A stretch of 64,000 nt of DNA from Fibrobacterota bacterium (GTDB taxonomy: Bacteria; Fibrobacterota; Fibrobacteria; UBA11236), in assembly GCA_947466585.1 (NCBI GenBank), contig CANIEU010000001.1:174414-238413 (forward strand), given 5' to 3'. This document shows positions 1-64,000 of this stretch, one piece after another. How positions within the stretch are numbered: position 1 is the stretch's first letter; every line of letters starts with the position of its first letter. Below the pieces are notes generated by a model. The model was not told the DNA's origin. It was given only the letters and a program-made list of their open reading frames with translations, and did not search any database. The position numbers and the translations under genes are program-made.

Positions 1-807
1 CTGTACTTCCAGAACCACCGGGAAAAGACCGCGGGCGAGCGCGAACTGCGCGAAGCCGGGGAAAAAGAGAAAGAAGCGTTGTGCCTCGAAGCCGAGGCCC
101 TGCGCGATTCCACGGAGTGGAAGGCCACCATCGAAAAGATCAAGGCGTTACAGGCGCGCTGGAAGGCTTCACCGCCCGCGCCGCGCCACCTCGACCAGGC
201 ACTATGGCACCGTTTCCGGAGCGCCTGTGACGCTTTTTTCGCCCGCCTGAAAGAAAACTCCGCAGGGCGCGACGAAGAACGGCTCGGAAACCTGCGGCTC
301 AAAACCGACCTGTGTTTCGCGGTCGAGATTTACAGTGGTGTTCCCGCAACCGATCCTGCAGCCCAGGCCGCCCGCGACGCGTGGGTCGAAGCACAACGTG
401 CCGCCGGGAACGGCGTACCCGAGTTCAATGCCGACTGGAACGCGCTCGCGAACAAGGTCAAGACGCTGCAAACGGAATGGCGCGGCATCGGTCCCACGCC
501 CCGCGAAGAGAACGACGCCGTGTGGGTGCGCTTCCAGCGCGCCTGCGACGTGTTTTTCGAAGAACAACGCCGCGCCAATCCGCGTCCGGGAGAAGACCCG
601 CAGCATAATCTCGACGAGAAGCTTGCGCTCATCGCCCATGCCGAGGAGCTGGCACTCGATCCCGCCCGCCGCCATGAGGCGTCGGTGGAAGAATTGCGGC
701 GCGACTGGAAACGCATCGGCCCCGTGCCGCGCGCCCAGTCCGATTACGTTTGGGACCGTTTCCACGCAGCATGCGAGGCCGCCGTGCCCCGCCGGCGCGG
801 AGAGTGA
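1..807 (+). CDS. DUF349 domain-containing protein, 5' end missing
   Basis: The reading frame is open from the first base of the window, so the true start lies to the left; 268 residues are visible. The visible part holds at least three DUF349-type units, each a helical stretch with a conserved tryptophan near the start and a W..F..A.D.FF-like core (for example around residues 35-75, 130-175 and 215-260). DUF349 proteins are coiled helical bundles of unknown biochemical role. The sequence is rich in Glu, Arg and Ala. A short hairpin followed by T residues ends the gene 98 nt before polA, so it is probably not co-transcribed with it. The family call is firm; no function can be given. Confidence 0.8.
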   Translation: MYFQNHREKTAGERELREAGEKEKEALCLEAEALRDSTEWKATIEKIKALQARWKASPPAPRHLDQALWHRFRSACDAFFARLKENSAGRDEERLGNLRLKTDLCFAVEIYSGVPATDPAAQAARDAWVEAQRAAGNGVPEFNADWNALANKVKTLQTEWRGIGPTPREENDAVWVRFQRACDVFFEEQRRANPRPGEDPQHNLDEKLALIAHAEELALDPARRHEASVEELRRDWKRIGPVPRAQSDYVWDRFHAACEAAVPRRRGE

Positions 808-811
808 AATC

Positions 812-834
812 GACCCATCTTTTCGGGTCTTTTT
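812..834 (+). terminator. Weak rho-independent terminator after the DUF349 gene
   Basis: GACCC (812-816) pairs with GGGTC (825-829) across an 8-nt loop, followed by five T residues. The stem is only 5 bp, so termination may be partial. Confidence 0.45.
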
Positions 835-905
835 CAGGGGTTTTCGGGTGATTTCGGGAGTTTTCTTTTCACGGTCCCACCGTGCTTAATTCCTAATTTC
901 ACCCC

Positions 906-3716
906 ATGCCTTCCCTGTACCTGATCGACGTTTCCGCAGTCGCTTACCGCTCCTTTTTCGCCTTCATCAAAACCCCGCTTAAGGTCAAGGTCGGGCCGCA
1001 CACGGGCCAGGAAACTTCGGCGCTTTTCGGGTTCGCCCAACACACGTTGCGCCTGTTGGCGGAGCGCAGGCCCGATTACATCGCCTTCGTCAAGGATCTG
1101 AAGGGCCCCACCATCCGACACGAGATGGACGAGAATTACAAGGCCCACCGCAAGCCCATGCCCGACGGACTGCAATCGCAGTTACCGCTGATCGACGCCT
1201 TCGTCGAAAAATCGGGTCTGCGCACGGTTTCGCTCAAGAGTTACGAAGCCGACGACGTGATGGCCACCCTGGCGGTGCAGGCTTGCGCGCGCGGATTTGA
1301 CACTTATATCGTGACACGCGACAAAGACATGATGCAGCTCGTCAACGACTGCATCTTCCTGTTCGAATTGGGCAAGCAGGGCGAACCGTCTCAGGTCGTC
1401 GACGCCGGCAAGGTGAAGGAAAAATGGGGCGTTGCTCCCGACCGCATCCGCGACCTCTTGTCGATCATGGGCGATAGTTCGGACAATGTCCCCGGCGTGG
1501 CCGGCATCGGCCCCAAGGGCGCGATCGAATTGCTCGAAACGTACGGCGATCTCGATGGCGTTCTCAAGAACAAAGGCAGCATCGCCAAAAAGGGCGTACG
1601 CGAAAAAGTCATCGCGCACGAAGAGGACGCGCGGCGCTCCATGGAACTGGTCACGCTGCATTGCAACCTCGAATTGCCGGTCACGTTGGACGATCTCGCC
1701 TGTCCCGGAATCAACGAAGAAGCGCTCAAAGAAATCCTGCTCGAATATGAATTGAAGAGCCTGATCAAGCTCCTCCCCGCAGCCAACGGCAAAACGCCGC
1801 CGAAGCACGAAGGCGCTCAGGAAGCCGAAGCGAGAAGGTCGGGAATCCCTGAATACGATTCTGCTCCGGGACTCGAGGAATCGTCGGTCTCCCGGCCCTC
1901 CGGGCCGCCGGGGGAATACGTGCTCGTCAACACCGTTTCTGCGCTCGCTGCGCTCGCGCAAGAACTCTCCGCGCACGGCACGCTCGCCGTCGACACCGAA
2001 ACCACCGGTCTCGACAACCGCACCGCCGGCCTCGTAGGCATTTGCCTCTGCGCCGAGGCGGGCAAAGCCTACTACGTGCCCATCGGCCACACCGAAGGTC
2101 CCAACATCTCGCTCGAAGAGGCCGCGCAGCTCTTGCTGCCGGTGTTTGAAGACCCCCAGCGCCTGCTCGTGTTCCACAACGCGCGTTACGACGTGACCAT
2201 CCTCAAACGGCACGGTCTGCTGCCGAAGAATTGGGACGCGCCCGGTAAAATGGCCGACACCATGATCGCCGCCTTCCTGTGCAACTCCGGAAGCCGCGAG
2301 ATTTCGCTCGACAGCTTGGCCCTGCGGCACTTCGGCCACACGATGATCCCGATCGAAGAACTAATCGGCAAAGGCAAAAACCAAAAAAGCTTCGCCGACG
2401 CTCCGCAGGACAAGGCCTGTGAATACGGGGCGGAGGACGCCGACTACACCTTGCGGTTGTGGCAAAACCTCGAAAAAGAACTGGAAGAAAAGCATCAAGG
2501 CGAATTGTTCCGCACCCTCGAGATGCCCCTACTGCCCGTGCTCATCGGCATGGAAGACACGGGCATCCTCGTCGACAAGCAACGCCTGCATGACCTCTCC
2601 CGCGACCTGAAAATCGAGATCGACCGGCTCGAATCCGAGATCCACGCCCATGCCGGCCGCGTATTCAACGTCGCGTCACCGGTGCAGTTGCAGCACGTGC
2701 TCTTCGTGGACCTCGGGCTGCAAACGGGAAAGAAGACGAAAACCGGATTCTCCACCGATGCGGCGGTACTGGAGAAACTCGAGGGCATGCATCCCATCGT
2801 TGCGGCGGTGCTAGAGTACCGTGAAGTCTCCAAGCTGCGCAGCACCTATGCGGAAACCCTGCCCGAACTGATCCGACCCGAGAGCGGTCGGGTGCATACC
2901 ACCTATTCGCAGGTGATTGCGGCCACGGGACGCCTCTCCAGCGTGAACCCCAACCTGCAGAACATTCCGATCCGCTCCGAACTGGGACGCAAGATCCGGG
3001 GCTGTTTCATCGCCGCTCCGGGCAAGGTGCTGCTCTGCGCCGACTATTCCCAGATTGAGTTGCGCATGCTCGCCCATCTCTGCGGTGACCCGGCCTTGCG
3101 CGAGGCCTATCAATACAACCTCGATATCCATGCCCGCACCGCGGCGGCACTCTACGGAGTGGACGAAGACAAGGTCACTTCCGAAATGCGCCGTGCCGCC
3201 AAGGTGGTGAATTTCGGCGTGCTCTACGGCATGGGTGCGCATCGTCTCGGCGGACAACTCAAAATCCCCTACGCCGAAGCCAAAAAAATCATCGACAACT
3301 ATTTCGCCACCTACGCGCGCGTGGACTCCTTCATCACCGAAACCGTGACCGAAGGCCGCGCGCGCGGTTATGTGGAAACCATCATGGGACGCCGCCGCTA
3401 TTTGCCGGAACTTCTGTCTGACAATCGCGTCTTCCGCGAAAACGCGGAGCGCATCGCCGCCAACACGCCGATTCAGGGCAGCGCCGCCGACTTGATCAAA
3501 ATCGCCATGATCCGCCTCCACGATAAACTCAAAGGCGGCGATCTGCCCTGCCAAATGTTGCTGCAGGTGCATGACGAACTTGTATTCGAAGTGGACGAAA
3601 GTGCGGTGGAGGCGGTGACAAAGCTCGTAAAGCAGGAAATGGAACACGCACTCGAATTGTCCGTTCCCCTGATCGCCGAAGTCGGCGTGGGTAAAACCTG
3701 GGTGGAAGCCAAGTGA
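906..3716 (+). CDS. polA: DNA polymerase I
   Basis: A 936-residue family A polymerase with all three classical parts. The N-terminal 5'-3' exonuclease domain (about 1-300) has the helix-hairpin-helix stretch GDSSDNVPGVAGIGPKG. The 3'-5' proofreading domain looks active: Exo I VDTETTGLD near 361, Exo II HNARYD near 423 and Exo III YGAEDADYTL near 506. The polymerase domain has motif A DYSQIELR near 713, motif B RRAAKVVNFGVLYG near 762 and motif C QVHDELVFE near 887. It fills gaps in repair and removes Okazaki primers. The ATG at 906 fits the family N-terminus (hydrophobic strand then D). It overlaps coaE by 4 nt, so the two are translationally coupled. Confidence 0.97.
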   Translation: MPSLYLIDVSAVAYRSFFAFIKTPLKVKVGPHTGQETSALFGFAQHTLRLLAERRPDYIAFVKDLKGPTIRHEMDENYKAHRKPMPDGLQSQLPLIDAFVEKSGLRTVSLKSYEADDVMATLAVQACARGFDTYIVTRDKDMMQLVNDCIFLFELGKQGEPSQVVDAGKVKEKWGVAPDRIRDLLSIMGDSSDNVPGVAGIGPKGAIELLETYGDLDGVLKNKGSIAKKGVREKVIAHEEDARRSMELVTLHCNLELPVTLDDLACPGINEEALKEILLEYELKSLIKLLPAANGKTPPKHEGAQEAEARRSGIPEYDSAPGLEESSVSRPSGPPGEYVLVNTVSALAALAQELSAHGTLAVDTETTGLDNRTAGLVGICLCAEAGKAYYVPIGHTEGPNISLEEAAQLLLPVFEDPQRLLVFHNARYDVTILKRHGLLPKNWDAPGKMADTMIAAFLCNSGSREISLDSLALRHFGHTMIPIEELIGKGKNQKSFADAPQDKACEYGAEDADYTLRLWQNLEKELEEKHQGELFRTLEMPLLPVLIGMEDTGILVDKQRLHDLSRDLKIEIDRLESEIHAHAGRVFNVASPVQLQHVLFVDLGLQTGKKTKTGFSTDAAVLEKLEGMHPIVAAVLEYREVSKLRSTYAETLPELIRPESGRVHTTYSQVIAATGRLSSVNPNLQNIPIRSELGRKIRGCFIAAPGKVLLCADYSQIELRMLAHLCGDPALREAYQYNLDIHARTAAALYGVDEDKVTSEMRRAAKVVNFGVLYGMGAHRLGGQLKIPYAEAKKIIDNYFATYARVDSFITETVTEGRARGYVETIMGRRRYLPELLSDNRVFRENAERIAANTPIQGSAADLIKIAMIRLHDKLKGGDLPCQMLLQVHDELVFEVDESAVEAVTKLVKQEMEHALELSVPLIAEVGVGKTWVEAK

Positions 3717-4321
3717 GCCTCCTGCTCGCGGTGACGGGCAACATCGCCTCGGGCAAGAGCTACGTCGCGGAGATGCTGCGCGAAAAAGGCTGCGCCCTGA
3801 TCGTGGCGGACAAGGTCGCGCACACGTTGTACGAATCCAATCCCGCCTTGGTGCGCGAAATCGCCCACGCCTTCGGCGACGATGTGCTGCGTGATAACGG
3901 AACCCTGGACCGGGCGCGTCTCGGGGCGATCGTGTTCGGTACCGCGACGGCCATGGAAAAGCTGAACACCCTAGTCCATCCGCATCTGGTGGCCGCAGTC
4001 CGCGAAGAAGTCGCTTCGGCGCGCACGGTGATGAACCAGGTGATCGTGGATGCTGCGCTCATTTTCGAGTGGGGTATCCAGAACGAATTCGACCACGTGA
4101 TCCTCGTGACTGCGCCAGAGCCCTTGCGTCTGGAGCGATTGCGCGCCCGCACGGGCCTGGGACGCGAAGATGCCGAGGCGCGCATCCGCATCCAGATGCC
4201 CGAAGAAGAAAAGCGGAAACTCGCCGCCATCGTGATCGAGAACGACGGCGACGAAGCAAGTCTACAACAAAAGGTCGACGCGGTGTGGGAAACTATTTCC
4301 GCGAGCCGGATCCCCGACTAA
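3713..4321 (+). CDS. coaE: Dephospho-CoA kinase
   Basis: A 202-residue P-loop kinase that phosphorylates the 3'-OH of dephospho-CoA in the last step of CoA synthesis. The P-loop TGNIASGKS is at residues 8-16, and the family motif around DAALIFEWG (about 113-121) matches the substrate-binding region. It starts with GTG inside the polA stop codon (GTGA, 4-nt overlap). A polA-coaE pairing is seen in several phyla. It converges on mqnC with only 3 nt between the stop codons, leaving no room for a classical terminator. Confidence 0.95.
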   Translation: MSLLLAVTGNIASGKSYVAEMLREKGCALIVADKVAHTLYESNPALVREIAHAFGDDVLRDNGTLDRARLGAIVFGTATAMEKLNTLVHPHLVAAVREEVASARTVMNQVIVDAALIFEWGIQNEFDHVILVTAPEPLRLERLRARTGLGREDAEARIRIQMPEEEKRKLAAIVIENDGDEASLQQKVDAVWETISASRIPD

Positions 4322-4324
4322 GCC

Positions 4325-5440
4325 CTACCCCTTCGGTGCCGCGGTCACCGTTTCCGGAAGCATCTCCGGATATTTTCCAAACTCGTAATTCATCGTGCGG
4401 CGCTTGGGTTCGAAACCGGCTTCGCGGATGAAGCGCTCCGCAGCGCGCATTGTTTTCAGGCCCGAAGACTTCAGCACGTTCTCTTCGATCACGATCGAAC
4501 TGATGTCGTTCCCGCCCGCCGTGAGGGCCAACTCCGCCAGCTCGCGGCCCATCACCATGATCGATACCTCGATGTTCGGGATATTGTCGAAGAACAGGCG
4601 CGACACCGCCAACAGGCGGAGGTACTCGCGACCCGTCACATGGCGGATGGGAAAGCGCTTCGTCTGCGCCTGAAACACCCACGGAATGAAGGAGCGGAAC
4701 CCGCCGGTCTTATCTTGCTGGTCGCGCAGCATGGTAAAATGTTCGACGATGTCTTCGGGCGTCTCCACCGAGCCAAACACGATGTTGCAGGAACCCGGCA
4801 GATCCAGTTTGTGGCACTCGCCCATCACCGCACACCAATCCGCGCCCGAAAGTTTTTTCGGGGAAAGCACGTCGCGCATGCGCTCCGTCAAAATCTCCGC
4901 GCCCGCACCGGGAACCGAACCCAGTCCGACTTCCTTGAGCTCGAACAACAACTCCGAAACGGTCAACCCGACGTTTTCGGCCAGGCGCTTCACCTCGATG
5001 GGCGACAGAGCGCGGATCGCAACACCGAAATGGTCGCGCAGCATGCGGAAGGCATCGGTGTAATAGGACAGCGGCAGTTTGGGGTTCACGCCGCCCTGAA
5101 AGAAGATCTGGTCCACGCCGAGAGTCATCGCCTCCTCGGTTTTTGCCGCGATCTGATCGAGGGACAACGTGTAACCGCGGTCGCTCTCGATTTCGTCCTT
5201 GAAGCTGCAGAACGTGCAATCCACGTCGCAGAAGTTGGTGTAGTTGATTACGCGGAACGCCGTGTAACTGACGTCCTTCGGGCCGTGCAGCACGTTGCGG
5301 CGCGCGTGTCCCGCGGCGATGATCGAAGTCCAGTCTTCGCTGGTCAACAGGGTGAGGGCGTCTGCGGGGCTGATCCGTCCGCCGGCGACGGCATGATCGA
5401 GAATCGCTTGGATAGGCTGTGTTTTGGGGTCGGTTTTCAC
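4325..5440 (-). CDS. mqnC: Cyclic dehypoxanthinyl futalosine synthase (radical SAM)
   Basis: A 371-residue radical SAM enzyme of the futalosine menaquinone pathway; it cyclises dehypoxanthine futalosine. The [4Fe-4S]-binding CxxxCxxC is CDVDCTFC near residues 69-76, preceded by NYTNF, a hallmark of the MqnC/MqnE group. FFQGGVNP and FIPWVFQ fit MqnC better than MqnE. It starts with GTG; the N-terminal stretch IQAILDHAVAGGRIS aligns with the usual MqnC start. Only 26 nt separate this start from the divergent maltokinase start, so promoters must overlap coding sequence. No other mqn gene is in the window. It implies menaquinone-based respiration. Confidence 0.92.
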   Translation of the reverse strand: MKTDPKTQPIQAILDHAVAGGRISPADALTLLTSEDWTSIIAAGHARRNVLHGPKDVSYTAFRVINYTNFCDVDCTFCSFKDEIESDRGYTLSLDQIAAKTEEAMTLGVDQIFFQGGVNPKLPLSYYTDAFRMLRDHFGVAIRALSPIEVKRLAENVGLTVSELLFELKEVGLGSVPGAGAEILTERMRDVLSPKKLSGADWCAVMGECHKLDLPGSCNIVFGSVETPEDIVEHFTMLRDQQDKTGGFRSFIPWVFQAQTKRFPIRHVTGREYLRLLAVSRLFFDNIPNIEVSIMVMGRELAELALTAGGNDISSIVIEENVLKSSGLKTMRAAERFIREAGFEPKRRTMNYEFGKYPEMLPETVTAAPKG

Positions 5441-5466
5441 GGCTCAAAAAGTAGATTCCAGAGCGC

Positions 5467-7008
5467 ATGCCCACGCCTTCCGCACTCTTGAATCTGATCG
5501 AGGATCCTTCGGACTCCTCTTTGGGTTCCACTTTAAAACGCGAAATTCTGCCCCGCTGGCTCCCCGAACGCCGCTGGTTCCGATCCAAGACCCGCGCGAT
5601 CCGATCGGTCGGTTTCGAAGCCGCCATTCCGCTGGAATCCGTTGCGGTCCTTTGCGTGGTCCGTCTCGAATTTACCGATGGCGAAACGGAAGACTATCTG
5701 CTGCCGCTCGCACTCGAAACGCCTATAAATGCGGAGACGCTTCCCGTGGCGGCGCGCATCACTTCTGTGGACACAGCAGATGGCGAAAGCATGCTCATCG
5801 ACGGTTGTTGGCATCCCGCATTCCGCACGGCATTGTACGCGCGCCTTTTAAATACGAATCCCGTGACAGTGCAAACAGAAGGTCTGATCGAGGTACTGCG
5901 CGGGCGGCCCGTATCCTCGGCTGCCTTCGTATTCGCCGCACACACCGGCTCACTCACCGCCTCGCGCGTCTTGTCCGCGGAACAAAGCAACACCTCGATC
6001 GTTTATGGCACCGGACACGACGCGGTCTTCGTGAAACTCTACCGCAAGCTCGAAGCAGGCATCCATCCCGAACCCGAGATGCTACGATTTCTGCGCGAGC
6101 AAACCGCCTACCGCAATGTCCCGGAATATTTTTCGGCACTGGAATGGAACTCTCCGCAAGCAACCCGAACCACACTCGCACTCGCTCAGGAGTTTCTCCC
6201 GAACGGAATCGATGCCTGGGAGCATGTGCTCGCATCCCTGCGTGCGGCGAGCGATTTGCTGGACGGGTCGGTTCCCGACGACCTGCTTGCTCTCGTTGGT
6301 CGAATGGGCCGCCGAGTAGGTGAACTCCATGCCGCTCTGGGTTCCCGCGCCGACCTCCCCGATTTTGCACCGGAACCCTTCACCGCAGCAGACGATGCGA
6401 TTTTGCGTGGCGAAACGCGGACGCGTCTGGAAGAGACCCTCGGCCGACTCGCCGACGAGAACCATGCCATGCCCGCCGAAACCGCTGCAGCGGCGCGCAC
6501 GGTACTTGAACAGGGTGATGCGCTCCGACGCATTTTGGAGCCGGCCGCTGATCAGAATTCCGCAGGCTTTAAGACCCGTACCCACGGCGATCTCCATCTC
6601 GGCCAGATGTTGGTGGAGCGAGACGACCTTCGCATTCTCGATTTCGAGGGAGAGCCCGGACGTCCACTGCAAGCGGCACGCGTCAAACGGTCTCCGCTGC
6701 GCGATGTCGCGGGGATGCTCCGGTCCTTTCATTATGCGACGTATGTGATCGGACGCGAACGAGGTCCTGACCGAAGCGATTTACAATCCCTGCGCTTGGG
6801 CGAATCTTTTCTGGCAGGGTATTTCTCTACCGTGGATTCCGCGAAGCTTCTTCCAGTTCAATATGGGGAGCGCCGCAAATTGCTCGGATTATTCCTCCTG
6901 GAGAAAGCGCTTTACGAGTTGCAATACGAATGGAACAATCGCCCCGACTGGGCCGTGATTCCTCTGCGCGGCCTTCAGGCGATCTCCTCCGCAATTACAA
7001 ACAGGTAA
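5467..7008 (+). CDS. mak: Maltokinase-like phosphotransferase
   Basis: A 513-residue protein with the aminoglycoside-phosphotransferase-like fold of maltokinases, which make maltose 1-phosphate for the GlgE alpha-glucan pathway. The N-terminus LPERRWFRSKTRAI matches the maltokinase cap region. The catalytic loop THGDLHLGQM lies near residue 371, and the metal-binding DFEGEPGRP near 391 is followed by KRSPLRDVAGMLRSFHYA, close to a signature of the family and of the kinase half of TreS-Mak fusions. It is free-standing here, and neither glgE nor treS is visible. It is divergent from mqnC. Trehalose or maltose as the physiological source is inferred. Confidence 0.85.
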   Translation: MPTPSALLNLIEDPSDSSLGSTLKREILPRWLPERRWFRSKTRAIRSVGFEAAIPLESVAVLCVVRLEFTDGETEDYLLPLALETPINAETLPVAARITSVDTADGESMLIDGCWHPAFRTALYARLLNTNPVTVQTEGLIEVLRGRPVSSAAFVFAAHTGSLTASRVLSAEQSNTSIVYGTGHDAVFVKLYRKLEAGIHPEPEMLRFLREQTAYRNVPEYFSALEWNSPQATRTTLALAQEFLPNGIDAWEHVLASLRAASDLLDGSVPDDLLALVGRMGRRVGELHAALGSRADLPDFAPEPFTAADDAILRGETRTRLEETLGRLADENHAMPAETAAAARTVLEQGDALRRILEPAADQNSAGFKTRTHGDLHLGQMLVERDDLRILDFEGEPGRPLQAARVKRSPLRDVAGMLRSFHYATYVIGRERGPDRSDLQSLRLGESFLAGYFSTVDSAKLLPVQYGERRKLLGLFLLEKALYELQYEWNNRPDWAVIPLRGLQAISSAITNR

Positions 7009-7135
7009 CGAACCCGTAAAAAACAACGGTTGTGGGTGTTTGCGCATCGTTGGTGCGATTTTTCACCTGAATTCACGTTTTTTCATATTGCTTTTGCAAT
7101 CTGATGTAAGGCAACTGACAACGCGGAAGAGCTCT

Positions 7136-7160
7136 TAGGGGAAAATTCCGGTCCCCCCTA
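7136..7160 (+). other. Hairpin in the leader upstream of the Cfa gene
   Basis: TAGGGG (7136-7141) can pair with CCCCTA (7155-7160). It lies in the AT-richer 289-nt gap between the maltokinase and the Cfa-type gene. I recognise no riboswitch consensus. The rest of the gap shows nothing clear apart from AT-rich tracts that could hold a promoter. Confidence 0.25.
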
Positions 7161-7297
7161 CTTTCAATTTCCCGGGGGCCTTAATTAGTTTGAGAAGGTT
7201 CCTTCGTCCGATGTTTTTTTCCGGGCTTAAATGTTGGGCTTTACCGTCCATCAAAAAACCCGATACCTTGAAGTAACCTGAAGCCACGGAAATTTCC

Positions 7298-8467
7298 ATG
7301 ATGACAGGCATCCAACAAGACGGAACGTCCACCACCGCGGCAGTGAGCGGTTCGGAAAAATCCATTCGGGAGTTTCTCGCCATCGCGGACATCCGCGTCG
7401 GCGGAGACCGTCCTTGGGATATCCACGTTCACAATCCCGAATTCTACACACGCTTTCTGGCACAGGGCACCCTCGGGCTCGGCGAAGCCTACATGGATGG
7501 TTGCTGGGACAGCCCGCGGCTTGACGAGTGCTTCAACAAAGCCATGAGCGCGCGGCTGGAAGATAAGCTGCGGCTCAACTGGGCGCTGGCAGTCGACCTG
7601 CTGAAATCGCGGTTGTTGAATCGTCAAAACAAGGCGCGCTCGAAAACCGTCGCAAAGATGCATTACGATCTCGGAAACGAGTTTTACCGGGACATGCTCG
7701 ATCCGCGCATGCAATACACCTGCGCCTACTGGAGCGGCCCCACCAAGCCGACCACCCTCGCCGAAGCGCAAGACGCCAAGCTCGATCTCGTGTGCCGTAA
7801 GCTCGGTCTCAAGCCCGGCATGACGGTGTTGGAGCTGGGGTGCGGATGGGGCGGGTTCGCGCATTTTGCTGCCGAAAAATACGGCTGTCACGTCACCGCC
7901 TACAACATCTCCGAAGAACAGGTCGCCTACGCCCGCGAGTACAACAAGGACCTTCCCGTCGAAATCCGCCTGCAGGATTACCGCGAGGCGGAAGGGACTT
8001 ACGACCGCGTCGTTTCCATCGGCATGTGCGAACATGTGGGTATGCGCAACTTCCGGGTCTTTTTTGAGACCATCCACCGCAGCCTCAAGGAAGACGGCAT
8101 GGCCCTGGTGCACACCATTGGCGGCAACCGTTCGGTCACCAACATCGAACCGTGGCTGGGCAAGTACATCTTCCCGCATGCCATGCTGCCGTCTATCGCG
8201 CAGCTCAATAACGCCATGGAAGGCCTATTCACGGTGGAGGATTGGCACAACATCGGCGCCGACTACGACAAGACGCTGATGGCTTGGTGGGAAAATTTCG
8301 AACGCAACTGGCCGAAACACAAAGAGGTTCACGGCGATCGTTTTTACCGCATGTGGGTCTACTATCTCGCGCTCTGCGCCGGTTCCTTCCGTGCGCGCAA
8401 GAACCAGCTCTGGCAGATGGTGATCTCGAAAAACGGCTTACCCGGCGGCTACGCGACGGTGCGGTAG
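7298..8467 (+). CDS. cfa: Cyclopropane-fatty-acyl-phospholipid synthase family methyltransferase
   Basis: A 389-residue SAM-dependent enzyme that adds a one-carbon unit to the double bond of phospholipid acyl chains. The SAM-binding motif LELGCGWGG is near residues 177-185, preceded by HYDLGNEFY. The family motifs MCEHVG and HTIGG are present, and the C-terminal half (KYIFPHAMLPS, DWHNIGADYD, TLMAWWENF, CAGSFRARKNQLWQ) follows the E. coli Cfa pattern closely. A start at the first of two consecutive ATGs was chosen. The next gene, an FAD reductase-like enzyme, starts 9 nt downstream. That pairing raises the possibility that the product is a methyl-branched rather than a cyclopropane chain. Confidence 0.9.
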   Translation: MMTGIQQDGTSTTAAVSGSEKSIREFLAIADIRVGGDRPWDIHVHNPEFYTRFLAQGTLGLGEAYMDGCWDSPRLDECFNKAMSARLEDKLRLNWALAVDLLKSRLLNRQNKARSKTVAKMHYDLGNEFYRDMLDPRMQYTCAYWSGPTKPTTLAEAQDAKLDLVCRKLGLKPGMTVLELGCGWGGFAHFAAEKYGCHVTAYNISEEQVAYAREYNKDLPVEIRLQDYREAEGTYDRVVSIGMCEHVGMRNFRVFFETIHRSLKEDGMALVHTIGGNRSVTNIEPWLGKYIFPHAMLPSIAQLNNAMEGLFTVEDWHNIGADYDKTLMAWWENFERNWPKHKEVHGDRFYRMWVYYLALCAGSFRARKNQLWQMVISKNGLPGGYATVR

Positions 8468-8476
8468 GGCGCGCGC

Positions 8477-9976
8477 ATGCAGCCACCCCTCTCGGCGGTT
8501 TCGGCCAAGGTTCAAGCGGCCTTGGCGGAACACGCGCGCAAGCGCGCAGCACTGGCCGAATCCATCAAGGCGGCGGGCGGAGCCGTGCGGCTCGGTAAAA
8601 GCACATCGAACCTGTTCCGCACGCGTAAAAATGCTTCCACCTCCCCCGTCAAATCGCTCGATGTACGCGCGTTCAATCAGGTGCTCTGCGTCGACGCCGA
8701 CAACCTGACGATGGACGTGGAAGGCATGACGCCCTACGAAACCGCCGTCGCGGCAGCGCTTGAAGCGGGCTGCCTGCCCGCGGTGGTGCCCGAACTCAAA
8801 ACCATCACCGTCGGCGGTGCGCTTACGGGCGTCGGCATCGAATCCTCTTCGTTCCGATACGGCTTCGTACACGAAACGGCGGTGGAACTGGACATCCTCC
8901 TTCCCGACGGGCGGCTCGTACTCTGCCGCCCCGACAACAAACACCGCGCGCTGTTCTACGGATTCGCCAACTCCTACGGCACGCTCGGTTACGTCATCCG
9001 CGCGCGCATCAAGATAGTGCGGGCCAAACCCTTCGTCGAACTGCGCCATCGGCGCTTCACCGAAGCGGCGCCCTTTCTCGCGGAGATGGCGCGCCTCTGC
9101 GAAGCAAATCGTCAAACCCCTTCCTCGGAACATTCCGCGTCGGGGAAGTCCTCGACCACTGAAGAAAAATGGGACTTCGTGGAAGGCTCCGTTTTCTCCG
9201 AGACGCTGCACGTTCTTACGACGGCGCGGTTCGTCGAAACGCTTCCTGCGGGCGCGCATGCAAGCGATTACAAATACCTGCGGGCATATTATAAAACGCT
9301 GGAAGAGTCGCCTGACGGAAAGAACGGGAAGGATGGAAAGACCCGCGACTTTCTCACCTCTTCGGATTACATCTGGCGCTGGGACACCGACTGGTTCTGG
9401 TGCTCGCGGCAGATGGGCATCGACGGATTCTGGAAGCGCCTACTGCTGGGCCGCTGGGTGTTCGGCTCGCGCAAGCTGTGGAAGATTTTCAACTGGTACC
9501 GCCGTAACGACATCGCGAATAAAATGGCGAAGATCTTCCCTTCCGCGCGCGAGCAGTTGAAGTGGGAACCCGTGATCCAGGATGTGGAAGTGCCCGCACG
9601 GCACGGCACGGAATTTCTGGAGTTTTTCCATCGGGAGATCGGCATCAAGCCGGTGTGGGTTTGCCCGGTACAGACCCCCGATCCTTCGGTACGCTTCGAT
9701 CTGTATACCATGACACCGGGCACCCTGTACCTGAACTTCGGCTTTTGGGACAGCGTGAAGACGCCGGTGCACATGCCTCCCGGGCACTTCAACCGGCTTG
9801 TCGAAAAGAAGGTCGAGGAGTTCGGCGGCCGCAAGAGCCTTTACTCGGAGTCGTTCTACACCGAAGAGGAATTCTGGCGCATCTACGACGGCACGGCCTA
9901 CGCCCGCCTCAAGGCGCTGTACGATCCCGAGGGACGGCTTTTGAACCTGTACCAGAAAACCGTGCGCTCGCTTTAA
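8477..9976 (+). CDS. FAD-binding oxidoreductase, DHCR24/TmsA-like
   Basis: A 499-residue FAD-linked oxidase-fold protein. The FAD-binding domain contains SNLFR near residue 45, VDADNLTMDVEGMTPYE (about 74-90), and PELKTITVGGALTGVGIESS near 104-123, the characteristic block of sterol-reductase-like flavoproteins. In actinobacteria, members of this family (TmsA/BfaA type) reduce a 10-methylene acyl chain made by a Cfa-like methyltransferase to a 10-methyl chain. Here it follows the Cfa-type gene by 9 nt, surely in one operon. A role in lipid modification is inferred from that context. Its 3' end overlaps the convergent ImuB-like gene by 68 nt. Confidence 0.78.
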   Translation: MQPPLSAVSAKVQAALAEHARKRAALAESIKAAGGAVRLGKSTSNLFRTRKNASTSPVKSLDVRAFNQVLCVDADNLTMDVEGMTPYETAVAAALEAGCLPAVVPELKTITVGGALTGVGIESSSFRYGFVHETAVELDILLPDGRLVLCRPDNKHRALFYGFANSYGTLGYVIRARIKIVRAKPFVELRHRRFTEAAPFLAEMARLCEANRQTPSSEHSASGKSSTTEEKWDFVEGSVFSETLHVLTTARFVETLPAGAHASDYKYLRAYYKTLEESPDGKNGKDGKTRDFLTSSDYIWRWDTDWFWCSRQMGIDGFWKRLLLGRWVFGSRKLWKIFNWYRRNDIANKMAKIFPSAREQLKWEPVIQDVEVPARHGTEFLEFFHREIGIKPVWVCPVQTPDPSVRFDLYTMTPGTLYLNFGFWDSVKTPVHMPPGHFNRLVEKKVEEFGGRKSLYSESFYTEEEFWRIYDGTAYARLKALYDPEGRLLNLYQKTVRSL

Positions 9977-11267
9977 CGGGACGCGGCGTACCCTTCCCCA
10001 CGTTCGATCCGCTCAGCACGTCGCCGAAGCCCCGCTTGTTGCGGATCCGGTCGATGGCCATCTGCAACGCCTCCTGCTTCCCCGCTCCCGCCTCTTCGAA
10101 CAACTCGCGCTGCCCCGTCTCCACCGCCGGTGCCGCCACCAGCATGCGCAGGCGGCGCAGGGCCACGCGCCGCTGGTAGAGTTCGAAGAACAGCGCCGCC
10201 GCGCTCTCCGCCAGCGGCAGAAACGCCGCCGTCGGCGGAAGCACCTTGACCGTGCGACGCGCGCTGCGCCCGTCGGAATACACCAACACCAACGTGAACC
10301 GGCCCGTCTTCATGGCGGCGCGGCGCAAGGCGTGCGCCAGCTTGTCGGCCGTAAGCCGCACTTGGTTGCGCAGCGCCTCCTCGTCGTTCAGGTCGTGCGG
10401 CAGCACCGTCTCCACCGCGAGCGGCTTGCGCCGCGCCACTACCGGCTCCAGATCCATTCCGCGCGCCAGGGTGTACAGCTTCTCCCCTTCGGGCCCGAAG
10501 CGCAGGGTCAATTCCTCCTTGCCCAGGCTGCGTACCGTCACGATCGTCTCCAGACCGTACTTGCGCAGGCGCGCGTGCGCGGCGGGAGAGAGCCCGGGCA
10601 ACAGCAGCGGCGACAACGCCTCCAACGCGCGCGCCTCCTCGCCGACGGGGCACACCCTGACGGAAGGCACGAGGAGATCCTCCACACCGATTTTCTTTCG
10701 CAATGGAACACGGAACGATGCGCGGGATACCACGCGCCACAACTCGCGCGACAGAACCCGCGCCACCACCTGCGAGGCGGCCACGCCGATCATCACCGAA
10801 TCCAGCCCGAGGCGCAGCAGCGCCTCTCGCAAATGCGCGGCCCAGGTTTCGGGCGCGTACTTTCGGGAGGCGGGCGTTCCCGTCATATCAAGCATCGCCC
10901 CGCCGTTGTCGCGCACGGTGAACTCGGGCGTGCAGCGCATCCAGAGCGCCCGCATCCGTTCGCGCAGCGCGGCCTCCGCCGCCGGATCGCGCGAGACGAT
11001 TTCCACCCGCGATGTACCCCGCCAACGGCGCTGCACGAGAAACACCGGCAGCCCGGGCCGCACGCCCCACGCCTCCGCCGCCGACGAAACTTCCGTCACG
11101 ACGGTTTTGTGACTCTCCACATTCTGCTCCACCACCGCGAACGGCTTGCCCCGCAACTCCGGACGCGCCACCGCCAGCGCCTGTGCCACAAAGTGCGGAA
11201 CCGTGACGGCGGCAAATTGCGGGATAGTAGGAATTTTGTCGAAGACTTTGGTTTTTTCAGGCGGCAT
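9909..11267 (-). CDS. imuB: ImuB-like catalytically inactive Y-family polymerase
   Basis: A 452-residue UmuC/DinB-like protein. The N-terminal palm region is recognisable (AVVEQNVESHKTVVTEVSSAA, then WGVRPGLPV), but the catalytic residues are gone. The segment aligned to the usual SLDEAYLD reads RDNGGAMLD near residue 120, so the Asp-Glu pair is replaced by Gly-Gly, and the first metal Asp near the N-terminus is also absent. This is the ImuB condition: ImuB scaffolds the DnaE2 mutasome through the beta clamp. It lies directly downstream of a dnaE2-like gene with an 11-nt overlap, so the two are made together. No imuA is visible. The C-terminal 100 residues do not resemble a finger or little-finger domain that I can name. 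Confidence 0.78.
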   Translation of the reverse strand: MPPEKTKVFDKIPTIPQFAAVTVPHFVAQALAVARPELRGKPFAVVEQNVESHKTVVTEVSSAAEAWGVRPGLPVFLVQRRWRGTSRVEIVSRDPAAEAALRERMRALWMRCTPEFTVRDNGGAMLDMTGTPASRKYAPETWAAHLREALLRLGLDSVMIGVAASQVVARVLSRELWRVVSRASFRVPLRKKIGVEDLLVPSVRVCPVGEEARALEALSPLLLPGLSPAAHARLRKYGLETIVTVRSLGKEELTLRFGPEGEKLYTLARGMDLEPVVARRKPLAVETVLPHDLNDEEALRNQVRLTADKLAHALRRAAMKTGRFTLVLVYSDGRSARRTVKVLPPTAAFLPLAESAAALFFELYQRRVALRRLRMLVAAPAVETGQRELFEEAGAGKQEALQMAIDRIRNKRGFGDVLSGSNVGKGTPRPVKASARFSGTGSKAVPRDRTAP

Positions 11268-14200
11268 GGATGCGGATCCCCTCGGTGGCGGGATCCTGCG
11301 GCATCGTCCCGTCGCTTCCGGACATTCTTTGGGACACGCCGCCCGCCGCGCCTGCGGGCATGCCCGCCTTCAACTTCGCCGATGCGCGTTTGAAGTCGAC
11401 CAGGTTGGGCGTGTACGCCACCGGGCGCACGCGCTCCGCTTCCAAAGAAAACGTGTCCCAATCCGCCGTGACCTTGCCCCAGATCTCGAAGGGCCCGCTG
11501 TCGAGCAACGCCTCGTCCCAACGTTCCAGCATGTCAGGCCAAAAGATCACATCCACCGTGCCACTGCGATCTTCGAGCGTGAGGAACTTCATCAACCTCC
11601 CGCTTTTCTGCACCATATGAAACCGTTCCGTCATCTGCAACCCGAACACCTTCACGCGCTGCCCCGCGAAGCGGCCCAACTCCGCAGAGGGCACGGCATC
11701 GCGCGCGGCGGGGTGCAGGTCGAGCACGTCGAGCGGGTTGCCCGAGAGCATGTACCCGAACAGTTGCTTCTCGTTGAGGCAGCGCTCCATCAAGGTGACA
11801 TCGCGCAAATCCTTCGGAATGCCATATAAAAGTGCGGCGGAACCGCGCCGAACCTCATTAAGCGCGGCGGAACCGCGCCGCGCAGGGTCCGAACCTTCCT
11901 CTTGCATACCATCGAACAACGAAAGGGAATCGTTCGCGCGCGCGGACACCTTGTTGTAAATGCCGTCGAGATGGTAGAGCAGTTCGGGCTGGGTCATGCC
12001 GAAACCGTCGAACGCGCCCGCGAGAATGAAATTCTCGGTCTCCTTGCGACCGGCGGGGACGCGTCGCAGAAAATCCTCGAGATCGCGGAAGATTCCCGAA
12101 GCACGCGCCGTCTGCAGGGCACCCCTCGTCCCGCTTGTGATGTTCCGCAGGTGCACGAAACCCGGACGGATGTTCTTTTGGCCTTGTTCCTCGGAACCGA
12201 CGTACTTCTCGGTGGAGGCATTGATGTCGACGGGTAAAAGATTGATCCCGAGGCGACACGCTTCGTTGAGATACACCTCGCGCCGGTAGAACCCGTGGTT
12301 GTTGGAGATCACGGCGGAGAGGAACTCGGCAGGATGATGGGCCTTGAGCCACACGCATTGGTACGAGAGCTGGGCATAGCTCGCCGAATGCGATTTGCAG
12401 AACGAGAATCCCGTGAAGGAGGCCACGCGCTCCCACAGCGCTTCCGCCTGCGCACGCGTGAGCCCGCGCTCCAGTTTGGGATTGGTCATGCACCCGGTGA
12501 CGAACTCCTCCGCCAACTCCCGCAGCGCGGGCGTAGAAAGCGCCCCGTCGTGCTGGCTGTTCATCTGCTTGCGCACCGCGTCGGCGCGCTTGAACGACAG
12601 CCCCGCCACCTCGTGGCAGATCTTGGTGACGTCCTCCTGGAACGCGCACACGTCGTGGGTGGCGCCCAGAATCGGTTCGAGCGACGGGTGCAGGAACTCC
12701 CAATCCTTCACCGGCGGATGCATCTTGGCCTTGCGGTGGCGCTCCACGTACGTTTTCGCGTACGCGGTACCGGCGGGGCGGATCAGGGACGAGGTCACGA
12801 TCACCTCGTCGAAGGTCTCCACGTCGGCCTTTTTGTTGAGGCGCGTTTGCGCGGGGCTTTCGAGATAGAACACGCCGCGCAGGTTGCCCGAGCGCATCAG
12901 CGCTTTTGCCTTGGGATCGGCGTAACACTTCTGCAAATCCCACACCTCGGGATCGGGCTTCCCCTGCACCCGGACCTGCTCCAGCGCATCGCGCAGCACC
13001 GACAGCGAGCCATTGCCCAGCAGATCGAATTTGATCAGCCCCAATTCGTCGATGCCGCTGTGCATATCGATCTGGGTGATGAGCCGCGCACTTTGGTTCC
13101 CCAGCGCGCCACCTGCAGAGCTTCGCGACCACTCACAGGCCACGTGCCGCCACACGGGCTCGTTGGTGATGAGCAGACCGCCGGGATGCTGGCCGAGAAA
13201 GCGCGGGCGTCCCTCGATGCGCCGCGCCCACATTCCGATCTCGCGGAGGGAGTCGTCTTCGCGGCGGCGCTGCTTGCTGTCGCGGGCCCCGAGCACCTCG
13301 GTGATCTGCTCCTCCGCATAACCGAACACCTTCGCGGTTTCACGGAATGCCGCCTTGTAACGGAAATGCTGGAAGGTGCAGGTAATGGCCACGCGGTCGC
13401 GCCCGTAACGCTTGACCACGTGCTCCAAAATCTTCTCGCGCTCGTCCCAACCGAAGTCGAGATCCGCGTCGGGCGGGCTGGCGCGGTCCTCGTTGAGGAA
13501 GCGCTGAAAGTACAGGTTGTGCTCGATGGGATCGAGCCGCCCCACGCCGAGGTTGTAGAACGTCAGCGAGTTGGCCGCCGAACCGCGCAGCAGCGAGCAA
13601 TCCATCGGCCGGCGGTACGGCCCTGAAAACATCTTTCCGGCCGCACGGAACACGTCCTGCACCATGAGGAAGTACGACGCGTATCCCAGTTTGGAAATCA
13701 CGCCCAGCTCCATCTCCTGAATCTCCGCCGCGCGCGCGAACTCCGGCTTTCCCGCATAGTGCGCACGCAAGCCCTGCCGTGCCTCCTGCGCCAGAAAGCT
13801 CTCGGGCGTGTGACCCGCGGGCACGTCGATGCGCGGCATCACCCAACCGTTCAGCGGCGGACGCGCGCGGCACAGCGCGGCGATGCGTTCGGCGTTCGCA
13901 AGGGCGTCGGGACGATCCTCGAACAATTCACGCATTCCGAAGCGTCCTTGTTTTTCATCAGGGGGACGCAACCACGCGCCTTCGGAAACGGTTTCGCCGG
14001 GACGCAAGCGCGACAAGGTGGAATTGAGATCCATGGATCGAAGAATGCGGTGGAGTTCATGCTCCGTCCGGTCCGTGAACCAGGCGTCCCCGCTGGCCGC
14101 GAGAGGCACGCTCTCGCGGTCGCACCACGCTTCGAGGGCGCGGCTCCGTGCGCGGGCCTCCGCATCGTTCCGTACGCTGTGCCGAACCAACGCTCCGTAC

Positions 14201-14616
14201 AATCGTTCCCGGTTCGGCCCGCGCGCGAGCGACGCCAGCACGTCGAGGTTCGCGGACAGCAGGAGAAGATTCGGCCACGGCGTGGCGAAGGTCTCGGCGA
14301 TGCTGAACCCCACCCCGTTCATCTGCCGTCGTGAGATCAGCTCGCACAGGTCGCCGTAGCCGGTGTCGTTCAGCGCGAGCAGCGTCAAGGATCTTTCCGG
14401 ATGCGCGGCTTCGCGGAGTTCCACGCCGAGAATGGGATGCAGCCCCTGACGTTCGCATTCCTGGTGGAACAGGATGAGTCCGCTCATGTGATTGACGTCG
14501 GTGAGCGCGACGGAGCGGTAGCCCAAGGCCTTGGCGGCGGCGACCCAACGCGGAACATCCCCCACTCCGGCGAGGAGGGAAAATTCCGAGTGAATACCTA
14601 AGGCTGTCGTGAGCAC
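11257..14616 (-). CDS. dnaE2: Error-prone DNA polymerase III alpha subunit, DnaE2/ImuC-like
   Basis: A 1119-residue C-family polymerase. The N-terminal PHP domain has GIHSEFSLLAG where the canonical sequence begins HxH, and TDVNH where TDHD is usual, so metal binding there is likely lost. The palm is intact: PDADLDF near 382-388 supplies two catalytic Asp and IKFDLLG near 528 the third. VFYLESPAQ, the tandem HhH region and an OB fold (about 985-1075) follow. The pairing with an ImuB-like protein points to translesion synthesis rather than main replication. The start is GTG at 14616, just after a TATATT box, and could be leaderless. The order dnaE2-imuB without imuA is unusual. Confidence 0.85.
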   Translation of the reverse strand: MLTTALGIHSEFSLLAGVGDVPRWVAAAKALGYRSVALTDVNHMSGLILFHQECERQGLHPILGVELREAAHPERSLTLLALNDTGYGDLCELISRRQMNGVGFSIAETFATPWPNLLLLSANLDVLASLARGPNRERLYGALVRHSVRNDAEARARSRALEAWCDRESVPLAASGDAWFTDRTEHELHRILRSMDLNSTLSRLRPGETVSEGAWLRPPDEKQGRFGMRELFEDRPDALANAERIAALCRARPPLNGWVMPRIDVPAGHTPESFLAQEARQGLRAHYAGKPEFARAAEIQEMELGVISKLGYASYFLMVQDVFRAAGKMFSGPYRRPMDCSLLRGSAANSLTFYNLGVGRLDPIEHNLYFQRFLNEDRASPPDADLDFGWDEREKILEHVVKRYGRDRVAITCTFQHFRYKAAFRETAKVFGYAEEQITEVLGARDSKQRRREDDSLREIGMWARRIEGRPRFLGQHPGGLLITNEPVWRHVACEWSRSSAGGALGNQSARLITQIDMHSGIDELGLIKFDLLGNGSLSVLRDALEQVRVQGKPDPEVWDLQKCYADPKAKALMRSGNLRGVFYLESPAQTRLNKKADVETFDEVIVTSSLIRPAGTAYAKTYVERHRKAKMHPPVKDWEFLHPSLEPILGATHDVCAFQEDVTKICHEVAGLSFKRADAVRKQMNSQHDGALSTPALRELAEEFVTGCMTNPKLERGLTRAQAEALWERVASFTGFSFCKSHSASYAQLSYQCVWLKAHHPAEFLSAVISNNHGFYRREVYLNEACRLGINLLPVDINASTEKYVGSEEQGQKNIRPGFVHLRNITSGTRGALQTARASGIFRDLEDFLRRVPAGRKETENFILAGAFDGFGMTQPELLYHLDGIYNKVSARANDSLSLFDGMQEEGSDPARRGSAALNEVRRGSAALLYGIPKDLRDVTLMERCLNEKQLFGYMLSGNPLDVLDLHPAARDAVPSAELGRFAGQRVKVFGLQMTERFHMVQKSGRLMKFLTLEDRSGTVDVIFWPDMLERWDEALLDSGPFEIWGKVTADWDTFSLEAERVRPVAYTPNLVDFKRASAKLKAGMPAGAAGGVSQRMSGSDGTMPQDPATEGIRIHAA
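11832..11883. repeat. Palindromic 30-bp direct repeat inside dnaE2
   Basis: Two copies of a GC-rich unit with the shared core GCGGCGGAACCGCGCCG (11834-11850 and 11864-11880) lie 30 bp apart in the dnaE2 reading frame. The second copy forms a perfect hairpin, GCGCGGCG (11862-11869) with CGCCGCGC (11876-11883). The encoded protein reads RRGSAAL twice, in a loop between the HhH and OB regions. It looks like an in-frame palindromic insertion that has duplicated. Confidence 0.6.
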
Positions 14617-14622
14617 AGGCGC

Positions 14623-14628
14623 AATATA
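14623..14628 (-). promoter_or_regulatory. Candidate -10 box for the dnaE2-imuB operon
   Basis: TATATT on the minus strand ends 6 nt before the GTG start of dnaE2. A poor -35 (TTTAGA) sits 18 nt upstream. If used, the mRNA would begin at or next to the start codon. I see no LexA-like operator. Confidence 0.3.
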
Positions 14629-14654
14629 GTGCTTTTTTGAGCAGCATCTAAAGC

Positions 14655-14685
14655 CTTAAAAAACCACTGAATTCCACGAATTCAG
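14655..14685 (-). terminator. Terminator of the uronate operon
   Basis: A perfect 8-bp stem, CTGAATTC (14667-14674) with GAATTCAG (14678-14685) and a 3-nt loop, is followed on the minus strand by TGG and six T residues (14663-14658). It lies between the KDG kinase stop and dnaE2, both on the minus strand, and insulates dnaE2 from the operon. Confidence 0.75.
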
Positions 14686-14715
14686 GGGCCTCGAAACCTT
14701 CGCCCGGATTTTAAC

Positions 14716-15810
14716 TCACCGCGCGACTCGAGCCGAGCCACCCTTCATCAAGTGCTCCACCTCGGCCAGAGACGCCATCGACGTGTCGCCCGGCGTGGTC
14801 ATGGCCAGCGCGCCGTGGGCCGCGCCGTATTCCACCGCCAGCGCGGCGTCGTTCTTTTCCATCAACCCGTACACCAGACCCGAAGCGAAGGAATCGCCGC
14901 CGCCGACGCGGTCGTAGATCTCCAGCCCCTCGCGCACGGCGGACTCGTAGAACTTGCCGTCAGACCAACAGATCGCCGCCCAGTCGTTGATGGTGGCCGA
15001 CTTCACCGTGCGCAGCGTCGTCGCCACCACGGAGAGATGAGAAAACTCTTGCGTCACGGCACCGATCATTTTCTTGAAGTTCGACGTGTCCAAAGCCGAG
15101 AGATTCTCGTCCGTGCCGTCCACATGGAAACCCAAACAGGCGGTGAAGTCTTCCTCGTTCCCGATCAACACGTCCACGTATTTCACGAGACGACGGTTGA
15201 CTTCTTGGGCCTTCTTCTGCCCGCCGAAATTCTTCCACAGGCTGGGGCGGTAGTTGAGATCGTACGAGATGATCGTGCCGTGTTTCTTGGCCGCGATCAT
15301 GGCCTCCTCGATCACGTCGGCGGTGGTTCCGGAGAGCCCGGCGTAAATGCCGCCGGTGTGTAGCCAGCGTGCGCCGTCCTTGCCGAAAATGCTTTCCCAG
15401 TCGATGTCGCCCTTCTTGAGTTGCGAGACCGCCGTGTGGCCGCGATCGGAGGTGCCCGCCGCGCCACGCGCGCCGAAGCCGCGTTCCGTGAAGTTGAGCC
15501 CGTTGCGCACGCTGCGGCCGATGCCGTCGTACGGACGCCAGAGAATGTGACGCGTGTCTACCCCGCCCTGCAGGATGAAGTCCTCGACCAAACGGCCGAC
15601 ATCGTTGTCGGCGAAAGCGGTGACCACCGCGGTGCGCAAACCGAAGCAGCGGCGCAGGCCGCGCGCCACGTTGTATTCGCCGCCGCCTTCCCAGGCCGTG
15701 AAGGTGCGGGCGGTGCGCACGCGCATATCGCCGGGATCGAGACGCAGCATGACTTCGCCGAGGGAGACTTCGTCGAACAGGCAGGAGGATTTGGGTTTGA
15801 TCGTAAGCAT
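14716..15810 (-). CDS. kdgK: PfkB-family sugar kinase, probable 2-keto-3-deoxygluconate kinase
   Basis: A 364-residue ribokinase/PfkB-type kinase. The catalytic and anion-hole motif VGGGDSFASGL lies near residue 297 (canonical DTxGAGD), and the N-terminal substrate region has GGEYNVARGL. It ends the minus-strand operon directly after a KDPG aldolase. The reaction assigned, KDG + ATP to KDPG, rests on this pairing. It is somewhat longer than typical KdgK (about 310 residues), with an insertion around residues 100-130. A GAGGGAAC purine tract precedes the ATG. Fructokinase-like activity cannot be excluded from sequence alone. Confidence 0.8.
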   Translation of the reverse strand: MLTIKPKSSCLFDEVSLGEVMLRLDPGDMRVRTARTFTAWEGGGEYNVARGLRRCFGLRTAVVTAFADNDVGRLVEDFILQGGVDTRHILWRPYDGIGRSVRNGLNFTERGFGARGAAGTSDRGHTAVSQLKKGDIDWESIFGKDGARWLHTGGIYAGLSGTTADVIEEAMIAAKKHGTIISYDLNYRPSLWKNFGGQKKAQEVNRRLVKYVDVLIGNEEDFTACLGFHVDGTDENLSALDTSNFKKMIGAVTQEFSHLSVVATTLRTVKSATINDWAAICWSDGKFYESAVREGLEIYDRVGGGDSFASGLVYGLMEKNDAALAVEYGAAHGALAMTTPGDTSMASLAEVEHLMKGGSARVAR

Positions 15811-15834
15811 GTGGGTTCCCTCTGCGGCGAGGCG

Positions 15835-16476
15835 CTACGCCGCCGGCCGAATCTTTTGAACAACGGCAACCGCTTCGGCGGCCAGGCGCGTGATTTCTTT
15901 CCAGTTCTTGTTGGCGATCAACTGGGGGGCCACCATCCAGCTTCCGCCCACGGCCAGCACCGAGGAGATTTGCAGGTAGGAGGGCAGTTTGGCGAGATCG
16001 ATCGAGCCCGTGGGAACGAAACGGATGCCGCGCACCGGAGCGGAAACCGCCTTGAGAAAGGGCGCGCCGCCGGCCGGCTCGGCCGGAAAGAATTTTTGCA
16101 CGGAGAAACCGGCTTCGAGCGCGGCGCCCATTTCGGACGGCGTCAGTACGCCCGGCACAAACGGAAGACCCTTCTTGAGGGCGTATTCCGCGGTCTTAGG
16201 AATAAAGCTCGGTGCCAACGCGAAGGTCGCGCCTAGATCCATCGCCTGATCGACCTGTTCGGGTTTCATCACCGTGCCCGCACCGAGCAACAGTCCGGGA
16301 ACCTTGGCCATGGCGGCGATGGCCTTGCCCGCCGCCGCCGTGCGGAAGGTGACCTCGGCAAGCGGAAGACCGCCCGCGATGAGCGCTTCCGCGAGCGGTA
16401 CGGCAGCTTCCGCGTCTTCGATCACGATGACGGGCATGAGGCCGATGGATCCGATTTTGTCGAAGATGTTCTGCAT
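15835..16476 (-). CDS. eda: 2-dehydro-3-deoxyphosphogluconate (KDPG) aldolase
   Basis: A 213-residue class I aldolase that splits KDPG into pyruvate and glyceraldehyde 3-phosphate. The Schiff-base lysine sits in VQKFFPAEPAGG near residue 125, and the catalytic glutamate region LAEVTFRTAA near 40 is intact. The length and motifs match Eda/4-hydroxy-2-oxoglutarate aldolases. It lies 24 nt upstream of the sugar kinase in the same operon, so the two complete the lower half of the uronate pathway. Confidence 0.92.
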   Translation of the reverse strand: MQNIFDKIGSIGLMPVIVIEDAEAAVPLAEALIAGGLPLAEVTFRTAAAGKAIAAMAKVPGLLLGAGTVMKPEQVDQAMDLGATFALAPSFIPKTAEYALKKGLPFVPGVLTPSEMGAALEAGFSVQKFFPAEPAGGAPFLKAVSAPVRGIRFVPTGSIDLAKLPSYLQISSVLAVGGSWMVAPQLIANKNWKEITRLAAEAVAVVQKIRPAA

Positions 16477-16492
16477 TTGCGTCCCTGTCGAT

Positions 16493-17278
16493 TTACAAAC
16501 GTTGCAGCGTCAAGCCACCGTCTACGTGTAGCACGGTACCCGTGCTGTAAGGCACATCACCGCGCGCCAGAGCAGCTACGGCGCGGCCCACGTCTTCGGG
16601 AGTGCCCCAGCGCGGATCGACGAGCAATCCGTTCGCGATCAGCGTATCGTACTTGCCGGTCACACCGGCGGTCATGTCGGTGGCGATGATGCCCGGGCGC
16701 ACCTCGTACACGGGAATACCGAACTCGCCGAGACGCGCGGCGAACAACTTCACGGCCATCGCGAGACCCGCCTTGCTGATGCAATAGTCGCCGCGGTTCA
16801 CCGAGGCCACCTCGGCCGAAACCGATGTCACGGTGACGACGGAACCTTCAAAGGTCGCGTCGGCCTTTTTCTGGCGGACCATGTAATTCGCGGCGGCCTG
16901 TGTCAGGAAGTACGGTCCTTGCAGGTTGATGCGCATGAGGCGTTCGAAACTTTCTTCGCCCGCCTCCAGCACGTCGGCGCGCACGTCGGGCGCGACACCC
17001 GCGTTGTTGACCAGCACGTGCAGAGCACCATAGTGCTTTTCGACGGCCGCGATGAGGTTGTCGCGGTCGGCCTTGGAACCGATGTCGGCGCGCACGTACA
17101 GCACTTCGGCGCCCGCTTCTTTTACGGCCGCACGCAGCTTTTCGACGGACTCTTTCGCGGCCGCTTCGTCGCGCAAACCGCACACCGCGAGGTTGAAGCC
17201 ACTTTTACCGAGGGCGGTAGCGACGCCAAAGCCGATGCCGCGCGTTCCGCCCGTAACGATTGCAACGCGCTTTGTCAT
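16493..17278 (-). CDS. Short-chain dehydrogenase/reductase of the uronate operon (KduD/FabG-like)
   Basis: A 261-residue classical SDR. The NAD(P)-binding TGGTRGIG is at residues 9-16, NNAG near 92, the catalytic Ser in TVTSVSAE near 150 and YCISK near 165. The family covers KduD, FabG and many sugar dehydrogenases. The operon position (between GH88 and Eda) suggests reduction of 4-deoxy-5-keto or 2,5-diketo uronate intermediates to KDG. The start was set at the ATG at 17278, which overlaps the GH88 stop as ATGA; the longer frame upstream runs inside the GH88 gene and lacks family similarity. A methionine-poor N-terminus starting MTKRVAIVTGG is typical. Confidence 0.85.
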   Translation of the reverse strand: MTKRVAIVTGGTRGIGFGVATALGKSGFNLAVCGLRDEAAAKESVEKLRAAVKEAGAEVLYVRADIGSKADRDNLIAAVEKHYGALHVLVNNAGVAPDVRADVLEAGEESFERLMRINLQGPYFLTQAAANYMVRQKKADATFEGSVVTVTSVSAEVASVNRGDYCISKAGLAMAVKLFAARLGEFGIPVYEVRPGIIATDMTAGVTGKYDTLIANGLLVDPRWGTPEDVGRAVAALARGDVPYSTGTVLHVDGGLTLQRL

Positions 17279-18651
17279 TGTTTCGATCCGAAGAAGGTGT
17301 AGTAGGGTTTGCCCTCGGCCATGCGCTGCACCAAGAGCGCCGCTTCGCGCAGATGATAGTCGCCCCACTGGCACGCTTCGCCGGAGGGGATTTTCTTGCC
17401 GTCGGGAATGTGATCCCAACCGTTGGGCTGATGATACACGGAGTGCAGCAACAGACCTTCATGCTTCTCATCGGTGCCGAGGTAGGGTTCCTCGAGCAAA
17501 CGATCGAGTACGGTGAGACCGGCTTGCAAGTATTCCGCAGCCTTGGGATCCTTGCCTTCGAGATATTTCCCGAGACGCACGAGACCCTGACAGGCGATCG
17601 CCGCAGCCGAGCTGTCCACCGGTTCGAAATCATTGAAGGGATCGGCGGGTTTGGATTGCGTGTCGCCGAGCTTGTGCAGCAAGGGCGCGCCATTATCCCA
17701 ATACGGAACGCCGTCGAGCGGAGTATCCTGAATCCAATAATCGCAGGTGGCCTTGGCCGCCTTGAGCATCGGCGCGGTCACGGCTTCACGGCCGCCGAAC
17801 GGCGCAAGTTCCGCATCGGACAAAGTCGCGATGAACTCGAGCTCTTCGGCGAAGCCGACCATCGCCCAAGCCTGACCCCGCGTCCACGTGGTGAACGGCG
17901 AGAAACCCTGTTGCGAGTTGGGGCAGCGGTAGCTGCCGTCGTTGGTGTTGAATACGCTCTCGTGAGCGGTGCGTCCGCGCACGTCGTATGTGTCGCGTCC
18001 TTCACCGTACCAGACCGCATACTTGGCCGTGGCATGGGCGTGTTCGATCAAGCGGCCGAGCAGCGAGATCTTCGCGTCCTTCTCGCCCATCAGTAGATGG
18101 CCGAACTTGTGCGAGAGCGCCAGCGCGCGCAGCGATCGAATGGTGTCGACGAACAGCGAGTGCGGTCCGTTGAAGGAGTAGATGTAGCCGCCGCCTTCGT
18201 TCACAGGGGTCCAGCGCGCGGCCTGAACCGCACCCGAAGCCTTGAGGGCCAGTTCGTAGAAATTCACCTCGTAGGCCGGCGCGTCGAAGCGCCCTTCCTT
18301 TGCCAAACGCCACAGGCTACCGTACGTGCTCACGTTGTTGAATCCGTGATCGTGCACGCCGATGTGGGTGAGGTGCGAGGCCATCACGTTGAGCGTGCGA
18401 TCGCGGCAGAGTTCGAGAAACTCCTTTTCGCCGGTGGCATCGAACTGCAGCGCGGAGGAACCGTACTGGAAGCCCTGCGTCCATTCTGTCCAACCGCGGG
18501 CGGTGTACTTGCCCTTTACGGTGAACACGGGCGCGCCGGACCCCGGCGGGCAGCTTTTTTCGAGGGAGCGGATCTTGACGGCCGACAGCGCCCACATGCG
18601 GGCAAGCTTGGCGGTGAGGTCGGAAGGCTTGAGGTCGAAGCGGACTTTCAT
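17275..18651 (-). CDS. Unsaturated glucuronyl hydrolase, GH88 family
   Basis: A 458-residue (alpha/alpha)6-barrel hydrolase. The two acidic residues of the family appear to be in GVHDHGF near 100 and SLFVDTIRS near 166, and TWTRGQAWAMVGFAEE near 255 is the conserved GH88 helix. The enzyme hydrates the 4,5-unsaturated uronic acid left by polysaccharide lyases, releasing a 4-deoxy-5-keto uronate. No signal peptide is visible, so it acts in the cytoplasm on imported oligosaccharides. It follows the regulator stop by 6 nt and overlaps the SDR start by 4 nt. The natural polymer (pectin, rhamnogalacturonan, ulvan, glycosaminoglycan) cannot be told from this. Confidence 0.88.
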   Translation of the reverse strand: MKVRFDLKPSDLTAKLARMWALSAVKIRSLEKSCPPGSGAPVFTVKGKYTARGWTEWTQGFQYGSSALQFDATGEKEFLELCRDRTLNVMASHLTHIGVHDHGFNNVSTYGSLWRLAKEGRFDAPAYEVNFYELALKASGAVQAARWTPVNEGGGYIYSFNGPHSLFVDTIRSLRALALSHKFGHLLMGEKDAKISLLGRLIEHAHATAKYAVWYGEGRDTYDVRGRTAHESVFNTNDGSYRCPNSQQGFSPFTTWTRGQAWAMVGFAEELEFIATLSDAELAPFGGREAVTAPMLKAAKATCDYWIQDTPLDGVPYWDNGAPLLHKLGDTQSKPADPFNDFEPVDSSAAAIACQGLVRLGKYLEGKDPKAAEYLQAGLTVLDRLLEEPYLGTDEKHEGLLLHSVYHQPNGWDHIPDGKKIPSGEACQWGDYHLREAALLVQRMAEGKPYYTFFGSKQ

Positions 18652-18657
18652 CGAGAA

Positions 18658-19188
18658 TTAAATCCTTTTTCCCTTGTGGAGATGAAGCAGAAGAATCTTG
18701 CAATCCTGCAAGGCGCGATACTCGTGTTCGAGCACGGCGTCGAACTGAATGGCCTCGCCTTCCTTGAGCGTGTACTTGTCGGCGCCCACCATCAGTTCGA
18801 TACTACCGGAAAGCACCCAACAGGTTTCGGTGTCGTTGTGGTGCACTTCGGGGCGATTCACCTTGGAACCGGCGGGCGCCACACCGATGAAGATCTGCAG
18901 ATCCATGAAATGCACGTTCTGGAAGTCAAAGCCGCCCGAGCTGTAATGCTGGGCATCGACCACGCGGGCGGTGCGGTTCTCGGCCAGCCCGAGCAGATCC
19001 GTCGCCGAAATACCGAACACCTTCGAAAGGCGCGCCAGCGTCTCCAGTTCGGGCATGGCCTGGTTCCGCTCGATGCGCGAAATCACGGCGGTCGAAATGC
19101 CCGAGTTCTGCGCCACGTCGGCGATGGTGTAACCCTGCGCCTTGCGCAGGCTTCTCAGGATCGTGAAGTTATAGTGTCCGGATGCCAT
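18658..19188 (-). CDS. XRE-family transcriptional regulator with C-terminal cupin
   Basis: A 176-residue protein with an N-terminal helix-turn-helix (about 8-62: LRKAQGYTIADVAQNSGIS, then RIERNQAMPELETL) and a C-terminal cupin barrel (about 100-172, with HHNDTETCWVLSG and a final HLHKG). Such regulators sense small molecules through the cupin. Position inside the uronate operon suggests that it controls the operon and possibly the divergent flavoenzyme gene. Two ATTCCGT half-sites lie directly upstream of its own start, and a CGGAA/TTCCG palindrome lies in the divergent promoter region at 22034-22046; both are candidate binding sites. Confidence 0.87.
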   Translation of the reverse strand: MASGHYNFTILRSLRKAQGYTIADVAQNSGISTAVISRIERNQAMPELETLARLSKVFGISATDLLGLAENRTARVVDAQHYSSGGFDFQNVHFMDLQIFIGVAPAGSKVNRPEVHHNDTETCWVLSGSIELMVGADKYTLKEGEAIQFDAVLEHEYRALQDCKILLLHLHKGKRI

Positions 19189-19208
19189 CGCGGCCCCCTT
19201 CTTGAATG

Positions 19209-19224
19209 ATTCCGTTATTCCGTA
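19209..19224. promoter_or_regulatory. Tandem ATTCCGT repeats upstream of the regulator gene
   Basis: ATTCCGTT (19209-19216) is followed immediately by ATTCCGTA (19217-19224) in the 48-nt gap between the MFS and regulator genes. The same ATTCCGTT occurs at the divergent promoter near 22041. A 7-mer recurs by chance in 64 kb, so this is a weak lead for an operator. Confidence 0.3.
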
Positions 19225-19236
19225 CCACGCCCCGTA

Positions 19237-20544
19237 CTATTCGGGGAGCGGCTTGCCCTGGGTCTCGGGGCTGAACCAGATGATGACCATACCTACGATG
19301 TAAACCAGGCTGATGACGGCGCACATTTTACCGAAATCGCCTTTGAAGTGCGCGACCAATCCGCCCGCACCCAAGGTTCCACCGGCGGCAAGGATGCGGC
19401 CGGCGTTGTAAGTGAAGCCCGCTCCCATGGCGCGCATGCGCGTCGGGAACAATTCGGGCAGGTACAGCGGGAGCCAGCCGTAGAAGCCGGCGGTGAGGCC
19501 GCCCACCAAGAAGGTCCAGGCGAGGAAGGTTCCGCCGAAACTGAGGTTGGAGCGGAACAGGAATTGGCAGGCCAAAAGCGACAACAAGGCCAGCGTGAAG
19601 TAGGTGATGCGGCGGTTCAGCTTTTCGGCGACCAGCGCTACCAGAATCGGGAACACGATGGCGCCGAGCGCCGAGGCGATCTGCGCGGCTTCGCGCGCGC
19701 CATGGGCCTTGTTGGTAAGCTTGTCGGCCCACGCCGGAATCCACTGCACCGAACCCCAGGTGCCGAGCAGCGCGACCGTGCCGAGCAGCGAGCCGATCAG
19801 AACGAGCCGGCCCAATCCGCCCTTGAACATATCGCCCACGCGGGGCGCCGCCTGCTTTTGCGACGACTTTTGCCACATCTCGGATTCGGGAACGAACACG
19901 CGGATGAAGAAGGTGAGCAGGGCCGGCAACGCTCCCAAAAGCATCAACAGGCGCCACGCGTGATTCGCCACCAGGGCGGCGGCGAGATGGTCGGGCAGCA
20001 CTGTGTGCAGAAAACCGGTGATGGAAGCGATGAAGCTGGTCAGCCCAAGCGAAAGCAGGGCGATCAACAGAAAGCCCACGTTCGCGGCGGCACCAATCAA
20101 GCCCGCCATCAGGGGACGCGACTTCATGGGGAAGATTTCCATCACGAGGGAAACGCCAAGTGCCCACTGCCCGCCCATGCCGAGCGCCGCGAGAAAGCGG
20201 AGCGCGGCGATTTGCCAAGGTGCGGTGGTGAAGGCGCACAGACCCGAGAAAATGGAGTAGGCCAGCACGCTCCACACCATGGCGCGCGTACGGCCGATGC
20301 GGTCACCGAGCCAACCCAGCAGCAGGCCGCCGAAGGCTGCGCCCACCAAAAAGGTGGCGATGATGATGGAGAACCAATAGCCGCTGGCCGCGTCGGAGCC
20401 CGTGAACTCCAGCATGGCCGGGCGACCGACCAAGGGGAAGAGTCCCATTTCAAGCCCGTCGAACATCCAGCCCAGAACGGCGGCCGACAGGGCAAGCCAT
20501 TTCGCGGCATTCAGGGTGCGTTGGGGAGCCGTGGCATTACTCAT
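19237..20544 (-). CDS. MFS transporter of the uronate operon
   Basis: A 435-residue major facilitator protein with about 12 membrane helices. The loop between helices 2 and 3 reads GWLGDRIGRTRAM, the MFS signature; helix 1 has GWMFDGLEMGLFPLVG, as in acid and sugar symporters of the sialate/aromatic-acid/hexuronate types, and PELFPTRMRAMG marks the second half. It should import uronate mono- or disaccharides for the GH88 enzyme and the KDG pathway. The substrate is inferred only from the operon. Confidence 0.88.
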   Translation of the reverse strand: MSNATAPQRTLNAAKWLALSAAVLGWMFDGLEMGLFPLVGRPAMLEFTGSDAASGYWFSIIIATFLVGAAFGGLLLGWLGDRIGRTRAMVWSVLAYSIFSGLCAFTTAPWQIAALRFLAALGMGGQWALGVSLVMEIFPMKSRPLMAGLIGAAANVGFLLIALLSLGLTSFIASITGFLHTVLPDHLAAALVANHAWRLLMLLGALPALLTFFIRVFVPESEMWQKSSQKQAAPRVGDMFKGGLGRLVLIGSLLGTVALLGTWGSVQWIPAWADKLTNKAHGAREAAQIASALGAIVFPILVALVAEKLNRRITYFTLALLSLLACQFLFRSNLSFGGTFLAWTFLVGGLTAGFYGWLPLYLPELFPTRMRAMGAGFTYNAGRILAAGGTLGAGGLVAHFKGDFGKMCAVISLVYIVGMVIIWFSPETQGKPLPE

Positions 20545-20574
20545 GAAAACCTCGTCATTAGAGTTGAACCGACA

Positions 20575-21981
20575 TCAATCCAGCGATTGCAGCACCGACC
20601 AGTCGGGCCGGTTGGCCGTTCCCAGTCCGTGGGCAGTATTCACATCATTCAGGCGGAAACCGCCGTCCGTCACGCGCACGCGCAGCGCACCCGCGGCATT
20701 CCGTTCGTACAGCGACGGGCTCTCTGCGAGCGCCGCATCGCATTCCACCGCCGACAAAAACCCGGAGGGAAGAATATAATGGTGTCCGTTGCGCTCCGCG
20801 TGGGTGAGCCCGAGCGCGGCGGAGAGGCACAAATCCTGCTGCAGGGGGTGCACCGGCACGGTGGTGAGGTCTTCGCACGAGAAGATCAGATCGGCGCGGC
20901 CCGCCTGCTTGGCTTGATGCAGGCGATACGCATGCGACACCGAGCGGAAAAGGCCTTTGCAGGTTTTAGAAGACACGCCACCATACCCGAGCGCGAGGCC
21001 GCGTTCGAGCGCGTCGGCCTCGCCGTCGCTTTCGTCGAGGATGACGGGGCGAAAGGCCGACACGCGCGCGAGCCCTGCGGCAGCGGAAGGTTCGAGCGAA
21101 GCGTCGCGCCGCACCGGCTGTTCGATCCACAGCGTGCGCGCGAGAAAGGCGGTCAAGGTCGGCTCGGCGCGCAGTCGATCCAGAAAATCGGCGAAGGCCG
21201 TCATGTCTTGGAACTGTTCGTTGCCGTCAAGCGTGACGGAATAATCGCCCGCACCTGCGAGAACGGCTGCGATGCGCAACAAGCGCGGAAGGGTTTCCTC
21301 CGCGTTCCCGTTCATCTTCACCTTGAAGAACTTCGGTTTGTACACGGCGACAACCTGCTCAAGCGTCTCGGGAAGCCCGTCGTTCAAGGGCTCCGTCACA
21401 TCGGCGGCGGTGAGCGCGTCGGCAAGGCCCACGGTGTGCCTCAGCGAAACGAAATCGAGCGAGGAGGACGGCAGTGCGGCCCGAACCTCGGGCGGAACCC
21501 CCAGAGTCCCGTCGCGTAGGGCCGATCCGAAGGACGTCGATCCGCTTCTGCAAATGCCATCCACGCAGGAAGCTTCCAACAGAGCGGGACCGAATCCTGC
21601 GGCAAGCGGGGCTTGCCCCTCGGCAACGAGGCTGTCGCGCACCGGCTCCGTGACGGCCTTGTGCAAACCCCACGCGGAACCAAAACCGGCGGCGACGTAG
21701 GCATCCGCGGCCGCGCGTACCGAGATCAACAGGTCGCGTTCGTTGTCTTGCGCGGTTTTGCCGTCGCGTTTGTCGAACCAAAGCGGCGGAATGCCCGAAG
21801 CGGAAACACCTTCGAAGGTCGAACCGTCGGCGGCCTCCCACTCGGCGCGCAGATAAATCAACGGCATTTCCGTCATGCTCGATTTTCCGAACCGGAACGG
21901 AAAACGGGTGTGTACGACACGACGGTAGAGTCGAATGCCGCGAAGCCGAACGATGGCTGGAGAAGCCATCATTTTAAGCAC
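20575..21981 (-). CDS. Enolase-superfamily protein (mandelate racemase/muconate lactonizing-like)
   Basis: A 468-residue protein with the enolase-superfamily catalytic pattern. The KxK-type motif FFKVKMNG is near 218, the metal ligands are in LDGNEQ near 250, WIEQP near 284 and ILDESDGE near 313, and a second lysine is in SSKTCKG near 338. The family includes sugar-acid dehydratases, OSBS and epimerases; the substrate is not evident. It is the first gene of the uronate operon, so a sugar-acid dehydratase or epimerase role is plausible. It is longer than the usual 370-400 residues, with a long lid insertion after residue 60. The start among ATG 21981 and the nearby ATGs is uncertain. Confidence 0.75.
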   Translation of the reverse strand: MLKMMASPAIVRLRGIRLYRRVVHTRFPFRFGKSSMTEMPLIYLRAEWEAADGSTFEGVSASGIPPLWFDKRDGKTAQDNERDLLISVRAAADAYVAAGFGSAWGLHKAVTEPVRDSLVAEGQAPLAAGFGPALLEASCVDGICRSGSTSFGSALRDGTLGVPPEVRAALPSSSLDFVSLRHTVGLADALTAADVTEPLNDGLPETLEQVVAVYKPKFFKVKMNGNAEETLPRLLRIAAVLAGAGDYSVTLDGNEQFQDMTAFADFLDRLRAEPTLTAFLARTLWIEQPVRRDASLEPSAAAGLARVSAFRPVILDESDGEADALERGLALGYGGVSSKTCKGLFRSVSHAYRLHQAKQAGRADLIFSCEDLTTVPVHPLQQDLCLSAALGLTHAERNGHHYILPSGFLSAVECDAALAESPSLYERNAAGALRVRVTDGGFRLNDVNTAHGLGTANRPDWSVLQSLD

Positions 21982-22033
21982 TTCTTTTTTGGCTTTTTTT
22001 GCTCATTTTATGCGGTTGAAGAAAAATCATGTG

Positions 22034-22059
22034 CGGAAATATTCCGTTCGCGATATAAT
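22034..22059 (+). promoter_or_regulatory. Promoter with overlapping palindrome between the uronate operon and the OYE gene
   Basis: A consensus -10 TATAAT is at 22054-22059, 36 nt before the ATG at 22095. A recognisable -35 is missing; in its place lies the palindrome CGGAA-ATA-TTCCG (22034-22046). An activator or repressor site at this place would suit control by the XRE-cupin protein of the divergent operon. Confidence 0.5.
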
Positions 22060-22094
22060 ATAGGCCTGAATCAAACTTGCGCAATAGGAAACTC

Positions 22095-23576
22095 ATGGAT
22101 ATCAAAAAAATCCCGCTCCTGAAAAACGCAGACGGTTTCCGGGCCAGAATCGCCGATTTGGGGCTGGAACTCCCGATTGAAGACAGCATCGAAAAAGCTC
22201 CGGAATCCCCGCTTTCCAAGCCGCTCGATATCGGTGGATTTAAGGTGGGCAATCGTTACGCCGTGCATCCTATGGAAGGCTGGGACACCACCCAAGACGG
22301 CAAGCCGACCCCCGACCTGATCCGCCGCTGGGAGCGTTTCGGCGAATCGGGAGCGAAGTTCATCTGGGGTTTCGAGGCCATGGCCGTGCGCCACGACGGT
22401 CGCGCCAACCCGAACCAGCTGGTGCTGAACGAAGAGAACGCTCCGCTCATCGGCGCCGCCGCAGACCGGGCGCTCGAAGCCCACGCAAAGCACTTCGGCA
22501 CCACCTCCGATCTGCTTTGGGGCTATCAACTCACCCACTCCGGCCGTTTCTCGCGTCCCAATCAGAAGACGGTGTTCGAACCCTCGCTCGCCTACCGCCA
22601 CCCCATCGTCGACCGCCGCTACAAGGTGGCCGACGATCAGGCCGTGATGACCGACGACGAAGTGAAGCGCTTGATCGAGGACTACGTCAACGCAGCGGTT
22701 TTGGCCGAGAAGTCCGGCGTGCCCTTCGTCGACGTGAAGCAGTGCCACGGTTACCTGGGACACGAGTTCCTTTCCGCCTTCACCCGCACGGGCGCCTACG
22801 GCGGCGAGACCCTCGAAGAGCGTTCGCGCTTTGCCCGCGAGATCATCGCCGGCATCCGCCAGGCCGCACCCAAACTCATCATCGGCGTACGCCTCTCGGG
22901 CTTCGACTGGGTGCCGTTCAAAAAAGGATCCGCCGACTCCCCCACCGGCGTCCCGGAAGATTTCAAGGATCTTCTGCCGTACCGTTACGGTTTCGGCGTG
23001 AACAAAAACAATCCGGTGGAATGGGATCTCACCGAGCCCGTTCAGTATCTGCGCATGCTCAAGGAGTGGGGCGTTGCCGTGGTGAACGCCTCGTGCGGCT
23101 CGCCCTACTACAACCCGCATATCCAGCGCCCCGCCAGCGCGCCTCCCTCCGACGGCTATCAGCCTCCCGAAGATCCGGTCGTGGGCGTGGCGCGCCAGGT
23201 CGCCATGGTGCGCGAGCTCAAGAAAGCCGTACCCGAAATGCCGCTGGTCAGCTCCGGCATCACCTACCTGCAGGAGTTCATTCCGCAGGTGGCGCAGGCG
23301 CTGGTGCGCAAGGGCTGGACCGATAGCATCGGCCTCGGCCGTATGATGCTCTCCTATCCGCGCATCGTAGCGGACTCTCTCGAGAACGGCTCGATCGAAA
23401 CCAAAAAGATCTGCCGCACCTTCTCGGATTGCACCACGGCGCCGCGCAACGGCATCAAGTCGGGTTGCTATCCGCTTGACGAGTACTACAAGGTGCTGCC
23501 GGAATTCCAACAGCTCAAAGAGATCAAGCTGGCGGAACGCGAGGCGGCCAAGGCTGCGAAAGCTGCCGTAATCTGA
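22095..23576 (+). CDS. NADH:flavin oxidoreductase, old-yellow-enzyme-like TIM barrel
   Basis: A 493-residue flavin-dependent TIM-barrel protein. It shows the OYE-type start (YAVHPMEGWDTTQDGKPT), the active-site region LTHSGRFS, CHGYLGHEFLSAFTRTGAYGG with EERSRFAREI, and the phosphate-binding C-terminal part IGLGRMML. A late cysteine cluster (CRTFSDC, then C 10 residues on) recalls the Fe-S site of 2,4-dienoyl-CoA reductases but is not a clear match. The ATG at 22095 has AGGAA 5 nt upstream; the TTG at 22077 would bypass that site. It is divergent from the uronate operon, so it may reduce an enone intermediate of that pathway. That role is inferred. Confidence 0.8.
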   Translation: MDIKKIPLLKNADGFRARIADLGLELPIEDSIEKAPESPLSKPLDIGGFKVGNRYAVHPMEGWDTTQDGKPTPDLIRRWERFGESGAKFIWGFEAMAVRHDGRANPNQLVLNEENAPLIGAAADRALEAHAKHFGTTSDLLWGYQLTHSGRFSRPNQKTVFEPSLAYRHPIVDRRYKVADDQAVMTDDEVKRLIEDYVNAAVLAEKSGVPFVDVKQCHGYLGHEFLSAFTRTGAYGGETLEERSRFAREIIAGIRQAAPKLIIGVRLSGFDWVPFKKGSADSPTGVPEDFKDLLPYRYGFGVNKNNPVEWDLTEPVQYLRMLKEWGVAVVNASCGSPYYNPHIQRPASAPPSDGYQPPEDPVVGVARQVAMVRELKKAVPEMPLVSSGITYLQEFIPQVAQALVRKGWTDSIGLGRMMLSYPRIVADSLENGSIETKKICRTFSDCTTAPRNGIKSGCYPLDEYYKVLPEFQQLKEIKLAEREAAKAAKAAVI

Positions 23577-23599
23577 GGGCGGCGAAAGCTGCCGTAATC
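23556..23599. repeat. 18-nt direct repeat across the stop of the OYE gene
   Basis: GCGAAAGCTGCCGTAATC occurs at 23556-23573 and again at 23582-23599, 26 nt apart, with the TGA stop (23574-23576) between. It looks like a recent tandem duplication of the gene's 3' end. Confidence 0.75.
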
Positions 23600-23623
23600 C
23601 GCTTCAGACTCCAAAACAAAAAA

Positions 23624-23650
23624 GGCTCCCCGAAACGGGGGCCTTTTTTT
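23624..23650. terminator. Bidirectional terminator between the OYE gene and the convergent propeller gene
   Basis: GGC-T-CCCCG pairs with CGGGGGCC across a short A loop (23624-23643), followed by seven T residues and preceded by an A-rich tract that serves as the T-run on the other strand. It separates two convergent genes. Confidence 0.9.
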
Positions 23651-23680
23651 ATGGCGTGCGCATCCTGAATATACTGGGTA

Positions 23681-25654
23681 TCACGGAATCAGTACGATCT
23701 TTCGCAATGTCAGGCCATCGCCCTTGGCCTCGATCACCACGAGCTTTCCGCGCAGAAGCGGCAAGGCGAAACGATACGCAATCGGGCCGCGGCCCGCGCC
23801 ATTACCGAATACGTTAGCGAGTTCCACGCCGCGCAGATCGGTGAGCCGCAAAGTAGAGATGCCCGCGAAGGGAACCGAAACCTGTAGTTGATTTCCGGTC
23901 ACCGACCATGTCATCCGCTTTGCCAACGCACGTCTTTGCACGTTGCGATCCAATGCGACCGCGCCCGTGTCCGAGAACGGCGTGCTGGGAGAAATCGCGT
24001 TGAGAGTATAGAAGGCGATCGTGTCACGCGGTGGTTCGTTGGTAGCCGAGCGGTAGCTTTTCTTGACGTTCAGTTCCACGATGCGGTGCGTACCGAAACC
24101 CGCCGTAGCACCGGTGGTGGTGCGCGCTACGAGCCCGGGCAGGGCGAGATACACGCGCCGGCGGTCCGGCGAAATCCGGATTTCAGTCGGGGTGAGTGTG
24201 GCGAGAGTTCCCGACATCTTGCCGCCACCATAGGCGGATGTCGGGTTATAGGCGTAGGTGCGGATGTTGTAGCTGGATGCGAGCATGGCGAGCGCTGTGT
24301 CTACGGGCTGCGTGAATTCGAATTCCATGCCTTGTGCGCGGGAGCGCACCGCCAGTATTTCGAAGACGGGCGTACCGTTGGGTGTGAGCTTTTGCAAGCC
24401 GTAGTACTGCCCGTTCCAGCTCCAATCTCCGGACGTTCCGATCATTCCGACATAAAGCTGCCCCTGAGCGTCTTCCAACAACCGGTAGGCACCACCTTCG
24501 ATGCCGCCCATCCACGCGAAGCCGGCGCCTTGGTATTCACCCCCCACCTTTTCCACGAAAAACCGTTGGATGCCGCCCCACGTCATGTCACCCATAATGA
24601 ACTGCCCGGCATATGTGCCCTTGGTCAAATAAAGCGGTTCACCGGGAGAGTTGGAGAAAACTCCTGTTGCGTTTTTGGATCCGCTACCGCCCGAGCCTTC
24701 CTCCGGCAGAAACACCGCGGCGGGAGTCTCGGGGAGTGCGCTCCACGCCGAATCCCCGGAAATGCCGGTGTGACGATATCCGTAGTGCGCACCTTCCTTG
24801 AGTTGAATGAGCTTGTTGGTGGGCACATAAATGCCTTGGGTTTCGTTCACCCAAATCGAACCTTCCGGCCCCCTGGCAAGGCCGGTGGAATGACGGAAAC
24901 CGGTCGCGACCGTTCGGAAGCTGCCCCGTTTATTCGTGATTCCATCGCCCGGGGTGACCGCGAGCGATGTCCCTCGATAGGGATTGATCTGAGTCAGACC
25001 GTTGTTCATCAAGGATGAGGGATTGATATGGAAAACGCCGTCGAGGTAAAGCAATCCGTACAGCCACTCGCTGCGGCCTTTAACAGGGCGCAACGAGTCG
25101 CCCGCTTCCGCTCCCGAGCTTTGAGGTGTGCCCGGCAGAATGAAAACCGTGTCTACACTGGTGACGGGACCACTATTGCCCGCACGGTTGAGCCGCAGAA
25201 TGCGGTTGCCGCCTGAGACGTAGATCACATCATTCACGACCGTAAGGCCCATGATATCCTCGAGCCCGGACGCGATGGTGTCAATACTTACACCTGAAGA
25301 ATCGGTAGCCACGTTCACGCCGCTCAGCACATACACCTTGCCGGTATACAGACGATTACCGAAGTTCGTCCCCGAGGCGCAACATTGATTCTCGGCCGCA
25401 CCTGTGTTACGCAAGCCGCCCCACGTGCCCACAACAAGGCGCCCGTCGGAGAGAAACGCCATACCACCCACGTCGGGCCGAAAGTTACCGGGCCGCAGGC
25501 TGGTGATCGTGTAGGCCGGGTGCGGGGTGGTGAGGTGCGTTGCGGCCATGGCTGCGTTCACGGCAAAAAAAACGAGCGCACCTGCGAGCCGGACGAGTCC
25601 AACACGTCGGACGAACCGAGTGGACCCGGAAACTTTCGGAGCTTGTGTCACCAT
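23681..25654 (-). CDS. Secreted beta-propeller protein, glucose/sorbosone dehydrogenase-like
   Basis: A 657-residue exported protein. A signal peptide with RFVRR and a hydrophobic stretch ends near AMAATH (residues 20-40). The body resembles six-bladed propellers of the glucose/sorbosone dehydrogenase group (GGMAFLSDGRLVVGTWGG, GLEDIMGLTVVNDVIYVSGG, EGSIWVNETQG). The last 60 residues form a small beta domain ending RKIVLIP, resembling cell-surface or sorting domains of FCB bacteria. I see no heme motif. ATG 25654 was preferred; GTG 25684 is in frame upstream. It is separated by a 9-nt repeat array from the OM protein gene upstream. The catalytic role is unproven. Confidence 0.65.
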   Translation of the reverse strand: MVTQAPKVSGSTRFVRRVGLVRLAGALVFFAVNAAMAATHLTTPHPAYTITSLRPGNFRPDVGGMAFLSDGRLVVGTWGGLRNTGAAENQCCASGTNFGNRLYTGKVYVLSGVNVATDSSGVSIDTIASGLEDIMGLTVVNDVIYVSGGNRILRLNRAGNSGPVTSVDTVFILPGTPQSSGAEAGDSLRPVKGRSEWLYGLLYLDGVFHINPSSLMNNGLTQINPYRGTSLAVTPGDGITNKRGSFRTVATGFRHSTGLARGPEGSIWVNETQGIYVPTNKLIQLKEGAHYGYRHTGISGDSAWSALPETPAAVFLPEEGSGGSGSKNATGVFSNSPGEPLYLTKGTYAGQFIMGDMTWGGIQRFFVEKVGGEYQGAGFAWMGGIEGGAYRLLEDAQGQLYVGMIGTSGDWSWNGQYYGLQKLTPNGTPVFEILAVRSRAQGMEFEFTQPVDTALAMLASSYNIRTYAYNPTSAYGGGKMSGTLATLTPTEIRISPDRRRVYLALPGLVARTTTGATAGFGTHRIVELNVKKSYRSATNEPPRDTIAFYTLNAISPSTPFSDTGAVALDRNVQRRALAKRMTWSVTGNQLQVSVPFAGISTLRLTDLRGVELANVFGNGAGRGPIAYRFALPLLRGKLVVIEAKGDGLTLRKIVLIP

Positions 25655-25686
25655 TTCAATATAAGGCGGCTGGCGCTTCCACACCG

Positions 25687-25722
25687 GGGGTTTAAGGGAC
25701 TTAAAAGGCTTAAGTGGCTTAA
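25687..25722. repeat. Four-copy 9-nt intergenic array
   Basis: Four contiguous 9-mers fill the 35-nt gap: GGGGTTTAA, GGGACTTAA, AAGGCTTAA and GTGGCTTAA. On the minus strand they read TTAAGCCAC and so on; the stop TAA of the 25719 gene lies inside the last unit. Copies share TTAA with a variable first half. There is no second arm. Confidence 0.7.
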
Positions 25723-27320
25723 TAGTTGAAACTCAACCGCAGCGACACTGCGTGGGTGCGGGGAAAGCGGTTGGCCACGTCCTCGGTGATTTCATTCATC
25801 TGGAAGAGGTAACCCACCTCGATGTTCTGGGTGAGGAAGAAGCGGAAGTCGGCCTCCAGGTTTTCGAGCTGGAAGTTCTGGATCTTCGCGTCCTCCGAGA
25901 ACACTTCGGCGCGCAGATCCAGCGTGAAGCGCGATGAGAGGCGCACCTTGCCGTTCAGAACGCCTTCCGCGCCCACGGTATAAAGCGAGGGCGCGCGTTC
26001 ATAAACGTTGGTGGCACGGGCGAGGTAATCTCCTCTGGAGATTTCCTGCCGCGCAGCGAGGCCCATCTGTGTCGAAAGCTCAAGTTCGTAACGTGAAAGC
26101 CACTCGATGTTGACACCCGCGCCCTCGGCCAGATTGATCGGATAGAGCGGGGGCTGCCATTCGAACGAGCCACCGGTGGCGACCTTGGTGGTATCCATCG
26201 CATTTACGATAAACACGGTATCCAGGTTGACTTCGGCGGGAAACAAGTGCGTTGAAGCCTGCCCGCGCACATAGGGACCGATCCAGTTATTGAGCCGGCG
26301 CACCCAGGTGGAGCGCAGCTGGAGAAAATCCTGCGTGGGACGCAAGGGCTCTTTGTCTTGCTTGAGGAAGCTGTTTTGCAAAAACAATTCGGTGATGCCG
26401 AAAAAAGCGGCGCGGTCGTAGCGTGCGCGCAGGCGCATGTCGGTGGAGAACAGGACGCTTTGTGTGGCGAGATTCGCCTGATCAATCACACGCGTGAAGC
26501 TGGCGTTGCCGCCCGCGCGCAGTCCGTAGGTCCAATACTGCCCCACGCGCGCCCGGGTGTTCAGAGATTTGACACCGCCTGCGATCAGATTGCCCGCGTC
26601 GTCGAACACGACTTCGACGGAATGCATTTCGCCGGGATTGATCTGGATGGTGATGTAGTTCCGCAAGGAGTTGTAACCTTCGCCCACGCGCGAGATGCGG
26701 TAAAGCCCTGGTTCCAGAATCCACACGTCGATGTCCTGAAGGCGCTCTTCCTTGAAACCCTGACCGCGACCGTAGTTGACCCAATCCTCCATGCGGATCA
26801 GATCGTATTGGCCATCGACGTATTCGCCCTTCGAATTCAGCGTTTCCACCAGCAAACCGCCCCAGTCCGGATACACGGTGGTGGTGCGCCCCTCGTCGAT
26901 CCGCACCGTGGTGCGGAGCCGTCGTGCGCTCACGCCCGAACCGAAGCGCACTTCGTAGGTACCCGAATCCAGCAGGACGCGGCGTCCGGTTTGCCCGGTG
27001 GATACCATATCGCCGCTGCGATCGAAGATGACGAGTTCCGGTTCGCGCCGGGGCTCGCTGTAGGTGGGCACGAACAGAGCTCCTTTACCCAAGGTGACCA
27101 GCACCGGATCGCGCGCGAGCTGTTCGTGCACGGGCGGGGCGATCCAGTTCAATCCCGTGGCCGAATCGACGGGGTGCGCGACGGTGCGCGATTTGGGCGA
27201 CACCACGGCACGCGGTTCCGACACCACCTCGTCACCCGGCAATGCATCCAGCACGGGTGCGGCGAAGGCGGCCGCACTCAGCATCAGACAGAGTATCGGT
27301 GCGAGGGGAGAAAAAGGCAT
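25719..27320 (-). CDS. Putative outer membrane beta-barrel protein of the MCE operon
   Basis: A 533-residue protein with a signal peptide (MPFSPLAPILCLMLSAAAFA). Residues about 60-270 look like PEGA-type or similar small beta domains (TYEVRFGSGVSARRLRTTV, GLYRISRVGEGYN). Residues about 275 to the end alternate hydrophobic and polar residues and finish SLRLSFNY, with a C-terminal aromatic as in outer membrane barrels. It begins 22 nt after the PqiC-like lipoprotein gene on the same strand, hence probably the last member of the lipid-transport operon. An OM docking or exit role is possible. I do not recognise the family. Confidence 0.6.
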   Translation of the reverse strand: MPFSPLAPILCLMLSAAAFAAPVLDALPGDEVVSEPRAVVSPKSRTVAHPVDSATGLNWIAPPVHEQLARDPVLVTLGKGALFVPTYSEPRREPELVIFDRSGDMVSTGQTGRRVLLDSGTYEVRFGSGVSARRLRTTVRIDEGRTTTVYPDWGGLLVETLNSKGEYVDGQYDLIRMEDWVNYGRGQGFKEERLQDIDVWILEPGLYRISRVGEGYNSLRNYITIQINPGEMHSVEVVFDDAGNLIAGGVKSLNTRARVGQYWTYGLRAGGNASFTRVIDQANLATQSVLFSTDMRLRARYDRAAFFGITELFLQNSFLKQDKEPLRPTQDFLQLRSTWVRRLNNWIGPYVRGQASTHLFPAEVNLDTVFIVNAMDTTKVATGGSFEWQPPLYPINLAEGAGVNIEWLSRYELELSTQMGLAARQEISRGDYLARATNVYERAPSLYTVGAEGVLNGKVRLSSRFTLDLRAEVFSEDAKIQNFQLENLEADFRFFLTQNIEVGYLFQMNEITEDVANRFPRTHAVSLRLSFNY

Positions 27321-27341
27321 GTTGCGATTCCCGGGCGAGCG

Positions 27342-28046
27342 TCAGCGCACGGCGGGGCGAATCGGGGGCGCCGCGGGAGCGAGCCGGGTGCGCTGCGCCT
27401 CCTGCAACACGGGTTCGAGCGCTTCGACCACGCGGTCGTGGATGATGGAGGTCAGCGAAGCAAGTTCGCGCACCACGTAAACCGGCTCTTCTTGCGGAAC
27501 GGCCTTGCGGAGATCGTACAGTTCCTTCCAGAGGATCTGACCGGTCTTTTCGTCGATCAGCTGGTATTCGACCGCAATGTGGGCGAACCACTTGTCGGGT
27601 CCGTCGAACTCTTCGATCGCGCGGACATCACAGGAGATCTGGAAATCGGGAGGGACCGATTCCGCCACGCGCGTGACGTTTTCGAAAAGTTGCGCGGCGC
27701 GGAGATGCTTGAACAACAGATCGCCGATCATACGCTCCGGATCCACCGCCCACAAGTTGTAGGAGTAGAACTGCATCTGGTAGGCGCTTTGCCGGTAAAC
27801 GATCTGGCTGCGACGGTAGGCTTCGGCGATGCTCGGTTCGCGCAGTCGCACCGCGAAAGGATAAGGTCCGCGTGCCAATCGCGGTTCCGTTGAAACGGGA
27901 GTGTAATCGAGGGTGTAGTAGCGGGTCTCGGGCGTTTTACCGAAAAAACATCCCGTCAGGGTCGACACCAAAGCACACGCCGTCAGCAGCGCGAGGAGGG
28001 GTGCGGCGGCGAAGGGGCGCGCAAAATTCCGGGTTGCGGTGATCAC
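27342..28046 (-). CDS. PqiC-like ABC transport auxiliary lipoprotein
   Basis: A 234-residue lipoprotein of the auxiliary component family found with MCE transporters (PqiC/LetC-like, formerly DUF330 type). Two lipobox-like sites occur, LLTAC24 and LTGC33. The mature part starts with RYYTLDYTPV, the typical first strand, and contains IAEAYRRSQIVYRQ and YNLWAVDPERMIGDLLFKHL, which match the family. It is anchored in the outer membrane in known cases. Its start overlaps the MlaD stop by 4 nt. Confidence 0.83.
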   Translation of the reverse strand: MITATRNFARPFAAAPLLALLTACALVSTLTGCFFGKTPETRYYTLDYTPVSTEPRLARGPYPFAVRLREPSIAEAYRRSQIVYRQSAYQMQFYSYNLWAVDPERMIGDLLFKHLRAAQLFENVTRVAESVPPDFQISCDVRAIEEFDGPDKWFAHIAVEYQLIDEKTGQILWKELYDLRKAVPQEEPVYVVRELASLTSIIHDRVVEALEPVLQEAQRTRLAPAAPPIRPAVR

Positions 28047-28927
28047 GGACGACGCTCCTGCTTGTCTTCGCGGCGCAACAGCACCGAGGGGTTTTCCCGG
28101 ATCTGCCGGGTGAACGACTGCATGTTCTTCAAACTCTCGCGCAAGTTTGACATGGACACGGCCAGATCTTCCTGCGTGCGGCGCACGGTGACATCGAGCG
28201 TGCCGGCGACCTTCTGAATATCTTCAGCGGCCTTTTTGTACTCGTGGATCATGCCGTCCACGTCGGATTTATCCACCTTGTTGCGTGCCGAGCGCACCGT
28301 CAGGTCGGCCTGATCCAGAAGCGAGGCAATGCGCTTTCCGGGGCGCAGGCCTTGGACGTCGCGCGCCATCGAATCGAGGGATTCCGCGAGATTGGCGGAG
28401 GCGTTCATCACCCGGTTGAGGTTTTCCCGGTTGTCCATTTCGGTGATGGCGATGACATTGCCCAACAGGCGATCGACCTTGTAAGCGATGGAGTCGGCCC
28501 GCGAGGTGAGACGCCCCATCATCGAAAGGCTGGAGGCGACCTCGCCCCCTACGGGAACGCGCGGAGAACTGTAGCTGCCACCCGTGATCTCCAAATATTT
28601 GAGGCCGGTGATGCCGTAGCTGCCGAGCGTGGCCGCCATGTCTTGCCGGATGTGGGTGCCGTGCCGCACGCGGAACTGCACCACGGTGCGCCGGATGTTC
28701 AAGCTGTCGGCGGAAATGCCGGTAACCTGACCCACGTCCACGCCGTTCTGACGCACAGTGGATCCCGGGCCGAGGCCGGTGATCGATTCGTCGAGACGGG
28801 TGTAGTAATCGTCGGTACGCGTGAAAAGCCGTCCTCCAATCAGGAAGAGGACCAAGGCCACCCCTGCCGACACGAGGACGACCAGGAATACGCCCAGGCG
28901 GGCTTTTTCGGCGCGCGTGGCTTCCAT
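28043..28927 (-). CDS. mlaD: MlaD-family MCE-domain protein
   Basis: A 294-residue substrate-binding subunit of an MCE lipid transporter. One N-terminal membrane helix (about 10-32) is followed by a single MCE domain (about 38-118: GLGPGSTVRQNGVDVGQVTGIS, YGITGLKYLEITGG). The remainder is a long helical region (about 150-290) that probably forms the hexameric tube seen in longer MCE proteins. It is longer than E. coli MlaD (183 residues) because of that helix. It sits directly after mlaF with no gap. Confidence 0.9.
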   Translation of the reverse strand: MEATRAEKARLGVFLVVLVSAGVALVLFLIGGRLFTRTDDYYTRLDESITGLGPGSTVRQNGVDVGQVTGISADSLNIRRTVVQFRVRHGTHIRQDMAATLGSYGITGLKYLEITGGSYSSPRVPVGGEVASSLSMMGRLTSRADSIAYKVDRLLGNVIAITEMDNRENLNRVMNASANLAESLDSMARDVQGLRPGKRIASLLDQADLTVRSARNKVDKSDVDGMIHEYKKAAEDIQKVAGTLDVTVRRTQEDLAVSMSNLRESLKNMQSFTRQIRENPSVLLRREDKQERRP

Positions 28928-29743
28928 TTAGCTCTCCAGGTGAAACGCGATGACGTCCGCAGATGCGGTTCCGGGAGAGGAGGGTTGCCGATTCAAAAAA
29001 TCGCGCACTTCCTCGGGACCGGAAGCCGCTTCTTCAAGCGTCCCCTCGAAGATAACCTTTCCCGTGGACAGGAAGGTGATCCGGTCCGCGATGGCGCGGA
29101 TGGAATCCAGTTCGTGGGTCACCACCACCATGGTGATTCCCAAGGTTTCACGCAATTCCAGCAACAAATCATCGAGACCGCGCGAAGTGACGGGGTCGAG
29201 TCCGGCCGAGGGCTCGTCGCAGAAGAGCAGAGCCGGATCGGCCGCAAGCGCCCGGGCAAGGCCAGCGCGCTTGCGCATACCTCCCGAAAGCTCCCCGGGC
29301 ATTTTGAGGCCCGCGCCGTCGAGCGATACCTGTTGCAGTTTGAGATGGGCCAATTCCCGCAGCGCAGCACGCGGCAAGTCGGGATAATGGATACGCAACG
29401 GCAAGGCCACGTTCTCTTCCACGTTGAGAGAAGAAATCATGGCGCCGCCCTGAAAAAGGACCCCGATTTTCAAAAACGATTCGTCGGCCGGGCGCCCTTG
29501 CGTCCAGTCGAGTGGTTCACCGAACAATTCAACCGATCCGGCCCAAGGCCGTTCCAGGCCCGTGGCGGCGCGCAACAACGTGGATTTGCCACAACCCGAA
29601 CCGCCGAGAACCACGTGGATCTCCCCCGCGGGAACGTAGAGATCGACCCCGTCGAGAATCACGCGCGTGCCGTAGCCGGCGCGCAATCCGCGGATGCGGA
29701 GCGGCGGAGCGCCTGTTGCGGGAGAGTTGGGCGTGGTCGTCAC
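28928..29743 (-). CDS. mlaF: MlaF-like ABC transporter ATP-binding protein
   Basis: A 271-residue ATPase that powers the MCE transporter. The Walker A VLGGSGCGKST is near 42-52, the Q-loop near FQGGAM, the signature LSGGMRKRAGLARAL near 148-162 and Walker B LLFCDEPSAGLDP near 170. The GTG at 29743 is the start: it overlaps the MlaE stop (GTGA) and gives an N-terminus of normal length. The longer open frame upstream lies within mlaE and lacks similarity. Lysine and arginine in the signature (MRKRAG) are typical of MlaF. Confidence 0.92.
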   Translation of the reverse strand: MTTTPNSPATGAPPLRIRGLRAGYGTRVILDGVDLYVPAGEIHVVLGGSGCGKSTLLRAATGLERPWAGSVELFGEPLDWTQGRPADESFLKIGVLFQGGAMISSLNVEENVALPLRIHYPDLPRAALRELAHLKLQQVSLDGAGLKMPGELSGGMRKRAGLARALAADPALLFCDEPSAGLDPVTSRGLDDLLLELRETLGITMVVVTHELDSIRAIADRITFLSTGKVIFEGTLEEAASGPEEVRDFLNRQPSSPGTASADVIAFHLES

Positions 29744-30816
29744 AGGTAGAAGAAGAATGAGAAAAGGGCGTCGGCCAGCACGATGGCGAAAATACAGGTG
29801 ACCACGCAATCGGTAGCGGCGCGTCCCACGGCATCGGCACCGCCGCGCACGCCGAGGCCTTTTACCGTGGCGATGAACACGATCAACCAGGCGAAGGTCA
29901 CCGATTTCACGAGCATCTGAAACACGTATTTGATTTCGACCCCGCCCTGCAATTGATTCAAGAAGGCCTGCGGCGCAATGTTGAAGAAAAGCAACGCCAC
30001 GACCATACCGCTGAAAATCCCCGAAAGCGCGGAGGCCACCGTGAGCAACGGTTGCGTGACGGTGAGTGCCCAAAAGCGCGGAATCACCAGAAACTGGAAG
30101 GGGTTGGCGGCCATGGCGCGCAGTGCGGAAACTTCTTCCTGCACCGTCATGGTGGCCAGCTCGGCGGTGATCGCACTGCCCGAGCGTCCGGCCAGAATCA
30201 CCGCGGTCATGAGCGGACCGATTTCGGTGATCATGCTGATGCCGATGCCGTCTGCGAGAAAAATAGCCGCCCCGTATTTTTCGAGCTGCAACCCGGACTG
30301 CAGGGCCAAGGTAAACCCGATCAAGGTCGACAACAGCAACACGATGGAAATCGCCGTGCTTCCCAGCCGGATCATCTGGGTCACCGCCTCGCCGCGCAAC
30401 AGCGTTTTGGGTTTGCGCCATCCCAACGTGGAGTGATACAACGACTCCGACAGCAGCAGCGCGACGTCCTTCCACTCAAGGGCCAGCGCATAAGCACCGC
30501 CGCCGACCGCTTCAAAAAGTTTCGGAACCGGCGTCTCTTCCCCCTCGGCGGGGTGCGCGGGTGCCTTGGCCAAAACAGCCGCCGGTGCTTCCTGCAGCGC
30601 GTGCAGGACCAGCTTGTGCCCTCCCGCTTCGGCCTGCCGGTGGAGGGAGGTCAGAAAGGCCAACCCTAACGAGTCGAGTCGAACAAGCGCCGCGCAATCG
30701 AGATGCACGTCCCCACCGCCCCGCAGAATCTCCCCCGCCCTTTTGGAAAGATCGGTCACAACCGCAGGTGTCATCGCTGCGGGCACCGTCAGGAGAGTGG
30801 TAGAAGGGGCGGACAT
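29740..30816 (-). CDS. mlaE: MlaE-family permease with N-terminal STAS domain
   Basis: A 358-residue inner membrane subunit. Residues about 1-95 form a STAS domain (VHLDCAALVRLDSLGLAFLTSL), the role played by separate MlaB in E. coli. Residues about 120-358 are the MlaE permease: ESLYHSTLGWRKPKTLL, then EIGPLMTAVILAGRSGSAITAELATM, the family signature. The ATG at 30816 gives MSAPSTTLL; the longer frame adds 16 residues without a plausible start context. This fusion makes a free MlaB unnecessary. It starts the minus-strand arm and is divergent from the tolC-like gene. Confidence 0.9.
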   Translation of the reverse strand: MSAPSTTLLTVPAAMTPAVVTDLSKRAGEILRGGGDVHLDCAALVRLDSLGLAFLTSLHRQAEAGGHKLVLHALQEAPAAVLAKAPAHPAEGEETPVPKLFEAVGGGAYALALEWKDVALLLSESLYHSTLGWRKPKTLLRGEAVTQMIRLGSTAISIVLLLSTLIGFTLALQSGLQLEKYGAAIFLADGIGISMITEIGPLMTAVILAGRSGSAITAELATMTVQEEVSALRAMAANPFQFLVIPRFWALTVTQPLLTVASALSGIFSGMVVALLFFNIAPQAFLNQLQGGVEIKYVFQMLVKSVTFAWLIVFIATVKGLGVRGGADAVGRAATDCVVTCIFAIVLADALFSFFFYL

Positions 30817-30900
30817 AAAGGAAATAATAGGGTATTTGCAGTCGGTAACGGTCCGGTTCCACAACTTACGAAGCAGGTCGACCGTTGGACGGGAGGAAGG

Positions 30901-30918
30901 TTGGGGTATTCACCCCAA
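30901..30918. other. Hairpin in the mlaE/tolC divergent region
   Basis: TTGGGG (30901-30906) pairs with CCCCAA (30913-30918) around TATTCA. It lies in the 227-nt region between the two divergent arms of the lipid transport locus and could be an operator or part of a 5' leader. No promoter is clear. Confidence 0.3.
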
Positions 30919-31043
30919 TGCACCGACTTTCCCCACCGCCAGCCGGAGCGGATGTGACGAATATCCACAGGCGGGCATTCGAACGGCTTACTACTTTTTC
31001 TCCGGATTCGGGCCTTTTCCCGATACGCCCGACGCGCCTACCC

Positions 31044-32528
31044 TTGCATCCCACTTACAAACGTATCCCCCGCCCGCGCTCCCTCACCGGGTTCGCCCTC
31101 GCAGCGACTCTGATGACCGTGGTGCACGCACAGAGCCCCGCCCTGACCGGTCTTACTTGTGCGGATGTGGAACGCATCGCTCTGCAAGATCATCCGGTGC
31201 TCGCCGAGAAAGCGCTCGAGGTGGATCGGGCTCGTGAAAAGGTGCGGGATGTCGACATGGGTGTCATCCTCCCCAAGTTCGAGATCGAGACCGGTATCGG
31301 CCCTGCTCCGGGCATCCGGCAAACCTTGGAAACCGGAGGCGTGACCAAGATCAGTGGCGACACCATCATGCAATACGAACGCGGCTTCAACTTCGGCGAA
31401 TGGGGACCGTTCTTCGGAATTCAGGCGCGCGTGGTGCAGCCGTTGAATATCGCCCGCTACCGCGCAGGACGGCGCGCAGCGACCTTGAACGTAGACGTCT
31501 CGGAATCCGCTTTCAAAAAAGAACAGATCGACGTCTCCGAAGAGGCCCAAACCATCTGCCAGCAAAGGCTCTATGCACTGACCATGCAGCGCGAGTTGCT
31601 AGCCGCCCGCAAAGATCTCGAACGCGCGCAAAAAAAACTTTCAGACCGGCTCGACCAAGGCGATGAAGACGTCTCTCAAACCGACGTGCTGCAGCTCAAG
31701 GCTGGCCGCTTCTCCCTCGATCAAGGTGTGAACGAGGCGGCCTTAGGCGTGTCCCGCTCGGCTTTGGCCCTGCGCTTTCTGGTGGCACAGCCCGACAACG
31801 ATACCGCCGCCGTGGCGCTTTCCGACTCTGTGCTGAGTTTACGCTCCGAGACGCTGCCTCCCCTCGACAGCCTCAAACTCATCGCCTTGCGCGGACACCC
31901 CGATCTCGCTCGTCTGCGCAACGGCATCGTCGCACGGCAAGAACTGCTGAAGGTCGCACAAGGCGAAATCGGTCCCGACATCTTTCTGTTCGGCACTTTC
32001 GAATACAGCAAGGCGTGGTCTTCGGACCGCCAGTCGGGCGGCGGCGATCCGTTTGCGCGCGACCCGTTGAATCAACTTTCCGCCGTGGCCGGCCTCGGCA
32101 TGCGCCTGCAACTCAACTTTTGGAGCCAGTACCAAGTGTACCGCCGCGAGCGCCTGAACCTGCGCCAGCTCGAACGCACCGAAGTGTATGCCGCCCGAGG
32201 CGTGCTGATGCGGGTGGAAGACGCCTACCTGCGCATGGTCAAGGCGCGCACCGACGCCGAAGACGCGCAAAACGCGCTGCGTGCCGCCGAAGCCTGGCTC
32301 AAGGGCGCCGCCATGCGGTACGATCTCGATCCGTCGGCGGCGGCAGGGCTCACGTCACCCTTCAAACAAACGATCTCGGCCAAACGAGACTTTTACAAAG
32401 CCGTGCTCGACTACAATATCGCCGTCGCGGGGGTGTTGAAAGCCACCGGATGGACGCTCTCGGACTACCTTGGTAACTTGCAACTGCAAGGCGCACGCAC
32501 GGCGCCCTCTGCGGAGGAGAACAAATGA
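31044..32528 (+). CDS. TolC-family outer membrane protein of the MCE locus
   Basis: A 494-residue protein with a signal peptide (SLTGFALAATLMTVVHAQS) and the two-fold coiled-coil pattern of TolC-like efflux proteins: CADVERIALQDHPVLAEKALEVDRAREKVR in the first half and LKLIALRGHPDLARLRNGIVARQELLKVAQGEIGPDIFLFG in the second. These form trimeric outer membrane channels with periplasmic tunnels. The start was placed at TTG 31044, which gives a normal signal peptide; the open frame continues upstream to 30885 but would put about 50 polar residues in front of it. It overlaps mlaC by 4 nt (ATGA), linking a TolC channel directly to a lipid shuttle. Confidence 0.82.
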   Translation: MHPTYKRIPRPRSLTGFALAATLMTVVHAQSPALTGLTCADVERIALQDHPVLAEKALEVDRAREKVRDVDMGVILPKFEIETGIGPAPGIRQTLETGGVTKISGDTIMQYERGFNFGEWGPFFGIQARVVQPLNIARYRAGRRAATLNVDVSESAFKKEQIDVSEEAQTICQQRLYALTMQRELLAARKDLERAQKKLSDRLDQGDEDVSQTDVLQLKAGRFSLDQGVNEAALGVSRSALALRFLVAQPDNDTAAVALSDSVLSLRSETLPPLDSLKLIALRGHPDLARLRNGIVARQELLKVAQGEIGPDIFLFGTFEYSKAWSSDRQSGGGDPFARDPLNQLSAVAGLGMRLQLNFWSQYQVYRRERLNLRQLERTEVYAARGVLMRVEDAYLRMVKARTDAEDAQNALRAAEAWLKGAAMRYDLDPSAAAGLTSPFKQTISAKRDFYKAVLDYNIAVAGVLKATGWTLSDYLGNLQLQGARTAPSAEENK

Positions 32529-33232
32529 AACATTCGAATAGAGCCCTTTCTTTCTTGGTCGCCGGCTTGCTCCTCTGCACCGGCCTCGCTTTTTCTGCAA
32601 CCGCCACTACGGCTGCGACGGGCGCGCCCTCCGACCCCGTTCAAAAAATCCGCACGCAAGATCTCGAGCTCCAAAAGCTGCTGCGCGACAAGGGTGCCGC
32701 GGCGCACACCGCACGCATCAAGGTGCTGATCAACGGGATCTTCGATTTCGAAGAACTCGGTCGTCGCGCGCTCGGCACCGCCAACTGGAACAAAATGACC
32801 GCCGCGCAAAAGCCGCGCTTCGTGAAAGCCTTCAAGTCCATGGTGGAAAACTCCTCCGTGAAACGCCTCGAAGCCTATACCAGCGACTCCACGCGTTACG
32901 CGCCTGCAGACATCAATGGGGATCGCGCTGTCGTCAAGGCGCGCGTCTTCTCCAAGGGCACCGAGTCGCAAGTGGAGTACAAGCTGCTGCTTAAAAGTGG
33001 CGAGTGGCGCGCTTGGGATCTCGTCATCGACGATCTCAGCACTGCGGGGAATTACGGCGACCAGTTCCGCGACATTCTGAAAAAGAACACGTTCGACAAC
33101 CTCATCGGTCGCCTCGAAAAGCGGGCGAAGCAGGATGCCAATGCCAAGGCACAAGCCGTTGCGGACGACGTGAAATCCAAATCCTCGACCTCCGGTAAGG
33201 CCGACGCGACGAGACCGCCCTCGGGCCTCTGA
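32525..33232 (+). CDS. mlaC: MlaC/Ttg2D-family periplasmic phospholipid-binding protein
   Basis: A 235-residue exported protein: signal peptide SFLVAGLLLCTGLAFSATA, then the MlaC fold (ILINGIFDFEELGRRALGTANW-like region near 60-85, MTAAQKPRFVKAFKSMVENS, YKLLLKSGEWRAWDLVIDD near 150, NYGDQFRDILKKN). MlaC shuttles phospholipids between the MCE complex in the inner membrane and an outer membrane partner. The last 40 residues are a low-complexity Lys/Ser tail. It is coupled to the tolC-like gene upstream rather than to mlaD as in E. coli. Confidence 0.88.
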   Translation: MKHSNRALSFLVAGLLLCTGLAFSATATTAATGAPSDPVQKIRTQDLELQKLLRDKGAAAHTARIKVLINGIFDFEELGRRALGTANWNKMTAAQKPRFVKAFKSMVENSSVKRLEAYTSDSTRYAPADINGDRAVVKARVFSKGTESQVEYKLLLKSGEWRAWDLVIDDLSTAGNYGDQFRDILKKNTFDNLIGRLEKRAKQDANAKAQAVADDVKSKSSTSGKADATRPPSGL

Positions 33233-33254
33233 TCCGCGTTCCGCAGGCACGCCC

Positions 33255-34094
33255 ATGTCGATATGGGTCACCATACTGATCGGAACGCTATGCGTTCTGT
33301 TCGCATTCGCAGCCCTGTGCCTGCTCCTGCTGGCCTTGTTGCACGTCCGTTACCGCTTGGCCTGGCACGGTACGTGGGGCGGCACGGCTTCCGAACAAGA
33401 CGGCTCGGTGCGTCTCGAGTTCGGCTTTCCCGGTTTCATGCACAAATGGGGGTGGGAGCGCTCCGGAACGGAAGCGCCACCCTCACCTGCTCCGAAGAAT
33501 CATTCAAAGCCTGAAACGCCAAAGACGGCCGTGTCGGCAACGCCTGTGACGGCCACACCTGCCAAGCCGGTAAAGGCTTCCGCAGCCGAGTCGGTTCCGA
33601 AGCCTCTGCCCGAAAGGGCGCCTTTCAAAACGGCCGATCCTCCACCGCAGCCTGCCGCACCACTCACCGACCCCAACCGTTACCGCAAGGCGCTTTTTCG
33701 TCTGGCCACCGATGGGCCTGCCTGGGAACTGCTGGTGCGTTACGGTTTCCGCAGCGTGGTGCGCTTCTACAAACTCCTCGGACCGCGTCTGGAGATCGCC
33801 ATCGGGCATCCCGACCCGGCCTTTTTGGGTCGCACCGCGGGTCATTGGTACGCGGTGTCGCCGCTGCTGCCGTTGGGCGAAACCATTGTCGGCTTCCGGT
33901 TTCAGGATCGCGCGCCGACGTTGCGGGTGCGCGCCGAAGGTGGCTTTTCAGGTCTCACCCTGCTGCTTTTTTGCGTGAACAGCGTGGTGACCTTTCCGTT
34001 GATCGGCATCGGGCGGCGGGCCTGGCTTGGCTGGCGTCGCCGCGAAATGACCGGGTGGCGCGCTTTCGCCTACCGCCGCATTCAAGCCCTCTAA
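33255..34094 (+). CDS. DUF2953-like membrane protein
   Basis: A 279-residue protein with an N-terminal membrane helix (about 5-28), a Pro/Ala/Lys/Thr-rich linker (about 75-140), and a C-terminal domain with FRSVVRFYKLLGPRLEIAIGHPDPAFLGRTAG and a hydrophobic segment near 235-250. The layout (helix, short beta part with RYRLAWHG, variable linker, then the IGxPDPAxxG-like block) resembles DUF2953 proteins, whose function is unknown. It follows mlaC by 22 nt and may be co-transcribed, which hints at an envelope role. The family assignment is tentative. Confidence 0.55.
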   Translation: MSIWVTILIGTLCVLFAFAALCLLLLALLHVRYRLAWHGTWGGTASEQDGSVRLEFGFPGFMHKWGWERSGTEAPPSPAPKNHSKPETPKTAVSATPVTATPAKPVKASAAESVPKPLPERAPFKTADPPPQPAAPLTDPNRYRKALFRLATDGPAWELLVRYGFRSVVRFYKLLGPRLEIAIGHPDPAFLGRTAGHWYAVSPLLPLGETIVGFRFQDRAPTLRVRAEGGFSGLTLLLFCVNSVVTFPLIGIGRRAWLGWRRREMTGWRAFAYRRIQAL

Positions 34095-34289
34095 TGCACC
34101 TTCGGAGGTCGGCCCCCGATTCCTGGTATTGGCCTGAAACGGGTTGATTCGCGTTTTCCTTATTTCCAATAGGTCCATTAGTTAAACTTGGGCTCAACTC
34201 GGGTTCCAACCGGGGTGCGGCACTGAGTCGCTGACGAATTTTTTACCGGTCGATTCACCGGTTGCGGCCACGCGCCGCGGAGGTTGTAA

Positions 34290-34718
34290 ATGGGCTTTTT
34301 GGATGCGGAAGACGAGAAGAAATCGGCTTTTTGGGATTGGTTTTTCGGAATCGGCCTGCTCGTGCTGGTTGGCGGGTTCACCCTGTATTATCAGGTTCAG
34401 AAACGCGCAACGCAAAAGCGTTTCACCGCCGCCGACACCTTGTTCCAGACCGGAGATTTCGCGGGTGCCGCGCAAGCCTACGAAGAACTCAAGGACGCCT
34501 CGTACCTGACTGCGGGCGACGACAGCACGATTTACGCGCGTCTCGACTCGGTGGAATCGTTGGAAGAATCGGGACGTGAGGCGGTGGCCCGCTTGCGCAT
34601 GAAGGTGGCTGCGGGTGACACCACGGGACTGCGCACCGAACTCGATACGCTCAACTTCCACGGCTTGCTGGAAACCCCCGACCAATTTTGGGTCGACTCT
34701 GCGAAGGCGGCTCGCTAA
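34290..34718 (+). CDS. Small single-pass membrane protein, unknown
   Basis: A 142-residue protein. An acidic N-terminus is followed by one membrane helix (about 16-34: FFGIGLLVLVGGFTLYY), and then a soluble helical part with a TPR-like pair of helices (FTAADTLFQTGDFAGAAQAYEELKDA). It could be a periplasmic assembly or anchoring protein. It has a 195-nt upstream gap, so probably its own promoter, though none is clear; GGAGG 10 nt before the ATG (34279-34283) is a good ribosome site. Its stop overlaps the convergent tsaE stop by 4 nt. I do not recognise a family. Confidence 0.6.
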   Translation: MGFLDAEDEKKSAFWDWFFGIGLLVLVGGFTLYYQVQKRATQKRFTAADTLFQTGDFAGAAQAYEELKDASYLTAGDDSTIYARLDSVESLEESGREAVARLRMKVAAGDTTGLRTELDTLNFHGLLETPDQFWVDSAKAAR

Positions 34719-35158
34719 GTCGTTTCCGGCTTCGTATTCGAATCGATTCGGATCTGGCGGGCGTTTTCGCCCGCTTCTTCCGCAAGCTCCAGTGTCACGT
34801 GATGCGTGAACGGCGACCAGCCCGGGGGAAGCCGCTCGGGCCATTCCACCAGACAAACGCCCGCTCCATCGAGGTAATGCGCCAGACCGATCTCTTCCCA
34901 GTCGGCTCCCGGGGCGAGCCGGTACAGGTCCATGTGATACACCGGAATGCGCCCGGCATACTCGTGGACCAGCGCGTAACTGGGCGAACTCACCGGACCT
35001 TCATAGCCCAAGGCACGCGTCACGCCGCGCGAGAATAACGTTTTGCCGGCGCCGAGGGGGCCGTGCAACGCCACGATATCGCCCGCCTTGAGGGTGGCTG
35101 CAAACTCCGTCGCAATGGCGAGGGTTTGTTCTTCGGAGGTGGAGAGGAAGTCGAGCAT
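34715..35158 (-). CDS. tsaE: tRNA threonylcarbamoyladenosine biosynthesis ATPase TsaE
   Basis: A 147-residue P-loop ATPase needed for t6A37 tRNA modification with TsaB/TsaD. Walker A GPLGAGKTLFSRGV is near 37-50, SPSYALVHEY near 63 and HMDLYRLAPGADWEEIG, as in TsaE, near 77-93. The ATG at 35158 was preferred to the TTG immediately upstream, which belongs to the inverted repeat element that abuts this start. The 5' leader therefore consists of that element. Confidence 0.93.
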   Translation of the reverse strand: MLDFLSTSEEQTLAIATEFAATLKAGDIVALHGPLGAGKTLFSRGVTRALGYEGPVSSPSYALVHEYAGRIPVYHMDLYRLAPGADWEEIGLAHYLDGAGVCLVEWPERLPPGWSPFTHHVTLELAEEAGENARQIRIDSNTKPETT

Positions 35159-35160
35159 CA

Positions 35161-35285
35161 AGAATGAGAAATGAGAAATGATGAATGAGAAAAATAAAAC
35201 TGAACCGAAAAACTGTCGGAGAATCGCAGGCGATCAAACACCGGCTTGTTCCCGCGTTTATTTCTCATTTCTCATTTCTCATTCT
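35161..35285. repeat. Heptamer inverted element A (porX/tsaE gap)
   Basis: Left arm: ATGAGAA, ATGAGAA, ATGATGA, ATGAGAA in phase from 35164 to 35191. Right arm: TTCTCAT three times in phase from 35262 to 35282, the reverse complement. The spacer between the arms is unique. The right arm encodes the last residues and stop of the porX product (NEK-stop), and the left arm touches the tsaE start. Confidence 0.85.
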
Positions 35286-36954
35286 TCTTTGCCGTCATCA
35301 GGGGTGTGAGCGTTGCCAGCGGAACGATCACTTCTTCGGGCGAGATGCCGCCGCTGACCATTTGATCTTTGTACGGCGTCACGAAATACTGGAACTTGTT
35401 CGGATAGGCGAAATAGAATCGCCCCTTGGCGATGGCGTAGGCGGTATCCCCCGCGATGCCGGGAAGCCCGAAACGCTCGGGGGCCTCGATGAACAGGGCC
35501 TGCCGCTCGTCGCACGAAATGTTCGGTCCGATTTTCACGCGGGGGTGGTCGGACTGTTCTTCCTGGCAGAACACTTCGGCGGGCCTGTCGGCGCGCACCG
35601 ATCCGTGATCGGCCGTCAGCACCACCGTCCGCCCTTGGCGCGCGAGCGCCTGCATCGCCGCGGCCATACCGCAACTGTGGAAAGCCTCGTCGGCTGCAGT
35701 GCGTACGTCGGATTCGCTCATGCCGGGTTCCAGCGGAACGCAGGCGTCGGGGCGCAGCGGGCGCAGTAAATCCTGCATCTCCACCACCACGACGACGAGC
35801 GGAGCGGCGGCGTGGGTTGCCAACGCGGACGCCAATTTGAGACTCTCATCACGATTGCGGACATGCAGAAAGTGAGGGTCTTCGATACCGGCGTTCAGCT
35901 TGCGTAGTTGGATCCGCAATAATTCGCGCATGCAAACGATCGAGTCGTCTCCCGACTCCGCGTTTTTCGAGTCTCTTGGGTCTTCATTCCGGCCCGAACC
36001 TTCTGCTTGAGAAAAGTCCTCGACCTCGTTCTCATTCTCTCCCTTCAATCGCGCCCACAACATGGGGTGATCCAAACTCACGTCGCGGGGGAGATCACCC
36101 GAGAACAAGGCCGCGCGGCAGAAGTTTGCCTCGGTGGGCAGCAGGGCCCAGGCCGCTGCGTTCTCAACCTTGAACCAGGCCTCCACCTGCTTCTGAAGCA
36201 CCAGCCATTGATCGAAACGCATGCCCGAAAGCACCACCAGTGCCGCCGGCGCGCGGCGTTGCAGAATGGGGAGCAACTTGCGGCGCACGGTCCGGGTGTG
36301 CAAATCGGGATTGCCGCCCTTCTTTCCCACCCAGCCGGAATAATGGTCTTCGATATACGACAAAAATGCTTTTCCCAGGTCGCGACGATGGCGCGTATGC
36401 GTGTCGCGTAGACCCGCATCGGTGGAGGCATCGGCCGTGATGTCCCACTTGCTGATCTGGAAATGGATTTTTTCCCAGCCCATGGGCGAGGGCGTCGCAA
36501 GCAAGGAGGATTTGATTTCCTGACGGGCGCGCACGTAGGCGGAGGTCAGCGGATCGGTGCGATCGACCTTCGCGAGCAGGGCGGCGCGGCAGGCGGCGAA
36601 CAACTGCACCGGGTTCACGGGCTTGCCGACGAAGCCGTCGACGTCGCGGCCCCGGTCGGAAGACGCGGCGCGCTCTTCATCGGATTTGGTCACCAGCAGC
36701 AGCGGCACACGGTCGGGGCAAGCCGCCCGAATGCGATGCAGCGTGGATGCGCCTTCCTTGCCGAGTGTTTGCTCGTCGAGCAACACAAGCGCGTACGGGC
36801 AGCCGCGCAGCATGTCCATGGCCATCGCCAGGGTGGAAGCGCGATCTACGGCGAATCCGCGCTGTTCGAGATACCGGATGTGCGCGGTGAGAAATTCGAT
36901 CTCCCCGTCGACCCAGAGCACCGACTTGGGGGGCTGCCCCGGGATGTAAACCAT
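35272..36954 (-). CDS. porX: PorX-like response regulator with PglZ domain
   Basis: A 560-residue protein. Residues about 8-125 are a receiver domain (SVLWVDGEIEFL, phospho-acceptor Asp in LVLLDEQTLG near 58, conserved Lys in FVGKPVNPVQL near 107). The remainder is a PglZ alkaline-phosphatase-fold domain (ALVVLSGMRFDQWLVLQKQVE, VVLTADHGSVRADRP near 465). This architecture is PorX, which controls type IX secretion genes in Bacteroidetes and has phosphodiesterase-like activity. The true start is ATG 36954 in TAATG with the serS stop; the longer frame runs into serS. The usual partner PorY is not in the window. A 40-residue acidic insertion (about 300-340) is unusual. Confidence 0.85.
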   Translation of the reverse strand: MVYIPGQPPKSVLWVDGEIEFLTAHIRYLEQRGFAVDRASTLAMAMDMLRGCPYALVLLDEQTLGKEGASTLHRIRAACPDRVPLLLVTKSDEERAASSDRGRDVDGFVGKPVNPVQLFAACRAALLAKVDRTDPLTSAYVRARQEIKSSLLATPSPMGWEKIHFQISKWDITADASTDAGLRDTHTRHRRDLGKAFLSYIEDHYSGWVGKKGGNPDLHTRTVRRKLLPILQRRAPAALVVLSGMRFDQWLVLQKQVEAWFKVENAAAWALLPTEANFCRAALFSGDLPRDVSLDHPMLWARLKGENENEVEDFSQAEGSGRNEDPRDSKNAESGDDSIVCMRELLRIQLRKLNAGIEDPHFLHVRNRDESLKLASALATHAAAPLVVVVVEMQDLLRPLRPDACVPLEPGMSESDVRTAADEAFHSCGMAAAMQALARQGRTVVLTADHGSVRADRPAEVFCQEEQSDHPRVKIGPNISCDERQALFIEAPERFGLPGIAGDTAYAIAKGRFYFAYPNKFQYFVTPYKDQMVSGGISPEEVIVPLATLTPLMTAKKNEK

Positions 36955-38240
36955 TAGGCCGCCGCGATTTCTTCCAAGCCGCCGAGCCAGGGGCGCAGTG
37001 CGGCGGGAACGCGAAAGGTGCCGCGATCGGTGAAGTGATGTTCCAGCAAGGCCACGAGCACCCGCGGCGTAGCGAGGCCCGATCCGTTCAGCGTGTGCAG
37101 GTAACGGGTTTTGCCCTCGGACTTGCAACGAATGTTGGCGCGCCGCGCCTGGAAGTCGACGAAGTTGGAAACCGAGGAGACTTCGAGCCAGCGCTTTTCG
37201 GCGGGAGCCCACACTTCGAGATCGTAGCACATGGCCGCCCCGAAACCCATGTCGCCGGCGCAGAGTTCGAGCACGCGATAGGGCAATTCAAGCATCTGCA
37301 ACAAGGCTTCGGCGTGCCCGCGCAGGTCTTCGAGGGCTTCCCACGATTTGTCGGGGTGCGCGAACTTGACCATCTCCACCTTGTTGAACTGGTGCAGGCG
37401 CAAAAAGCCGCGCGTGTCGGCGCCCCATGAACCCGCTTCGCGGCGGAAGCAGGCGGTATAAGCGCAGTATGAGATCGGTAACGTGGCCGCGTCGAGGATT
37501 TCGTCGGAGTGCATGTTGGTCACGGGCACTTCGGCGGTGGGCACGAGAAAGAGGTCGCGGTCGCGATCACCGTTTTCACTATCGCAACGGTACATGTCCT
37601 CTTCGAACTTGGGCAGTTGCCCGGTGCCGATCATCGCTTGGCGTCCCACCAGGTAGGGAGGCGCCACTTCGGTGAAGCCGTGACGCTGCACATGCGTGTC
37701 GAGAAAGAAGTTGATCAGCGCGCGTTCGAGGCGTGCGCCCATGCCGGTGTAGATCGGAAAGCCGCTCCCCGAAAGTTTGGCGCCGCGTTCGAAGTCGAAC
37801 AGTTTGAGCTTGCGGCCGATCTCCAGATGATCGGGGACCTCGCGGTCGGCATCGACCGTTCCCCACGTGGCGGCCACGCGGTTGTCGGCGGAGCTTTTTC
37901 CGTCGGGCACGGAGGCGTGCGGCAAGTTGGGGCAAAGCAGGGCCAGTTCGCGCGCCTGGGTTTCGACGACATCGTAACGCGCCTGCAACTCCTTGATGCG
38001 TTCCCCGGTGGTGCGCGTCTGTTCGATGGCCGAAGACGCGTCGCCGCCCTCCCGCTTCAGGCGGGCGATGGATTCCGAAGCGGCGTTGCGCTCGGCCTTG
38101 AGGCCGTCGAGTTCTGCTCCGAGGACGCGTTTCTCCTCGTCCAGCCGCAGAAGCCCGTCCAGATCGAAGGATGCACCCCGGCGGCGGAGGCCCTCCCGGA
38201 CCAGTTCGGGGTTTTCACGGTAGAGTTTGGGGTCCAGCAT
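36954..38240 (-). CDS. serS: Seryl-tRNA synthetase
   Basis: A 428-residue class II synthetase charging tRNA-Ser. The N-terminal coiled-coil arm spans about 30-105; motif 2 is in ACFRREAGSWGADTRGFLRLHQF (about 255-277) and motif 3 in NGSGLATPRVLVALLEHH (about 385-402). The start ATG gives MLDPKLYRENPELV, the canonical N-terminus. Its stop shares a base with the porX start (TAATG), so expression of the regulator is coupled to serS. Confidence 0.97.
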   Translation of the reverse strand: MLDPKLYRENPELVREGLRRRGASFDLDGLLRLDEEKRVLGAELDGLKAERNAASESIARLKREGGDASSAIEQTRTTGERIKELQARYDVVETQARELALLCPNLPHASVPDGKSSADNRVAATWGTVDADREVPDHLEIGRKLKLFDFERGAKLSGSGFPIYTGMGARLERALINFFLDTHVQRHGFTEVAPPYLVGRQAMIGTGQLPKFEEDMYRCDSENGDRDRDLFLVPTAEVPVTNMHSDEILDAATLPISYCAYTACFRREAGSWGADTRGFLRLHQFNKVEMVKFAHPDKSWEALEDLRGHAEALLQMLELPYRVLELCAGDMGFGAAMCYDLEVWAPAEKRWLEVSSVSNFVDFQARRANIRCKSEGKTRYLHTLNGSGLATPRVLVALLEHHFTDRGTFRVPAALRPWLGGLEEIAAA

Positions 38241-38363
38241 GGCGAATCTCCTTGGGGGTGTAAATCTAGAACGGTGGCGACCCGTTTTGACCCGCTGCGC
38301 CCGGGGTACTTGCTAGTTTCCTTCAGCCCACTTTCCGAACTGTTATTCGACACGGAGTCTTCT

Positions 38364-40868
38364 TTGTCCCATCCGGCCCTTTCCCGTTTCCCGGCTCTCC
38401 CCTCGTTTCTGGCGATGATGGTTGTTGCTCTGCTGTTCCTAGCAGCCCCTGCGCAAGCCCAGACTTACGACTTCGTGGGAACCGTTTACGACGACGTGCG
38501 GAGCGAACCGGTCGGCGGAGTGGAGATTTTCACCCCCGACGGGCGCAAACTGGGCGTCAGCCAGCCCAGCGGCCGCTTTGAAATCACCGTGAACAACCGC
38601 AAGGCCACGGTGATTTTTCGGCGTGAGGGATTTCGCGACCAGGAGCAGAATCTGGGTGATTTGGCGCGCATTATCGACGTGGACGTGGTGATGGAATCGT
38701 CAGTGCGCGAACTCGACGAGGTGACCACCTACGCACCGCGCAAGGCGCTCGACCCGAGCCAGGCGCAAACCATCGAGGAACTGGAGTCGCTGCAGGGCAT
38801 GCGCATGGATCTCAACGACCACCTGCGGCAAATGCACGGCGTGGCGGGCATGAACGAATTCACCGGCGACATTTCCATCAACGGTTCGCGTACTCAGGAC
38901 GTGACCCACTATCTCGGCAAGAGCCGGGTGCCCAGCCTTCGTCACCTCGAGTTCGGATTTCCCGGCAACCAGAGCGTGCTGAATCCGCGCCTGCTCAAAT
39001 CGGTGACTCTAGCCGATAACCCGGCCAAGGGCCCCGTCAATCAGGGCAATGCTTCGGCGCTGGTGTACGATTTGCAAGAGGGCGATCCCGAAGCCATCCG
39101 GGGTGATCTTGTGCTGGGCTCCACCAACCGCGAACTGAACCTCTCTTCCTACTGGGGAAAACGCACCAACCTGTTCAGCGCACGCTACCTCGACCCGAAC
39201 GGTCTAGGCGCTCTGGGCCGGCAATTCTTCACTTCTCCCAAGGACGAGCGCATTGCCGGGGGCCAAGGCTGCCAGCCAAACACCAATCCGCCTTGCAAAA
39301 CCCTAAGCGATCCGCTGCAGTTCAGCTCGCTCGATGTGTTCTTCAGCACCTTCAAACGCGACACCACTGGCGCCTTCGCCCGCCACACGCTCATTGTGCT
39401 CGACGACAACTACAAGGTGATCGAAGACAAATCAGTAGTGGCTGACGAAGTCAAAGCGCAAACATTGGTGGATGGGTTTCAGGGCGCATGGTTGTACTCC
39501 TATGAATCCATTCGCCCGGTTGAAAATGGCGAATGGGAATGGGGCTTCTCGTATCTGAACCGGCGCTACAGCGACAGTTACCGTGACACGTTGCCGCCCG
39601 TGAAGGAATCCAGTGCGCGCCCGTGGTACCCCGTCAGCGGCATCGACGATGTGGAAAACCTGATCGGCGACGGCGGCCGCCTTGATCGGCAGTTCATCCT
39701 CTCCGTACAGTGGTCGCCAACCGCCAAGGTTTTCGGAGCCATTCCTTCCTACGGGTTGGAGCTGGAACACACGCGCCAAACCCGCGGGTACCAGGAAATC
39801 GCCTTGAGCACCAGCGGCAATCCGGCGGACTCGAGCATCAATCGCCAGCGCACACTTGAGCGCGATGTGACCTTGACCAATGCCGTGTACCGGTTGCGCT
39901 GGAACCTGAGCGGCGGCAAACTTGTGGAAGGCTCCGTGGGCACCGCTTGGGCCTACGAGGCTTGGCGTCTCGGCGAAGGAGGCGGCTCCCATACACCCTT
40001 GCCGGTGGCCTCGCTCCGCTACACCCAGCCACTGGGCAAGGATCAGAGCGTTTACACCGAAACGGCCTTGCGGCAATCGGTGGTGCTCGAACCCTCTGGG
40101 CTGAACGCCTTGGGTGCGAAAGCGACGCCCAGCGCCGAGGTCAAGGTCGGCGGCAACGGCTTCATTTATACCCCCTTGCGCTATGCCTGGAGCGGCTATG
40201 CCCGCTACTACCTGAACCCGGCCCTCCCCTCTCCGGAAGTGTATTGGAACTACGCGGAAATCCGCGAGGCCGACAACGCATTGGTGCAGGGTGCGAACCT
40301 GACCTTAAATTATCTACCCGGACACCACGCCGGAATGGGCGTGAACGCCTCCATCATCCAGGGCCAATACAACATGCGCGACGGCGGCACCTTGCCGTGG
40401 GAATCCAACCGTCTGCTCGATCTGGTCGCCAACTTGCGCGTATTGCCGCGCGACGACTCCCTGCTCAGCTTCATCATCACCTACGGCATCCAGAACGGTG
40501 CTCCGCTTTACGAACACGACAGCCTGTGGGTGTGGACCAACGAAAGCACCAACGAGGGATATTCCACCCGCGAACGTTACGTGCGCCAAAATGCGAAGAA
40601 TCCCACCGTCTCCCGTCAACGGCTCGACGCGCGCGTGAACCTCGATCTCAAGAGTGCCTGGCGCCCGTTGGAATCGATGCGGTTCTTCTTCGAGGCCACC
40701 AACATCTTCGCCGATTTCGACAAGGGCGTCGGCGGATGGCTGGGCGGGCGCAACGAGCGCCGCCGCGGCTGGACGCGCTCCGACGAGGCGGGCAATCTCG
40801 AACCCGTGGTCACCAAAGGCCTCGGGCTGTTCTTGATGTTCGGAATCGAAGGGAAATTGAAGATTTAG
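38364..40868 (+). CDS. TonB-dependent-receptor-like outer membrane protein with N-terminal carboxypeptidase-regulatory-like domain
   Basis: An 834-residue protein. The start is TTG 38364, preceded by GGAG at 38354-38357, and gives a signal peptide ending PAQAQT near residue 33. Residues about 35-120 are a carboxypeptidase-D-regulatory-like beta sandwich (GTVYDDVRSEPVGGVEI). A plug-like segment follows (GVAGMNEFTGDISINGSRTQDVTHYLGKSRVP), then a large barrel ending FGIEGKLKI. The open frame extends over 280 codons further upstream, but that part is antisense to serS. No TonB-box was identified. The substrate is unknown. Confidence 0.72.
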   Translation: MSHPALSRFPALPSFLAMMVVALLFLAAPAQAQTYDFVGTVYDDVRSEPVGGVEIFTPDGRKLGVSQPSGRFEITVNNRKATVIFRREGFRDQEQNLGDLARIIDVDVVMESSVRELDEVTTYAPRKALDPSQAQTIEELESLQGMRMDLNDHLRQMHGVAGMNEFTGDISINGSRTQDVTHYLGKSRVPSLRHLEFGFPGNQSVLNPRLLKSVTLADNPAKGPVNQGNASALVYDLQEGDPEAIRGDLVLGSTNRELNLSSYWGKRTNLFSARYLDPNGLGALGRQFFTSPKDERIAGGQGCQPNTNPPCKTLSDPLQFSSLDVFFSTFKRDTTGAFARHTLIVLDDNYKVIEDKSVVADEVKAQTLVDGFQGAWLYSYESIRPVENGEWEWGFSYLNRRYSDSYRDTLPPVKESSARPWYPVSGIDDVENLIGDGGRLDRQFILSVQWSPTAKVFGAIPSYGLELEHTRQTRGYQEIALSTSGNPADSSINRQRTLERDVTLTNAVYRLRWNLSGGKLVEGSVGTAWAYEAWRLGEGGGSHTPLPVASLRYTQPLGKDQSVYTETALRQSVVLEPSGLNALGAKATPSAEVKVGGNGFIYTPLRYAWSGYARYYLNPALPSPEVYWNYAEIREADNALVQGANLTLNYLPGHHAGMGVNASIIQGQYNMRDGGTLPWESNRLLDLVANLRVLPRDDSLLSFIITYGIQNGAPLYEHDSLWVWTNESTNEGYSTRERYVRQNAKNPTVSRQRLDARVNLDLKSAWRPLESMRFFFEATNIFADFDKGVGGWLGGRNERRRGWTRSDEAGNLEPVVTKGLGLFLMFGIEGKLKI

Positions 40869-40873
40869 TGGAC

Positions 40874-40980
40874 AGTTTATAGTTCACAGTAAACAGTGAA
40901 CACAAAGACGCAAGATGAATGGCTGGATAACGATGAATGAATCGTTTCTCGCTACTGTAAACTGTTCACCGTGAACTGTT
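40874..40980. repeat. Heptamer inverted element B (receptor/rsmB gap)
   Basis: Left arm: AGTTTAT, AGTTCAC, AGTAAAC, AGTGAAC in phase from 40874 to 40901. Right arm: GTAAACT, GTTCACC, GTGAACT in phase from 40957 to 40977. The arms are complementary over 22 positions with four mismatches. It lies between convergent genes, and the rsmB stop TAA is at its right end. Confidence 0.85.
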
Positions 40981-42328
40981 AACCCTCTCGCGTCAACGCA
41001 GCTGCAAAGAAACCATCGTAGTCCGTCTCACCTGGCCATACGCGCAGAAACCCGTCACGGCAAAGCGACGCAGGCACCGTACCGCCCGCATCCACGATTT
41101 GGAATTCCGGGTGCTTCGCCAAAAAACCGCGTACCACGTCCACCGTTTCTTCGGCCTCGGCGCTGCAGGTTGCGTACACGAGTCGTCCGCCCGGATTGAG
41201 CAAAGCCGACGCGCTTTCCAGCATCTCGCGCTGACGATGCGCCAAGGCGGTGATCTTTTCGGGCGTCCAGTTCCAACGTGCCTCGGGACGCCGACGCAAT
41301 ACGCCGAGGTTGCTGCACGGCACGTCGAGGAGAATGCGATCGAAGGGCGCACGAAAAGCCCCGGAACCCGCCTCGACGCACACCGGCAACAGTTCGCGAT
41401 GCCCGAGTCGCAGTTGTGCATCGCCGATGCGGCGCAGGCGTTGAAAGGAAGCGTCGCCGCAGACGATGCGCGCACCCTCTAGCGCTTCTCCCCGGGAGGC
41501 GGCGAGTTCCAGCGTGAGCGCGGCCTTGCCGCCGGGTGCGGAACAGGCGTCGAGCAAGGATAGGCCGGGATGCCAATCGAGCAAGGATACCACCCACAAC
41601 GCCACCGGATCTTGGAACGAGAATTTGCCGTCGGCGAACGCCGGGCTGCGAATGGCCGCGCCCACGCCTTCGAGGATGCGGTAATACAGCGGCGGCGCTC
41701 CGGGTTCGGGCAGCGGCTCCAGGGTAATGCCCGCCTCGGCGAGAAGCCCAGGCAAGGCAGCGGGCTCTCCGCGCCGCGGGTTGACCCGGATCCACTGCGG
41801 CGCTTCTTCGTTGTTGCGGCGCAGGGCCGCTTCGAGCGCGCCGGTTTTCAGTTCCTTGCCGAAGCGGCGCACCAGCCATTCGGGATGCGAGTACCGGATG
41901 CCCAAGGATTTAAAATCGTTACCTGGCGGGGTGCGCAACCCTTCACGGGCGACGGCCTTCAGCACGGCGTTCATGAAGCCCGACTCCGGTTTTCCGAGAT
42001 CGTACTTGGCGATTTCGACGGCAGTATTGACCGCCGCAAAGTCGGGTACGCCTGAGAGGTAAAAGAGTTGATAGGCGCCGACACGCAGCAACATGCGGAG
42101 CTTGGTGCCCTTGATGCCGCGCGGGGCCTGCGCATCGAGATTAAAATCGAGCAGGCGCCGGTGCCGCAATACTCCGAAGCAGATCGCACGCGCCAGGCCC
42201 GCATCGTCGTCGCGCAGCGCGCTCAATCCTTCGGGAAACAGGTCTTTTAAAAACGCGCCGGTGGCTTCCTGTTCGAGCAGGATTTTCCAGGCCGCGCGGC
42301 GCGACTCGATTCCAGAAACTACGGTCAT
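40979..42328 (-). CDS. rsmB: 16S rRNA m5C967 methyltransferase
   Basis: A 449-residue enzyme with an N-terminal NusB-like RNA-binding domain (about 5-140) and a SAM-dependent RsmB domain. The SAM motif LLDACSAPGGKAA is near 263, the second motif DVPCSNLGVLRRRPEARW near 338 and the catalytic cysteine in LVYATCSAE near 395. It modifies helix 31 of 16S rRNA. It is divergent from lpxK with a 64-nt gap. Confidence 0.93.
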   Translation of the reverse strand: MTVVSGIESRRAAWKILLEQEATGAFLKDLFPEGLSALRDDDAGLARAICFGVLRHRRLLDFNLDAQAPRGIKGTKLRMLLRVGAYQLFYLSGVPDFAAVNTAVEIAKYDLGKPESGFMNAVLKAVAREGLRTPPGNDFKSLGIRYSHPEWLVRRFGKELKTGALEAALRRNNEEAPQWIRVNPRRGEPAALPGLLAEAGITLEPLPEPGAPPLYYRILEGVGAAIRSPAFADGKFSFQDPVALWVVSLLDWHPGLSLLDACSAPGGKAALTLELAASRGEALEGARIVCGDASFQRLRRIGDAQLRLGHRELLPVCVEAGSGAFRAPFDRILLDVPCSNLGVLRRRPEARWNWTPEKITALAHRQREMLESASALLNPGGRLVYATCSAEAEETVDVVRGFLAKHPEFQIVDAGGTVPASLCRDGFLRVWPGETDYDGFFAAALTREG

Positions 42329-42392
42329 GCGAGGCCCAATGTAACCCTTGCACCCACCGGACCGGAATCGTCCATGCTAATTTCAACCTTCC

Positions 42393-43355
42393 ATGCTTTT
42401 TCCACCGTATTCTTCCCGGCTGCGCCGTACCCTGCTCGCACCGGCGGCGGCGTTGTATGGTGCGGGTTCCTACCTGCATCGCACACTTTGGCTGCGTCCG
42501 CGGCTCCGGAACCACGGCCACCTGGCGCCGCTCGTGGTGATCGGTAGCCTGCGTGCGGGCGGTGCGGGTAAAACTCCGGTGGCACGGGAACTGGCAAGAC
42601 ATCTGGGTGCGCAAGGTTTGCGGGTCGGCGTGCTGGCGTATGCGATCCGGTTTCGAGAAACTGCCGCGCAAATCACATTCACCGAAATCTTTCCCGACTC
42701 TGACTGGCGCGATTCTTCCGATGAAGCGGTACTGCTCGCCCGGGGGCTTCCGCAAGCGCGGGTATTCGTCACCCGTGATCGGGAAGCCACGTGGGAGGCC
42801 TTGTCGCGCACCGGCGGCTTCGACGTGCTGGTGTCGGATGACGGCCTGATGGATCCGCGCTTGCATGGAAGTTTTCGCACGATGTTGGTTCGCCCCGGCG
42901 AACGGCCTGTCTGGAGGGACCTGCTGCCCGCCGGGCCCTATCGTCTCACGGCTGCTGCGCTCGGCGCAATGGACCAGGTGCTGTGTGAAGGCACAGGGTT
43001 TGTGCGCGCGCCGCGCGCGCCCACAGGTTGGACCGCGGAGAAAACCGGATGGATCGTGGGTGGACTGGGGAATCCCGACCACTTTTTGAAAGCTGTGAAA
43101 TCCGCTGGGATGCATATCGCGGGAAGCACTTTCGGACCCGACCATGGTTTGCCCGATCTTGCCGATCTTGCAAAAGCCCGGCGTGCGGGGGCGCGGGCGG
43201 GTGTCACAGAATTTTGGTGTTCCGAAAAAGACGCGATCAAATTGGAGAATCATCCCGAAAAACCGGAAAACCTGTTGGTCGTGGGTGAGGATGTGACCCT
43301 TTCCCCGGAATTTCTGACCGCTGTGCGGGCCTTTCTCGCCCGGGCAACTTCGTAG
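42393..43355 (+). CDS. lpxK: Tetraacyldisaccharide 4'-kinase
   Basis: A 320-residue inner-membrane-associated kinase that phosphorylates the 4' position of the lipid A precursor (lipid IVA step). The family P-loop GSLRAGGAGKTPVARELA is near 50-67, and VSDDGLMDPRLHG near 149 corresponds to the DDGFQH block, here with Leu-Met-Asp in place of Phe-Gln-His. This divergence is notable but the rest of the family pattern holds. It indicates lipopolysaccharide-type outer membranes. It precedes a secreted propeller gene by 11 nt. Confidence 0.85.
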   Translation: MLFPPYSSRLRRTLLAPAAALYGAGSYLHRTLWLRPRLRNHGHLAPLVVIGSLRAGGAGKTPVARELARHLGAQGLRVGVLAYAIRFRETAAQITFTEIFPDSDWRDSSDEAVLLARGLPQARVFVTRDREATWEALSRTGGFDVLVSDDGLMDPRLHGSFRTMLVRPGERPVWRDLLPAGPYRLTAAALGAMDQVLCEGTGFVRAPRAPTGWTAEKTGWIVGGLGNPDHFLKAVKSAGMHIAGSTFGPDHGLPDLADLAKARRAGARAGVTEFWCSEKDAIKLENHPEKPENLLVVGEDVTLSPEFLTAVRAFLARATS

Positions 43356-43366
43356 ATTGCACAGAC

Positions 43367-45565
43367 ATGCTTTCCCGTCGCACTTTCTTCGCTACCCGTT
43401 GTGCCATTGTTTGCGCTTCCCTTTTGTGCATGGCCGTTTCCACGTCCGCTTGGGTGGGGCAGTGGCACCAGTACAACGATAAATCCCGGGTCACCGCCCT
43501 GATCGAACATCGAGGGTTCGTCTATGCCGGAACCCAAGGCGGCGTGCGCCGTATCAACCCGGCTAAGCTCGAGCAGCGCGACTTCGGGAGTCTGGATGGA
43601 TTGATCGATCCCTGGATCACGGGTTTCGCCGTCGATACCACGGGGACCCTCTGGGCCGCCGCGCTCAACGGATATCTTTACGACCTGTTGCCCGGCGGAA
43701 CGCGCTGGGAAATCAACGGCCGCAGCTATGCAGCCGATTCGTGGTTGATGAATCCCCGCGCCATTCTTGCCGCGGGCAACCATCTCTTCCTCGGTTCCGG
43801 CAAGGGACTCGCCGTCTTCAGTACGAAGTACAAGCTGTCGCAGCTCAACCTCGAACGTTTCGGTAGCGACATTGGGGTGCCGGTGTTGTCGTTGCTCCGG
43901 AGACTCGACACCTTATACGTGGGCACGACGGTCGGCGTATACAAGGCACGCGTGTACTTCCCCGATCCGCTGAATCCTCCCGCGGGCTATTCCAACATCG
44001 CGGATCACAACCAGTGGATCAAGGTCATCCTGCCCTTTCAGACCGGACGTCAATACAACCAGCTGGCCTTCATCGGCGACTCGCTGGCCACCTACGGGCC
44101 CGGAACCTTGCTGCAGGCCTCTGCAGCCGGGGTGCGCGTGGAGGCCTTCGCAGGGGCTCCTCTGAAGATCGGCGCTCAAACCTATCCCGGTGCCTGGAAC
44201 GATTTCACCTCGGCCTTACGCATCGGCGGGAAGGTGTTCGCTGGAGGCAATACGGGTTTCGTGGTGTCGGCGGCACCGACTGGAACCGCACTCGATGCCG
44301 TACTCCTCGATCCGCTGCACAACCATCCCCGCGATACCGTCGCCAACATCGGGGCGAACCGCGGGGTGGTGTGGGCACAATCGCACAATGGAATCCATCG
44401 GTTCGATGCGGACTCTTCGGCATTCCGCACCTCTTCGGCGTTCGCCATGAACTCGGTGGAACTCATCGACCGCAGCATGCGCAACACAAAGGTTGATGGA
44501 AACGGGGACGCCTATTTCGGAACGTGGGGTCTCGGTTTGGTGCGTGTGAGCAACGGAGTGGCGACGATCTGGAACAAATCCTCCCCCGGCGGCAGTTGCA
44601 TTCTGGAAATCATTCCGGGATATCCCGTCGTGAATGCCCTGGCCCAACCACGCGGCAACCAAGTCTATTTCGCGATGTTCTATTCGGACGCGAACACCCA
44701 GTTGCAATTGGTGAGCCTGAACTCCGAGACGGGACAAATCACCTGCCTGGATTCCACCATTTCCGGAACCTACCCCCATGCGGTGGAAGCGATCGCGGAT
44801 ACACTTGTCGCGGTAGCCAGTGATCGCGGCGTCGACTTTCTGGTGGTACGGGAGGGTTTCTCGGGACCTTCGGTGGAATCTTCCCACCTGTGGACGCTCT
44901 CAGGTTCCGCCAACGAAGCGTGGGATCTGGCCCGCGATCAATGGGGCCGCCCCTGGGCCCTGATCGGGGATCAGCTGGCCTATGCTGACAGCCTTTCCAC
45001 TTCGACCTCAAAGCGGTTGACGCCGGCAGAGACCTTTACGGGATCGGCGTGCAAAAGCCTGGAAGCCGACACTTCGGGTTGGTTATGGGTGGGTTGTGAA
45101 AACGGATTATACCACGTGCAAACCGGAGAGGCGGGAGAACTGGTGTCGTCTCGCCGTTACGGACTCGACGACGGTCTTCCCAGTCTTGTCTTGTACGACG
45201 TGAGTGTGGACCGCACAACGGGAAGGGTTTGGGTGGCTACCGATCGCGGTGTGGCAATGCTCGAAAGCGAATCCCAACCCGCCATCACGAGCGGTGAATT
45301 GGCGACGGTTGTCCCCTACCCCAACCCCTTCAGGCCGCAACACGCGTATGTGATCTTCAACAAGCTTCCTGCGAATTCCACGCTGCGCATCTACGATCCG
45401 TCTGGGCATGTGGTGCGCACCTACCAGCCGGCCGAGATGCTGGGTAACGAAGTGCAGTGGGATGGAAAAAACGAAGACGGAAGGAAGGTCGCTCCGGGCG
45501 TCTATCCCTTCAGCGTGGTCTCGAGATCGAAGGTACAGCGCGGCAAGGTGATCGTGGCACGATAG
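43367..45565 (+). CDS. Secreted propeller protein with FlgD-like/sorting-type C-terminus
   Basis: A 732-residue exported protein. The signal peptide (ATRCAIVCASLLCMAVSTSAW) is followed by repeated propeller blades of the two-component-regulator-propeller type (RVTALIEHRGFVYAGTQGGVRRI, SLDGLIDPWITGFAVDTTG, LDDGLPSLVLYDVSVDRTTG). The last 85 residues (VPYPNPFRPQHAYVIF, then WDGKNEDGRKVAPGVYPF) match the FlgD-Ig-like or type IX sorting-type fold common in FCB phyla. A cell-surface or secreted role is likely. Together with the PorX-like protein it is a weak hint of type IX secretion. Confidence 0.75.
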   Translation: MLSRRTFFATRCAIVCASLLCMAVSTSAWVGQWHQYNDKSRVTALIEHRGFVYAGTQGGVRRINPAKLEQRDFGSLDGLIDPWITGFAVDTTGTLWAAALNGYLYDLLPGGTRWEINGRSYAADSWLMNPRAILAAGNHLFLGSGKGLAVFSTKYKLSQLNLERFGSDIGVPVLSLLRRLDTLYVGTTVGVYKARVYFPDPLNPPAGYSNIADHNQWIKVILPFQTGRQYNQLAFIGDSLATYGPGTLLQASAAGVRVEAFAGAPLKIGAQTYPGAWNDFTSALRIGGKVFAGGNTGFVVSAAPTGTALDAVLLDPLHNHPRDTVANIGANRGVVWAQSHNGIHRFDADSSAFRTSSAFAMNSVELIDRSMRNTKVDGNGDAYFGTWGLGLVRVSNGVATIWNKSSPGGSCILEIIPGYPVVNALAQPRGNQVYFAMFYSDANTQLQLVSLNSETGQITCLDSTISGTYPHAVEAIADTLVAVASDRGVDFLVVREGFSGPSVESSHLWTLSGSANEAWDLARDQWGRPWALIGDQLAYADSLSTSTSKRLTPAETFTGSACKSLEADTSGWLWVGCENGLYHVQTGEAGELVSSRRYGLDDGLPSLVLYDVSVDRTTGRVWVATDRGVAMLESESQPAITSGELATVVPYPNPFRPQHAYVIFNKLPANSTLRIYDPSGHVVRTYQPAEMLGNEVQWDGKNEDGRKVAPGVYPFSVVSRSKVQRGKVIVAR

Positions 45566-45598
45566 AGACGTACGCAGCAAGCCCTGCCTTGATCCGAA

Positions 45599-46732
45599 TC
45601 ACGCCTGACTCGCCTCGGCGTACAAATCTTCCAGATGTAGGATGGTGCGGTTCACGTCGTGATCGGTTTCGATCTTGTACCGCCCCGCCCTCCCCATGAT
45701 GTCCCACCTGTCCGCCTCTTCCGCCGCGCGCCGCATCAGATAGGCCAATGCAACCGCATCACCCTCGGGAGCCAGCCATGCGCTTTGCCCGGGAAGTGTG
45801 ATGTGCGGAATATCCGCGTGAGCAGTCGACAGCACGGGCATGCCGCAGGCCTGCGCCTCCAAAATCACCGTGGGAGCGCCGCCTTCGGAGTCACCATCGG
45901 GTGCGATGCGGGAGGGCTGCAACAACAGATCGTGCGCTTGAAGCGCGGCGCGCAGTTCGTCGAGGCTCCGCGAGCCCACGAAATCGACGTGATCGCCGAT
46001 GCCGAGCTTGTTCGCGAGAGCACGCAGGCGTGGTCCCAGCGGTCCGTCGCCGATCACGGTGAGACGCCAGGGAAAATCCACGCGCGGATCGGAAAGCGCC
46101 CGCAGCGCGATTTCGAGACCTTTCTTTTCGACCAGCCGACCGACGAAGAGGAGATGAATGGGCCGATTGCCGTCCCAATTGCGTTCGCGCAGCGGATAGT
46201 CCTGCGGGTCGATGGCGATCCGCTGTTCGCGGATTTTTTCTTCGGGCGCACCCAACTCCAGCAGGCGTTGCCGCATTGCGGGCCCTTCGACGAGCAGAAA
46301 GCGCGCCTGTGCGAACACTTCGCCATACCCGCGCGCGGCGCGGCGTAAAAACGGTTTTTGCGACACGTCGGATCCGTAAAAGTTGACAAGAAGTGGGAGC
46401 CCGATCTCGCGCGTGAACGTGCGCGTCACTAGGGCCCGAAATCCTTTATGAACATGGCAAACCGCGAGGTCGCGATCCCGTACTGCCTGCAAACCGCCTG
46501 CATACCGCACCGGGGCGAAGTCACCGCGCACGCGCGCGGAAACCTTCGACCACACCGAGCGGGAAGGGTGCAGATTCAGGAATTCGCCTGACGGCAAGGG
46601 AAACGCGTCGAGGTTCTCGAGGCGATCGGCCGCAACAACCGGCGGGAACCGCCGCAGCTTGCACAGAGTCTGCCAGATGAACGTCTCCGTACGCGGAAGG
46701 TACGAGTCGATAAGGTGGAGGGAGGAGGGCAC
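45599..46732 (-). CDS. Glycosyltransferase family 4 protein
   Basis: A 377-residue GT-B-fold enzyme. The C-terminal half has the GT4 pattern: LLFVGRLVEKKGLEIALRAL near 180, VIGDGPLGPRLRALANKLG near 215, SRIAPDGDSEGGAPTVILEAQACGMPV near 275 (the catalytic EX7E region) and then AWLAPEGD. The N-terminal part (YLPRTETFIWQTL, HVHKGF, NFYGSDVSQKP) resembles exopolysaccharide transferases of the WcaL/AmsK type. It probably adds a sugar to a surface polysaccharide. It lies downstream of thiS and a membrane glycosyltransferase on the same strand, separated by heptamer element C. Confidence 0.85.
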   Translation of the reverse strand: MPSSLHLIDSYLPRTETFIWQTLCKLRRFPPVVAADRLENLDAFPLPSGEFLNLHPSRSVWSKVSARVRGDFAPVRYAGGLQAVRDRDLAVCHVHKGFRALVTRTFTREIGLPLLVNFYGSDVSQKPFLRRAARGYGEVFAQARFLLVEGPAMRQRLLELGAPEEKIREQRIAIDPQDYPLRERNWDGNRPIHLLFVGRLVEKKGLEIALRALSDPRVDFPWRLTVIGDGPLGPRLRALANKLGIGDHVDFVGSRSLDELRAALQAHDLLLQPSRIAPDGDSEGGAPTVILEAQACGMPVLSTAHADIPHITLPGQSAWLAPEGDAVALAYLMRRAAEEADRWDIMGRAGRYKIETDHDVNRTILHLEDLYAEASQA

Positions 46733-46740
46733 GGGAATTA

Positions 46741-46869
46741 AATAGGAAATATGAAATCGGAAATATGAAAGAAACGTAGGGAATGATGTAAACTCTTCAC
46801 AAACGAATCGGGCATGCCTGAGCGGTGTATTGGCCCCGCTTTCATATTTGTGATTTCATATTTCCTATT
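46741..46869. repeat. Heptamer inverted element C (thiS/GT4 gap)
   Basis: Left arm: ATAGGAA, ATATGAA, ATCGGAA, ATATGAA in phase from 46742 to 46769. Right arm: TTCATAT, TTGTGAT, TTCATAT, TTCCTAT in phase from 46841 to 46868. The 31-nt arms (46741-46771 and 46839-46869) match at 29 positions. The 67-nt spacer is unique. Neighbouring genes run in the same direction. Confidence 0.9.
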
Positions 46870-46874
46870 TCCCT

Positions 46875-47087
46875 TCATCCTCCCCCCATGAACTTCACGA
46901 TTTCAATGCGGTCGCCGTCGCGGATTTCGATACGGTCGTATTCCTCTTTGGAAGGAACGCGCAGATTGTATTCGACCACCACGGTTTCAGGTTTGAGACG
47001 GTGGCGTGCAAGCAGGGCCGAAAGCGTCAGCGGCTCGGCGAGCGCCGTGGCATTCCCGTTCAGCATGATGTTCAAGGCAAGATTCAT
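46875..47087 (-). CDS. thiS: Sulfur carrier protein ThiS
   Basis: A 70-residue ubiquitin-like protein. It starts MNLALNIMLNGNATAL and ends RIEIVKFMGGG; the C-terminal glycines are adenylated and thiocarboxylated in thiazole synthesis, and a triple Gly end is also known from other ThiS proteins. The ATG at 47087 gives the standard length; the longer frame upstream overlaps the membrane glycosyltransferase. No thiG, thiF or thiH is in the window. It sits 10 nt after a membrane glycosyltransferase gene. Confidence 0.9.
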   Translation of the reverse strand: MNLALNIMLNGNATALAEPLTLSALLARHRLKPETVVVEYNLRVPSKEEYDRIEIRDGDRIEIVKFMGGG

Positions 47088-47097
47088 GGCTTCAAAA

Positions 47098-48348
47098 TTA
47101 ATCGGTGACCGGAGCGAACGAAGCACCGTCCCGGGTCGGAGTTCCAAAAAACACGCCGCCAGCTTCAAGCAGCAGAAACGGCATCGGCAAGGCGAAATAA
47201 CTGATATCGAACCCATTTTCCCACAGCACATGGACAAATCCGGTACGCACCACGGCCAGTAGAAAGCAGCCGAACACCGTAGCGAACAACAACAACCCGG
47301 TCGCGGCAAACAATTGGGTCGCACTGCGGCCGCTCCATCCAATGCCGGCGGTGGTCAAGAGAACGATCGCCAACGCCCACCCGGGGATATATCCCGATTG
47401 CACGAAATAAGGATTTTTGTCGGCGAAGAATACCGGATCCCAGAGGTAAAACGGAATCAAGGTGGCCGCGAAGAAAACCGCCGCCATCGCGCCGAACAAC
47501 GCACCTCGACCCAATCCTCGGCCCCGCACAAGCGAAAAGCCCGCCAAGGTCAACGGAATGATCACCACGCCGCGGGTGGACAACAAAAGGCCCCACACCG
47601 CAGCCAGGCCCGCCAACCGCCAAATTCCGCAGTCGCCCGAACGCACCACCTTTCCGGTCAGGTAAAGAACCCAAGCGATGACCACCATATTCGAAAACAA
47701 ATCGCTGCGCACGATCATTTCGTACGCAAATACGGGGGTTCCGGCAAGCAATGCCAATAGGAAGGCGACACGGCCGGCGCGCCGAAACACGCAAATAGAG
47801 AGCCAAAAGAAGGCGGCTAAAGAGGCGAACTGAAGCAGCCCCACGTCGCCCAACAGCCAGAAGGGAAGCGCGAGCACGAACAGTCCGGGGAATCCGCTGA
47901 TGAAGCTGCCGAGGTGCGAGCGGCTGTGGTAGGGATATTCTCCGCGCGACAGCGCATTCCAAAAGTGATCGAGCGCGCTCCACCGGTCGATCTGCAGGGC
48001 CTCGGGTTCGATCCGCATATAGATCACGACCAGTGCGGCGAGAAAGAGGGCGAAGCCGAGGAATAGAGGAAGCAGAGGAAGCCGAGGAAGAACGGGGCGG
48101 GTTCCAGACTCGCCCCCGGCATCAGACCGCCGAACGAGCGCCCGAGAGACCCAAACCAAGGCGGCGAAAAACAACGCGTAAGCCGACACGGCGAGGAAAG
48201 GAGAAACCCCTGCGCGTGGACTGTACCGCATCACGAACAAGGCGCCCGGAAGGACCAACAAAAACCCCCATAGCACCATCACCGAAGAAGAAGCGCCGGT
48301 AGAGCGCGCTGAAGCAGTGGATGGGTCGGAGGACAATATGGGTGACAT
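47098..48348 (-). CDS. Multi-pass membrane protein, probable GT-C glycosyltransferase
   Basis: A 416-residue integral membrane protein with about 10-12 helices. The first large periplasmic loop contains IEPEALQIDRWSALDHFW followed by GEYPYHSRSHLGSFISGFPGLF, resembling the acidic catalytic loop and substrate region of GT-C (PMT/ArnT/GT39-like) enzymes that use lipid-linked sugars. GGAG 8 nt upstream supports ATG 48348. With the GT4 gene downstream it suggests a small surface-glycan set. The donor and acceptor are unknown. Confidence 0.6.
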   Translation of the reverse strand: MSPILSSDPSTASARSTGASSSVMVLWGFLLVLPGALFVMRYSPRAGVSPFLAVSAYALFFAALVWVSRALVRRSDAGGESGTRPVLPRLPLLPLFLGFALFLAALVVIYMRIEPEALQIDRWSALDHFWNALSRGEYPYHSRSHLGSFISGFPGLFVLALPFWLLGDVGLLQFASLAAFFWLSICVFRRAGRVAFLLALLAGTPVFAYEMIVRSDLFSNMVVIAWVLYLTGKVVRSGDCGIWRLAGLAAVWGLLLSTRGVVIIPLTLAGFSLVRGRGLGRGALFGAMAAVFFAATLIPFYLWDPVFFADKNPYFVQSGYIPGWALAIVLLTTAGIGWSGRSATQLFAATGLLLFATVFGCFLLAVVRTGFVHVLWENGFDISYFALPMPFLLLEAGGVFFGTPTRDGASFAPVTD

Positions 48349-48389
48349 GGGAGATTTCTCCGCGGATTTTGGATTTTGGGGACACTTCT

Positions 48390-48430
48390 GGTTCCCTAGG
48401 AGGGACAAAGTACCCATTCTGGAGGGAACC
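48390..48430. other. Inverted repeat in the valS upstream region
   Basis: GGTTCCCT (48390-48397) is complementary to AGGGAACC (48423-48430) with 25 nt between. Nearby GGATTTT occurs twice in phase (48364-48377), perhaps a remnant of a heptamer element. The 271-nt gap between the membrane glycosyltransferase and valS holds no T-box consensus and no other gene. Confidence 0.35.
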
Positions 48431-48619
48431 GGAATGCGGTGCAAAACGACCTTTATGGAACCCGTCGAATCCCGATACGGGGCTCTTTCATCCTAAATTT
48501 GAACGTCCGAACTGTAAAAAGACCAATCCGAAGCACGCGTGGCTCCAATACCCGCGCGACCGGGAAGACACCGGAAAATTTTCGACCGCAAGACCTCGAT
48601 CCTCAGGAATTCGACCAAC

Positions 48620-51310
48620 ATGGAAAGCCGCTACTCCCCGCAAGACATCGAATCGAAATGGTACGCCGCATGGGAAAAAGCCCGTGCGTTCGAACCTGCG
48701 GGTCACGGCGCGCACGAGAACGATCCATTCACCATCGTGATTCCGCCGCCCAACGTGACGGGCGCGCTGCACATGGGCCACGCCCTCAACAATGCGCTCC
48801 AGGACGTGCTGATCCGCTTCAAGCGCCTGCAAGGCTACAAGACTCTGTGGCAGCCGGGGGTCGATCACGCCGGTATCGCGACCCAAAGCGTGGTCGAGCG
48901 TATGTTGCAGAAAGACGGCGTCAGCAAGCACGATCTGGGTCGCGACAAGTTCATCGAGCGCGTGTGGGAATGGAAGCACGAGTACGGCGGCCGCATCGTG
49001 GGCCAGCTCAAGCGCCTCGGCTGTTCATGCGATTGGTCGCGCGAGCGCTTCACCATGGACGAGGGCCTGTCGCGGGCGGTGCGCGAAGTGTTCGTGCGCC
49101 TGCATGAAGACGGCCTGATCTACCGTGGCGCGCGCCTCGTGAACTGGTGCCCGGCGCTGCAAACCGCGCTGGCCGACGAAGAAGTGGAGAACAAAGAAAC
49201 CCGCGGCCACTTTTGGTCGATCCGCTACGCGCTCGAAGAGAATCCTTCGGAAGGCATCGTGGTCGCCACCACGCGTCCCGAGACATTATTCGGCGACGTG
49301 GCCGTGGCCGTACATGCCGACGACGAGCGTTACAAGCATCTCATCGGCAAGAACGTGCTGATCCCCATCATCGGCCGCGCGATTCCCATCATCGCCGATG
49401 AACACGCCGACCCCACCAAGGGCACGGGTGCCGTGAAGATTACGCCGGCGCACGATTTCAACGACTATGAGGTGGGCCTGCGCCACGGCCTCAAGCCCAT
49501 TGTCGCGATGAACCTCGACGCCACGCTCAACCGCGAAGCCGGTCCGTACGCGGGCATCAACCGTTTCGAAGCGCGCAAGAAGCTCGTGAAGGAACTGGAA
49601 GCCAACGGGCAACTCGTATCGGTCGAAGACCGCACGATCCCCATCCCGACCTGTTACCGCTCGGGCGACACGGTGGAGCCCACCCTGCTCGCGCAGTGGT
49701 ACGTGAAAATGGCCCCGCTCGCCGACCCCGCCCTCGACGCGGTGGAGCCCAGCGCGCCCGCAGACAAGGCCGTGCGCTTTGTGCCCGAGCGTTACGTGAA
49801 GACCTACAAGCAGTGGCTGGAGCCGCGCCGCGACTGGTGCATCTCGCGCCAGCTGTGGTGGGGCCACCGCATTCCGGTGTGGTATGTGATTTCCGAAACG
49901 GAAAACTCCATCACCGACACCACGCCCTACGTGGTCGCGCATACCGATGAAGAAGCTGTGGCCAAGGCGCAGGCGCGTTTCGGCTCCGCGTGCAACCTCA
50001 AGCGCGAAGAAGACGTGCTCGATACCTGGTTCTCGAGCGCACTTTGGCCCATGTCGACGCTCGGCTGGCCCGACGAGACGAAAGATCTCAACACGTTCTA
50101 CCCCACCGACGTGCTCATCACCGCACGCGACATCATTTACTTCTGGGTGGCGCGCATGATTTTCGCGGGGCTCAAGTTCCGCGAAAAGGCCCCGTTCCAC
50201 ACCGTCTACATCCACGGCACCATTCTCGACGAGAAGGGCCAGCGGATGAGCAAGTCGAAGGGCAACGGCATCGACCCGATCGAGATGATCGAGAAGTTCG
50301 GCGCCGATGCGGTGCGGTTCGCGCTGCTGACGCTCACGACCGAAGGGCAGGATATCAAGCTGTCGCCGGTGAAGTTCGAGGGCGGCCGAAACTTCGCCAA
50401 CAAATTGTGGAATGCGGTACGCTTCGTGCACCCGCACCTCTCCGCATCCGCGGACTCGTTGGAAGGGCTCGAATTGTCGTTGGCCGACAAATGGATCCTC
50501 AGCCGTCTCGACGAAACCGTGCGCGAAGTCACCGAGGCGCTCGAACCGCCCGCGCTCCGTTTCTCCGACGCAGCGCAGGCGTTGTACCGCTTCACGTGGG
50601 ACGACTTCTGCTCGCGCTATCTCGAGATCCGCAAGAAGGATATCACCGGCGAAGACAGCCCGGCGAAACGCGCTGCCGCCACGGTTTTCCGCACCGTGCT
50701 AAAGGACTTGATCGCCATTCTGCACCCCTTCATGCCCTATATCACCGAAGAAATCCGCGAAGCCATCGCTAAAGAGGGGGAAGAGGCGCTGCTCATCACC
50801 GGTACTTGGCCCGCAGCGCGCGCGGTGGATTTTTCGGCGCACGATCAAAAGGCGATGGATGCCGTACTCGCCGTGGTGGAAGCCGTGCGCCAAATCCGCG
50901 GCAGCTATGCGCTTCCGCCGACGCAGGCTTTGTCCGTCCGCGCGCAGTTCGACGACGCGGGTTTTGCCGCGATGCTGGAACCGCATGCCTGGATGATCGC
51001 CGGCTTGGAGAAAATCGGGACCTTGGATTTCTTGAAGGAGAAGCCCGCATTCGCCGCGTCGACGTTGATCCCCGGCGGTAAGGTGTTTGTGCTGCTCGAG
51101 GGATTACTCGACCCCGCCGCCGAGAAGGTACGGCTCACGAAGGATCTCGAAAAGACGCGCGCGTTCGCTAACACCTTGGAAAACAAGCTCCAGAACGAGG
51201 GCTTCGTTTCCAAAGCAAACCCGGAGGCCGTCGAAGCCGAGCGGGAGAAGCTGCGTTTGCAGTTCGACAAAATTTCCAAGCTCGAAGAGGCGTTGAAGGA
51301 CCTGGGTTAG
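48620..51310 (+). CDS. valS: Valyl-tRNA synthetase
   Basis: An 896-residue class I synthetase. HIGH motif PPPNVTGALHMGHAL near 45-59, editing domain (about 190-345, TTRPETLFGDVAVAVH, GTGAVKITPAHDFNDY), KMSKS as GQRMSKSKGNGIDP near 540, and a C-terminal coiled-coil (about 830-896) typical of ValRS. The ATG at 48620 gives MESRYSPQDIESKWY; the longer open frame adds residues without similarity. The AGGA 11 nt upstream is a distant ribosome site. Confidence 0.97.
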   Translation: MESRYSPQDIESKWYAAWEKARAFEPAGHGAHENDPFTIVIPPPNVTGALHMGHALNNALQDVLIRFKRLQGYKTLWQPGVDHAGIATQSVVERMLQKDGVSKHDLGRDKFIERVWEWKHEYGGRIVGQLKRLGCSCDWSRERFTMDEGLSRAVREVFVRLHEDGLIYRGARLVNWCPALQTALADEEVENKETRGHFWSIRYALEENPSEGIVVATTRPETLFGDVAVAVHADDERYKHLIGKNVLIPIIGRAIPIIADEHADPTKGTGAVKITPAHDFNDYEVGLRHGLKPIVAMNLDATLNREAGPYAGINRFEARKKLVKELEANGQLVSVEDRTIPIPTCYRSGDTVEPTLLAQWYVKMAPLADPALDAVEPSAPADKAVRFVPERYVKTYKQWLEPRRDWCISRQLWWGHRIPVWYVISETENSITDTTPYVVAHTDEEAVAKAQARFGSACNLKREEDVLDTWFSSALWPMSTLGWPDETKDLNTFYPTDVLITARDIIYFWVARMIFAGLKFREKAPFHTVYIHGTILDEKGQRMSKSKGNGIDPIEMIEKFGADAVRFALLTLTTEGQDIKLSPVKFEGGRNFANKLWNAVRFVHPHLSASADSLEGLELSLADKWILSRLDETVREVTEALEPPALRFSDAAQALYRFTWDDFCSRYLEIRKKDITGEDSPAKRAAATVFRTVLKDLIAILHPFMPYITEEIREAIAKEGEEALLITGTWPAARAVDFSAHDQKAMDAVLAVVEAVRQIRGSYALPPTQALSVRAQFDDAGFAAMLEPHAWMIAGLEKIGTLDFLKEKPAFAASTLIPGGKVFVLLEGLLDPAAEKVRLTKDLEKTRAFANTLENKLQNEGFVSKANPEAVEAEREKLRLQFDKISKLEEALKDLG

Positions 51311-51323
51311 TACCGAACGCCCC

Positions 51324-52394
51324 ATGCTGAAAAAATTTCTCGCAGAGCGCGCGCGGTACCGCAACACCTACGCGCACAGCAATCCCAGCATGCGGGATTT
51401 TCTGCGTTGGCTGCTCACCCGCACCGCGCCGCCCAAGCCTGTGGCGCAGCCGTTGACCCGGAACAGTCCCGAAGGTTTGCGGGCCAACACGGGTTCGGCG
51501 ACCCTCACCTGGATCGGGCACTCCACCTTCCTGATCCAGATCGAAGGGCGCAACATCCTCACCGATCCGATTTTCACCGATCGCGCCTCTCCCGCCTATT
51601 TTGCCGGGCCGAAGCGTATCACGCCCCCTGGACTGCGGCTTGAAGATCTTCCGCGTATCGACATCGTTTTGATTTCTCACGACCATCACGATCACCTCAA
51701 CACCTACTCCGTGCGCACGCTTCTGCGGCGCGCGCGAGAAGCCGGGGAAGCCCCTCCCCTGTTCGTGGTGCCGGCAGGGCTCGGCAAGTGGTTCCACAAG
51801 CGCGGGTTTCCGCGCGTCGAGGAACTCGGTTGGTGGGAGACGCTGGAGTCGTCCGTCGCGCCGGAACTGGGCGGCCTACGCATCCATGGAACGCCTTCCC
51901 AGCATTGGTCGCAGCGTTTTCCGTGGATCGTGAACCGCACGCATTGGACCGGTTTCGTGGTCGACGGGCACGGCGGCAAGTTGTTCTTCCCCGGCGACAC
52001 GGGTTACTCGCGCGACTTCGCCGACATTCGTGAAAAGCTGGGCGCGATGACGCTGGCCCTGCTTCCGATCGGGGCTTACGAGCCGCGCTGGTTCATGGAA
52101 CCGATGCACACGAGCCCGTATGACGCGGTGCAGATCCATCGCGATCTGGATTGCGCGCAATCGGTGGCGATGCATTGGGGAACGTTTCCCCTAACGGACG
52201 AGCCCTTCGACGAGCCGCCGCGCTTGTTGGCAAAGGCGCGCACCGAGGCGGGTCTGCCCGAGCAGGATTTCTGGGTGATGGGCCACGGCGAAACGCGCGA
52301 CCTGTCACACGTGTGGAAATCTGTGGAAGCCGCCGCGAAAGAACCCGCGAAAGGTCCGGCGGACAACCACATCGACTCGGATTTGGGCGCGTAA
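51324..52394 (+). CDS. MBL-fold metal hydrolase, NAPE-PLD/RomA-like
   Basis: A 356-residue metallo-beta-lactamase-fold enzyme. TWIGHSTFLIQIEGRNILTDP near 55-75, the metal motif SHDHHDHLN near 118, FPGDTGYSRDF near 215 and AMHWGTFPLTDEPFDEPP near 280 match N-acyl-phosphatidylethanolamine phospholipase D-like hydrolases. No signal peptide is seen. Phospholipid hydrolysis or another lipid substrate is possible but not shown. It lies 13 nt after valS on the same strand. Confidence 0.85.
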   Translation: MLKKFLAERARYRNTYAHSNPSMRDFLRWLLTRTAPPKPVAQPLTRNSPEGLRANTGSATLTWIGHSTFLIQIEGRNILTDPIFTDRASPAYFAGPKRITPPGLRLEDLPRIDIVLISHDHHDHLNTYSVRTLLRRAREAGEAPPLFVVPAGLGKWFHKRGFPRVEELGWWETLESSVAPELGGLRIHGTPSQHWSQRFPWIVNRTHWTGFVVDGHGGKLFFPGDTGYSRDFADIREKLGAMTLALLPIGAYEPRWFMEPMHTSPYDAVQIHRDLDCAQSVAMHWGTFPLTDEPFDEPPRLLAKARTEAGLPEQDFWVMGHGETRDLSHVWKSVEAAAKEPAKGPADNHIDSDLGA

Positions 52395-52447
52395 GTGGGC
52401 AATATTGCGCTGATCTGATTCGCGCTCGTAGCGAAGCAGCCGATCCT

Positions 52448-52633
52448 TTAATCCTTATCTTTATTCTGCGGCTTCGACTTGCCGCGATCCGCTTCTAGAT
52501 GCCGCAGCCACGGCTTCCCCTCGGGATGTTTCATCACACTCGTCTGCCCCGCCAAAGGAATATCCTTGTTCAGATGATGCAAACTGATCGGCGTTTTTCC
52601 GCCTGAGAGTTCTTCGCTGGTGTTCTTCGCCAT
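52448..52633 (-). CDS. Small charged hypothetical protein
   Basis: A 61-residue protein (MAKNTSEELSGGKTPISLHH at the start) rich in Lys, Asp, Pro and Gly, with a lysine/aspartate tail. GGAG 7 nt before the ATG at 52633 supports translation. There is no membrane segment and I do not recognise a family. It lies between the convergent MBL hydrolase and the co-oriented priA. It may be a small conserved protein of the lineage; the reading frame is short enough that chance cannot be excluded. Confidence 0.5.
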   Translation of the reverse strand: MAKNTSEELSGGKTPISLHHLNKDIPLAGQTSVMKHPEGKPWLRHLEADRGKSKPQNKDKD

Positions 52634-52718
52634 GGTATGCTCCGGGATGAAGGAGCCACCAGTATACACCGCGGCAGGCTTGGGAACGTGGAGATGGGGT
52701 GTAGACCCCAGCAGGGTC

Positions 52719-54824
52719 CTACAACAGACTCACCGGATCACGGTCCATGCGCAGTTTCACGCCCTTCGGCAACTCGGGCGTCATGCGCGACTGCGCGGTT
52801 TCGGCCAGCCACTGCAACTGGTTCGGGAAATCACCCTTGATCAACACGTGCAACCGCCACGCGTTGCGGATGCGCTTCAGCGCGGCGTAGGCGGGCCCGA
52901 GCAAATCGGCATGCGCCTGCGGCGCCAGCTCGCGCAAGATCACCGCGAAGCGTTCCATCGCACGGCGCACGTCTTCTTCCTTCGCGCCCTGCATCTCGCA
53001 AAGCAGCAAGCGCCGGAAGGGCGGATAGCCGAGTTCCCTGCGCGTCCCGATTTCATTCCGGAAGAACCCCGTGTAATCGTGCGTCAAGGCATGGTTCAGC
53101 AGCGGACTCTCAGGCCGAAAGGTCTGCAACCACACCGCGCCGCCGCCGGCATGTCGCCCCGCGCGCCCCGCGACCTGGGTGATGAGCTGGAATGCGCGTT
53201 CGCCCGCACGGAAGTCCGCGAATTCCAGGCCCGCATCTGCATCCAGCACCCCCACCACGCTCACCTTGGGGAAGTCGTGTCCCTTGGCCACCATCTGGGT
53301 ACCGAGCAGAATGCGCGTTTCGCCTTGACGAAACTCTTCGAGAATGCGTTCCGTCTCGCCCTGCTTCGCCGTGGTGTCGCGATCGAGACGACCGATGGGA
53401 ACGCCGGGAAAAATCGCATTCAGGTTTTCTTCGACCTTCTCCACACCCTTGCCCGCATCGGTGAACACCGTGCCTCCGCATTGCTCGCAGGCGGAATCGG
53501 GTCCGGCGGTATAGCCGCAGTAATGGCACATCAATTCCTGCGTGGAACGATGATACACCAGCGACACCGCGCAATACGGGCAGGTGCGCGGCTCGCCGCA
53601 CGCATTGCACACCCGGCGTGGCGTGTAACCGCGACGATTTAAAAACAGAATCGCCTGTCCGCCCGCATCAAGCGCTTGTTGCACCGCATCGCGTAAGGGA
53701 ATCGACAATAATTGGTTGCCCTGCAAACCCAGCTGCGCGCGCATATCCACCAGTTTCACATCGGGAAGCGGCGCCGCCGTCGCGCGTTCCTTCAATTCGA
53801 TCAACTCATAACGTCCCGCTTGCGCGGCCTGATACGACTCCAAAGAAGGCGTGGCGCTTCCCAGCACCACCGGGCACTGCGATTGCCTGCCGCGGTACAA
53901 GGCCAGATCGCGTGCATGGTAACGCGGCGCGGGATCGCTTTGTTTATAGCTGCCATCGTGCTCTTCATCCACGATGATCAGTCCGAGATTTTCGAGCGGA
54001 GCCAGCGCCGCCGAACGCGCACCCACTACGATATCCGCGTCTCCCGCGAACAATTGCTTCCACAGTTCGCGGCGTGCCGGGTCCGACAAACCGCTGTGAA
54101 AGGCCGGAACAGGGCGACCCAGAAACGCCTCGAAACGTCCAATGGTTTGCGGGGTCAGCGCGATTTCCGGCAGCAGCACCAAAACGCGCTTGCCCGCGTC
54201 TAGCGCGCGTTTGGCGAGATGCAGATACACCAGGGTTTTGCCGCTTCCGGTGATGCCGTGCAGCAAAAAGGTTTTGAAATCCCCGGCATCGAGCGAGGCC
54301 GCCACGCGGGCGATGGCTTCCTGTTGCGGTGCGGTGGGAACTTGCGTGGTGATATGCGCCGGAGCTTGATCGAGACTCCGGGAATCGGTTCCTGCGTCCG
54401 AGGTACTGGTAACGACTTTTCTTCGTTTCACGACCCGTTTGGGCGGGTGGAACAAAAAGTGCGTGGCGGTCTTGGGCAGAGCAGCCTGCAACACCAGAGG
54501 CAAGGGTGTCAGGTAATACGACGAGATCCAGCGCAACAGCTCGATCCATTCGGCCGGCACACGCGCGTCATCGGGGGCGAGACGGGTAATCGGGCGCACG
54601 ACAAACGCCAGCTCCTGCGTTCCCGTTTCCACCACCACACCCGGGACGCTCGTGGTGCGCAGGGGAACTTCCACCAACGTACCCGGACGGAGGTCCGATT
54701 CCGTCAGGGAACCCGACCCATACCAATACGCCTGCGGCATCCCCCCACCGAGGAGAACGAGTGCTTTCAGGGCGTTTTCAGGTGCGGAGGACACGGGTTC
54801 GCTATATAGTATTCTTGACCCCAT
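52719..54824 (-). CDS. priA: Primosomal protein N' (replication restart helicase)
   Basis: A 701-residue SF2 helicase that restarts stalled forks. N-terminal 3'-end-binding domain (about 15-110), Walker A GITGSGKTLVYLHLAK near 191, DEEH near 277, and the eight-cysteine zinc region (CNACGEPRTCPYC, CHYCGY, CEQCGG; about 405-450). GTQMVAKGHDFP and QVAGRAGR are helicase motifs V and VI. The ATG at 54824 is the likely start; a GTG at 54794 is an alternative. A longer open frame upstream overlaps the divergent lipoprotein gene and is not family-like. Confidence 0.93.
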   Translation of the reverse strand: MGSRILYSEPVSSAPENALKALVLLGGGMPQAYWYGSGSLTESDLRPGTLVEVPLRTTSVPGVVVETGTQELAFVVRPITRLAPDDARVPAEWIELLRWISSYYLTPLPLVLQAALPKTATHFLFHPPKRVVKRRKVVTSTSDAGTDSRSLDQAPAHITTQVPTAPQQEAIARVAASLDAGDFKTFLLHGITGSGKTLVYLHLAKRALDAGKRVLVLLPEIALTPQTIGRFEAFLGRPVPAFHSGLSDPARRELWKQLFAGDADIVVGARSAALAPLENLGLIIVDEEHDGSYKQSDPAPRYHARDLALYRGRQSQCPVVLGSATPSLESYQAAQAGRYELIELKERATAAPLPDVKLVDMRAQLGLQGNQLLSIPLRDAVQQALDAGGQAILFLNRRGYTPRRVCNACGEPRTCPYCAVSLVYHRSTQELMCHYCGYTAGPDSACEQCGGTVFTDAGKGVEKVEENLNAIFPGVPIGRLDRDTTAKQGETERILEEFRQGETRILLGTQMVAKGHDFPKVSVVGVLDADAGLEFADFRAGERAFQLITQVAGRAGRHAGGGAVWLQTFRPESPLLNHALTHDYTGFFRNEIGTRRELGYPPFRRLLLCEMQGAKEEDVRRAMERFAVILRELAPQAHADLLGPAYAALKRIRNAWRLHVLIKGDFPNQLQWLAETAQSRMTPELPKGVKLRMDRDPVSLL

Positions 54825-54861
54825 TCCTTCGCCCCGCCGCCTCCCGCCTTCCGGAGAATTC

Positions 54862-55566
54862 ATGCGCCCCTCCCGTTCAGCCTGTTCGATCCTGGTACCC
54901 GCTCTCATCATGATTGCGATGGCGGCTCTCTTTACGGGATGCGGCAAAGCCACGGTACGTCCCTTGGCCACGGATCCGGGTTTCACCATGGCACTCCTGC
55001 GCCAAGACAGCGCGGCGCTGAACGTATCGGAACACGTGCAGGTCAATGAATTCAACAAACCATTCGATGAGTTTTTTGGGTCGGGGTCTGCGCTGGCCGC
55101 ACGTCTTTCGGCCCGCCTTTTAGACTCGCTGAACCACGGGACACCCTCCCTTTCGGTGCGGTCATCCACTCCCGCCGTCGCGGCGCTCTGGCCGAAAGAC
55201 AGCGCCGCCGCAGGCACAGCGGAAGATCTGGAAACCGCGTGGCAAGATCAGGCCCCGAAATTCATTTTGCGCATCCACAACCTGACGGTCGGCAACCACC
55301 GTGAGGCGATTCCCGCGACCATGATTCCCTCGGGTCCGCAGGGCGGAATGGCACCGGCGACCGGCGGCGAAAACGTGGCCTGCATGGTGACGTTCGACGT
55401 GGAGGTGTGGGAGAAAATGAATGAAGACGGATTGGCCGGGCTCACGCGACGTGCAGCCTTCACCGTAACCGGCAAGGCCAATGTGGTATTGTTCGCCAAT
55501 AAAATGGCGCTCGAAGAAGCCATCAGCGCCGCCGTACGCGGGACCCTCGCACAACTTCGCCAGTAG
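54862..55566 (+). CDS. Lipoprotein, unknown
   Basis: A 234-residue exported lipoprotein: signal ILVPALIMIAMAALFTGC with a lipobox ending at Cys near 27. GGAG 6 nt upstream of ATG 54862 supports the start, and a TATAGT box (54805-54810) could be its -10. The mature domain contains FILRIHNLTVGN and MVTFDVEVWEKM, possibly a beta-rich periplasmic domain that resembles proteins of ABC or Lpt-type accessory families, but I cannot name one. It is divergent from priA with only 37 nt between the starts. Confidence 0.65.
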   Translation: MRPSRSACSILVPALIMIAMAALFTGCGKATVRPLATDPGFTMALLRQDSAALNVSEHVQVNEFNKPFDEFFGSGSALAARLSARLLDSLNHGTPSLSVRSSTPAVAALWPKDSAAAGTAEDLETAWQDQAPKFILRIHNLTVGNHREAIPATMIPSGPQGGMAPATGGENVACMVTFDVEVWEKMNEDGLAGLTRRAAFTVTGKANVVLFANKMALEEAISAAVRGTLAQLRQ

Positions 55567-55574
55567 AGTTCGCC

Positions 55575-56819
55575 TTACAACCGGCCGAGACGTTCCACCG
55601 CCGCGCGCAAGGTCTCTTCTTTTTTGCAAAAGCAGAAGCGCAGCAAATCCGTGCGGCCGTCTTTGCCGGGTTTGTAAAATGATGAACCCGGCACCACGGC
55701 GACACCGATGTCTTCGACCAACTTGCGCGCAAACTCCACGTCATTGCGCGGAACCTTTTCGGGTCCGCGCCCGGATTTTCCCGGCTTGCTCAGATGCGCA
55801 GAGGCGTCCGCCATGATGTAATAAGCGCCACGCGGCTTGAAGGGCGCGAAGCCTGCGTCGCGCAACCCCTTCATCAGGTAATCACGACGGTCCCGGTACT
55901 TGATGGCCATGACGGCGTAATAGGACTTGGGCATGGCCAAAGCGCCTTCCACCGCGACCTGCAACGGTGTGGCCGCGCAGACGGTGAGAAAATCGTGCAC
56001 CTTCCGCAGGGCATTGGTCAGCGGCGCGGGCGCAATGGCCCAGCCCACGCGCCATCCCGTGACACCATAGGTTTTGGAGGCGCTGTTGATGGTGATCGTG
56101 CGGTCTTCGAGCCCCGGCACCGATGCCGGGCTCACATGGCGCGCACCGTCGTACAGGATGTGTTCATAGATCTCGTCCGAGAACACCTTCGCGCCCCACT
56201 TCTGGCAATGCTTCGCGATACTCTCGAGTTCGGCGCGCGTGAAGACCTTTCCCGTGGGATTGTGTGGCGAGGTGATGATCACCGCAGCGGTCTTGGGGCC
56301 GAACGCGCGCCCGAGTTCTTTCTCGTCAAAGGTCCATTCGCCTGTTTTTACATCGGGACGCAAGGTGACATGCACCGGTTTCGCGGTCGCGAGATAGCTG
56401 TCGGGTTGATAGTTCTCGTAGAATGGCTGAAAAAGAATAATCTCCTTGCCTGGGTCGACAAGGCCGAGAAAGGCGCAGATCATTGCTTCGGTGGAACCGC
56501 AGGTGACGGTCACCTCGGTCTCGGGGTTCACAGTGATCCGGTTGTAGGCCTTGGCCTTGCGTGCGATGGCGGCGCGCAGACCGGGAGTTCCCCAGGTGAT
56601 CGAGTATTGGTTGTAGTCTTCTTCGATGGCCCGGCTCGAGAACGCTTTGAGTTCGGGAGGGCAGGGAAAATCCGGAAATCCCTGCGCGAGGTTGACCGCA
56701 TCGTGCAGGCGCGCCAAACGGGTCTGCTCGCGGATGACGGATTCGGTGAATCGGCCAATCCGTGCAGCGGGGCGTAACTCAAGTCGCGCGGCGACGGGTA
56801 AAACCTGCTGCTTTTTCAT
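55575..56819 (-). CDS. PLP-dependent aminotransferase class I/II
   Basis: A 414-residue fold-type I aminotransferase. The PLP lysine lies in INSASKTYGVTGWRVGW near 250, with SPHNPTGKVF near 182 and SDEIYEH near 212. The N-terminus NLAQGFPDFPCPPELK is typical of kynurenine/methionine aminotransferases (KAT/YbdL type). The exact amino donor is not evident. It overlaps the nudix gene upstream by 4 nt, in a hemF-nudix-aminotransferase operon. Confidence 0.9.
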   Translation of the reverse strand: MKKQQVLPVAARLELRPAARIGRFTESVIREQTRLARLHDAVNLAQGFPDFPCPPELKAFSSRAIEEDYNQYSITWGTPGLRAAIARKAKAYNRITVNPETEVTVTCGSTEAMICAFLGLVDPGKEIILFQPFYENYQPDSYLATAKPVHVTLRPDVKTGEWTFDEKELGRAFGPKTAAVIITSPHNPTGKVFTRAELESIAKHCQKWGAKVFSDEIYEHILYDGARHVSPASVPGLEDRTITINSASKTYGVTGWRVGWAIAPAPLTNALRKVHDFLTVCAATPLQVAVEGALAMPKSYYAVMAIKYRDRRDYLMKGLRDAGFAPFKPRGAYYIMADASAHLSKPGKSGRGPEKVPRNDVEFARKLVEDIGVAVVPGSSFYKPGKDGRTDLLRFCFCKKEETLRAAVERLGRL

Positions 56820-57496
56820 CCAAGACTTCCGAATTTGAGCTGGTAGAGAAAAAAGCCGAGCATCGGTTGCACGCTCGTGACCCCGGGCGCGGCCTCGGAA
56901 TAAGTTTTCAAGGTCGTCGTGATGTGTTCGCCCTCGTGCGCATGGCCCGCCACCCCGCCTTCCAACGCTCGAAAGGCGGCATCACCGAGCGTAATCTCCG
57001 CCGTGTAGAAGTGCACCGCCTCGTCGGAGAGGCCGGGCGAACTGCACAGCCCTTTGTCCCACAACGGCACCAATGCAGAAGCGTCGACATGCACCCCGGT
57101 TTCCTCTTCGAGTTCACGCAAGGCCGTGGCAGCCGGGTCGTCGTTTCCATCGACCATCCCAGCGGGAAATTCAAGGCTATAGCTGCCGTTCCCCACCCGA
57201 CGTTGCAGGATCATAAGAAAGCGGCGTTCGCCCGTATCGCGGTTCACGCATAGGGGGATCACCACGGAAGCGTGCCCCCGCAAGAGCACGTAGGGAAGCA
57301 GGGGTTTGCCTTCGGGATCTGTTCCCCGCGCTTCAAGAAGCGCGAACAAAGGGTGACCATCACGGCGCCCCAAAACATTCAGCGGCCGCAGGGATTCAAT
57401 CGACCACTTCTCGTCGTTCAAAGATCTTTCCCACGCACGAACCATCGAAAACGCGCGCCACTGCGGAAAAGCTCCGGCGCCGTCTCCGGAAATCAC
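56816..57496 (-). CDS. NUDIX hydrolase
   Basis: A 226-residue NUDIX protein, probably of the ADP-sugar pyrophosphatase type. The Nudix box is GMVDGNDDPAATALRELEEE plus TGV near 130-150; the first glutamate of the box is replaced by Asp, while REL.EE.G is complete. The N-terminal 70 residues carry an ADPRase-like beta region. It begins with GTG in the hemF stop (GTGA overlap) and ends in ATGA with the aminotransferase. The substrate is not known. Confidence 0.82.
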   Translation of the reverse strand: MISGDGAGAFPQWRAFSMVRAWERSLNDEKWSIESLRPLNVLGRRDGHPLFALLEARGTDPEGKPLLPYVLLRGHASVVIPLCVNRDTGERRFLMILQRRVGNGSYSLEFPAGMVDGNDDPAATALRELEEETGVHVDASALVPLWDKGLCSSPGLSDEAVHFYTAEITLGDAAFRALEGGVAGHAHEGEHITTTLKTYSEAAPGVTSVQPMLGFFLYQLKFGSLG

Positions 57497-58380
57497 ATTG
57501 AGGCCCAGTCGCGCGGTTTCAAAAAGTATTCCGTCAATTGCTCTTCGGCACTTCCGGGGTCGGGTTTGAAACCGTAAATCCATTTGCACAACGGCGGGAG
57601 CGACATCAGAATCGATTCGGTGCGCCCGTCGGATTGCAGCCCGAACAGCGTGCCGCGATCCCACACGAGATTGAATTCGGCGTAGCGCGAGCGGCGGTGC
57701 AGTTGGAAGTCGCGTTGCGCGGTGGTAAAAGGTTCTCCGCGTCGCTGGGTAAAGGGACGATACAGATCTGGGAACAAACGTCCGAGACCTTCGACGAAGG
57801 CGAGTTCCGTTTCACGCGGGCCGCGCAGATGGTCGAAAAACAATCCGCCCACACCGCGGGGCTCCTGCCTGTGCTTGAGGTAGAAGTAGTCGTCGCAGAG
57901 TTTTTTATAGGCGACGTAATCGCGCCCGGCATTCTCGCAAAAGGTTTTAAGCGTGCGATGGAATGCGGCCACCATCGGAGCTTCGGGATAGAAGGGCGTC
58001 AGGTCGACGCCGCCTCCAAACCAGTAAACGTCCCCGGCCTCGAAGTAACGGATGTTGAGGTGGATGGTGGGCACGAGCGGACTATGCGGATGCATCACGA
58101 GGCTCACGCCGGTGGCAAAGAACGGGGTGCCTTCGGGAATGTGAAATGCGGTGGCGGCCGAGGCGGGCAAAGACGCTCCCGTCAACGCGGAAAAATTGAC
58201 GCCGCCTTTTTCGAGCAACTCGCCACCGTCGTATACGCGCGTGCGGCCCCCGCCGTTGCCCTTCTCGTACGTCCAGGCGTCTTCGTGATAGCGCACACCG
58301 TTTTCGGCGTCCAAAAAGGCGCAAATATGATCTTGCACGGCGCGGAACCGCTGCGCCACTTCGTCGCGGAAAGATTGCAT
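57493..58380 (-). CDS. hemF: Oxygen-dependent coproporphyrinogen III oxidase
   Basis: A 295-residue HemF, which uses O2 to form protoporphyrinogen IX. The signature TIHLNIRYFEAGDVYWFGGG followed by DLTPFY is near 105-130, and the C-terminal FKPDPGSAEEQLTEYFL is canonical. It shows at least facultative contact with oxygen. It begins a minus-strand operon with the nudix and aminotransferase genes; its upstream region is heptamer element D, shared with the divergent lgt. Confidence 0.95.
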   Translation of the reverse strand: MQSFRDEVAQRFRAVQDHICAFLDAENGVRYHEDAWTYEKGNGGGRTRVYDGGELLEKGGVNFSALTGASLPASAATAFHIPEGTPFFATGVSLVMHPHSPLVPTIHLNIRYFEAGDVYWFGGGVDLTPFYPEAPMVAAFHRTLKTFCENAGRDYVAYKKLCDDYFYLKHRQEPRGVGGLFFDHLRGPRETELAFVEGLGRLFPDLYRPFTQRRGEPFTTAQRDFQLHRRSRYAEFNLVWDRGTLFGLQSDGRTESILMSLPPLCKWIYGFKPDPGSAEEQLTEYFLKPRDWASM

Positions 58381-58392
58381 GGCTGTAAAGAT

Positions 58393-58487
58393 AGCGAACA
58401 GCGGACAGCTTACAGCGAACGTCCAGAGGGGGGTCTTTCCCGTATTTTGAGGTTCGGCTGTAAGCTGTCCGCTTTTCGCTGTAAGCT
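58393..58487. repeat. Heptamer inverted element D (hemF/lgt divergent gap)
   Basis: Left arm: AGCGAAC, AGCGGAC, AGCTTAC, AGCGAAC in phase from 58393 to 58420. Right arm: GTTCGGCT (one extra base), GTAAGCT, GTCCGCT, TTTCGCT, GTAAGCT from 58452 to 58487. The spacer is about 31 nt. It fills most of the region between two divergent genes, so any promoters must lie in or next to it. Confidence 0.9.
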
Positions 58488-58500
58488 AATATTCTCCTCT

Positions 58501-59361
58501 ATGGACACCCTCTCTTTTTGGCAATCCCTTCCCTCGCATATGGACCCGGTCATCTTCCGTCTGGGTTCGTTTCACGTGCAGTGGTACGGCCTCATGTACC
58601 TCGTGGCGTTTGCGATCACCTACCTCCTGGTGAGCAACCGTACGCGCACCGAGCCGGAGCGCTTCGGGCAGTACGATGCCGACTTTCTTCAGAACATCAT
58701 GACCTGGGCCTTCTTCGGGGTGTTGCTCGGCGGGCGGCTCGGCTACGTGCTCTTCTACAACTTCGAGCATTACTTCGCCCATCCGCTCGAAATCGTGTTT
58801 CCGTTCCGCAACGGCCCCGGTGGATTGGAATTCACTGGAATCGCGGGCATGTCGTATCACGGAGGCCTGATCGGCTGCCTGTTGGCCTGCGCATGGTTCT
58901 GCCGGCGTTACAAAGCAGACTTCTGGCATTTGGCAGACCTTTACGCGCCGGCGATACCGCTCGGTTACACCTTCGGCCGCCTCGCCAACTTCATCAACGG
59001 AGAGCTCTGGGGCCGTCCCACCGATGCGCCCATTGGGATGGTCTTCCCCGCCGCGCCGGGCGGCCTTCCGCGCCACCCTTCACAGCTGTACGAAGCCTTC
59101 TTCGAAGGCGTGGTTCTCTTCGCCATCTTGTGGGCCTTGCGCAAACGCCCGTTCCCGCGCGGCTCCTTCGTAGGCTTCTACCTGATCGGGTACGGATTCT
59201 TCCGCTTCTTCATCGAGTACTTCCGCCAACCCGACGCGCAACTCGGCCTGCTCTGGTTCAACGCTTTCTCGCAGGGCCAAATGCTCTGCGTGGTGATGAT
59301 GGTGGTAGGCGCGGGGATCGTGCTCTGGCGCAAGCGCCAAATGGCCCACAGAGCGGCCTAA
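58501..59361 (+). CDS. lgt: Prolipoprotein diacylglyceryl transferase
   Basis: A 286-residue inner membrane enzyme with about seven helices that transfers diacylglycerol to lipobox cysteines. MSYHGGLIGCLLA near 117, the signature GYTFGRLANFINGELWGRPT near 157 and RHPSQLYEA near 190 contain the residues known to be essential. It serves the lipoproteins of this window. No Shine-Dalgarno is seen before ATG 58501; the leader is the right arm of element D. Confidence 0.95.
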   Translation: MDTLSFWQSLPSHMDPVIFRLGSFHVQWYGLMYLVAFAITYLLVSNRTRTEPERFGQYDADFLQNIMTWAFFGVLLGGRLGYVLFYNFEHYFAHPLEIVFPFRNGPGGLEFTGIAGMSYHGGLIGCLLACAWFCRRYKADFWHLADLYAPAIPLGYTFGRLANFINGELWGRPTDAPIGMVFPAAPGGLPRHPSQLYEAFFEGVVLFAILWALRKRPFPRGSFVGFYLIGYGFFRFFIEYFRQPDAQLGLLWFNAFSQGQMLCVVMMVVGAGIVLWRKRQMAHRAA

Positions 59362-59425
59362 GCCCGCAGCCCGGACGAAACCAAACCTCTTTAATCTTGG
59401 TCGTCAGGGGCGCCGGAGCTTCGGG

Positions 59426-59490
59426 CGAGCGAGAGCAGGAGGAACGAGGGAGCGATACCGGAAGTATCGCGACCGAGGCCGACGAACTAA
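59426..59490 (-). repeat. Hairpin-bearing intergenic repeat, copy 1
   Basis: Read on the minus strand: AGTTCGTCG (59488-59480), a 7-bp hairpin GCGATAC-ttccg-GTATCGC (59470-59452), CTCCTGCT (59441-59434) and CTCGCTCG (59433-59426). The same blocks in the same order occur at 63515-63590. Its first bases contain the stop of the DUF2063-like gene. Confidence 0.65.
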
Positions 59491-60398
59491 CGCGACGCCC
59501 GCAGCCCGGTGGAAATCCAACCCAGTTCCGTCCAATCGCGGAACCATCCCCCCACATGCTGCTCCATCGCCTTGAGATCGCGCGGCGTCGCGCCTTTCCG
59601 CGCCGCACGGAACACCTGATCGAGCATGGAAGGCTTGCGCAGCGCCTCCAGCAATAGAAACTCCGCGTGCGTCACGGGTTTCTCATACAGAATGTGATCG
59701 TGCTGATGCACGACCAGACCCTGTCCGGTCGAACCGCCGCGGGTGCGTAATGCGAATCGGCCCGTCAGCGGTTCGTCGGCGAGGCAGCGCGCGCGATACG
59801 CAGTGAAATCCCAATGCAGCCAAAGCGGTGTCACCTGCGGGGCCAGCATCCACGCCTGCGCCGCAGCGGCAGGGTCGGAAGAAGTTGCCGCATCGGAAGC
59901 GGATGCGAAAGCTTCCGTCGGCGCATCGAAGGCACGGGAGAAGGCTTTGTCGTAGGCCGCCGCTTCCAGCACTCGGAGGCGATTCGACCCGCGATAGCGG
60001 CGCCTCAGAAAGTCGGGAAATGCCTGATCCATTTGCGCAAGGTACGGCGAAGCCGGAGGATGCGCGTCGAGGAACCGAATCACCCACGTGTTGAATCCAT
60101 CGAGGCCGATCACATGCAAGGTGCAGGGAAATTCTTCCTGCATGATCGTGATCAAGCGGAACCAATACTGGCGGTTGTAAACTTCCAGACGCTCCAGCCC
60201 GCTCATGCCGCCAACCGTGCGCAAACGCGCGTTCGCTTCGGCGCGCAAACTCGGGCCGTTCACACCCCGCGGTCGGGTCCCGTTGCCCGGCAACAGCGGA
60301 CGCGCAGCGGCCATCCCGAACCAACGCTGGAAATCGACCAAAGCCGGAGGCGCTTTCAGTAATGCCGCAGGCGCTTTATGCAAACGCGTATGGCGCAT
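59487..60398 (-). CDS. HvfC/BufC N-terminal domain (DUF2063) protein
   Basis: A 303-residue protein with the DUF2063 pattern: LERLEVYNRQYWFRLITIMQEEFPCTLHVIGLDGFNTW then FLDAHPPASPYLAQMDQAFPDFL (about 70-145). In known systems this protein partners a DUF692 enzyme and a small peptide in copper-response or methanobactin-like operons; neither partner is present here. The C-terminal part (about 200-303) is less conserved. It follows an FtsB-like gene by 10 nt, so it may be an orphan reused for something else. Confidence 0.75.
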   Translation of the reverse strand: MRHTRLHKAPAALLKAPPALVDFQRWFGMAAARPLLPGNGTRPRGVNGPSLRAEANARLRTVGGMSGLERLEVYNRQYWFRLITIMQEEFPCTLHVIGLDGFNTWVIRFLDAHPPASPYLAQMDQAFPDFLRRRYRGSNRLRVLEAAAYDKAFSRAFDAPTEAFASASDAATSSDPAAAAQAWMLAPQVTPLWLHWDFTAYRARCLADEPLTGRFALRTRGGSTGQGLVVHQHDHILYEKPVTHAEFLLLEALRKPSMLDQVFRAARKGATPRDLKAMEQHVGGWFRDWTELGWISTGLRASR

Positions 60399-60408
60399 CG
60401 CAGGGCAC

Positions 60409-60759
60409 CTACCGTTTGTTGTCGGAGGGTTCAGAGCCGTCCGCCCGTTCGGAAGCCGGTTCGACGAAACGATATACCTTCTCCCCCGGGCGGATCATGC
60501 CGAGTTCCTTGCGGGCGATTTTCTCCAGGTAGGCCGTGTCGGTGAGCAACCGGTTTTTCTCGACCAACAGTTCCCGCTTGCGGGTTTCAAGACTGTCGAT
60601 CTCGCGCCGGATGGCGGCCTTCTGGTCGCGCAGCGCCTCCACCTTCAACAACCCGCGCGGCCCTGTCATCACCTGATACACCACGAAAAGCAGTGCGAAG
60701 GGCAAAAGCCACAGCAACCAGCGGCGACGGAAGATCGGTGGTTTTTCGGGATGCGACAT
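60409..60759 (-). CDS. FtsB/DivIC-like septum formation initiator protein
   Basis: A 116-residue protein: cytoplasmic basic start, one membrane helix (about 13-31, WLLWLLPFALLFVVYQVM), then a coiled coil (about 40-75) and the conserved end YLEKIARKELGMIRPGE typical of FtsB/DivIC. Such proteins bridge FtsL and FtsQ at the divisome. It lies between dprA and the DUF2063-like gene. The assignment to FtsB versus DivIC is a matter of naming. Confidence 0.85.
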   Translation of the reverse strand: MSHPEKPPIFRRRWLLWLLPFALLFVVYQVMTGPRGLLKVEALRDQKAAIRREIDSLETRKRELLVEKNRLLTDTAYLEKIARKELGMIRPGEKVYRFVEPASERADGSEPSDNKR

Positions 60760-60800
60760 GGGGGATAAGGTAAAACAGGGAATGCGGATCGGGAACGCGT

Positions 60801-62087
60801 CTAAACGGCACCGATGATTCGGTACGCTGCGCCCGGCAACCGGCTGACCTTGCCGCTCATTTCGAGGCGCAACAACGCTTCCAGAAGCCGGGCTCCCACC
60901 TGCGCCTCCGGCGCATCCAACAGATCCGGCCAAAGCCCCTGTTCCCGTGCACGCGCCGCCAAGGCATCCAGACCGCAAACGGAATCCGCGCCCCAAAGGC
61001 GCAGTACCGGATCTTCCGGAGTCGCTGCCGCCGTGGTAAAACTCCGCGAGCGCTGGGGCGATGTGGCACGAGAACCGGTGCGGGAAAAGGTGTGCGAATC
61101 ATTCTGTGAGGCGACGTAGGACGCAGCCTGGAATGACCTGGTTGCCGAACCGCGGTCCGCCCCGTCCAGTACCCGGATGATGTCTTCGGCAGAGGCGGCG
61201 AGCAATGCGCCCTTGCGCAGCAGGGCATTCGTGCCCGACGAGACGCTGCTGAAAATCGGCCCCGGCACCGCGAACAGGGGTTTGCCCTGTGTGCGCGCAT
61301 GCGCCGCCGTGAGCAGCGCGCCGCTTTTCTCGCCCGCTTCCACCACGATGGTGGCGCGGGATAAGGCGCTGATCAAACGGTTGCGTCGCGGAAAATAGGC
61401 GGGCAAGGGTTGCGTTCCCGGTGGAAACTCCGAGATCACCGCACCGTACTTTCCGGAGTCCGCCTCGATACGGCGGCGCACCTCGAGGTTCTCGATCGGG
61501 TAAGGGATATCCAAGCCGCACCCGATCACCGCCAGGGTGCGACCGGTGCCCTCCACCGCGCCCGATGGCGCGCCCGCTAAGGCCCCCGCATGGGCCGCAC
61601 CGTCGATTCCCAGCGCGAGCCCTGAAACAATGGTGAATCCCTGGGCCGCAAGATCTCGGGCAAGGGTGATGGCTACCTCGCGGCCGTAGGCCGTCGGGGT
61701 ACGCGTCCCCACGATGGCTACCGCGCGGGCATCTTGCGGCATCCATTCTCCGCGCAGATAAAGCAGTGGCGGGGGGGCCTCCAAAATGGCCAATGGCTCC
61801 GGATAGCCAGGCCAAACCGGGGCCCTCAAGGAAATCTCGTCTTTCTCACAGCGATGCACCAAGGCCTTCCACTCCTCAAACCGGGGCCCTCTGGCGAGCG
61901 AGGCGGACATCGGAGCCGACAAACGGGGCCACGCTTCCTTCCAAGTCTCGGGCGTGGCCGCATAAACTGCCTCCGGAGACCCGAACCGGGCCAAAAGCCG
62001 GGCGAATCCGGCATATCCAAGCCCGTGTTGTGAAGCCAAACACCCGTAAAAAATTGATTTTTCGGATAAAAATAAGAATTTTCCCAT
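60801..62087 (-). CDS. dprA: DNA-processing protein DprA
   Basis: A 428-residue RecA loader for natural transformation. Rossmann-like core with IVGTRTPTAYGREVAITLARDL near 126, VSGLALGIDGAAHAGAL near 155, GCGLDIPYP near 195 and SALLTAAHA-like region (SGALLTAAHARTQGKPLFAVPGP), and a C-terminal winged helix (about 355-425). An N-terminal SAM-like domain (about 15-85) is present. Divergent from mazG. Confidence 0.93.
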   Translation of the reverse strand: MGKFLFLSEKSIFYGCLASQHGLGYAGFARLLARFGSPEAVYAATPETWKEAWPRLSAPMSASLARGPRFEEWKALVHRCEKDEISLRAPVWPGYPEPLAILEAPPPLLYLRGEWMPQDARAVAIVGTRTPTAYGREVAITLARDLAAQGFTIVSGLALGIDGAAHAGALAGAPSGAVEGTGRTLAVIGCGLDIPYPIENLEVRRRIEADSGKYGAVISEFPPGTQPLPAYFPRRNRLISALSRATIVVEAGEKSGALLTAAHARTQGKPLFAVPGPIFSSVSSGTNALLRKGALLAASAEDIIRVLDGADRGSATRSFQAASYVASQNDSHTFSRTGSRATSPQRSRSFTTAAATPEDPVLRLWGADSVCGLDALAARAREQGLWPDLLDAPEAQVGARLLEALLRLEMSGKVSRLPGAAYRIIGAV

Positions 62088-62116
62088 AAGTGAACAAATA
62101 TAGACTGCTTTAATGA

Positions 62117-62229
62117 GTAGTTAGTAGGTGGACGGTAGTAGGTAGGGAATACACGGACGACCCAAACCTCTCTACCCGCACTCTGAAAAGCATTTTTTGA
62201 CTCTTTTCTACCGTCTACCTACTACCGTC
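62117..62229. repeat. Heptamer inverted element E (dprA/mazG divergent gap)
   Basis: Left arm: GTAGTTA, GTAGGTG, GACGGTA, GTAGGTA in phase from 62117 to 62144. Right arm: TACCGTC, TACCTAC, TACCGTC in phase from 62209 to 62229. GACGGTAGTAGGTAG (62131-62145) has a perfect complement at 62215-62229. The spacer is about 65 nt. Confidence 0.85.
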
Positions 62230-62237
62230 TGGCCCCC

Positions 62238-63044
62238 ATGATCCCACAGCCTCCTTACTCCTTCGCCGACCTGCTCTCCATCATGGCCCGCCTGCGCGCA
62301 CCCGACGGCTGCCCGTGGGACCGCGAGCAATCCCACGAATCGATTCTGGCCTGCCTCATCGAAGAGTCTTACGAGTTCGTCGATGCCGTGGAACGCAAGG
62401 ATCTCCCCAACATGCGCGAGGAGCTGGGCGACGTGCTATTGCAGGTCGTTTTTCACGCGCAGATGGCGCAGGAAGCCGGCACCTTCGACATCAATGGCGT
62501 GATCCACGACATCTCCGAAAAGCTGATCCGCCGCCACCCGCACGTGTTCGCCGCCACAGCAGGCGTGGATACCGCCCACAAGGTGGCCACGCAATGGGAT
62601 GCGATCAAAAAGATCGAGAAGCAAGGAAAACCCGATCCGGTCGAAAGCTTGCTGGGTGATTTACCGCGCAGCCTGCCGCCGCTTCACAAGGCCATGAAGA
62701 TTTCGAAGCGCGCGGTGAAAGCCGGTTTCGAATGGCCCGACTGGCGGGGCGTGGCGGCGAAGGTGCGCGAGGAGCTGGAAGAATTCGAAGCCGAGGCCAA
62801 GGCTGACACCGTAGACCGCGAAGCGCTCGAGCTGGAACTCGGTGATCTCCTCTTCTCCGTCGTGAATTTGGGCCGCTATCTCAAGCTCGATCCGGAACGC
62901 GCACTGGCGCGCACCAACGCCAAGTTCGTGAAGCGGTTCGAGGCGATGGAAGCGTTGGCGAAAGCGGAGGGCATTCCCTTCGAAGGCCAACCGCTCGAGA
63001 CGTTGGACGCGCTTTGGGAAAAAGCCAAACGCGCCGAGAAATAA
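62238..63044 (+). CDS. mazG: Nucleoside triphosphate pyrophosphohydrolase MazG
   Basis: A 268-residue protein with two MazG domains. The first has EESYEFVDAVERKDLPNMREELGDVLLQVVFH (EExxE and ExxD, about 34-70); the second has EELEEFEAEAKADTVDREALELELGDLLFSVVN (about 180-215). The N-terminal RLRAPDGCPWDREQSHESI is the family start. It hydrolyses (d)NTPs and limits mutagenic nucleotides. The start ATG at 62238 lies just after the right arm of element E. Confidence 0.94.
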   Translation: MIPQPPYSFADLLSIMARLRAPDGCPWDREQSHESILACLIEESYEFVDAVERKDLPNMREELGDVLLQVVFHAQMAQEAGTFDINGVIHDISEKLIRRHPHVFAATAGVDTAHKVATQWDAIKKIEKQGKPDPVESLLGDLPRSLPPLHKAMKISKRAVKAGFEWPDWRGVAAKVREELEEFEAEAKADTVDREALELELGDLLFSVVNLGRYLKLDPERALARTNAKFVKRFEAMEALAKAEGIPFEGQPLETLDALWEKAKRAEK

Positions 63045-63052
63045 CCGAAGCA

Positions 63053-63072
63053 GTAAGCTGTCCGCTTACTTC
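63053..63072. repeat. Heptamer remnant F (mazG/small membrane protein gap)
   Basis: GTAAGCT, GTCCGCT in phase (63053-63066) are the same two words as in the right arm of element D, giving a shared GTAAGCTGTCCGCTT 15-mer. Locally it can fold (AGTAAGC with GCTTACT). It contains the stop of the downstream minus-strand gene. Confidence 0.75.
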
Positions 63073-63278
63073 AGCAGCAGATTATTCACGATCATGCCCG
63101 CGAAAAAGGCGAGCAGGTAGCCGAACCAGAGCAGGCTGAGGCCGTTGTTCAAAATCAGTTCGGAGGTTTTCACCGTGCCTTTGCGGGCGCGGATGTCGAG
63201 CCAGGTCTTTTTGAGATGGCGACCGGTGAACCAGATTCCCGCTCCGCCGATGGCGATCAACAAAAAAGCCTGAATCAT
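63066..63278 (-). CDS. Small two-helix membrane protein
   Basis: A 70-residue protein: one membrane helix near 2-20 (IQAFLLIAIGGAGIWFTG), a basic loop with RARKG, and a second helix near 47-66 (LLWFGYLLAFFAGMIVNNLL). AGGA about 9 nt upstream supports the ATG at 63278; the longer open frame upstream is not family-like. Unknown function; no family recognised. It is convergent with mazG. Confidence 0.65.
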   Translation of the reverse strand: MIQAFLLIAIGGAGIWFTGRHLKKTWLDIRARKGTVKTSELILNNGLSLLWFGYLLAFFAGMIVNNLLLK

Positions 63279-63323
63279 CACGTATTTCCTTGATATTTCA
63301 AAAATTAGAGAGGGCCGGAACCC

Positions 63324-63352
63324 TTGCCACCCGGGGTCAAAACTACTATATA
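63324..63352 (+). promoter_or_regulatory. Promoter of the candidate small RNA upstream of rimP
   Basis: TTGCCA (63324-63329), a 17-nt spacer, and TATATA (63347-63352) form a good sigma70-type promoter. Transcription should begin near 63359. Confidence 0.65.
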
Positions 63353-63358
63353 TGTGTC

Positions 63359-63456
63359 CGTGGTTTTGCATGCCGAGTGCGCGCAAAGCGGGTGAGTCCA
63401 ACGAAAAAATGGATTCACTTGGAAGGCCCCTTCGGCATCCCCGAGAGGGGTTTTTT
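63359..63456 (+). ncRNA. Candidate structured small RNA or terminated leader upstream of rimP
   Basis: About 98 nt between a well-placed promoter and a terminator. It can form an outer stem ATGCCGA (63370-63376) with TCGGCAT (63432-63438) and an inner stem GTGAGTCCA (63392-63400) with TGGATTCAC (63410-63418), one G-T pair. The terminator directly follows. It carries no SRP, 6S or tmRNA hallmark and no riboswitch motif I recognise. It could be a stand-alone RNA or an attenuator leader of the rimP operon. Confidence 0.5.
63439..63456 (+). terminator. Rho-independent terminator of the small RNA
   Basis: CCCC-GAGA-GGGG (63439-63450) followed by six T residues. The stem is short but GC-only. It lies 205 nt before rimP. 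Confidence 0.65.
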
Positions 63457-63514
63457 GTTGTTTGGGCCGCCCGAAACGTGTCCTTCTACTCGAACCGGCT
63501 GCGACCTGCGGCCA

Positions 63515-63590
63515 AGTTCGTCGCGCTGCATCGGCGATATTAAGTCATATCGCCTGCTTCGCGCTCCTGCTTGGCCTTGATCTCGCTCGG
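63515..63590 (+). repeat. Hairpin-bearing intergenic repeat, copy 2 (rimP leader)
   Basis: AGTTCGTCG (63515-63523), an 8-bp perfect hairpin GGCGATAT-taagtc-ATATCGCC (63533-63554), CTCCTGCT (63564-63571) and CTCGCTCG (63582-63589). Block order equals that of 59426-59490 on the other strand. Hairpin loops and stem ends differ, so pairing is kept while sequence varies. Confidence 0.65.
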
Positions 63591-63660
63591 TTCTCACAAC
63601 GAAGTCCACCTTTCGGGCGACCCCACGATGCTCCGCTGAGGCTTCGTTTAAGGAATCATT

Positions 63661-64000
63661 ATGGACGTTCTCGAACAAATCACCAATCTGGCGCGCGGCG
63701 TCTGCGCCACGCACGGGCTCGACCTCGTCGACGCGGAACTGTTCCGCGCCGGTCGCCGCCGCGTGGTGCGCGTCTATGTCGGCAAGGCCGGCGGCGTGAG
63801 CGTCGATGACTGCGCCAAGGTCAGCCGCGAAGTCTCCGCCGTTCTCGACGCCGAAAACTGGCTGGGCGAAGACAACTACGTGATGGAGGTTTCCTCCCCC
63901 GGTCTCGACCGTCCCTTCAAGACGCTGCCCGACTGGCTGCGCAATCTCGGCCGCGACGTGCGCGTGACCACGCGCGAAAAGATCAACAACAAAATCCAGC
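63661..64000 (+). CDS. rimP: Ribosome maturation factor RimP, 3' end missing
   Basis: The first 113 residues of a 30S maturation factor; the gene runs off the right edge. MDVLEQITNLARGVCATHGLDLVDAELF and RRVVRVYVGKAGGVSVDDCAKVSREVSAVLD fit the family, and VMEVSSPGLDRPF is its signature. AAGGA 6 nt upstream supports ATG 63661. In most bacteria it heads the rimP-nusA-infB operon, and the small RNA-like leader before it could regulate that operon. Confidence 0.93.
   Translation, partial: MDVLEQITNLARGVCATHGLDLVDAELFRAGRRRVVRVYVGKAGGVSVDDCAKVSREVSAVLDAENWLGEDNYVMEVSSPGLDRPFKTLPDWLRNLGRDVRVTTREKINNKIQ

Follow-up and report, generated by a model that had tools for sequence, protein, structure and literature searches.

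A TolC-family outer-membrane protein as a candidate partner of MlaC in Fibrobacterota and other bacteria without MlaA

In a stretch of Fibrobacterota DNA of 64,000 nucleotides (the window), taken from a genome of 2.24 Mb that is 98.4% complete, a gene for a TolC-family outer-membrane protein (OEP) was found directly beside mlaC, and this pairing recurred in distantly related bacteria that lack MlaA. The recurrence suggests a second, apparently undescribed lipid route to or from the outer membrane. We propose, with a probability of about 0.65, that the TolC-family protein acts as the outer-membrane partner of MlaC in place of MlaA, with MlaFED or an MMPL pump on the inner-membrane side. The route that phospholipids take from one membrane to the other in MlaA-less bacteria is an open question, which the pair makes testable: it consists of two adjacent genes with a predicted contact of MlaC on the tip of the TolC-like protein, and its predicted phenotype concerns lipid distribution, not drug sensitivity. 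If true, MlaA-less bacteria would gain a second outer-membrane end for MlaC, and a superfamily whose recognized roles are drug and protein export would take on lipid work. The available parts of the open-licence PMC literature yielded no account of an MlaC-TolC pair, and the available text of PMC10094684, PMC13082787 and PMC8035174 contained nothing on it.

Organization of the locus

All seven genes of the locus were recovered where the original prediction had placed them, six of them with the predicted family by Pfam (Table 1). STAS-mlaE, mlaF, mlaD, a lipoprotein gene and a barrel-like gene form the minus-strand arm, and the TolC-family gene and mlaC form the plus-strand arm. Neither an inverted repeat of at least 12 nt nor a sigma-70 consensus site was found in the intergenic region between the arms.

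Table 1. Features of the locus, with positions counted from the start of the window
Position	Strand	Feature	Basis or remark
25719..27320	-	533-aa secreted protein, last gene of the mlaEFD operon	DUF3078-like
27342..28046	-	PqiC-like lipoprotein	PF03886 (ABC_trans_aux), Pfam E 1.1e-16
28043..28927	-	Long MlaD (MCE domain, helical region and NPSLLLR-type tail)	PF02470, E 7.5e-13
28928..29707	-	MlaF-type ATPase	PF00005
29740..30822	-	MlaE permease with fused N-terminal STAS (MlaB-like) domain	PF02405, E 4e-63; STAS_2, E 2e-10
30823..31043		Divergent intergenic region between the arms	Gene coordinates
31044..32528	+	TolC-family outer-membrane protein, MlaC-linked clade	PF02321, E 3e-22
32525..33232	+	MlaC	PF05494, E 5e-32
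33255..34094	+	Two-TM protein (TM segments probable, by eye)	Kept behind MlaC
34290..34718	+	Single-TM protein (TM segment probable, by eye)	Next gene in families f1 and f2

Within the minus arm, MlaE scored 201.5 bits with the NCBIfam MlaE subfamily model, just below the cut-off of 212.2, and MlaF was the best NCBIfam model for the ATPase (167 bits; cut-off 441). The MlaD profile matched PDB 13hr_I over nearly its whole length (positions 23-310; E 1.6e-38). The PDB entry with this chain also contains a PF03886-type lipoprotein. A conserved ENPSLLLR-type tail closes MlaD, with no additional domain attached, and the barrel-like protein has a gene of its own. For the PqiC-like lipoprotein, the lipobox Cys33 was invariant in 16/16 sequences, and the profile matched 2iqi (E 4e-8) and 13hr_A (E 4e-5), with PqiC itself (8q2c) at E 1 only.

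The 533-aa protein had no Pfam match of its own, and 10 of the 19 members of its alignment matched DUF3078 at E≤0.1 (best 8.6e-7). From these relatives, its proposed role as a second outer-membrane candidate is plausible; it is probably an outer-membrane beta-barrel with a periplasmic N-terminal part. Relatives were present in 65 of 150 genomes of the phylum, and the gene was contiguous with those for the lipoprotein and MlaD in 17 of the 18 genomes opened outside family f1.

Within the plus arm, PF02321 was matched by all 17 members of the OEP alignment. The start of the OEP gene is uncertain: the frame is open from a TTG at 30885, and the TTG at 31044, which by eye is better for a signal peptide, is likelier. 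The 4-nt overlap with mlaC, noted in the original prediction, is present as ATGA at 32525-32528, and ATG-start overlaps of 4 nt were also found in three other loci (L034, L116, and L127). MlaC is probably a soluble periplasmic lipid carrier; among the solved structures of MlaC/Ttg2D matched by its profile, 8dte scored best (E 1e-14). One copy was found in 14 of 16 genomes and none in the other two. Behind mlaC, the two-TM protein had no Pfam or NCBIfam match, and relatives of it follow MlaC in f1 and in many f3 loci. Whether the next gene is part of the plus-arm unit is uncertain, and genes farther out from the pair differ between f1 and f3.

AlphaFold2 gave no usable fold for the 533-aa protein (4 sequences, pLDDT 39.8) or for the OEP (5 sequences, pLDDT 48), the alignments being shallow because they were built from the window and related-locus sequences only. 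No solved structure was matched below E 1.8 by the profile of the 533-aa protein or under E 0.028 by that of the OEP. TolC was top-ranked in a Foldseek search with the low-confidence OEP model, at E 1.4e-3 or worse, which lends weak support.

The two-armed layout held within the window's family, with divergent joining in 10/10 sampled genomes. It did not hold as a general system: the arms were found apart outside this family, and the divergent layout was seen nowhere else in the sample. Each arm by itself predates the layout, and the minus arm alone is found repeatedly in the phylum. As a conserved unit, the two-arm layout was rejected.

Pairing of the TolC-like gene with mlaC and distribution of MlaA

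In the sample of 150 Fibrobacterota genomes, OEP and MlaC were adjacent and on the same strand in 96 of the 106 genomes having both, and this adjacency is more than chance. The two genes were present but apart in 10 genomes, all of genus g10, which counts against the pairing; in three of four g10 loci opened, the OEP was followed by another probable outer-membrane protein. Two genomes with MlaC in which the OEP was not detected (G135 and G075) also count against it. The absence of mlaA was borne out: MlaA (PF04333) was unmatched in the window's own genome and in all 150 genomes of the phylum (0/150), by a search that matched the E. coli and Caulobacter controls. Relatives that keep mlaC with mlaA, named beforehand as a sign of chance adjacency, were not found in the phylum. 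In the class as a whole and in further phyla, the data supported the predicted coupling between MlaC and a TolC-type protein where MlaA is lacking.

Outside the phylum, about 224 genomes were sampled, with at most four OEP candidates scored per genome, and 40 of them carried MlaC; five genomes with MlaC at E>1e-10 only (G183, G215, G219, G256, and G330) were excluded from the 40. MlaA was present in 22, adjoining MlaC in 14 of these, and 18 were without it. All 18 MlaA-less genomes matched the OEP family at E≤1e-10, 17 of them inside the MlaC-linked clade, and the OEP gene adjoined mlaC in 11 of the 18 and lay at a distance of one gene in 3. The family was also matched at this threshold in 2 of the 22 MlaA-bearing genomes. 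At E<1e-20, 21 of the 40 genomes had MlaA only, 16 the OEP only, one both (G313, with the genes on different contigs) and two neither; in the last two, the OEP was matched at 2e-13 and 2e-18 and lies beside MlaC. All 17 outside genomes with the OEP at E<1e-20 carry MlaC (P 7e-15 over about 224 genomes, relatedness ignored). Around the OEP genes of G209, G296, and G351, the stretches opened contained no MlaC, which counts against the pairing; the G351 OEP falls outside the MlaC-linked clade, and the G354 locus stops at a contig edge. The exclusivity of MlaA and OEP could reflect lineage, MlaA being common in Proteobacteria, and not replacement.

In the OEP tree, the MlaC-linked rows separated from the efflux rows, six proteins from two genomes (clade support 100/99 and 99/99), and the family is distinct from the six efflux TolCs compared. 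The periplasmic tips of the window OEP were likewise unlike those of its efflux paralogues and not of the efflux type: the first is longer and acidic, and the second reads YDLDPS where the efflux proteins compared have xxxG. The longer first tip was absent in several outside rows (L112, L117, L122, L123, and L126). The MlaC tree was built from 8 of 18 aligned Fibrobacterota rows (including L053, from a g10 genome with the genes apart), 14 other OEP-type and 22 MlaA-type rows; a second G315 copy, extra copies from G171 and G251 and the MlaCs of G354, G351, G209, and G296 were excluded. It divided into an OEP-type and an MlaA-type clade (90/96), and the MlaCs of L112 and L114 fell within the latter. 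The starred branches of this tree require only one change of partner, which counts against replacement.

Proposed mechanism and alternative readings

The plus arm would constitute a two-protein outer-membrane module of MlaC, as phospholipid carrier, and the TolC-family protein; TolC-family proteins are trimeric. MlaC is envisaged to bind the TolC-like protein at its altered periplasmic tip, where lipid would be exchanged, both the contact and the exchange being putative. On the inner-membrane side, the adjacent complex of STAS-MlaE, MlaF, long MlaD, lipoprotein and barrel would act in this organism, and an MMPL pump may do so in some other lineages. Lipid passage through the TolC-like duct, like its direction, is something we infer. 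More tentatively, MlaC may replace the membrane fusion protein between a TolC-type duct and an inner-membrane lipid pump, either MlaFED or MMPL. This would give a non-continuous "shuttle tripartite" lipid exporter or importer, which across many phyla of bacteria with MlaC would be the ancient alternative to transport through MlaA. In the f2, f3, f4, and f5 loci opened, no mlaEFD set was found beside the pair, so MlaFED is a candidate for its inner-membrane partner.

At somewhat less than even odds, the two arms are independent lipid systems: the minus arm would be an Mpc/Pqi-like bridge needing no carrier, the pair would serve another transporter (unknown, or else a short MlaD complex or an MMPL pump), and co-regulation or chance would explain why the arms lie divergently side by side in this family. 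Such independence agrees with the separation of the arms in f2, f3, and f5 genomes, with the MMPL gene beside the pair in L110 and beside the OEP in L115, with the two further MlaE genes of the window's own genome and with the Brucella Mpc system, described in the available part of PMC12436622 as encoded in a genome without detectable MlaC. It is countered by the constant divergent joining within the window's family and by OEP and MlaC lying inside mlaEFD runs in two outside genomes (mlaE-F-D-C-OEP in L112 and mlaE-F-D-OEP-mlaC in L114). MlaC and the TolC-like protein could be partners even if the arms are independent.

Outward export of a special lipid (hopanoid-, polyketide- or glycolipid-like) by the pair, instead of a role in balancing phospholipids, is rather unlikely. 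The window MlaC scored better with the HpnM model (TIGR03481; 66.7 bits, cut-off 160.1) than with the MlaC model, both under the NCBIfam cut-off, and genes for MMPL, CDP-alcohol phosphatidyltransferase and PF01663 phosphodiesterase lie next to the pair or its OEP in other phyla, all of which would fit such export; against it, no lipid-synthesis enzyme was among the ten window proteins scanned around the pair, and the partner in L112 and L114 is a plain mlaEFD set.

The original prediction also allowed for a drug exporter, which was unsupported. Twelve OEP domain matches were found in the genome, of which the ten listed correspond to five other TolC-family genes and the other two were taken as those of the window OEP. 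HlyD adjoins four of the five and RND the fifth; no HlyD-type adaptor or pump gene was found by Pfam among the ten window proteins scanned near the window OEP. With five other OEP genes present, the window OEP as the only general duct of the genome was rejected. An ordinary efflux or secretion duct for pumps encoded elsewhere, next to mlaC merely through a shared envelope operon, would suit the PF02321 membership and the TolC-like low-confidence model and is improbable given the adjacency kept between deeply diverged lineages and outside the phylum, the co-occurrence with MlaC, the separate clade and tips, and the adaptors or pumps of the other five OEPs.

Comparison with known systems

The E. 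coli Mla system consists of MlaFEDB-MlaC-MlaA/OmpC. The window shares MlaE, MlaF, MlaD, MlaC and a STAS domain with it, but lacks MlaA and has the STAS domain fused to MlaE in place of a separate MlaB. Its MlaD is long, its operon also includes genes for a lipoprotein and a barrel-like protein, and a TolC-like gene adjoins mlaC. Tripartite efflux pumps (AcrAB-TolC, MacAB-TolC) use a TolC-family outer-membrane component, whereas the window OEP has no adjacent membrane fusion protein gene, has other tips and has MlaC as its neighbour. HpnM/HpnN involves an MlaC-family carrier, as does the window, and in some other phyla the pair has an MMPL pump nearby; the window MlaC, however, is below the HpnM cut-off, and there is no MMPL gene beside the window pair.

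MlaEFD-tolC-tamB of Veillonella parvula resembles the window in having a tolC homologue at an Mla locus, directly behind mlaEFD, without MlaA; it has no MlaC, its MlaD carries a C-terminal barrel, and no role of TolC in lipid transport is proposed in the available part of the report (PMC10665443), whereas the window has MlaC and an MlaD without a fused barrel. The Mpc (Mla-Pqi chimera) system of Brucella abortus combines, like the window operon, MlaEFD with a PqiC-like (PF03886) lipoprotein, and the available part of its description does not mention a TolC-like gene or a DUF3078-like barrel (PMC12436622). Given their matches to 13hr_I and 13hr_A, the window MlaD and lipoprotein may form a lipoprotein-capped MCE needle across the periplasm of the Mpc kind. 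MlaC is undetectable in the Brucella genome, while the window genome has one, perhaps serving another system. PqiABC of E. coli joins a PqiC-type lipoprotein to a helical MCE needle, as the window operon may do, and differs from the window in that PqiA is without an ATPase domain and three MCE rings are present (PMC12436622, available part).

The TolC-like/mlaC pair in Fibrobacterota

The gene content listed in the original prediction was confirmed: STAS-MlaE, MlaF, MlaD, a PF03886 lipoprotein and a 533-aa protein (a putative barrel) on the minus strand, and a TolC-family protein and MlaC on the plus strand, the last two genes sharing a 4-nt overlap (ATGA). The 2.24-Mb assembly, of which the window covers 64 kb on contig 1, is 98.4% complete and belongs to family f1 of the class Fibrobacteria, most sampled members of which fall into f3 (probably Fibrobacteraceae).

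MlaC was found in 108 of the 150 genomes of the phylum, as a single copy in 14 of 16 genomes examined and not at all in the other two. The TolC-like protein was likewise detected in 108 genomes, with weak matches in two (G132 and G037), leaving 106 strong ones. The two genes were adjacent on one strand in 96 of the 106 genomes containing MlaC and a strong TolC-like match; the 10 genomes in which they lay apart all belong to genus g10. Measured in 16 Fibrobacterota loci, the distance between the TolC-like stop and the first ATG of MlaC spans -11 to 128 nt (-4 in the window). The lack of mlaA extended to all sampled genomes of the phylum (MlaA in 0/150), and no relative in it was found to keep mlaC together with mlaA, an arrangement that had been proposed to mark the adjacency as chance.

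The outer neighbours of the pair are tsaE and serS in four f1 loci as well as in the window. In f3 loci, the genes upstream of it encode instead a GH57-like protein, a membrane protein whose STAS match is weak or absent, and a membrane lytic transglycosylase. Since these outer neighbours vary between families, the conserved unit is the TolC-like/mlaC pair, often with the protein behind mlaC. The transglycosylase, a membrane-anchored SLT enzyme also seen in f4, could make room in the peptidoglycan for an envelope-spanning part. In g10, three of the four loci opened have a second gene, encoding another probable outer-membrane protein, that comes after the TolC-like gene or overlaps it; L066 has none. 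The copy in L065, the one scanned, had no Pfam match.

Coordinates of features in the window and in other opened loci
Locus	Position	Strand	Feature	Remark
Window	32525-32528	+	ATGA	TolC-like/mlaC overlap
Window	33255-34094	+	Protein without Pfam or NCBIfam match	Directly behind mlaC; conserved there in two families
Window	23681-25684	-	667-aa secreted protein	Behind the barrel gene
L065 (g10)	6329-7057		~240-aa secreted, probably outer-membrane protein	Companion of TolC-like gene
L068 (g10)	8833-9576		As L065
L070 (g10)	6579-7340		As L065
L042 (f3/f4)	11406-14637		Stretch with SLT lytic transglycosylase gene and, in f3, TM-protein and GH57-like genes	Precedes pair
L045 (f3/f4)	6350-7736		As L042
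L047 (f3/f4)	7327-8064		As L042
L085 (own genome)	7356-8159		Additional MlaE gene
L086 (own genome)	6954-8557		Additional MlaE gene
L100 (own genome)	5267-6403		RND-linked OEP gene	Adjoins phosphatidylglycerol lysyltransferase-like (PF09924) gene
L154 (G209)	5172-7415		748-aa open frame	MlaC match at C-terminal end; N-terminal part protease-like by eye

The drug exporter suggested as an option in the original prediction was not supported by gene context. The 12 OEP domain matches of the genome correspond to six genes; four of the five other than the window gene adjoin an HlyD-type adaptor and the fifth an RND pump, and RND, MacB or ABC-2 genes were found near all five. Among the ten window proteins scanned, no HlyD-type adaptor, RND, MacB or ABC-2 gene was found beside the TolC-like gene, which by context is not an efflux duct. 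Aligned with these paralogues, window-type proteins showed a first periplasmic tip that is acidic and two residues longer and YDLDPS-like residues at the second tip; in most rows the first barrel strand is also followed by a GPxP motif.

Proposed partners of MlaC outside the phylum

The 391 genomes searched with the TolC-like family profile include about 224 from outside Fibrobacterota (handles above G166 were assumed to be outside). At E<1e-20, 17 outside genomes matched and all 17 contained MlaC (P 7e-15, hypergeometric test ignoring kinship). Eight more matched at E 1e-10 to 1e-20 without MlaC; the one opened (G169) was RND-linked by neighbourhood. MlaA was present in 22 of the 40 outside genomes with MlaC (E<1e-10), adjoining MlaC in 14. 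All 18 MlaC genomes without MlaA, from 18 different families, matched the TolC-like family at E<=1e-10, and in 17 the protein fell inside the MlaC-linked clade (G351 being outside), while both partners were found in 2 of the 22 MlaA genomes, G187 (weak) and G313.

Among these 18 genomes, the TolC-like gene lay directly beside mlaC in 11 (G180, G194, G199, G214, G258, G260, G293, G297, G315, G316, and G341) and one gene away in three (G277, G344, and G362). MlaC was not found in the stretches opened around the TolC-like gene of G209, G296, and G351, and the stretch of G354 ends at a contig edge. The gene order was mlaE-F-D-C-TolC-like in G214 (L112) and mlaE-F-D-TolC-like-mlaC in G260 (L114). 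Elsewhere, an MMPL pump adjoined the pair (L110) or the TolC-like gene (L115) or lay at greater distance (L119), a CDP-alcohol phosphatidyltransferase adjoined the TolC-like gene (L118 and L120), and a PF01663 phosphodiesterase adjoined MlaC (L111 and L122). The longer first tip was common in outside relatives, though missing in L112, L117, L122, L123, and L126, and the second-tip residues were variable.

In a tree of rows picked with the family profile and a small efflux sample, 18 of 19 outside and 12 of 12 Fibrobacterota proteins formed one clade with support 99/99 (100/99 without G180), and the six efflux proteins and the G351 protein fell outside. The MlaC tree was split (support 90/96) into an OEP-type clade, with 20 OEP-type rows and G313, and an MlaA-type clade, with 21 MlaA-type rows and the MlaCs of G214 and G260. 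In these two genomes, therefore, the MlaC that shares an mla run with the TolC-like gene is of the MlaA type. This is what MlaA replacement would be expected to look like, the placement being unsure owing to long branches. The starred branches of the MlaC tree alone force no more than one change of partner.

The minus arm and the two-arm layout

The MlaE-F-D-lipoprotein-barrel order recurs across the phylum, with the 533-aa family in 65 of 150 genomes. Outside f1, 18 genomes with the barrel were opened; MlaD, lipoprotein and barrel were contiguous in 17 of them (the L072 MlaD appears split, with one piece on each strand), and in L077 the barrel was seen alone. Three g10 loci (L065, L067, and L069) showed no MlaE or MlaF upstream. 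In two f3 genomes, G001 and G030, MlaD and the lipoprotein were present and no barrel match was found; MlaE and MlaF clearly adjoin them in G030. The MlaD profile matched chain I of PDB entry 13hr (E 1.6e-38, positions 23-310), and the lipoprotein profile a PF03886-type lipoprotein in the same entry (E 4e-5). By these matches, the minus arm resembles a bridge of the Mpc/Pqi type such as Brucella Mpc (PMC12436622), to which a DUF3078-like protein, the putative barrel, has been added.

Relatives of the 667-aa protein were seen behind the barrel in the g1 loci opened and not found in g2 loci. One additional MlaE gene of the genome sits between 1412-aa and 891-aa open frames; the other is accompanied by an MlaF-type ATPase and follows a gene that looks dnaB-like by eye.

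The predicted two-armed layout held within f1, where TolC-like and barrel genes were on one contig and opposite strands in all 10 sampled genomes (own included), and the intervening genes of the layout were found in each, but not in f2, f5 and f3 genera with both arms, where the arms were on different contigs, except in G072 (one contig, one strand, several genes between). The layout is thus a family trait joining two older units.

A proposed role and comparison with known systems

TolC-family trimers form a helical barrel reaching deep into the periplasm. It was observed that MlaC and the TolC-like protein co-occur, with adjacent genes and operon placement, that the tips are distinct, and that the window gene lacks an efflux context. 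Most simply, the TolC-like trimer would be where MlaC docks at the outer membrane. Lipids would then be exchanged between the two and may pass through the duct. As to direction, export is somewhat favoured by the MMPL and lipid-enzyme genes seen nearby in other phyla, while mlaEFD neighbours allow either. The MlaFED bridge of the window could be the inner-membrane end for MlaC or could be separate from it, because a needle with a cap might work without any carrier.

Searches of open-licence papers found no description of an MlaC/TolC-like pair. In the available text of one study (PMC6851124), an MlaC-like 'lipoprotein' of F. succinogenes (FSU_1094) was 3.68-fold lower on cellulose compared with glucose. 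The Veillonella authors, in the part of their article available, placed MlaABC mostly in Proteobacteria and described FCB-group MlaD without a barrel; their mlaEFD-tolC-tamB cluster resembles the window in having no MlaA but, unlike it, has no MlaC (PMC10665443). Because MlaA, a defining member of the E. coli-type Mla system, was tested and is absent, the window system is a variant of Mla and not an E. coli-type Mla system.
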